Part shown: piece by piece, positions 1 through 20,993 of the stretch
Numbering within the stretch: position 1 is the first letter of the stretch
Layout of the letters: every line of letters starts with the position of its first letter
IMG/VR virus record: IMGVR_UViG_3300025941_000513
Span: 1 to 20,993 of that record
Direction: 5' to 3' (one strand)
Length of the DNA: 20,993 nt
Origin: a virus
Position numbers and translations under genes: made by a program
Notes under the pieces: model-generated
Databases searched by the model: none
What the model was told of the DNA's origin: nothing
Seen by the model: only the letters and a program-made list of their open reading frames with translations

Positions 1-125
1 TACGGCAGGACTCCACCGTGAACAAGGATCACCACTGGGTTCGAATCTTCTTGACGATCCCAAGTGATGGTCAGGCGGTCTTTTTCAAGATGCATTGGTC
101 GGAGCAGCTTGCAGTCTTCGGTTGA
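1..125 (+). CDS. 3' end of a small protein of the D-A-x-x-F-K-M paralogous family (5' truncated)
   Basis: The frame beginning at base 3 is open from the window edge to a TGA at 123-125, giving about 40 residues that end ...AVFFKMHWSEQLAVFG. The segment HWVRIFLTIPSDGQAVFFKM matches the C-terminal pattern shared by several genes here: a hydrophobic strand, a short polar turn, then D/Q-A-x-x-F-K-M/L. Compare DATLFKMFF at 6244-6825, DATLFKMAY at 6809-7111 and DATFFKLYW at 10173-10436. Most of the gene lies outside the window and its function is unknown. Because only the tail is visible, family membership rests on this one motif. Confidence 0.6.
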   Translation, partial: RQDSTVNKDHHWVRIFLTIPSDGQAVFFKMHWSEQLAVFG

Positions 126-150
126 CTGTGGATTGCATTTCTGAGATAAA
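122..150 (+). promoter_or_regulatory. candidate sigma70-type promoter upstream of the phosphoesterase gene
   Basis: TTGACT (122-127) and GATAAA (145-150) are separated by 17 nt. The expected start of transcription falls just before the ATG at 160, so the leader would be very short. An imperfect hairpin TGAGA-N6-TCTCA (142-157) overlaps the -10. The -35 is good and the -10 is weak. Confidence 0.3.
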
Positions 151-159
151 TGTCTCATT

Positions 160-702
160 ATGAAAAAGACTCTGTTTACGAGCGATACGCATTTCGGCCA
201 TCGCAACATCATCAAATACTCGAACCGGCCCTTCAAAGACGTTGAAGAAATGGACGAGGCCCTCATCCGCAACTGGAACTCCGTTGTCGGCCCCGAGGAT
301 GACATCTACCATCTTGGCGACTTCGCGATGGGCAAGACGCCCGCGCCCGCGATCCTCGCGCGCCTCAATGGCAACAAGCATCTGATCTGGGGAAACCACG
401 ACAGCGATCAAGTTCGCGCCGATCCCCTGTGGGCATCTGCTCAGCCTATGCTTGAGATCAGGCTGGATGGGCACTTCATTGTGCTCTGCCACTATGCTAT
501 GAAGGTCTGGAACAAGAGCCATCGTGGCTCTCTCATGTTCCATGGCCATTCGCATGGCTCGCTGCCCGGCAGCGACCAAAGTTGCGATGTGGGCGTGGAC
601 AACTTCGGCCAAATCCCAGTGACGCTGGAACAAATCCTGCGTCGGCTCCGCACCTACCCGCCGTATCACTCGGTGGATCATCACAAGGCACGCGAAAAAT
701 GA
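160..702 (+). CDS. calcineurin-like metallophosphoesterase
   Basis: This is a 180-residue protein with the ordered motifs of the calcineurin-like (binuclear metal) phosphoesterase fold: D9-T-H11, G53-D54, G78-N-H-D81, an isolated H111 (CHYAMKVW) and H128-G-H-S-H132. These residues normally bind two divalent metals and hydrolyse phosphomonoesters or diesters, so catalysis looks intact. Short proteins beginning MKKxxFTSDTHFGH are common in phages and bacteria and are usually listed as phosphoesterases of unknown substrate. A role in nucleotide or RNA-end metabolism is inference from the neighbours. No signal peptide is present, so it should be cytoplasmic. Its stop overlaps the next start (ATGA at 699-702), which implies translational coupling. 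Confidence 0.88.
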   Translation: MKKTLFTSDTHFGHRNIIKYSNRPFKDVEEMDEALIRNWNSVVGPEDDIYHLGDFAMGKTPAPAILARLNGNKHLIWGNHDSDQVRADPLWASAQPMLEIRLDGHFIVLCHYAMKVWNKSHRGSLMFHGHSHGSLPGSDQSCDVGVDNFGQIPVTLEQILRRLRTYPPYHSVDHHKAREK

Positions 703-956
703 ACTGGCTCACACACATGGACAGCCTGACGATCTTCGGATTGATCGCGGTGGGGACCATGCTGTTGTGCGACACGTTCGAGCGAAAAAGCTACTGGTGG
801 ACGCTGGGTTTCGGCGGGGCCTGTTTCTTGGGTTCGGCCTATGGTTTCATGCAGGGTGCCGCTCCTTTTGGCCTTCTCGAAGGCATCTGGGGCATCATGA
901 AGCTGTTTCAATTCAAGGCTCGTTTCAAGCACGAGCGTGGCCACTGGTATTGGTGA
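699..956 (+). CDS. small two-TM membrane protein
   Basis: This 85-residue protein starts at the ATG that overlaps the phosphoesterase stop (ATGA). It contains two to three hydrophobic segments: about residues 9-24 (LTIFGLIAVGTMLL), 32-48 (WTLGFGGACFLGSAYGF) and 52-66 (APFGLLEGIWGIMKLF). The pattern of a G-x-x-P-F-G-x-x-E-x-x-W segment near the C-terminus is seen in small bacterial inner-membrane proteins of unknown function. The tail (KARFKHERGHWYW) is basic and aromatic. Function is unknown. Coupling to an upstream cytoplasmic enzyme suggests co-expression only. Confidence 0.65.
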   Translation: MNWLTHMDSLTIFGLIAVGTMLLCDTFERKSYWWTLGFGGACFLGSAYGFMQGAAPFGLLEGIWGIMKLFQFKARFKHERGHWYW

Positions 957-966
957 CCGGAAATAG

Positions 967-995
967 TTGACGGCATTTCGTTTACGAGATAGATT
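967..995 (+). promoter_or_regulatory. candidate sigma70-type promoter for the 1020-4947 block
   Basis: TTGACG (967-972) is followed after exactly 17 nt by TAGATT (990-995). The start of transcription would be near 1002, and a strong Shine-Dalgarno AAGGAG lies at 1009-1014, five bases before the ATG at 1020. It sits in the 63-nt gap between genes. The ACGAGAT heptamer at 984-990 also occurs in the operator-like repeat at 20032-20047. Confidence 0.5.
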
Positions 996-1019
996 TTCCC
1001 TCTACGCGAAGGAGAATCT

Positions 1020-1739
1020 ATGACCGACAGCATCGGCCCGACCATCACTCCCGCCGAATGGGCAGCCGCCAATCCGCTGAGCGTTCGCGAAGCTGCGACC
1101 ATCGTTCTGACGGTCATCGGGGCCGATCTCATCGACGAGGCCACGGCCAACCTGCGCGAGTCGCTCATCGACGAGACGACCCCGGTCGAGCCCGAGGTGA
1201 CCCTCGCCGCCCAACTCTTCGTCCGTGGCTACAAGGCGCACCGTCTGTTCGGCGACAGCCTGACGGAAGTGACCGACGGCCTGCGCGCCGCGCTGGGTGA
1301 TCTGCCCACCGTCACCGACGAACCCTACCTCTACATCCTGATGCGCACCGATCTCGCGTCGATGAACGCGGGCAAGGCCGTCGCTCAAGGCAGTCACGCC
1401 GCCAATCAGATGGTGTTCGAGGCCCGTAAACGGATCGCTGGCGACGAAACCACCGATCTCGCAAAACTCAGCGAGTTTGAAGACCTGCTGGACGAATGGG
1501 AGAACGCGGCCAATGGCTTCGGGACCTGCATCGTGCTGGGCGTCACCGAACACGAGATGCGCGCCACGGTCGAGGCCGCTGCGGCGGCTGGGCTGCACGC
1601 GGGCATCACTCACGACCCGAGCTATCCGCTGCGCGACGGCGCCAGCTTCCACCTCATCCCGCTCGATACGTGCGGCTACGTCTTCGCCAAGAAGAGCGTG
1701 GCCTCGCCGTTCGTCGGTAAATTCTCCCTGATGCCATGA
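1020..1739 (+). CDS. type-2 peptidyl-tRNA hydrolase (PTH2 family) with an N-terminal extension
   Basis: The 239-residue protein has a C-terminal PTH2 domain from about residue 103. YILMRTDLASMNAGKAVAQG followed by SHAAN is the family core, with K119, Q123 and H126 in the expected places. The closing region DPSYPLRDGASFHLIPLDTC resembles the family's second half. PTH2 enzymes release tRNA from peptidyl-tRNA dropped by stalled ribosomes, and typical members are about 115-120 residues. Here about 100 residues precede the domain, containing mostly predicted helices and no recognisable motif. The domain also carries an insertion (about 135-165) rich in acidic residues. A strong AAGGAG site fixes the start. 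The enzyme may support translation when host tRNA pools are stressed (inference). Confidence 0.78.
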   Translation: MTDSIGPTITPAEWAAANPLSVREAATIVLTVIGADLIDEATANLRESLIDETTPVEPEVTLAAQLFVRGYKAHRLFGDSLTEVTDGLRAALGDLPTVTDEPYLYILMRTDLASMNAGKAVAQGSHAANQMVFEARKRIAGDETTDLAKLSEFEDLLDEWENAANGFGTCIVLGVTEHEMRATVEAAAAAGLHAGITHDPSYPLRDGASFHLIPLDTCGYVFAKKSVASPFVGKFSLMP

Positions 1740-1843
1740 TTCGAGAGTTCATTCGTTTCGTCGGTTGGCAGAATATCGCCCTTGTGGTGATGGCTGTCGG
1801 CGTGGGCATCTTCATCGCCTGCAAATACATGGTGGCTGCATGA
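1736..1843 (+). CDS. 35-residue single-TM miniprotein
   Basis: This short ORF begins at an ATG overlapping the upstream stop (ATGA, 1736-1739) and ends in a TGA that overlaps the next ATG (1840-1843), so it fits exactly between two coupled genes. It encodes 35 residues with a basic N-terminus (MIREFIRF) and one clear hydrophobic helix (IALVVMAVGVGIFIACKYMV). Its function is unknown. The case for it rests on the perfect ATGA couplings at both ends and on the fact that it fills what would otherwise be a 100-nt gap in a gap-free block. Confidence 0.6.
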   Translation: MIREFIRFVGWQNIALVVMAVGVGIFIACKYMVAA

Positions 1844-3111
1844 AAAAGATTCACATCATCGGCGGCGGGACCTTCTCGCACGTCCGCAACCATCTGGCTC
1901 TGGCCGCCCCGGCGTTCGGCGGCACGGCTCGCAAGCTCCATGAACTGCTGGCGCCGCACATGGACGATCAGCACGAATACGATGTGAACCTCCATCTGAC
2001 GAAGATGGCCGACCATCGCAGCAAGCTGGTCACCAACGACGACGTGTCGGCTCTGCTTGACACGTTGATCGCGGACCCGGACACCCGCGTCATCATCCTG
2101 AACTCAGCGATCTGCGACTACGACGGGACGATCACCGACGACGGTTCGGTTCTCAACCCGGCGATCCCTTCCGGCCCGCACGCCGCGCGCCTGAAGACCC
2201 GCGTCAATGGTCGGCCGCTGATGGAACTGACCGCGTCCAACAAGCTGATCGGCAAGATCAGGCAGGACCGTAAGGACATCTTCGTCGTCGGCTTCAAGAC
2301 CACGACCGGCGAAACGTCCGACGACCAATACCGCATCGCGCTCGACATGCTGAAGCGCGACAGCCTGAACCTCGTGCTGGCCAACGACATGGTCACCCGC
2401 AACAACATGATCGTGGCGCCGGAAGAGACGCGCTACTGCGAGACGCAATCCCGAGACATGGTTCTGACCATTCTCGCGAAAATGGTCATGTCCCGTTCGC
2501 GCAACACCTTCACGCGTTCGACCGTCGTGCCCGGTCCCTCGGTGGAATGGGATTCGCCCATGATCCCCGAGAACCTCCGCGAGGTGGTGGACTACTGCAT
2601 CGAGCGCGGCGCCTACAAGCCCTTCCGGGGTGTGACCGCCGGGCACTTCGCCGTGAAACTGGACGAAGGCCGGATCATCACGTCCAAGCGCAAGCGGAAC
2701 TTCAACGACCTTTCCAAGGAAGGTCTCGTGCTGGTCGAATACGAAGGCGACAGCAAGGTCATCGCCCACGGCGCCAAGCCGTCGGTCGGCGGGCAATCGC
2801 AGCGGATCGTCTTCCGCGAGCACCCCGAACTGGACTGCATCGTCCACTTCCACTCCCCGCTGCGCGACAACCACCCGGACGTGATCCCGGTGGCCGACCA
2901 ATGGCAGAACGAGTGCGGCAGCCACCAGTGCGGCGCCAACACCAGCCGCAACCTGCGGCCGGTCGGCGAACGGAAAGACCTGAAGGTCGTGATGCTCGAT
3001 GAGCATGGCCCGAACGTGGTCTTCTCGCGCTACACCCCGGCGAACGACGTGATCGCCTTCATCAACGCGAACTTCGACCTGTCGAAGAAGACTGGCGGCA
3101 TGGTCGCATGA
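1840..3111 (+). CDS. CoaB-like phosphopantothenoylcysteine synthetase domain fused to a class II aldolase-like domain
   Basis: The 423-residue protein has two parts. Residues 1-225 resemble the CoaB half of Dfp: a nucleotide-binding start (IHIIGGGTFSHVRNHLAL), NSAICDYDG (88-96), an N-K-L-I-G-K-I segment (134-140), V-V-G-F-K-T-T-T (149-156) and the A-N-D...N-N-M-I-V signature (181-192). CoaB uses CTP to ligate cysteine to phosphopantothenate. Residues 240-423 resemble class II aldolase/adducin proteins: ENLREVVDYCIERGAYKPF, a G-V-T-A-G-H-F segment and the metal-type HFH (336-338). I see no N-terminal CoaC decarboxylase domain. The start is the ATG overlapping the miniprotein stop. Each half is recognised with fair confidence, but the joint reaction and substrate are unknown. 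Confidence 0.72.
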   Translation: MKKIHIIGGGTFSHVRNHLALAAPAFGGTARKLHELLAPHMDDQHEYDVNLHLTKMADHRSKLVTNDDVSALLDTLIADPDTRVIILNSAICDYDGTITDDGSVLNPAIPSGPHAARLKTRVNGRPLMELTASNKLIGKIRQDRKDIFVVGFKTTTGETSDDQYRIALDMLKRDSLNLVLANDMVTRNNMIVAPEETRYCETQSRDMVLTILAKMVMSRSRNTFTRSTVVPGPSVEWDSPMIPENLREVVDYCIERGAYKPFRGVTAGHFAVKLDEGRIITSKRKRNFNDLSKEGLVLVEYEGDSKVIAHGAKPSVGGQSQRIVFREHPELDCIVHFHSPLRDNHPDVIPVADQWQNECGSHQCGANTSRNLRPVGERKDLKVVMLDEHGPNVVFSRYTPANDVIAFINANFDLSKKTGGMVA

Positions 3112-3293
3112 CCGCGCGCCGCAAACTCGCATGGGCGTGCAACGGGCTTCTGCTGCTCGCGCTCGCTGATGCGTGGGGCGCGGACAAGCTTCCGAAATAC
3201 AATGCGATTTGGTTCTCGGGCCTCGGTCTGATCGTGGCCGCCGGGATTTTGATCGTCATCGTCGGCGGACGGCTTGCGAAGCACGATCAATGA
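3108..3293 (+). CDS. 61-residue two-TM membrane protein
   Basis: It starts with an ATG overlapping the stop of the upstream fusion gene (ATGA, 3108-3111). A basic start (MTARRK) is followed by a hydrophobic segment, LAWACNGLLLLALADAWG. After a short polar stretch (ADKLPKYN) comes a second segment, FSGLGLIVAAGILIVIVGG, and the protein ends RLAKHDQ. The layout predicts an inner-membrane hairpin with both ends cytoplasmic. No family is recognised. It is coupled in turn to the 3290-3424 ORF. Confidence 0.62.
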   Translation: MTARRKLAWACNGLLLLALADAWGADKLPKYNAIWFSGLGLIVAAGILIVIVGGRLAKHDQ

Positions 3294-3424
3294 TCTTGAT
3301 TCCGCCGAAAAGATTTTGGGGACACCCCGACGATTGGTCGGATGAAGCCTTCGACGAACATGATCGCATCATGGCGAGTCGTTGGCCTTGGGACATGGTC
3401 CGTCGTTGGGCTTGGGGTTGGTAA
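3290..3424 (+). CDS. 44-residue Trp-rich miniprotein
   Basis: ATG at 3290 overlaps the upstream stop (ATGA) and its TAA overlaps the next ATG (TAATG, 3422-3426). The 44 residues include seven tryptophans, concentrated at the end (SRWPWDMVRRWAWGW), plus an acidic middle (DDWSDEAFDEHD). There is no hydrophobic helix. Exact coupling at both ends argues that it is translated. Function is unknown. The Trp/Arg-rich tail could associate with a membrane surface or a partner protein, which is speculation. Confidence 0.55.
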   Translation: MILIPPKRFWGHPDDWSDEAFDEHDRIMASRWPWDMVRRWAWGW

Positions 3425-3921
3425 TGAAGAATCTTCCTTGCATCGGTCTGTTCGGGACGTGCGGCAACAGCACTTGGCGGGCGGCTTTCATCGAGCGCTA
3501 CAACGCGCTCGGCATCCGATATTTCAATCCGCAGGTCTCCGACTGGAAGCCGGAATACGCGGACATCGAAGCTGAACACCTGAAGCGGGACGAGATCATC
3601 CTCTTCCCGGTGACCAGCGAAACCTACGGCACCGGCTCGCTGGCCGAGACGGGCTTCTCGATCCTGCAAGCCGTCCAGAACGCCAGCCGCTACATTGTGG
3701 TCATGATCGACGACGAGCCGGACGAAGCCCTGAAGGCTGACGCCGTCGCCTTCAAGGAAAGCGTGCGGGCTCGGGTGCTGGTCAAGGCCCACCTCGCGGC
3801 CAACACGCATCCGAACGTGTTCGTGGTCACCAATTTCGAGGACATGCTCGAACTGAGCGTGAAGCTCTACGGCACCACCAGTGCGCTCAAAGACCTGACG
3901 GCCAAATACAAGGTCGCCTGA
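3424..3921 (+). CDS. nucleoside 2-deoxyribosyltransferase-like protein
   Basis: The 165-residue protein starts CIGLFGTCGNSTWRAAF, then has NPQVSDW (35-41) and FPVTSETYGTGSLAETGFSI (61-80). This order matches the nucleoside 2-deoxyribosyltransferase-like fold: a Rossmann-like strand with a small G-x-C-G-N turn, a D-W motif, and a nucleophile-type glutamate in A-E-T-G (E75). Family members cleave or exchange bases on (deoxy)nucleosides. Phages use related enzymes in nucleotide salvage or base modification. The exact substrate cannot be read from sequence. It lies among other nucleotide and cofactor genes and is coupled at both ends by 1-nt overlaps. Confidence 0.75.
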   Translation: MKNLPCIGLFGTCGNSTWRAAFIERYNALGIRYFNPQVSDWKPEYADIEAEHLKRDEIILFPVTSETYGTGSLAETGFSILQAVQNASRYIVVMIDDEPDEALKADAVAFKESVRARVLVKAHLAANTHPNVFVVTNFEDMLELSVKLYGTTSALKDLTAKYKVA

Positions 3922-4274
3922 TGGGCACGCTGATCGCTCCCGAAGCTGACCCACTGGCGTTCATGGGCTATCTGATCGACTGGCATAAGGTCGATGTTAC
4001 CCGCAACCCCGGCGGCAACTGGCACGAAGCCAAGTCGAAGCTGACCGCCGCCGTGAGTTCGCTGGTGCAGGGCCGGTTCATGATCTCGTTGGACCGCGAA
4101 GACGAGATGACCGATACCGTGGCTCACTTTGCCGTTCGGTGTGAAGACCGCTCCGACGCAGAGATCGTTGCGGAACATTTTCCGTTCACTCTGCTCTATC
4201 CGCCGCCCAAGCCGCGCCAAGACCCCGGCCCGGCGCCGGACTGGCTCTACAAGTTCGCAGCGGAGAAGTCCTGA
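3921..4274 (+). CDS. conserved-context hypothetical protein, 117 aa
   Basis: It starts one base inside the upstream stop (TGATG) and its own stop shares one base with the next start. The protein is soluble, with an N-terminal segment DPLAFMGYLIDWHKVDVTRN, a middle helix (EAKSKLTAAVSSLVQGRF), and a strand-turn-helix HFAVRCEDRSDAEIVAEHFP. The tail is Pro-rich (YPPPKPRQDPGPAPDW). The strand-turn-D-A stretch is faintly like the D-A-x-x-F-K family in this window but lacks F-K-M, so I do not place it there. Function unknown. Confidence 0.65.
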   Translation: MGTLIAPEADPLAFMGYLIDWHKVDVTRNPGGNWHEAKSKLTAAVSSLVQGRFMISLDREDEMTDTVAHFAVRCEDRSDAEIVAEHFPFTLLYPPPKPRQDPGPAPDWLYKFAAEKS

Positions 4275-4609
4275 TGTGGCGCCCGCTGTGTCTTAAAGCC
4301 GGGGATGAACTGATCCCGTTCGATCATGTGAAGCGCATCAACCTCGCCAATATCGAGAACAGCGAGGTTGAGATCATCACGGTCGAGGGCGAAAGTTTCG
4401 TGGCGCGCGGCTTTGACGCCGTGGAAGCCGTGTGGGCCTTCAAACCCAGCGCGGTAGAGGGACGCCGCCTGAAGTGGAAGAAGGGCTCGTGGGCCTTCCA
4501 CAACGTCGTGGCGCACCCTCTCATGCAGGTTCTTGCGTGGCTGGGCTTCACGCATCTCGCGATCCGTCTCCACGACGCCACAACTCCGGTGCCTCGCGGT
4601 TTCCGATGA
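4274..4609 (+). CDS. hypothetical protein with a W-x-x-H-N-V-V-A-H-P C-terminal motif
   Basis: This 111-residue protein is coupled to both neighbours (TGATG upstream, ATGA downstream). Residues 1-60 look like an all-beta domain (alternating hydrophobics, EVEIITVEGESFVARGF). Residues about 72-105 contain GSWAFHNVVAHPLMQVLAWL and RLHDATTPVP. Proteins with a W-x-x-H-N-x-x-A-H-P core followed by R-x-H-D-x-T occur as small phage hypotheticals, and I do not know a function for them. The histidines and aspartate could be catalytic or metal-binding, which is inference. Confidence 0.65.
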   Translation: MWRPLCLKAGDELIPFDHVKRINLANIENSEVEIITVEGESFVARGFDAVEAVWAFKPSAVEGRRLKWKKGSWAFHNVVAHPLMQVLAWLGFTHLAIRLHDATTPVPRGFR

Positions 4610-4947
4610 CGAACAATCTGGGGATGGTTCGCGACATTTTTAACGCGAACGTGCTCTTCGAAGATGTTCAGGTGGAGTCGGGCAACGTCCGGCCGCCACT
4701 GGTGCTCTGGCTCGCCAAGCGATACCGCCGCTCGTCGAAAGAGAAGAGCAAGGGGCTGACCTACCCGCATTCCTTCCATATTGCGCCGGACCATCTCGGT
4801 TGGTGCTGCGAAAATCTGGTTGACGGTTTCAAAGTGGTTCGAGTGTTCTGGGTGGGCGGTGGCCGAAGGAGCTACCGTTACGGCCTGAAATTCGGCAGTG
4901 AGCGGGATATGGTCCTCTACAAGATGTTCCACGATCCGCCTCCCTGA
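4606..4947 (+). CDS. D-A-x-x-F-K-M family member (divergent), 113 aa
   Basis: The start is the ATG overlapping the upstream stop (ATGA, 4606-4609). The C-terminal part, RRSYRYGLKFGSERDMVLYKMFHDPPP, follows the family pattern: a hydrophobic strand, a short polar turn with D, then x-x-x-Y-K-M-F. Here alanine is replaced by methionine and phenylalanine by tyrosine. An upstream strand (WCCENLVDGFKVVRVFWVGG) fits the beta-rich architecture of its relatives. The N-terminus (NNLGMVRDIFNANVLFEDVQ) is not shared. Function is unknown. It ends the 1020-4947 block, and a new promoter follows. Confidence 0.65.
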   Translation: MTNNLGMVRDIFNANVLFEDVQVESGNVRPPLVLWLAKRYRRSSKEKSKGLTYPHSFHIAPDHLGWCCENLVDGFKVVRVFWVGGGRRSYRYGLKFGSERDMVLYKMFHDPPP

Positions 4948-4950
4948 ATA

Positions 4951-4980
4951 ATGACAACCCGCCGGGGTCATGGTTAATAT
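4951..4980 (+). promoter_or_regulatory. candidate sigma70-type promoter upstream of the dNMP kinase gene
   Basis: ATGACA (4951-4956) and TAATAT (4975-4980) are separated by 18 nt in the 60-nt gap after 4947. Transcription would start near 4987, leaving a leader of about 20 nt with a modest AAAGG. An imperfect TGAC...GTCA inverted repeat lies in the spacer. Confidence 0.4.
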
Positions 4981-5007
4981 GAGGGATACTTAAAGGCATT
5001 CCTCGAA

Positions 5008-5661
5008 ATGAAATTGATCGCGTTGGTGGGTTTCAAAGGCAGTGGCAAGGACACTGCCGGGCGCTTTCTGGTCGAAAATTACGGCTATAAAAACTTCAGT
5101 TTCGCAGAGAGCCTGAAGGACGCCCTCGCCTCGATCTTTTGCTGGGATCGGGCTTTGCTGGAAGGCGACACCGGCGAAAGCCGCGCATGGCGGGAAACCG
5201 TGGACCCGTGGTGGTCCGAGAAACTCGGTATCCCAGATTTCACCCCGCGTCTGGCGATGCAATTGGTGGGCACGAATGTGTTCCGCCAGCACTTCAACAT
5301 GGACCTGTGGATCATGAACATCGAGCGGAAGATCACCCTGCTCGGTGGCAACCACAACGTCGTCCTGTGCGACGGTCGTTTCCCAAATGAGCTTGGGCTC
5401 GGCCGCAAATTCGGGGGCAAGGTGGTGCGCGTGAAGCGCGGACCCGAACCGGAATGGTTTGACGTGGCGCTGAGCGCGACCGGCCACTCCGATCAGGCCA
5501 AGCAGCCGATGTCCCAGCAAGACGCCATCTTGCGGATGGAGACCGAATTCAAGGTCCACGAATCCGAGTGGGCGTGGATCGGCTCACCCCTCGACGAGAC
5601 TATCGACAACGATCTCAGCATCTCCCACCTCCATGCGGAAGTTCTTCGCGTCTGTTTGTAA
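5008..5661 (+). CDS. deoxynucleoside monophosphate kinase (T4 gp1-like)
   Basis: The 217-residue protein opens with a Walker A, GFKGSGKDT (8-16), followed by A-G-R-F-L and Y-G-Y-K-N-F-S-F-A-E-S-L-K-D, which is typical of phage dNMP kinases. Later stretches, PRLAMQLVGTNVFRQHF and the strand VVLCDGRFPNE, fit the nucleotide-binding core and Asp-Gly-Arg region of that family. The enzyme phosphorylates dNMPs to dNDPs so that nucleotides from host DNA breakdown feed phage replication. Length is close to that of phage homologues (about 200-240 aa). An acidic C-terminal tail is present. It has its own candidate promoter just upstream. Confidence 0.85.
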   Translation: MKLIALVGFKGSGKDTAGRFLVENYGYKNFSFAESLKDALASIFCWDRALLEGDTGESRAWRETVDPWWSEKLGIPDFTPRLAMQLVGTNVFRQHFNMDLWIMNIERKITLLGGNHNVVLCDGRFPNELGLGRKFGGKVVRVKRGPEPEWFDVALSATGHSDQAKQPMSQQDAILRMETEFKVHESEWAWIGSPLDETIDNDLSISHLHAEVLRVCL

Positions 5662-5671
5662 GAGATTTTTT

Positions 5672-6238
5672 ATGACTTGCATTGTTGGACTTGTTCATAA
5701 CGGCAAGACCCATCTGGCTGGCGATAGTGCTGGCGTCGATGGTCTGCATATCGTCGTCAGAAAAGACAAGAAGGTCTTCATGAACGGCGAATTCGCCATG
5801 GGCTTCACATCCTCATTTCGGATGGGCCAAATTCTTCATTACGATTTCAATCCGCCGAGTTTCGACACGTTCGTGGCGAAAGCCAAAGACGATGATGACC
5901 CGGTCATGGAATTCATGGTTCGGAAATTCATTCCGGCATTGCGGAAAGCCTTCAAGAACCATGGCTTCGGGCGGATCGAAGACAACGAAGAGAGCGGTGG
6001 TTGCTTCCTCGTGGGGTTCCGTGGGCGCCTGTTCCAGATCGACGCGGACTACCAAGTTGGTGAGAACATCGTCGGCTATGCCGCCGTTGGCTGCGGCGAT
6101 AGCTACGCGATGGGCTCACTGCACTCGACCGGCTCCCATTCGGCGCTGAAGCCAAAGCGTCGGCTGGAAGCTGCACTCGAAGCGGCAGCCGAATTCAGCG
6201 GCGGTGTTTGCGCACCATTTAACTTTGTGGCATCGTAA
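5672..6238 (+). CDS. Ntn-hydrolase of the HslV/proteasome-beta type with Thr1 nucleophile
   Basis: I choose the ATG at 5672, not the in-frame ATG at 5633 inside the kinase gene. After Met removal this gives T-C-I-V-G-L-V-H-N-G-K-T-H-L-A-G-D-S, the pattern of HslV/proteasome beta subunits: N-terminal catalytic Thr, a hydrophobic strand, then an Asp-Ser pair. At 188 residues it is near the size of HslV (about 175). It has a central GGCFLVGFRGRLFQIDADY strand pair like that of the fold, then GCGDSYAMGSLHS. The family acts by nucleophilic attack from Thr1 on an amide bond. No HslU-like ATPase is adjacent, so a self-standing amidohydrolase or protease is equally possible. A weak AAGAG lies upstream. 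Confidence 0.7.
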   Translation: MTCIVGLVHNGKTHLAGDSAGVDGLHIVVRKDKKVFMNGEFAMGFTSSFRMGQILHYDFNPPSFDTFVAKAKDDDDPVMEFMVRKFIPALRKAFKNHGFGRIEDNEESGGCFLVGFRGRLFQIDADYQVGENIVGYAAVGCGDSYAMGSLHSTGSHSALKPKRRLEAALEAAAEFSGGVCAPFNFVAS

Positions 6239-6243
6239 ACCAA

Positions 6244-6825
6244 ATGCGCAATTGGCATACCTTCGACCTGCGCCCCGAGCGCCGGAAAGACGTTTCCGCG
6301 ACCGATCAACTGCGCGAGCTTCATGACGAAGTGCTCGCGTGGGTGGCGACGAACAAGACGAAGACGATCAAAACCTATCTGTTGGGTTCTGGGAAGACCG
6401 GCGCCCAAACGTGGGAGTCGCTCGGTGACCGGGTGACCTTCGCCGTCATCCGAGTGAAGCTCCGCTCAACCCGAGATGCCACGCTGTTCAAGATGTTCTT
6501 CTCGGATCATGTGATCCAGAAATTCGTCTACGGTGTCGGCGTGGGGACCTACGATCCGGTCCTCATCTCGCTGGTTCGCCGGGCCATGCCGAAGATTATC
6601 GCAAGCGACATCTGCGGCGTGCAGCCGATGACTGGGCCGACGGCTGCAATCTATTCGATGCGTGTGCGTTACAAGGCTGCTACCAAGCGCGCAGCCAAAC
6701 ATGCCGCAGCGCGCCGGGCGGCCCGTCGGGCTAAACAGGCAGCCCAAAGAGAGGCCGATCAGAAAGCTGCGATCATGGGGCAACTTCTCGAAAACACACG
6801 GCTGGCACTTGACGCGCTGGTATAA
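6244..6825 (+). CDS. chimeric protein: D-A-x-x-F-K-M domain plus a gp23 (major capsid) signature fragment plus a basic helix
   Basis: This 193-residue protein has three parts. Residues 1-98 form the D-A-x-x-F-K-M family domain (NWHTFDLR at the start, RDATLFKMFFSDH at 77-89). Residues about 103-144 read VLISLVRRAMPKIIASDICG then VQPMTGPTAAIYSMR. That matches the conserved region of T4-type major capsid protein gp23 (V-R-R-A-I-P...D-I-C-G-V-Q-P-M...P-T-G), which is the stretch used for environmental gp23 primers. Residues 145-193 are an Ala/Arg/Lys-rich, probably helical tail. A whole capsid protein exceeds 400 residues, so only one segment is present. This is probably a recombination product. 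Whether it binds the capsid is unknown. It follows the Ntn-hydrolase gene by 5 nt. Confidence 0.78.
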   Translation: MRNWHTFDLRPERRKDVSATDQLRELHDEVLAWVATNKTKTIKTYLLGSGKTGAQTWESLGDRVTFAVIRVKLRSTRDATLFKMFFSDHVIQKFVYGVGVGTYDPVLISLVRRAMPKIIASDICGVQPMTGPTAAIYSMRVRYKAATKRAAKHAAARRAARRAKQAAQREADQKAAIMGQLLENTRLALDALV

Positions 6826-7111
6826 ATTCTACGTCGATGGTCCAGAAGACGCAGACAAGTTTTCTGTCTGGGTCGATGAGGTTGTTGACTGGTTGCTCGA
6901 ATATCCGAAGTTTCGCATCAAGGCGAAACCGAAGAAAGGCTACGGGGCTCCCGATATTTACGGGTTCAGTTCGGAGAAGACACTCTTCTTCATCTGCTTC
7001 AAAAGCCTTGCCGATGCCACCCTATTCAAAATGGCATACCACGATTGGATTGTTGACGATTTTTGTGCTAGAGGCATGGTCAAGATAGTTTACGAATATG
7101 ACTTCGATTGA
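6809..7111 (+). CDS. D-A-x-x-F-K-M family member with a probable TTG start
   Basis: The frame has no nearby ATG; the in-frame ATGs at 6662 and 6701 lie deep inside the upstream gene. I place the start at TTG 6809 because the product then begins M-T-R-W-Y-K-F. This lines up residue for residue with M-R-N-W-H-T-F of the neighbouring paralogue (W, aromatic/H and F at the same spacing). The 100-residue protein continues WVDEVVDWLLEYP and ends with LFFICFKSLADATLFKMAYH (family core) then DWIVDDFCARG. No good Shine-Dalgarno is seen, so translation would depend on coupling to the overlapping upstream gene (17 nt overlap). The two adjacent copies look like a tandem duplication, one of which later gained the gp23 segment. 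Confidence 0.62.
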   Translation: MTRWYKFYVDGPEDADKFSVWVDEVVDWLLEYPKFRIKAKPKKGYGAPDIYGFSSEKTLFFICFKSLADATLFKMAYHDWIVDDFCARGMVKIVYEYDFD

Positions 7112-7685
7112 AAATGTTTGCCTGAGCGGCGGCGCCGAGGGTGCTGATCTGCAATGGGGTATGTGTGCCGGGATGGCCGGGCACATGGTTGTCCATTTCA
7201 GCTTCGCAGGGCATCGCACGAAGGCTCCTGCGGCCGAAGTGGTGGTTCTGACCCCGGAACAGCTTGATGAGGCGGATGCGTCCTGCAAGGCCGCTTCCGT
7301 GGGCATTAAACGGTGGTTCCCGCCCAAGAGCCCGTTCGTGAAGAATCTTCTGCGCCGAAACTGGTTTCAGGTGAAGGACGCCGAGCGCGTCTACGCCGTC
7401 GCCAAGTTCGAGGAAGGGATCGTCACCGGCGGCACCGCATGGGCCGTGCAGATGTTCATCGACCGTCACGGCGGCCAAGCCTGTGAAGCATTCGTCTTCG
7501 ATCAGGAAACCGACATGTGGTTCATGTGGGATGGGTCGAATTGGGTGGCTATCGGCCCGCCGCCCGTGCCGCACGGCGTCTGGGCAGGCATCGGTAGCCG
7601 GGACCTGCTATCCAACGGCAAGAAGGCGATCCGCACCCTTCTGGGATACACCAACGACCAGCAGGCTGCTGAAGTCGAAGTCTAG
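7098..7685 (+). CDS. SLOG/YspA-like nucleotide-binding protein
   Basis: The 195-residue protein begins with a hydrophobic strand and SGGAEGADLQWG (10-21), the glycine-rich loop of the SLOG (LOG/DprA/YspA-related Rossmann-like) superfamily. A second signature, VTGGTAWAVQMFIDR (109-123), and then FVFDQETDMWFMW and AGIGSRDLLSNGKKAIR match the C-terminal part of YspA-like small proteins. SLOG domains bind nucleotides or nucleotide-derived ligands such as NAD-related or cyclic molecules. The ligand here is unknown. It overlaps the previous gene by 14 nt and overlaps the converging - strand gene by 78 nt. Because the AGIGSR motif lies next to that overlap, the full-length + frame is likely real. 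Confidence 0.75.
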   Translation: MTSIENVCLSGGAEGADLQWGMCAGMAGHMVVHFSFAGHRTKAPAAEVVVLTPEQLDEADASCKAASVGIKRWFPPKSPFVKNLLRRNWFQVKDAERVYAVAKFEEGIVTGGTAWAVQMFIDRHGGQACEAFVFDQETDMWFMWDGSNWVAIGPPPVPHGVWAGIGSRDLLSNGKKAIRTLLGYTNDQQAAEVEV

Positions 7686-8006
7686 ATCGTCCAACATCAG
7701 ATAGAACACATCGCGGGCGAAAGCGTCGCGATCCCCGCCGACCCACACCCCGGTGGTATCCCAAAGGACTTGCCACTCCGTTGTCCACATGCTCGCGGCG
7801 ATCCCGCCGTCGAAGCGTTCGCGCCACTTGCGGAACACGGTATGGGTCAGGGTCATGCCAGCGTAGTCGAACTGGATGACCGAATCCTGCGGCCGAGAGT
7901 TGTTGATGGTCGTCATGGCTCGCGTGCACGCCTTACGAACCACCGAACTCGTCAAAAGATCGAAGTTGTTCAGGTCCGCAGGGTCGGTCGCGGGCGGCAG
8001 GATCAT
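7608..8006 (-). CDS. hypothetical protein, 132 aa
   Basis: It starts at an ATG sharing ATGA with the stop of the upstream - strand gene (8003-8006) and runs to 7608, tail to tail with the SLOG gene and overlapping it by 78 nt. Features include DPADLNNFDLLTSSVVRKAC, an R-K-W-R-E-R-F-D-G-G segment, EWQVLWDTTGVWVGGDRDAF and a hydrophobic end (DFSSLLVVGVSQKGADRLLAVG). No family is recognised. Operon position and coupling support it; the unusual convergent overlap lowers confidence in its last 26 codons. Confidence 0.55.
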   Translation of the reverse strand: MILPPATDPADLNNFDLLTSSVVRKACTRAMTTINNSRPQDSVIQFDYAGMTLTHTVFRKWRERFDGGIAASMWTTEWQVLWDTTGVWVGGDRDAFARDVFYLMLDDLDFDFSSLLVVGVSQKGADRLLAVG

Positions 8007-8311
8007 TTGGCTTCGGTGATCGTCCAGTTGACGAGCATCTTGTAGCCGCGACCGAAGCCGTAGGCCGAAGCGTTGGAGATCGCCGAAGCGCGGGCGCCCG
8101 GATCGGTCGCCTGATGTTCGGTGATGGGGAACTCGTGGGTGACCCGACGGCCGTTGCCCGACTTGTAGGCGGCCTTGAGGATGTGGGTCTTGGCGGGAAC
8201 GCCCGCGAGATCGGCCGGGTCGAACTTGGACAGCCGAACGTCGATGACCGGGAGACCAGCCACGAGCGCGGCGTCAGCGACGATTTGCGATTTCGTTTGG
8301 ATGCCGGTCAT
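8003..8311 (-). CDS. hypothetical protein, 102 aa
   Basis: I choose the ATG at 8311 over an upstream in-frame ATG at 8368 because AAGGGAGA lies a few bases before it and the candidate promoter (8341-8368) overlaps the longer version. The product contains VADAALVAGLPVIDVRLSKF, PAKTHILKAAYKSGNGRRVT and ASAISNASAYGFGRGYKMLV, ending WTITEAK. It looks like a small alpha/beta protein. No family is recognised. It is the first gene of a two-gene - strand operon divergent from 8374-8625. Confidence 0.62.
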   Translation of the reverse strand: MTGIQTKSQIVADAALVAGLPVIDVRLSKFDPADLAGVPAKTHILKAAYKSGNGRRVTHEFPITEHQATDPGARASAISNASAYGFGRGYKMLVNWTITEAK

Positions 8312-8340
8312 GTATAATCTCCCTTGGTTCCTATGCCCCA

Positions 8341-8368
8341 AAGATAACCCACATCCGCCAGCGGTCAA
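8341..8368 (-). promoter_or_regulatory. candidate promoter of the 8311-7608 operon
   Basis: On the - strand, TTGACC (8368-8363) and TATCTT (8346-8341) are separated by 16 nt. The start of transcription would lie near 8335, leaving a short leader that contains the AAGGGAGA ribosome site for 8311. The divergent + gene begins only 6 nt away. Confidence 0.45.
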
Positions 8369-8373
8369 GCAAA

Positions 8374-8625
8374 ATGCGTGAGATTGTCATTGATATTCGT
8401 GGCCCGAACGGCACTGGCAAGACTACGATCCTTCAACTCATGCATAAAGTCCTCGAAGACTATGGCTTCGAAGTGAAAGTGACCGGCGAAGATTTGGAAG
8501 AAATGATCTATCAGCAGAATAGATTGACGCCGGAGGAAATCGACCAGCGGCATGATGCCGTTCGGAAACGAACCGAGGTGACGATACTTACGACGCCTAC
8601 CAGCCGACCTTTTCAACGCCGCTGA
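8374..8625 (+). CDS. small orphan P-loop NTPase-like protein, 83 aa
   Basis: It starts M-R-E-I-V-I-D-I-R then GPNGTGKTT (10-18), a clear Walker A, followed by a helix (ILQLMHKVLEDYGFEVKV). The acidic middle (TGEDLEEMIYQQ) is followed by R-T-E-V-T-I-L-T-T near the end. At 83 residues there is no room for a full kinase core. Small P-loop proteins of about this length, with a C-terminal V-x-I-x-T strand, recur in phages, so this may be a complete small family and not a fragment (inference). No Walker B is obvious. Its 3' end overlaps the convergent ART gene by 29 nt. Confidence 0.65.
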   Translation: MREIVIDIRGPNGTGKTTILQLMHKVLEDYGFEVKVTGEDLEEMIYQQNRLTPEEIDQRHDAVRKRTEVTILTTPTSRPFQRR

Positions 8626-9001
8626 TATAGCGGTTCACCTGAGTGATTTCCGACACGTCGATCCGCCATTCTGATTCGGCGTGGATCAGACCGGTGTCCG
8701 AAAACGGCTTCACGTTGAACTTCCGGGCCAGATCGTCCCCGTTGAACTCGATCACCACGCCACTGTCATCGCCATCACGCCGCGCGCCTTGCAGGGCGAA
8801 GCGCTGTGCTGTGTGCCAATCCGTGGTGAAAGAAATCGACTCTTCGTCGCGGTGATCGGAGGCGATCATGGTGTTGTCCGACTGGATCATTTCCCACGCG
8901 CTGAGGCTGGTGCCGTGATACAGCATATCGGGCACGGGCGGCCCTTCTCTCGGCCGCTCGGTCATTTCGACCATCAACATGAGTTCACGCATCGAGAGCA
9001 T
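8597..9001 (-). CDS. ADP-ribosyltransferase-like protein 1 (small, H...E-x-E type)
   Basis: The 134-residue protein has MLYHGTSLSAWEMI (26-39, H29), ESISFTTDWHTAQRFAL (54-70) and G-V-V-I-E-F-N (81-87). It ends with HAESEWRID, which provides E109-x-E111. The order Y-H-G, S-F-T, E-x-E is the layout of ART-fold enzymes, which transfer ADP-ribose from NAD+ to a protein or nucleic acid. Assignment is by motif only. The ATG at 9001 lies four bases after CTAAATA, as in the two other ART genes. An internal ATG at 8992 gives MRELMLMVE, similar to the neighbour's MREFINLLE. That N-terminus resembles a head-targeting peptide. The target is unknown. Confidence 0.65.
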   Translation of the reverse strand: MLSMRELMLMVEMTERPREGPPVPDMLYHGTSLSAWEMIQSDNTMIASDHRDEESISFTTDWHTAQRFALQGARRDGDDSGVVIEFNGDDLARKFNVKPFSDTGLIHAESEWRIDVSEITQVNRYISGVEKVGW

Positions 9002-9005
9002 GAAC

Positions 9006-9012
9006 TATTTAG
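9006..9012 (-). promoter_or_regulatory. late-promoter-like CTAAATA, 4 nt before the ATG at 9001
   Basis: The - strand reads CTAAATA-GTTC-ATG. CTAAATA is close to the T4 late promoter core TATAAATA. With T4 spacing, transcription would begin at or within the ATG, giving a leaderless message. No Shine-Dalgarno is present. The element lies in the 14-nt gap between two ART genes. Confidence 0.5.
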
Positions 9013-9015
9013 TGT

Positions 9016-10155
9016 TTAAGGCAGGACTTTAGCGGCGCGAATGCCCTTTTCTAGGGCGCCAACTTCGTCGTCGGTGACATCTTCGTCGTCTACTCGGAAG
9101 GAATGGACCGCGTCTTCGTCCCAGAGAACGTAGGCGTTGTGACGAATACCGCCACCCCCACGCGCTCCCGTGCCAGCCAGTCTCACACCGCCATCGTAAG
9201 CGTAGCCGACATAGCCCAGCTTCTTCAAATCATCCATGAGATTCATTTGCTTCTCACGGCTATGCTGGAAGGCATGGTAGCCGCTGTGCGTGCCGTTGAA
9301 AATGAAGTCGAGCGACGGGTTCTCGCCCTTGCCGCCTTCCCAACGGTCGGTCCACGCATAGCGGGCGCCGCGCTCGCGGTAGCCATGGATGAACTGGTCA
9401 AACGTCAAACCGGTATCCTCGTCGCCGTTGTTGCCCTTCGGGTTGTAGGCGCGAAGGTCCCATTGCCCGTCCGGGTCGTTCGAGAAGTGGGCGCGGGTGA
9501 ACGCATCCTTGATGAACGGGATGACATTGTCTGGCAGCGGCCGTTCGGCGTGAAGGCATTTCGCCAGATAGGAAGTCGGAACTTCGAAGCGAGCTACGGC
9601 CGCCTGCCGAACCTTGTTCGTGAAAACGTATTCTCCGGTGGTCAGCTTGGTGATCCGAAGATCGGGACGCATCCGTTGGAACTTGGATTTCGCACGCGCC
9701 ATGGCGTCGCGGATCATCTTGCTCCGCTCGACTTGGAAGCCGTTCTGAATCTCATCCTGAATGCGATCTCGTTCGGCTCTGGCTGCCTCGTGATCGCCCG
9801 ACCAGTCGATCTCGCCGGACAGCCTGTAATATTTTTGCTGCCACATATTTTTCAGATCGGTGAGCCGATCTTCAAACTTCGCGTCGGTGTTTATCAGCTT
9901 GCGTAGAAACGCCGCCGTGAGATCGCGCGGTGTGAGAGCCTCATTGTCCGGCCGGAAGGCAATCTCGGTCGAACCTTTGACGGTGTAGTCCTTGGCCACA
10001 TCCGGGCTGTCGGTCAGATAGATACCGACGCCCAGAAGAGCCCCTTCATCGGTTTTCGCGATCTGAAATCGGTCAATCTTGGAATTGTCGCCGCGATACA
10101 GTGTGACCGTGGCATCGGTCGCGGCTCGTTCCAGCAGATTGATGAATTCGCGCAT
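9016..10155 (-). CDS. ADP-ribosyltransferase-like protein 2 (379 aa)
   Basis: After MREFINLLERAATDATVT comes LYRGDNSKIDRFQ (19-31, R21), then GALLGVGIYLTDSPDVAKDY (38-57). This Y-R-G plus G-x-G-I-Y-L-T-x-x-x-x-x-A-x-x-Y pattern is typical of ART-fold proteins. The middle (about 70-290) is charged and helical. The C-terminus has LKKLGYVGYAYDGG, a Gly-rich loop, and HNAYVLWDEDAVHSFRV, a closing strand like that of large ART domains. The catalytic glutamate is not obvious, so activity is uncertain. The first nine residues fit an (I/L)-x-E processing peptide of the T4 Alt type. The gene has its own CTAAATA element and a 14-nt gap to the next ART gene. Confidence 0.62.
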   Translation of the reverse strand: MREFINLLERAATDATVTLYRGDNSKIDRFQIAKTDEGALLGVGIYLTDSPDVAKDYTVKGSTEIAFRPDNEALTPRDLTAAFLRKLINTDAKFEDRLTDLKNMWQQKYYRLSGEIDWSGDHEAARAERDRIQDEIQNGFQVERSKMIRDAMARAKSKFQRMRPDLRITKLTTGEYVFTNKVRQAAVARFEVPTSYLAKCLHAERPLPDNVIPFIKDAFTRAHFSNDPDGQWDLRAYNPKGNNGDEDTGLTFDQFIHGYRERGARYAWTDRWEGGKGENPSLDFIFNGTHSGYHAFQHSREKQMNLMDDLKKLGYVGYAYDGGVRLAGTGARGGGGIRHNAYVLWDEDAVHSFRVDDEDVTDDEVGALEKGIRAAKVLP

Positions 10156-10159
10156 CCAC

Positions 10160-10166
10160 TATTTAG
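10160..10166 (-). promoter_or_regulatory. late-promoter-like CTAAATA, 4 nt before the ATG at 10155
   Basis: The - strand reads CTAAATA-GTGG-ATG, the same motif and spacing as at 9006-9012 and 13709-13715. No Shine-Dalgarno precedes the ATG. It lies in the 17-nt gap after the 10173-10436 gene. Confidence 0.5.
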
Positions 10167-10172
10167 GATGGC

Positions 10173-10436
10173 TCACAGCCAGTAGAGCTTGAAAAAGGTC
10201 GCGTCTTTTTCGCTGATGAACCACATGGTCACAACGTGGCCCAAACCACCGAGCCAGTAGCAGCTAACCCCGTATGGGCGCCGCAAATTGTCGTGACACC
10301 AGCGTTTGACTTCGGCGTCGAGCTTGACAAACGGATTCGGGCCATCGCCAGAGTGAATGGTGTAACGAACCTTGTCTCCGTGGAGCGTAACCGTCGTGGC
10401 TTTTTTGCGGGAAAGCAATTCGCAAACCCTACGCAT
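10173..10436 (-). CDS. D-A-x-x-F-K-L family member, 87 aa
   Basis: The ATG at 10436 follows the arginyl-tRNA synthetase stop by 3 nt. The protein has a basic start (MRRVCELLSRKKATTVTLHG), VKRWCHDNLRR, then GVSCYWLGGLGHVVTMWFIS and the closing EKDATFFKLYWL. The end D-A-T-F-F-K-L matches D-A-T-L-F-K-M of the genes at 6244 and 6809. It is thus a - strand copy of the dispersed family. Function unknown. A TCTAAATA inside the upstream gene (10558-10565) could serve it as a late promoter, with low confidence. Confidence 0.68.
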   Translation of the reverse strand: MRRVCELLSRKKATTVTLHGDKVRYTIHSGDGPNPFVKLDAEVKRWCHDNLRRPYGVSCYWLGGLGHVVTMWFISEKDATFFKLYWL

Positions 10437-10439
10437 TTT

Positions 10440-12017
10440 TCACATCCGATCAGGAATTTCGATCCCGAGCAGCCCCAAGCTGCACTCCAATTGTTCGAGA
10501 ACGAGAGTTGCCAACGCCACCCGAGACGGGTTTTCCGCGATCTGGGTGTTGGCATAATATTTAGAGAACGTTTGCGCCAAATCATAGGTGTGATCGGCGA
10601 TTTCTTTTGGCGACAGCCGCCGCACGGCGGCGTTTACGGCCTGCGAAAAACCGAACACCAGTTTGAAGGCAAGCGCCCGCTCTTGCTCCGTTTCGAGCTT
10701 GATGTCGCCCGGCTCCACAGACTTGGCGAGGATAGATTTGATCCGCACCGCTTGATAGAGCAGGTAGGGGCCGGTCTTGCCCTCGAAGCTGAGGAACTTG
10801 TCCAGATCGAAGGCATACGAACCCGTCCGAGGGTTCTGAAGGTCCGCAAATTTCAGGGCGGCCATGGCCACCACCGTCGCGGATGCTTCGTTTTTCTCGG
10901 CCGCCTTGGCGATGGCCTCCTGAATCAGGTCATGCAGCTTCGGCACACCACCGGCCCGCGTCTTCAGCGGCTTGCCGTTGGTGTCGTTCACCGTGCCGAA
11001 CCAGATGTGTTCCAATTCCATGTCGTCTGCGAGCTTGACCTTTTTGGCCGTCTCGAAAACTTGTTGGAAGTGAAGCTGCTGCCGTTCGTCAGTGACGTAG
11101 ATGATCTTGTCCGGCGCAAACTTCCGCCGGTCGAGGATGGTGGCGAGATCGGTCGTGGCGTAGAGCGCCGCGCCGTCCGACTTCCGCAGGATCAGCGGCG
11201 CTTCCGTGGACAGCCGCACGATCAAGGCACCGTTGTCCTCTTCGGCGATGCCGTCGAACAGCGTCATCATCGGCTCGACGAGGCTTTGCACGTCGCTCTC
11301 GCCCTTCATCATCGTGAAGTTGACATCGAGCGCCTTAAGCTCCCGCTCGACCGTGGCCATGCTTACGGCCACCATCTTCCGCCACCGCTTCAAAAGCTCT
11401 TCGTCGCCCTGCTGAAGCAGTTGCGTAAATTTCTGCGCCTTGAGCTTGAAAGCCTCATCGGTCTTCGCCCGAGCCGCAGCCTGCGGGTAGGTCTCTTCGA
11501 GCAGTTCGATGGTGTAATCGTGCAGCGGTGTGCCTTCCAAGGCAACCAGCAAGAGACCCATTTGGAGCCCCCAGTCGCCAAGGTGGATATCGGACAGCAC
11601 CTCGTAGCCCGCGAACCGCAAAATCCGTTGCAGGCTGTCACCAATCACCAGCGACCGCATGTGGCCGACGTGCATCGGCTTGGCGACATTCGGGCCACCA
11701 AAGTCCAGCACGATCCGCCCGGAAAATTCTATGCCGTGATCGCCACCCAGCAGGACTTCGAGAATCTCGGCGCCGACCGTCATGTTGATGTAGCCCGGCC
11801 CCGCCACCTCGAACTTGATGCCCGGATGGTTGATCCGCGCGATCACCCGTTCGGCCAACGCACGCGGGTTCACCTTAGCGGTCTTGGCAGCGAGGAAAGC
11901 GCCGTTGCATTGGAAATCAGCAAGGTCCGGCCGCTCGGAGGGGGAGACCACTGCCAGCGCAGCATCTAGCCCTTCGTCGGTGAACGCTTTAGCGAGAATT
12001 TGCGAGAGGATTTCCAT
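10440..12017 (-). CDS. argS: arginyl-tRNA synthetase
   Basis: This 525-residue class I aminoacyl-tRNA synthetase couples arginine to tRNA(Arg) using ATP. The N-terminal additional domain holds VAGPGYINMTV. Then comes the catalytic core with DFGGPNVAKPMHVGHMRSLV, where HVGH is the HIGH motif and the preceding N-x-A-K-P is typical of ArgRS. Next are GDWGLQMGLL and a degenerate KMSKS region (GKPLKTRAGG), as is usual in many ArgRS. The C-terminal anticodon-binding domain has FEGKTGPYLLYQAVRIKSIL and ends in ALATLVLEQLECSLGLLGIEIPDRM. It appears full length, though shorter than E. coli ArgRS (577 aa). Phage-encoded ArgRS is uncommon. It could maintain Arg charging late in infection or support phage tRNAs elsewhere (inference). 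Confidence 0.93.
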   Translation of the reverse strand: MEILSQILAKAFTDEGLDAALAVVSPSERPDLADFQCNGAFLAAKTAKVNPRALAERVIARINHPGIKFEVAGPGYINMTVGAEILEVLLGGDHGIEFSGRIVLDFGGPNVAKPMHVGHMRSLVIGDSLQRILRFAGYEVLSDIHLGDWGLQMGLLLVALEGTPLHDYTIELLEETYPQAAARAKTDEAFKLKAQKFTQLLQQGDEELLKRWRKMVAVSMATVERELKALDVNFTMMKGESDVQSLVEPMMTLFDGIAEEDNGALIVRLSTEAPLILRKSDGAALYATTDLATILDRRKFAPDKIIYVTDERQQLHFQQVFETAKKVKLADDMELEHIWFGTVNDTNGKPLKTRAGGVPKLHDLIQEAIAKAAEKNEASATVVAMAALKFADLQNPRTGSYAFDLDKFLSFEGKTGPYLLYQAVRIKSILAKSVEPGDIKLETEQERALAFKLVFGFSQAVNAAVRRLSPKEIADHTYDLAQTFSKYYANTQIAENPSRVALATLVLEQLECSLGLLGIEIPDRM

Positions 12018-12085
12018 ACTGCCCAGCTTACTCGGAAACTAGATTCGGTCAAGGAAAGTCGGATAGCCGACATGCCTTTGCCACA

Positions 12086-12310
12086 TTATTTCTGGGTGTC
12101 CGAAACATCGCCGTCGGCCACCCGCGCCCACTTGACGCGCTCGGATTCCTTCCAGCGTTCGGAACCCACGGGCATCTCTTCCGCCGTGGTCGGCTCGTCG
12201 GCCGCATAGTCCCAAACGTGTTCGACCTTGGTGACCTTGCCGGTCACGGGGTCGATGCTGCTGGCGGTGAGCCCACCAAACATTTTCGCCAGTCGGCGCA
12301 GGCCAGCCAT
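12086..12310 (-). CDS. hypothetical protein, 74 aa
   Basis: The start codon shares one base with the stop of the upstream gene (TGATG, 12312-12308). The product is basic then acidic: MAGLRRLAKMFGGLTASSID, VTGKVTKVEHVWDYAADEPT, and a charged tail (ERWKESERVKWARVADGDVS). It is soluble with no recognised family. It lies 68 nt upstream of the synthetase start. Confidence 0.55.
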   Translation of the reverse strand: MAGLRRLAKMFGGLTASSIDPVTGKVTKVEHVWDYAADEPTTAEEMPVGSERWKESERVKWARVADGDVSDTQK

Positions 12311-12963
12311 CAGCTATCCTCCCCCAGTGCAGCGAGGACGGCTCCGATAGCTCGGCGCCGACCCTCGGTGATCGGCTTCCCCACGAATTCAGGCTCACGC
12401 ACGGTTTTGAACCAATGCTGGTGAGTTGTGTGATAGGTGTTGAACGCCAACGAGTAACGCTTTTCCAAGATCATGTTGTCGATCTTGGCGCGCAGGTTCG
12501 GGTTGTCGTTCCAGAACCGTTCGTCGTGATCGTCATCCATATGACCGAGCAGACGTTTGGTGTCGGTCGGGATGACGACAGATAGAGCCTCTAAGGCGGC
12601 CACCAGCGCGGCCATTTCGTCGCAGGCCAGTGTGATGGTCGCGGCCGGGTTACCGCCCTCAGCGGCCCGGATTTGGGCCTTGCCGTTGGCTTTAGGAGTG
12701 ACCGTGACCCGGTCGCCCCAAATCGGGCCATCGTTGAGGGTTTGGCCGTCGAAGGACGCCACCGCGCGATCCTTCAACGCTTGGAGAAAATCTTCGGCGC
12801 GATCCGGCGAGAAACCCGTCTTGGCGAAATTCTTCCGACTGCGGATCGCGATTTCAAAGTCGTGACTCGCCCCTCCGATGCGCACCGTGATACCGGTTGA
12901 CTCCGTCAGGGCAATAGAGAACCCGGTGCGATAATCTTCGTCGAAGAAAACGGCTTCAGGCAT
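12310..12963 (-). CDS. hypothetical protein, 217 aa
   Basis: I take the ATG at 12963, which overlaps the stop of the upstream gene by 8 nt, not the earlier in-frame ATG at 13023 that lies well inside it. The protein starts MPEAVFFDEDYRTGFSIALT and continues with beta-rich stretches (GITVRIGGASHDFEIAIRSR). A middle segment (ATITLACDEMAALVAALEAL) and DDDHDERFWNDNPNLRAKID follow. The end, TEGRRRAIGAVLAALGEDS, is helical. A conserved-looking segment, LAFNTYHTTHQHWFKTVREP, has several histidines. No family is recognised. Confidence 0.62.
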   Translation of the reverse strand: MPEAVFFDEDYRTGFSIALTESTGITVRIGGASHDFEIAIRSRKNFAKTGFSPDRAEDFLQALKDRAVASFDGQTLNDGPIWGDRVTVTPKANGKAQIRAAEGGNPAATITLACDEMAALVAALEALSVVIPTDTKRLLGHMDDDHDERFWNDNPNLRAKIDNMILEKRYSLAFNTYHTTHQHWFKTVREPEFVGKPITEGRRRAIGAVLAALGEDS

Positions 12964-13516
12964 GGGAAGCCTGACCGGCGAGACGCTCGATCCAGTCGGC
13001 GGCGGCGACCTGATCTTCCACATCGGCCTTGCCGGTGGTCAGGAGCTTGTGCAGGAGATCGTCCTTCACCGGCTTCGCGCTGAAGGCTTCGAACTCGCGG
13101 ATTTCAAACTTGGCCAGATCGTAGGCGTATTGGCTACCGATGACGTAGACCCGCTGGCCGCTCTCGATGCCACGGATCATGCACGGGCGGAATTCCTGAC
13201 GGCCCTGACGGCTGGTCGAGCCATCATATTCCGACCAGTCGCCTTTGATCGGGCGGGCCAGAACGTAGCAGTGACCGGCGAAGGGAAGGTCGCGAATGGC
13301 ATTGTTGTAGTTCGGGGTCACCGAGACCGTGCGGGCCTCGAAGCGACGCGGAGTGTAGGTGTATTCCTGATCGAGTTCGACCATGCCGCGCTTCTGAAGC
13401 GAGACCGCCGTGCGATATTCGCTTTCGTCGCATTCGGCCCAGACGCCGGGCTCTTCGTCCAGCGAACGAAGGAATTCGATCTGCGGCTTCGTGAGACGGT
13501 CGGTCTGGGTGGTCAT
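12956..13516 (-). CDS. hypothetical protein, 186 aa, with a possible N-terminal winged-helix segment
   Basis: The gene starts at 13516, preceded by a GAGG and a TATAAAAA element. Residues 8-50 (LTKPQIEFLRSLDEEP through TAVSLQKRGMVELDQEY) look like a small winged helix-turn-helix of the kind found in phage hypotheticals. Residues 60-130 form a beta-rich segment (RRFEARTVSVTPNYN, AGHCYVLARPIKGDWSEYDG). The rest is helical (KDDLLHKLLTTGKADVEDQV). A regulatory or DNA-binding role is possible but not shown. It heads the - strand cluster 13516-12086. Confidence 0.6.
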   Translation of the reverse strand: MTTQTDRLTKPQIEFLRSLDEEPGVWAECDESEYRTAVSLQKRGMVELDQEYTYTPRRFEARTVSVTPNYNNAIRDLPFAGHCYVLARPIKGDWSEYDGSTSRQGRQEFRPCMIRGIESGQRVYVIGSQYAYDLAKFEIREFEAFSAKPVKDDLLHKLLTTGKADVEDQVAAADWIERLAGQASHA

Positions 13517-13531
13517 GGGTGCCTCGTGCTG

Positions 13532-13539
13532 TTTTTATA
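13532..13539 (-). promoter_or_regulatory. late-promoter-like TATAAAAA upstream of 13516
   Basis: The - strand octamer TATAAAAA differs by one base from the T4 late core TATAAATA. It lies about 16 nt before the ATG, leaving room for a short leader with GAGG. A sigma70 -35 at the right distance is not evident. Confidence 0.35.
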
Positions 13540-13574
13540 GCTTGAGTGTCTCATGATTTTGGAACTGGTCAACG

Positions 13575-13603
13575 AAAAAGGCCCCCGCTTTCGCAGGAGC
13601 CTT
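13575..13603 (-). terminator. strong rho-independent terminator (- strand)
   Basis: On the - strand an 11-bp stem (AAGGCTCCTGC pairing with GCGGGGGCCTT, including two G-U pairs) closes a GAAA tetraloop and is followed by TTTTT. On the + strand the same stem would carry two C-A mismatches and only a short T tract, so the - orientation is preferred. It would stop read-through from the 19961-14455 operon. Confidence 0.75.
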
Positions 13604-13681
13604 TCTGGCGATCTAAGACTACCCGGACGAACCGGCTGAATGGGGCCGGGGCGATGGATCGACCAGTGATGTCTACCAACC

Positions 13682-13742
13682 TCGAAAATTTTGGTCAACC
13701 AGATTTCTCTAAATACGAGATGCGTTGGACCGAAATTTTCGA
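13682..13742 (+). repeat. 15-bp inverted repeat framing the ART 3 promoter and start codon
   Basis: Arms at 13682-13696 and 13728-13742 can pair over 15 bp with a single G-U. The 31-nt loop (13697-13727) contains both CTAAATA and the ATG at 13720. A transcript entering from upstream would fold around the start, while one beginning at the late-type element would lack the first arm. Confidence 0.65.
13709..13715 (+). promoter_or_regulatory. late-promoter-like CTAAATA, 4 nt before the ATG at 13720
   Basis: The + strand reads CTAAATA-CGAG-ATG, the third instance of the same motif at the same spacing before an ART-like gene. The tetramer CGAG overlaps an ACGAGAT heptamer also seen near two other promoters. 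Confidence 0.5.
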
Positions 13743-14397
13743 AGCCGTGGACTACGATGCTTTCAGGGCGTTCGGTATCGAACCCAAGGACGCAGATCGT
13801 CTGGCTCGCTATCCGCTATCGCCGGAAGACCTTGCCTTCTATGTGAAGCTGGGAAAGGGCGTTGACGGAGCCATCGAGCGGCTCGAAAGCGAACGAGTGA
13901 GAGGTGTTCTGCGGCGAGCGCAAGAACGGGGCATCGACAAGGTCAAGGCTGCCCTGCCCGCTCTTAGGGCTTCCAACAGACCAATTAGTTACGAGACGGC
14001 ATGTGCGCTGATTGCCGACGACGATGATCTTATCAGCTTCATCAGCGGTTGGACGTGGAACGCCGACCACGGGGAAGAGCACCCGGAACTGGCGGCGCGG
14101 TTCCTGTCGATCCTGAAGCGGATCAGCCCGCCGGTGCGCAAGCACCTATATCGCGGTCAGCAACCCTTCAGTCGGGAGCGCAGCAACAAACGCGGGTTCC
14201 ACTCGTGGTCCGCCAACTACAAAACTGCAAAAGATTTTGCGGAACACACCGGCACGGTCTTGGAGATCGACCGGCCGATCCAAGGCGTCGCGTTGGATGA
14301 CGTGCTGAAATGGCGAATGCGCCTACGAGACGAGAGCCACTACAGCGGCCCGCAGGCCGAATGGTTCGTTGTCGATCAACCCGAACAATACGCATGA
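13720..14397 (+). CDS. ADP-ribosyltransferase-like protein 3 (225 aa, R-S-E type with Q-x-E)
   Basis: I place the start at 13720 because of the shared CTAAATA-N4-ATG arrangement; in-frame ATGs at 13546 and 13669 are alternatives. The protein begins MRWTEIFEAVDYDAF, a T4 Alt-like leader with I-F-E before A. A helical region runs from about 20 to 135. The C-terminal ART domain shows HLYRGQQPF (142-150, R145), GFHSWSANYKTAKDFAEHTG (159-178, S-W-S at 162-164), V-L-E-I-D and GPQAEWFV (210-217), which supplies Q212-x-E214. R, S-x-S and (E/Q)-x-E are the R-S-E catalytic set. A Q at the first position is found in C3-type enzymes. The gene stands alone on the + strand between - strand blocks. Confidence 0.72.
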   Translation: MRWTEIFEAVDYDAFRAFGIEPKDADRLARYPLSPEDLAFYVKLGKGVDGAIERLESERVRGVLRRAQERGIDKVKAALPALRASNRPISYETACALIADDDDLISFISGWTWNADHGEEHPELAARFLSILKRISPPVRKHLYRGQQPFSRERSNKRGFHSWSANYKTAKDFAEHTGTVLEIDRPIQGVALDDVLKWRMRLRDESHYSGPQAEWFVVDQPEQYA

Positions 14398-14399
14398 AG

Positions 14400-14430
14400 A
14401 AACCCCGGCAGGCACAAGTCCCACCGGGGC
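14400..14430 (-). terminator. terminator-like hairpin after the ABC operon (- strand)
   Basis: On the - strand, CCCCGG and CCGGGG (14429-14424 and 14408-14403) enclose a 15-nt loop with weak inner pairing and are followed by TTTCTT. It lies between the convergent stops at 14397 and 14455. A second 7-bp hairpin (14439-14458) overlaps the ATPase stop. Confidence 0.55.
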
Positions 14431-14454
14431 TCCCCCATCTGACCTGACCAGAGG

Positions 14455-15420
14455 TCAGAGATCGTGGAACATCGCCGTGATCTCGCGTTCCAGTTCGTGG
14501 AACTGCGGGAGCTTGGTGACATCCGGTCTCCATGCGAGGCCGCGCTCCATCAGATCGAACGTCTTGACAATCCGGGCGCCCGGAATGGGCTGACCCTTCT
14601 CGTCGCGTTCGCGACCCATCACGAGGATGGTGTCCGCCACCGCGATGGCGCTCTGAATGTCGTGCGTCGTCAGAATGATCGAGTTCATTTCATCTTCCGC
14701 CGCGAGCGACGTAATCATGTCCTGAACTTTTTCCTTCATCAGGATGTCCAAGCCCGAGAAGGGTTCGTCCATCAGCAGGAGATGGCCGCAGGCCACCATC
14801 TGCTGGATGATCGCCACACGCTGCCGCTGGCCGCCCGAAAGCTGATGCGGATACATGTCGCGCCGTTGGTCCAACTCGAAGCGTTCGAGCATCGAGATGG
14901 TCTTGTCGGCCGCATCCTTCGCATCGAGCTTCAGCTTCGCAGCCATCAGCACGTTGTCGAAGACGGTCAGGTGGGCGAACAGGGGATAGTCCTGAGCCAC
15001 GACACCGACCTTACCGGCGCGAGTGGCTTCCTTGCCTTCGCCAATCATCACCGAACCGGAGTTTGGGGTCTTCAGGCCGGAGATGCAACGAAACAGTTGG
15101 GTCTTGCCCATCCCAGAGGGAGCGAGCAGGGCGTCAACCTGACCTTGCGTGTAGCCGGGCCGGATGATGTTGCGGATCGTAAAGTCCACGTCCCGAAGGA
15201 TCGGCGAATCGTAGTGGACATTCAGCTTGCTGACTTCGAGAAGAACCTCGTTCAGCGAGTAGCTGTAGTCACCGGGAATCGGCGCCTTCTTCGGGGTCGG
15301 GAACACGGTGACTGCTGCTTCAGCGGCGGGAGCCGCAGGAACCACAGCAGGAGCCGCCGGGGCCGGTGCTGCCGCAGGAGCGGCGAAGCCCGGCGCGAAA
15401 GGAATGAATTTCTCGCCCAT
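14455..15420 (-). CDS. ABC transporter ATPase with a Pro/Ala-rich N-terminal extension
   Basis: The 321-residue protein is a NitT/TauT-like ABC ATPase. Walker A is A-P-S-G-M-G-K-T (100-107), with the usual first Gly replaced by Ala. The Q-loop is Q143, the signature LSGGQ spans 194-198, Walker B is LLLMDEP (214-220) followed by FSGLD, and the H-loop His is 253. All catalytic residues are present, so it should hydrolyse ATP. Residues 10-45 are a Pro/Ala-rich linker, which is unusual in import ATPases. The gene starts 1 nt after the permease stop and is probably translationally coupled to it. The pair forms the cytoplasmic engine of the operon. Confidence 0.88.
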   Translation of the reverse strand: MGEKFIPFAPGFAAPAAAPAPAAPAVVPAAPAAEAAVTVFPTPKKAPIPGDYSYSLNEVLLEVSKLNVHYDSPILRDVDFTIRNIIRPGYTQGQVDALLAPSGMGKTQLFRCISGLKTPNSGSVMIGEGKEATRAGKVGVVAQDYPLFAHLTVFDNVLMAAKLKLDAKDAADKTISMLERFELDQRRDMYPHQLSGGQRQRVAIIQQMVACGHLLLMDEPFSGLDILMKEKVQDMITSLAAEDEMNSIILTTHDIQSAIAVADTILVMGRERDEKGQPIPGARIVKTFDLMERGLAWRPDVTKLPQFHELEREITAMFHDL

Positions 15421-15421
15421 G

Positions 15422-16222
15422 TTAGCGGCCCTTCACGGTGTAGGGGCAAGTCAGCGCCTTGCCGTATTTCAGAGCCCGGTCTTGCGCCATGCCAACCATG
15501 AAGATCAGCAGTTGGATCGCGAAGATCGACGAATACTGGCCGCTCCGTTGGAGGGTCACGAGCAGGAGCCCGATGCCACCTTCCGAGCGGGAAATCGCCT
15601 CGACGCTGGTCAGCATCATCCACGCGATGGCGGCGTTCTTGCGGACGCTTTCGAAGGCTTCCGAGAGAGTGCCCCGGATGACCACCTCACGCAGGACGCC
15701 CCACTTGGAGAGGCCGAGCGTGCGAGCATGGTCGAACCGTGCTTCGGGAATGTCGTCAACCACTTGAAGCATGTCCCCGACGAAGAAGGTCATCATCGAG
15801 AAGGCCAGAATGCCGACCTTCAAGGCATGGCCGCCCAAGACCATCATGAAGATGACCGTGATACCAGCCAGCGACAGGAAGCGAAACGAGCCAATCAAGA
15901 TGGCCGGGGGACGAAACGCCGCAGCAGTGGCGGCATAGACGATGCCGAGGCCAATAACCGTCGCGAGGAAGATCGCTTCGAGGCTGACGGTCAGGCTGGT
16001 GATGAGTTGGTAGATAGCGCCACCACCCATTTCCTTGCCGAACGCGGCACCGACGGATTTGGGGCTGGGGAGAAGGGGAACGATCTGGTCCCGAACCTGC
16101 GCGCCATTGGTGAGGATCACCCAAGTCGCAGCAGTGAGGATCAGCCATCCGGCGACGAGCGTAAGGGTGACCTGTCGGTCAGTCTTCTCGTTGGGGATGA
16201 AGGCAGACAGGAACTTAGACAT
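15422..16222 (-). CDS. ABC transporter permease (NitT/TauT-like)
   Basis: The 266-residue integral membrane protein has about six hydrophobic segments, including LTLVAGWLILTAATWVILTN, AIFLATVIGLGIVYAATAAA, ITVIFMMVLGGHALKVGILA and FAIQLLIFMVGMAQ. The cytoplasmic EAA-type coupling loop is visible as ARTLGLSKWGVLREVVIRGT, the place where the ATPase docks. It resembles permeases of nitrate/taurine/sulfonate importers. The loop RSEGGIGLLLV is also typical. GGAG lies five bases before the ATG at 16222. A strong hairpin separates it from the preceding binding-protein gene and may reduce its expression relative to that gene. The substrate is unknown. Confidence 0.86.
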   Translation of the reverse strand: MSKFLSAFIPNEKTDRQVTLTLVAGWLILTAATWVILTNGAQVRDQIVPLLPSPKSVGAAFGKEMGGGAIYQLITSLTVSLEAIFLATVIGLGIVYAATAAAFRPPAILIGSFRFLSLAGITVIFMMVLGGHALKVGILAFSMMTFFVGDMLQVVDDIPEARFDHARTLGLSKWGVLREVVIRGTLSEAFESVRKNAAIAWMMLTSVEAISRSEGGIGLLLVTLQRSGQYSSIFAIQLLIFMVGMAQDRALKYGKALTCPYTVKGR

Positions 16223-16231
16223 GGGAACTCC

Positions 16232-16274
16232 GAAAAGAGAAAGAGGATCGAGGGGCGGGCGAACCCGCCCCTCG
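16232..16274 (-). terminator. strong intercistronic hairpin with T-rich tail (- strand)
   Basis: An 11-bp perfect stem (16249-16259 and 16264-16274) has a TTCG loop when read on the - strand and is followed by the T/C-rich tract TCCTCTTTCTCTTTT. It lies between the binding protein and permease genes. It may be an attenuator or mRNA-stabilising hairpin that sets subunit ratios. Confidence 0.65.
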
Positions 16275-16288
16275 TCTCGTGCGTGGGC

Positions 16289-18061
16289 TTAGTTGCCCTG
16301 CGCGATCTCCACCCGGCGGTTCTTCGAACGACCGGCTTCGGTGGTGTTGTCGGCCACCGGGTTCGACGAACCCAGACCTTGGACTTCCATCCGTTCGTTG
16401 GGGAACGTCTTGGGAGCCAGCGCGAAGAGCGCATCCGCCACCGCTTGGGCGCGAGCCCGCGACAGGGTCAGGTTGGCCGCGTCGTTGCCGGTGTTGTCGG
16501 TGTAGCCCGTGATCCGAACCCGCAGCCCGGTCATGCCGACCGAGTTGGCGATCTGGTTCAGGGTGCGATACCCGGCCGGGGTCAGCTTGTTCGAGCCCGT
16601 GGCGAACTCGATGCTGTAGTCCTTCGCCGAGACCTGCTGGGTGATCGACTTGGAGGCCGTGAAGGTCGAGGCCACCGAAGTCTGCACACCGGCCAGCGCC
16701 GCCGTGACGAACGAGGTGTCAACGACATCCTCGAACTTCGGATAGGACGGCACGTCCTTCGGGTAGAAGGCGTGCGCGTAGTCGCCGAAGGTCGTGTAGA
16801 CGCCCTTGTAGACGTTCAGCGCGCCCGGCGTCAGGCCGAGGTAGTCGCGGACTTCCGCCAGCGTGACGGCGCGGGTGCCGCCCAGACGAACGGTGTTGCC
16901 CTGCGTGTCGGTGTAGTCGTAGCCGGTGAACGCCTTGGTCCAGAAGTCAGCAGTCGCTTCTTCGCCACCGGCGGTGCCGAAGACGGCCGCTTGGGTCTTG
17001 CCCAGCTTGGTCACGCCGTCGCCCGAGCGAATGTCGAAAGCGGCGCGGTCGAAGGCCCGCAGAAGGCCGACGATGTAGGCGCGGTGCGAGTCGGCCCACG
17101 ACTTCGTCGTGATGATGACCGCAGGCATCTGCTGGTTGTAGTCGTGGGTGGACGCCCAAGTCGTCAGGCCGGGCTTCTTGGTGACCACGAAGCGGTCGCC
17201 GGGGAACCACGTCAGCACGCCGTCCACGGTCACGTCACGGACTTCGCCGGTCAGCTTGCCGTCCTTCATGACCTTGCGCTTTTCGTGGTAGCCGTTGGCA
17301 TACTTGTCATCGGCGTCCGTGAACGACTGGGTGTCCACGGTGTTGATGGCGTCCACGTCGTAGGTGTCTTGGCGAGCGTTGATGCGGATGTTGTTGTCAC
17401 CCGCCCACTTCACCATGGTGTTCCAGTCGCCGTCGTAGGGGACGCCAGCGATCAGGCTGCCCTTGGCGGACTGGGGGTTGCCGTTCAGCGGCTTGCCCAT
17501 CGCCTTGTCTTCCCCGTAGGAGAAGCCGGTGATGCCGACCACGACGACCTGCTGGCCGAGGGCGCCCATGCGCTCTTGGAGCGACTGAGCGTAGGCGGCG
17601 TAGGCGTCGCCCATCATGATCGTGAAGGCCGCGCCTTGCGGGTTGGCTTCGCCGTTCTTCACGCCTTGGGCGAACTTCACCAGTTCGTCCTTCTGGACGC
17701 CGTAGTCGTCCTGACGCTCGATCTTCAAGCAGCCACCGGCATACTTCTTCACGAGGGAGTCGTCGGACGTGGTCACGCCGCCGTTGGCCAGCGTGATCGG
17801 CGCCGCGCCGTTCCACGCGATGGCGAGCATCCGGGGACAGCCGGTCATGCCGCTGGCCGGTTGCGCGGCCAGTTCATAGCTCGCGACGGCGGCGGTCACG
17901 TTGCCCGTCAGGGTGTTGTTGGTCTTGGTCGGCGCGAAAGCCGCGAGGCCCGGCGGCGGCTTGATGACGCCGGTGCTGATGAGGGTCTTGACGCCGAAGA
18001 GCGCCCCGCCCGCGAGGATGGCGATGGCCGCCACCTTGTATCGAGTCTTGAGTCCAGCCAT
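16289..18061 (-). CDS. membrane-anchored periplasmic binding protein fused to an OmpA-type peptidoglycan-binding domain
   Basis: The 590-residue protein starts with a basic residue pair and a hydrophobic anchor (KVAAIAILAGGALFGVKTLI, about 9-28), with no signal-peptidase or lipobox site that I can see. A long binding-protein-like region follows, with DYGVQKDELVKFAQGVKNGE, GALGQQVVVVGITGFSYGED, MPAVIITTKSWADSHRAYIV and LLRAFDRAAFDIR, as in NitT/TauT solute-binding proteins. The C-terminal 115 residues are an OmpA-like domain: FATGSNKLTPAGYRTLNQIA, ITGYTDNTGNDAANLTLSRA and the end SKNRRVEIAQGN, with the TDNTG and NRRVEI elements that bind diaminopimelate. I infer a periplasmic protein tethered to both inner membrane and cell wall. 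AAAAGGGA precedes the ATG. Confidence 0.83.
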   Translation of the reverse strand: MAGLKTRYKVAAIAILAGGALFGVKTLISTGVIKPPPGLAAFAPTKTNNTLTGNVTAAVASYELAAQPASGMTGCPRMLAIAWNGAAPITLANGGVTTSDDSLVKKYAGGCLKIERQDDYGVQKDELVKFAQGVKNGEANPQGAAFTIMMGDAYAAYAQSLQERMGALGQQVVVVGITGFSYGEDKAMGKPLNGNPQSAKGSLIAGVPYDGDWNTMVKWAGDNNIRINARQDTYDVDAINTVDTQSFTDADDKYANGYHEKRKVMKDGKLTGEVRDVTVDGVLTWFPGDRFVVTKKPGLTTWASTHDYNQQMPAVIITTKSWADSHRAYIVGLLRAFDRAAFDIRSGDGVTKLGKTQAAVFGTAGGEEATADFWTKAFTGYDYTDTQGNTVRLGGTRAVTLAEVRDYLGLTPGALNVYKGVYTTFGDYAHAFYPKDVPSYPKFEDVVDTSFVTAALAGVQTSVASTFTASKSITQQVSAKDYSIEFATGSNKLTPAGYRTLNQIANSVGMTGLRVRITGYTDNTGNDAANLTLSRARAQAVADALFALAPKTFPNERMEVQGLGSSNPVADNTTEAGRSKNRRVEIAQGN

Positions 18062-18131
18062 TGGATGGTCCCTTTTCTGGTCTGGTCGTTGTTGATGGGG
18101 TTACGCTTACTGGTATTCGGTAGTGGTAGTG

Positions 18132-18155
18132 GGGTGCGGCGGTTAGGCCGCACCC
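18132..18155 (-). repeat. 9-bp intercistronic hairpin
   Basis: GGGTGCGGC and GCCGCACCC (18132-18140 and 18147-18155) enclose a 6-nt loop. It lies in the 100-nt gap between the two-TM protein gene and the binding-protein gene. There is no T tract, so mRNA stabilisation or pausing is more likely than termination. Confidence 0.6.
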
Positions 18156-18161
18156 GTAGTC

Positions 18162-19187
18162 CTAGTTGTCGATCAGGCCACCGAAGCCACCGGCTGCGGT
18201 CTTCTGACCGGGGATGGCCAGCGGAGCCACGACGCTGGCGTGGACCGGGATCGCGACCATTTGGTTGGCGCGGTCTTCGGCTTGCCACTTTTCCAGCAAG
18301 TCTTGGCTGTAGGTCGCCTTGTCCAAGTCGATGTTGTCGAGCAGGGGCTTGGCGGCGTCGTTCAGGTTCTCCAAGCGGCCGATGGCGGTGGCATACTTGG
18401 TCTGCACGAGCATCTGGGCTTCCTTGGCAAGTTCGTTCTTGCCTTGGTTGGCGAGGATGCCGCGCGCGGCGCGCTCCATCTTCGACATGTTGTTGGCGGC
18501 GTCCCACGTCGCTTGCGTGTTCTGGATGTCCACGCCCAGCTTGAAGATCAGGTCGTCGGCGGCCTGTTGCAGGCGGACGATGATCCCGCGAACCGGCTCA
18601 AGGCGGGCGCGCATGGCGGCGAAGCCGTCGGCCGTCTTGTTGGCTTCACCGGCCTGATAGCCCAGCCGTTCGAAGTTGACGGTGTCGCCCTTGGAGTTGG
18701 CGGCCTTGGCGCGCTTCTCGGCTTCCAGCGCTTGGGCGCGGAACTGATCTTCGTTCTGCTTGAAGACCGAAATCTGGCCGTCGAACTGCGCGAACTGCTC
18801 GTCGTAGGTCTTCTTCTTCTCTTCGACGGCCGCGAGGCTGTCCTTGAGGGGCGACATCGGATCGACGTTCAGCAGTTCGAGCGTCATGTTGTGGATGAAG
18901 CTCGAATAGGCTTGGGCGAACAGCTTGTTGATCCGGCCCTTGGGGGACAGGATTTCCAGCAGCAGCCAGCCGACCACGACCAGCGCGCCGACCGTCAGCG
19001 CGAGATAGATCATGTTCTCGGTGAGGGTCTGAAGGAGCAGGAAGGCGTCGCTGATCGTCGGGACGACGTGCTTCACGACAATGGACCCGCCGAACACCAG
19101 CGCCGCGATGATCGCGCCGTTGATGCCCCAGCGGATATATTTTTCCTGCGGCGGATGCCACTCGTTCGGGGAGTTGGTGTCAGACAT
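18162..19187 (-). CDS. two-TM membrane protein with a long coiled coil
   Basis: The 341-residue protein has a short polar N-terminus (MSDTNSPNEWHPPQEKYIRW), TM1 at about 23-42 (INGAIIAALVFGGSIVVK) and TM2 at about 58-78 (NMIYLALTVGALVVVGWLLL). A long helical region of roughly 220 residues follows with coiled-coil character: LKDSLAAVEEKKKTYDEQFA, AQALEAEKRAKAANS and EKWQAEDRANQM. The tail is Ala/Gly/Pro-rich. The arrangement is loosely PspA-like but it is TM-anchored and longer. I recognise no family with certainty. Its place in the operon suggests it bridges the inner membrane to the ABC/OmpA complex. Confidence 0.75.
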   Translation of the reverse strand: MSDTNSPNEWHPPQEKYIRWGINGAIIAALVFGGSIVVKHVVPTISDAFLLLQTLTENMIYLALTVGALVVVGWLLLEILSPKGRINKLFAQAYSSFIHNMTLELLNVDPMSPLKDSLAAVEEKKKTYDEQFAQFDGQISVFKQNEDQFRAQALEAEKRAKAANSKGDTVNFERLGYQAGEANKTADGFAAMRARLEPVRGIIVRLQQAADDLIFKLGVDIQNTQATWDAANNMSKMERAARGILANQGKNELAKEAQMLVQTKYATAIGRLENLNDAAKPLLDNIDLDKATYSQDLLEKWQAEDRANQMVAIPVHASVVAPLAIPGQKTAAGGFGGLIDN

Positions 19188-19214
19188 GTTGGTCAGGTCC
19201 AGTCTTGATCGGGG

Positions 19215-19961
19215 TTAGGACAGAGTTGCGAACAGGTTTCGCGCGCCCTGAAGCTGCGCGCGGACCATGTCCACGGCGGCTTGGGTGCGGCTTTTGGCGC
19301 GATTGATGTTCGCTTCGTCCGTCGCGCGTTGGGTTTGGATGGCAATCGCCTGCGTGTTCCGCTCGGCGGTTTCCTTCGTGTGGCGTTCGATCTCGCGAGC
19401 CGCCGCCTCGTTGGCCTGAGTGAGGGCCGCGAGTTGCTGATCGGCGCCGCCCAGCTTTTGGGCGGCTGCGTTGTCGAGTTCGGTCGCGGCGTTGGCGGCC
19501 ACGCCGTCGAGCAGCTTCAGGTGCGCGTCGATGTCCTTGAGGACGGCGACCGGCGTGATGGAACTGTCGTTGACCTGCATGGCGCGGAGCGGGACGTTGG
19601 CGTCCGCCGGGCGTCCGAGGGCGTCCCACATTTTGCTGAACATCATGTAGCGGGACGGGCGAGACTTCGCGCCTTCCGCGATGTCGATGAAGACGCCGCC
19701 GGAGACCATCTCGAAGACCTTGGGGTCCACCGGTTCCGGGGCGCCGGGCATCACCATGCCTGCCGGAGACGAGATCGGGGTCGTTGCGCCAGCAGGGCTG
19801 GTGCCGAACGTGTAGGGCATCGTCGGCGTGGGCGCCGGTGCCGGGGGAGCCTGAGCCGCAGCGACGGCCGGATCGGCAGTGTGCGTCTTTTCGTCGTCGT
19901 CGAACAGTTCGGACTTGGCTGCATCAACAATGCCGCTCAAGAAACCCTTTTTACCCGCCAT
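19215..19961 (-). CDS. coiled-coil protein with a Pro/Ala-rich linker, first gene of the ABC operon
   Basis: The 248-residue soluble protein opens MAGKKGFLSGIVDAAKSELF, then has a Pro/Ala/Thr-rich linker (about 30-75). A middle domain follows with VFEMVSGGVFIDIAEGAKSR and MMFSKMWDALGRPADANVPL. The C-terminal 110 residues are a long, charged Ala-rich helix (ATELDNAAAQKLGG, TQANEAAAREIERHTKETAE) likely to form a coiled coil. It is the first gene downstream of the candidate promoter at 20013-20041. AAGGGA precedes the ATG. The linker resembles that of the ATPase at the other end of the operon. No family is recognised. Confidence 0.72.
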   Translation of the reverse strand: MAGKKGFLSGIVDAAKSELFDDDEKTHTADPAVAAAQAPPAPAPTPTMPYTFGTSPAGATTPISSPAGMVMPGAPEPVDPKVFEMVSGGVFIDIAEGAKSRPSRYMMFSKMWDALGRPADANVPLRAMQVNDSSITPVAVLKDIDAHLKLLDGVAANAATELDNAAAQKLGGADQQLAALTQANEAAAREIERHTKETAERNTQAIAIQTQRATDEANINRAKSRTQAAVDMVRAQLQGARNLFATLS

Positions 19962-20012
19962 CGTGGCGCATCCCTTGCTCAGTTTCGCAGCCCAAATCGG
20001 GCGTGAGGCTCT

Positions 20013-20041
20013 TGTCTAGGGGATAAAAAACATCTCGTCAA
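20013..20041 (-). promoter_or_regulatory. candidate promoter of the ABC/OmpA operon
   Basis: On the - strand TTGACG (20041-20036) is followed after 17 nt by TAGACA (20018-20013). The -35 is identical to that of the + promoter at 967; the -10 is poor. The 5' leader would be about 45-50 nt. An inverted repeat overlaps the -35. Confidence 0.35.
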
Positions 20042-20047
20042 CGAGAT
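20032..20047. promoter_or_regulatory. inverted repeat ATCTCGT-CA-ACGAGAT (possible operator)
   Basis: Perfect 7-bp arms with a 2-nt centre overlap the -35 of the operon promoter. A single half-site (ACGAGAT) also occurs at 984-990 and at 13715-13721, in both cases next to promoter elements. No repressor gene is identified. Confidence 0.4.
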
Positions 20048-20053
20048 TTCACG

Positions 20054-20092
20054 AAAAAAGTGGTGGCGGGAAGTTAAGCCCACCACCACTTT
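20054..20092 (-). terminator. rho-independent terminator of the 20508-20104 gene
   Basis: On the - strand a 14-bp stem (20092-20079 with 20070-20057, one G-U) with an 8-nt loop runs directly into TTTTTT. It begins 12 nt after the stop at 20104 and isolates this gene from the ABC operon. Confidence 0.85.
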
Positions 20093-20103
20093 CCATGTTA
20101 ACG

Positions 20104-20508
20104 CTAAGTAGCCGACCGTTTTTTGCTTTGGATCGCGTCCGTTCGACGCTTTTGCAGCAAGGAAAGCCGCTTCTTGGACTTTCGTGCGACAAATTGATCC
20201 CGATCCAGCCGAACCCCGGACGCATCGTATGTTTCGCGCCAGCCGAGGAAATAGCCCGCCTTGTTACGTTTGACCGCCCAGCAATAGGCAACGATCAGGC
20301 GCGGCGTGCGAACTTTGCCCCACCAACGGTATCGTCCCGGCCATGATTTACCATCGGCCCGATTTTTTACGAGAGATTTGCGCTTCTCTTCTGCCTTGAA
20401 CGTTGCCGGGTCGTCGAGGGCAGCCTTCGCCTGATCGTAGGTTAGGGTGCCCTTCATCAGGCGCATCGTAATGTCCTTGGTGTGCTTGGACTGCTTTTCC
20501 GTAGTCAT
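20104..20508 (-). CDS. basic hypothetical protein, 134 aa
   Basis: The monocistronic gene has its own extended -10 promoter and terminator. AAAGGG lies about nine bases before the ATG at 20508. The protein is Lys/Arg-rich, with an N-terminal helix (KHTKDITMRLMKGTLTYDQA). A middle segment has many aromatics (SWPGRYRWWGKVRTPRLIVA, YCWAVKRNKAGYFLGWRETY). The tail is strongly basic (ARKSKKRLSLLQKRR, ending SKKRSAT). It could bind nucleic acid, judging only by composition. No family is recognised. Confidence 0.65.
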   Translation of the reverse strand: MTTEKQSKHTKDITMRLMKGTLTYDQAKAALDDPATFKAEEKRKSLVKNRADGKSWPGRYRWWGKVRTPRLIVAYCWAVKRNKAGYFLGWRETYDASGVRLDRDQFVARKSKKRLSLLQKRRTDAIQSKKRSAT

Positions 20509-20694
20509 TGTGCATACCCTTTATGTGTCAAAGACCGGGTGTGAAGGTTTCTCCACGCCATGTAACTATTATAGCACACTACGGAAAAGTCGCCAGCACT
20601 ATGTTATTGTCACAATCTACTTTGTTATTTGAAAACAACTAGATCAACGGTATGCATATACTATGGTTTGCCTCACCTATACTTCAGTATACTG
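20509..20694. other. AT-rich intergenic region with short repeats
   Basis: This 186-nt stretch is far more AT-rich than the rest of the window. It contains three TATACT hexamers on + (20657-20662, 20678-20683, 20688-20693), the palindromes TATGCATA (20651-20658) and CAGTATACTG (20685-20694), and a direct repeat AGATCAAC (20641-20648 and 20697-20704). The - strand promoter for 20508 lies in it. No gene is evident. Confidence 0.6.
20568..20576 (-). promoter_or_regulatory. extended -10 promoter for the 20508-20104 gene
   Basis: The - strand reads TGC-TATAAT (20576-20568), a perfect -10 hexamer with the TGn extension, about 60 nt upstream of the ATG. No consensus -35 is seen, as is common for extended -10 promoters. 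Confidence 0.55.
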
Positions 20695-20976
20695 TCAGAT
20701 CAACAGTCTTGCGAGCATAGCATCATGTAGGCTCGCAAACCCGAAGAAGGCATGACGAGAGACACCGATACTGGACCAGTGTTCAAATTTCAGTTTCCTG
20801 AATTCCATCTCATCCACGAGACGCTCTTGCGCGGCGAGCCCGCCCATCTCGATCCCGAAAACATGGGGCATCCCAATGGCGCCGAAATCGTATCGACACG
20901 TTTCCAAGAGGGCGGGATAGTCGGGGACTTCCGGCGGGTGGAAAAAGGTGAGCAGCACCCTCCCCGTCCCGCTCAT
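20695..20976 (-). CDS. probable divergent D-A-x-x-F-K family member, 93 aa or longer
   Basis: The ORF ends at 20695 and its first ATG is at 20976, but the frame stays open to the window edge, so the true start may be upstream. The end SRHAFFGFASLHDAMLARLL fits the family: hydrophobic strand, x-S-L-x-D-A-x-x-x-R-L. Compare FICFKSLADATLFKM at 6809-7111. Here F-K is replaced by A-R, so it is the most divergent member. The rest (VLLTFFHPPEVPDY, DEMEFRKLKFEHWSS) is alpha/beta-like. Function unknown. Confidence 0.55.
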   Translation of the reverse strand: MSGTGRVLLTFFHPPEVPDYPALLETCRYDFGAIGMPHVFGIEMGGLAAQERLVDEMEFRKLKFEHWSSIGVSRHAFFGFASLHDAMLARLLI

Positions 20977-20993
20977 GATTTGCAGGCGATTGT

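What the first reader, a model, noticed from the sequence alone, without database searches (positions are those of the whole stretch)
9006..13722. Identical CTAAATA-N4-ATG at all three ART genes: leaderless late promoters?
The motif and exact spacing occur at 9012-8999 (-), 10166-10153 (-) and 13709-13722 (+). It resembles the T4 late core TATAAATA. With T4 geometry, transcription would start at or inside the AUG, giving leaderless messages, and none of the three has a Shine-Dalgarno. Two of the genes are adjacent with only 14 nt between them, yet each keeps its own element. The same 5' element on three non-identical genes points to a shared regulon.
Basis: partly seen in the sequence, partly recalled or inferred. 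Interest (0 to 1): 0.8.

Follow-up and report, generated by a model that had tools for sequence, protein, structure and literature searches.

The report
Leaderless late genes of giant phages
In this giant bacterial virus and several uncultured relatives, a late-gene switch sits so close to the start codon that dozens of messages should begin at or next to it, and many of those genes carry a tag like the one that loads proteins into the T4 virus head.

Summary
In detail: CTAAATA-N4-ATG occurs three times in the window, none expected. It belongs to a much larger system. In six uncultured T4-superfamily jumbo-phage contigs (five whole, one in part), 252 genes have [AC]TAAATA 4-5 nt before the start and 164 have it 18-42 nt before; 9 of 252 against 106 of 164 have a Shine-Dalgarno. 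The short spacing recurs in orthologues (91 pairs; shuffles at most 35). Contigs G003, G004 and G012 encode gp55-, gp21- and gp23-like proteins; G002 and G006 do not show them. In the closest cultured relatives, Phosso and Atu_ph07, the short spacing is not above control, and three of five orthologues compared keep the element with a 20-28 nt spacer and an SD-like sequence. 'ART regulon' is too narrow: 130 of 252 short-spaced genes encode an N-terminal [LI]xE peptide resembling T4 capsid-targeting sequences (18 of 164 long-spaced), among them ARTs, GNATs, Acb1 and SAM lyase. Most likely: gp55-type late promoters with a collapsed leader, driving messages with 0-2 nt leaders, many for capsid-loaded, injected effectors. 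No 5' end, packaging or cleavage was measured.

The parts
9006..9012 (-). CTAAATA late-promoter-like element of gene A (spacer GTTC, 9002-9005)
   Evidence: same element and spacing at the G002 orthologue (G002 249654)
8597..9001 (-). gene A, 134 aa, Tpt1/KptA-like ADP-ribosyltransferase fold; N-terminus MLSMRELMLMVE
   Evidence: PF01885 E 6.6e-4, below cut-off; AF2 model pLDDT 82 matches Tpt1 structures, Foldseek E 7e-6
8966..9001 (-). N-terminal 12 residues of gene A, capsid-targeting-like (ends MVE; fails the strict [LI]xE test)
   Evidence: inference
10160..10166 (-). CTAAATA late-promoter-like element of gene B (spacer GTGG, 10156-10159)
   Evidence: short-spaced [AC]TAAATA also at the orthologues in G002, G003, G006 and G012
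9016..10155 (-). gene B, 379 aa, ART-PolyVal-like protein (LYRGD...GIYLTDS)
   Evidence: PF18760 E 3e-4 below cut-off; 5 of 6 alignment members, B included, match PF18760; alignment A4
10129..10155 (-). N-terminal MREFINLLE, capsid-targeting-like peptide with predicted cleavage after E9
   Evidence: [LI]xE ending at residue 9; cleavage inferred from T4
13709..13715 (+). CTAAATA late-promoter-like element of gene C (spacer CGAG, 13716-13719)
   Evidence: not intact at the G002 orthologue
13720..14397 (+). gene C, 225 aa; ART-like motifs only (RGQ, FHSWS, QAE), invariant in 3 homologues
   Evidence: alignment A1; no Pfam match; model pLDDT 61, ART half mostly below 50
13720..13743 (+). N-terminal MRWTEIFE, capsid-targeting-like peptide with predicted cleavage after E8
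   Evidence: [LI]xE ending at residue 8; cleavage inferred from T4
10558..10564 (-). fourth CTAAATA, inside the arginyl-tRNA synthetase gene, ATG at spacing 2 in another frame; probably not part of the system

Best explanation
CTAAATA (and ATAAATA) is the late promoter element of this jumbo phage and its uncultured relatives, read by host RNA polymerase carrying a gp55-like sigma factor. In front of the three window genes and 25-71 genes per relative examined, the distance to the start codon has shrunk to 4-5 nt. In T4 geometry (element at -12 to -6) the message then starts on the A of AUG when the spacer is 5, and within 1-2 nt of it when the spacer is 4, so translation must begin without a Shine-Dalgarno leader. 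About half of these genes also encode a cleavable capsid-targeting-like N-terminal peptide; I infer that they are made late, drawn into the prohead core, trimmed by the gp21-type protease after (L/I)xE, and injected into the next host as takeover and counter-defence effectors, of which the window's ADP-ribosyltransferase-like proteins are examples (T4 Alt logic). Shown: motif, spacing, absence of SD, N-terminal motif, conservation, presence of gp55-, gp21- and gp23-like genes in three relatives. Inferred: promoter activity, 5' ends, packaging, cleavage, enzyme activity.
For:: CTAAATA is the most enriched 7-mer at spacing 4-5 in G002 (28 of 67 copies; about 0.34 expected per spacing); in G003 ATAAATA (45 of 115) and CTAAATA (13 of 51) rank first and second by enrichment; the other permutations of CTAAATA average 0.12-0.62 per contig against 13-59 for CTAAATA (the best of them, up to 17, is usually TAAATAC, which overlaps the element). 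CTAAATA-N4/5-ATG against reversed control: G002 30/0, G004 64/0, G012 35/0, G013 27/1, G006 22/0, G003 13/1. SD in 9 of 252 short-spaced, 106 of 164 long-spaced genes; [LI]xE at residues 8-14 in 130/252, 18/164 and 221/3194 (no element); the [LI]xE peak is at residues 8-10 (13.9, 17.1, 7.9% against about 1%), with A or S the commonest next residues, as A and A in T4 IPII and IPIII; in the spacer-5 class the base before the start codon is a pyrimidine in 85% of 116, a start-site-like step exactly at T4 +1; 91 reciprocal-best pairs both short-spaced against 20.9 (maximum 35) in 1000 label shuffles; gp55, gp21 and gp23 homologues in G003, G004, G012; three orthologues of short-spaced virion genes in Phosso and Atu_ph07 have NTAAATA, a 20-28 nt spacer and an SD-like sequence; the CTS-like set includes ART-PolyVal (7 of 126), GNAT, Acb1, SAM lyase.
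Against: No 5' end is mapped. In the spacer-4 class (136 genes; all three window genes have this spacing) T4 geometry puts +1 on the U of AUG, and the base before the start is mostly G (54%), so a 1-2 nt leader is as likely as none. In the long-spaced class the pyrimidine-purine step at the T4 +1 place is only slightly raised (0.33 against 0.21-0.31 nearby). gp55 and gp21 were not found in G001, G002 or G006, nor in the part of G013 held, though phrog_234 rings in the rest of G013. A gp45-like clamp was not found in 4 of 4 records, with no positive control. Gene A fails the strict [LI]xE test and gene C's orthologue in G002 lacks the motif. Half of the short-spaced genes lack the peptide, and the set with it also holds some virion-protein matches. 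Of five cultured orthologues compared, two do not fit simply: Phosso DLEKI has ATAAATA overlapping its annotated ATG, Atu_ph07 DLEKI has a 16-nt spacer to an annotated TTG. XacN1 shows a small excess of the short spacing (3/0 and 5/1). Contigs G004, G006, G012 and G013 were found with a pattern that already held motif and MRxxE; G002 and G003 were not (there 45 of 92 short-spaced against 7 of 77 long-spaced have the peptide). My start choice prefers spacing 4-5.
Confidence: 0.72

Rival explanations
1. The element is a late promoter, but the messages are not leaderless in use: these genes are mainly translated from longer read-through messages of upstream genes, and the close promoter adds little.
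For: 97 of 252 short-spaced genes lie within 100 nt downstream of a same-strand gene, so read-through is possible; gene A follows gene B by 14 nt.
Against: Only 14 of 252 follow another short-spaced gene that closely, and 134 of 252 have no same-strand upstream neighbour in my gene models; almost none has an SD for translation from a long message; the short spacing is kept in diverged orthologues.
Confidence: 0.1
2. CTAAATA-N4/5 is a translational signal (a substitute ribosome-binding site) or some other RNA element, not a promoter.
For: It replaces the Shine-Dalgarno in position and has a fixed distance to AUG.
Against: The same element stands 18-42 nt upstream of genes of which 106 of 164 have their own SD, including G004's major capsid gene; CTAAATA and ATAAATA are already described as late motifs of Aeh1 and CBB; three of five orthologues compared in Phosso and Atu_ph07 keep the element with a long leader.
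Confidence: 0.06
3. A -10-like element of a host sigma factor that makes leaderless messages in the host too; the phage simply copies host style.
For: Leaderless genes with a -10 box just upstream are common in several bacterial phyla (recalled). The host is unknown; ArgRS gives no clear host.
Against: TAAATA does not fit TANNNT (recalled motif); no conserved -35 region is seen in the 40 nt upstream; gp55-like factors are encoded in four of the six contigs; virion genes use the same box.
Confidence: 0.08
4. The N-terminal [LI]xE peptides are an incidental sequence bias of short late proteins, so the short-spaced genes are late genes but not capsid cargo.
Against: Sharp peak at residues 8-10 absent from long-spaced late genes and other genes; gp21-type protease beside gp23 in three contigs; several functions fit injected effectors.
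Confidence: 0.15

Closest known systems
T4 late promoters (TATAAATA; gp55, gp33, gp45), and the CTAAATA variant of Aeromonas phage Aeh1
   Same: Motif, lack of a conserved -35, position in front of virion genes, gp55-like factor in relatives
   Different: Distance to the ATG is 4-5 nt in a large gene class; of 11 cultured phages counted, T4 and Aeh1 included, only XacN1 showed even a small excess over the reversed control (3/0 and 5/1, partly one repeat counted twice)
T4 internal proteins IPI-III and Alt with capsid targeting sequence
   Same: About 10-residue N-terminus; IPII and IPIII end it in IAE then A; Alt is an ART; gp21-type protease present in relatives
   Different: Four such cargo genes are named for T4 in the passage read; here 15-32 genes per contig have the [LI]xE peptide behind a short-spaced element; T4 ipII, ipIII and alt keep a leader with an SD-like sequence
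Sinorhizobium phage Phosso and Agrobacterium phage Atu_ph07
   Same: Closest cultured relatives by major capsid protein (78% and 67% to G003); TAAATA elements before virion genes; orthologous virion genes
   Different: Element 20-28 nt upstream with an SD-like sequence in three of five orthologues compared; short spacing not above control (Phosso 1/0 and 0/0, Atu_ph07 2/4 and 6/6)
Tpt1/KptA RNA 2'-phosphotransferases
   Same: Fold of gene A
   Different: Only 134 aa; Pfam match below cut-off; substrate unknown

Membership tests
T4-type late promoter | TATAAATA-like element about -12 to -6 | tested here: met
   [AC]TAAATA; Aeh1 late motif is CTAAATA; position relative to the real start site not measured
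T4-type late promoter | gp55-like sigma factor encoded | tested here: met
   phrog_234 in 14 of 21 records, among them G003, G004, G012, G013; full genes in G003, G004, G012. Not found in the G001, G002 and G006 contigs
T4-type late promoter | gp45-like sliding clamp and gp33 co-activator | tested here: inconclusive
   phrog_223 rang in 0 of 4 records and in no control; gp33 not searched
T4-type late promoter | stands before virion genes | tested here: met
   long-spaced: G004 major capsid gene, sheath-like N-termini (recognised from memory); short-spaced: baseplate wedge, terminase, sheath matches. Not before every one: G003's major capsid gene has no element
T4-type late promoter | transcription start 6 nt after the element | not testable with these tools
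   only the pyrimidine-purine step at that place in the spacer-5 class
leaderless mRNA | no Shine-Dalgarno and 5' end at the start codon | tested here: inconclusive
   SD absent in 243 of 252 and in the three window genes; 5' end unmapped
T4 capsid-targeted internal protein | N-terminal about 10 aa ending in (L/I)xE | tested here: met
   130 of 252 genes; window genes B and C yes, A no (MVE)
T4 capsid-targeted internal protein | gp21-type prohead protease in the same phage | tested here: met
   G003, G004, G012; not found in G001, G002, G006 contigs or the part of G013 held
T4 capsid-targeted internal protein | packaged, cleaved and injected | not testable with these tools
   needs virion proteomics
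ADP-ribosyltransferase | ART fold | tested here: inconclusive
   A met; B sub-threshold Pfam; C motif only

The most novel reading that the evidence does not exclude
These phages run a two-track late programme from one promoter element: messages with leader and SD for bulk virion parts, and leaderless messages for capsid-loaded effectors and other virion parts, so that late in infection cargo is translated by a leaderless-initiation route that the phage favours or protects, for instance while SD-dependent initiation is being altered. The close-set promoter, start codon and targeting peptide together would form a compact 5' cassette into which new effectors are swapped.
Probability: 0.2. Interest if true: 0.9.

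Novelty: new variant of a known kind. Interest (0 to 1): 0.77.

Why it matters
If true, dozens of genes in one phage would use leaderless messages made by a dedicated late promoter, a larger programmed use of leaderless translation than I found described for a T4-type phage in the PMC searches I ran, and a natural test bed for when bacteria translate such messages. It also gives a sequence signature (late element, 4-5 nt, ATG, [LI]xE at residue 8-14) for listing candidate injected effectors of uncultured giant phages, among them ARTs, acetyltransferases and an anti-CBASS protein; in the one set scanned, Pfam gave 12 families for 126 proteins, so most had no Pfam annotation.

Tried and rejected
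Cultured phages: CTAAATA- and ATAAATA-N4/5-ATG were counted in T4, Aeh1, phiM12, phiM9, XacN1, SCTP-2, CBB, P-SSM2, Cr30, Phosso and Atu_ph07. Ten of the 11 are at or about the reversed control (Phosso 1/0 and 0/0). XacN1 has 3/0 and 5/1, but two of its places repeat at the same offset of 318,795 and look like one repeat counted twice. So the trait is not general to T4-like phages. LR756500 (462 kb), found through the OmpA-fused protein, has 2 against 3 and 13 against 6: no clear enrichment.

Idea that the regulon is only ART genes: rejected. Idea that the motif is copied by recent duplication of whole genes: the three spacers and upstream sequences in the window differ, and I saw no likeness between the three proteins beyond short ART motifs (not aligned to each other).

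Host: the arginyl-tRNA synthetase gave at best 40% to assorted MAGs and 34% to Thalassospira; host left open. Gene C fold: model too poor (pLDDT 61), so not searched. PDB sequence searches with the C and B profiles gave only chance-level matches. The gp45 search gave no answer. A stricter hand-made CTS pattern gave the same direction with fewer genes (63 of 252 short-spaced, 4 of 164 long-spaced, 66 of 3194 without element; summed); the simpler [LI]xE test is reported.

Limits: gene models are greedy ORFs, not a trained caller; starts at spacing 4-5 were preferred, and starts in genes without the element were chosen with SD preference, so only the comparison with long-spaced genes is fair for SD. 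Genes with the element at other spacings ('odd', 45 in all, 12 with SD, 8 with the peptide) were left out of the two classes. The alignments scanned for families held 126 of 130 (A2) and 114 of 122 (A3) short-spaced proteins; the rest crossed a fetch boundary or exceeded 1000 aa. Family tables for A2 and A3 in PHROGs show only the first 25 of 50 and 230 families.

Full report
Observation. The window holds exactly three CTAAATA-N4-ATG, at the stated places, where shuffled sequence gives none. CTAAATA occurs four times against 0.21 expected. Each of the three ATGs opens a gene: A (134 aa), B (379 aa) and C (225 aa). The spacers GTTC, GTGG and CGAG and the sequences upstream differ, so the match is not simply a recent gene duplication. 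My SD test scores 0 for all three.

What the window is. It is a 20,993-base virus record, found in reverse in a 45.9-kb IMG/VR contig, G001, with 5 mismatches. Gene C finds two large relatives, G002 (415 kb, 76% at C) and G003 (516 kb, 51%). A pattern search of viral contigs for the element plus N4-ATG plus an MRxxE-like start gave 70 stretches, against 16 for the reversed element, and led to further jumbo contigs. By major capsid protein of G003 the closest cultured phages are Sinorhizobium phage Phosso (78%) and Agrobacterium phage Atu_ph07 (67%).

Genome-wide test. In G002, CTAAATA-N4-ATG occurs 14 times and the reversed control 0. Of all 7-mers, CTAAATA is the most enriched at spacing 4-5 before an ATG in G002 (28 of 67 copies); in G003 ATAAATA (45 of 115) and CTAAATA (13 of 51) lead by enrichment. 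Among 21 large records, CTAAATA-N4/5-ATG was strongly above control in six: G002 30/0, G003 13/1, G004 64/0, G006 22/0, G012 35/0, G013 27/1; G008 (7/0), G020 (8/1), G021 (7/2) and W01 (13/6) were intermediate and the other 11 had 2 to 4. Eighteen of the 21 were chosen because they carried at least one motif-plus-MRxxE hit, so this is not a census. The other permutations of CTAAATA average 0.12 to 0.62 per contig at that spacing, against 13 to 59 for CTAAATA; the highest of them, up to 17 in G012, is TAAATAC, which overlaps the element.

Two spacings, one element. With greedy gene models in the six contigs (G013: first 260 kb only), 252 genes have [AC]TAAATA at spacing 4-5, 164 at 18-42 and 45 elsewhere within 2-45. 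The long-spaced set includes G004's major capsid gene (spacer 27, SD) and genes whose N-termini look like tail sheath (recognised from memory); G003's major capsid gene has no element. Of the long-spaced genes 106 of 164 have an SD of at least 4 nt; of the short-spaced genes 9 of 252 do (Fisher p 8.5e-45). So the element does not replace an SD in general; it is a promoter-like element whose distance varies.

Transcription. The T4 late element lies at -13 to -6, and the Aeh1 late motif is CTAAATA starting at -12 (PMC1524935, passages). A spacer of 5 then puts +1 on the A of AUG. In the 116 spacer-5 genes the base before the start codon is a pyrimidine in 85%, as at many start sites (recalled rule); in the 136 spacer-4 genes it is G in 54%, so there the leader may be 0, 1 or 2 nt. 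In long-spaced genes the same step is only slightly raised at that place (0.33; other places from 9 to 21 bases 0.21-0.31). Preferred spacing differs by phage (spacer 4 against 5: G003 11 and 44, G004 58 and 13), which I cannot explain. No upstream -35-like conservation is seen. A gp55-like factor is found in 14 of 21 records and full gp55-, gp21- and gp23-like genes in G003, G004 and G012, but not in G001, G002, G006 or the fetched part of G013, apart from short gp23 pieces. G001 is a fragment and G002 may also be incomplete, but this is a gap in the argument.

Conservation and a natural comparison. Of 1091 reciprocal best pairs among the six contigs, 91 are short-spaced on both sides, against a mean of 20.9 and a maximum of 35 in 1000 label shuffles; 53 of the 91 have the same spacing. 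Gene B's orthologues in G002, G003, G006 and G012 are all short-spaced. Gene C's orthologue in G002 is not (CTAAGAC-CCCA-GTG), and G003's homologue differs at the N-terminus. In about 41 kb of each cultured relative, TAAATA is the most enriched 6-mer 14-39 nt upstream of ATGs in Phosso and a weaker one in Atu_ph07, while the short spacing is not above control over the whole records. Five orthologues of short-spaced virion genes were read there. A gene that is short-spaced in G002, G003, G004, G012 and G013 has in Phosso ATAAATA, a 27-nt spacer and GGGAG, and in Atu_ph07 GTAAATA and a 28-nt spacer with GAGG; the Phosso baseplate wedge gene has a spacer of 20 with AGGAG. The other two fit less well: Atu_ph07 DLEKI has ATAAATA 16 nt before an annotated TTG with AAGGA, and Phosso DLEKI has ATAAATA overlapping its annotated ATG, with AGGA upstream. 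Both Atu_ph07 orthologues are annotated as virion structural proteins in RefSeq.

Cargo. Short-spaced genes very often begin like MRxxEI..E or MRxxINLLE. [LI]xE with the E at residues 8-14 is present in 130 of 252 short-spaced, 18 of 164 long-spaced and 221 of 3194 genes without the element. In G002 and G003 alone, which were not found with the motif, the numbers are 45 of 92 and 7 of 77. The peak is at residues 8-10, and A (30 of 130) and S (24) are the commonest next residues. T4 IPII and IPIII begin MKTYQEFIAE followed by A; a T4 review describes an approximately 10-residue N-terminal capsid-targeting sequence in them, and small N-terminal peptides cleaved by gp21 from IPI-III and Alt (PMC9958956, passages). 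Among 126 of the 130 such proteins, Pfam finds ART-PolyVal in 7, GNAT domains in up to 4, cell-wall hydrolase in 2, and Acb1 and SAM lyase in 1 each; PHROGs adds kinase-, endolysin- and RNA ligase-like members, but also virion structural, tail and head-tail adaptor matches. Among 114 of the 122 without the peptide, the PHROGs families shown include baseplate wedge, terminase, tail sheath and other virion proteins, and methyltransferases and homing endonucleases. A crude ART-like motif count gives 29 of 252.

The three window proteins. A has a Tpt1/KptA-like ART fold (model pLDDT 82; best Foldseek E 7e-6 to Tpt1). B is ART-PolyVal-like below the curated cut-off. C shows RGQ, FHSWS and QAE invariant in three homologues, which resembles the R-S-E type of ART (recalled), but no database or model confirmed it. 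B and C have the [LI]xE peptide; A has MVE at residues 10-12 and fails the strict test.

Mechanism judged most likely. One gp55-type late promoter element serves two kinds of late message. With a leader it drives genes by SD-dependent translation, bulk virion genes among them. With the leader collapsed to 0-2 nt it drives many other products, half of them with a capsid-targeting-like tag. The tag predicts late synthesis, prohead loading, trimming and injection, as for T4 Alt. Short-spaced genes seldom lie in rows: only 14 of 252 directly follow another short-spaced gene on the same strand within 100 nt, as A follows B in the window. Promoter activity, 5' ends, packaging and enzyme activity are inferred.

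Novelty. Late elements of this type, capsid targeting and phage ARTs are each known. Passages read on CBB report ATAAATA late-like sites and a gp55-like factor but no gp33 or gp45 (PMC5259590), and a comparative study discusses ARTs in jumbo phages (PMC7824862, passages). For the AR9 giant phage, leaders of 26-491 nt are reported; the same passage says that phage transcripts are often leaderless (PMC5312081), so leaderless phage messages as such are not new. My searches for leaderless late promoters of this type, and for capsid targeting with ARTs in jumbo phages, returned no account of it (open-access PMC only, and of the papers listed I read passages of nine). I therefore call it a new variant of a known kind.

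Noticed in passing
window 6244-6825 (+), piece at about 6511-6756: The ORF contains a roughly 44-residue piece of a T4 gp23-type major capsid protein in a different protein context; G002 holds a like piece at 252134-252262, and other short capsid-protein pieces occur in G004, G006 and G012.
   Followed up: partly
window 10173-10436 (-), 6662-7111 (+), 6244-6825 (+), 4432-4947 (+): Several short ORFs share a DATLFK-like stretch, perhaps a small paralogous family of unknown function (seen by eye).
   Followed up: no
window 14455-19961 (-): Phage-borne gene row: ABC ATPase, permease-like protein (below Pfam cut-off), OmpA-fused protein and two unassigned proteins; the OmpA-fused protein has one full-length relative (30.8%) among phage records, in the 462-kb phage LR756500.
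   Followed up: partly
window 10440-12017 (-): Phage-encoded arginyl-tRNA synthetase, 38% to a faecal phage record and 40% to a Chloroflexi MAG.
   Followed up: partly
G003 and G004: The preferred spacing of the short class differs by phage: 5 in G003 (44 of 55), 4 in G004 (58 of 71); spacer-4 genes favour G at both bases before the start. Unexplained.
   Followed up: partly
window 1765-3111 (+): ORF with a DFP/CoaB-like part and an aldolase class II part in one frame.
   Followed up: no
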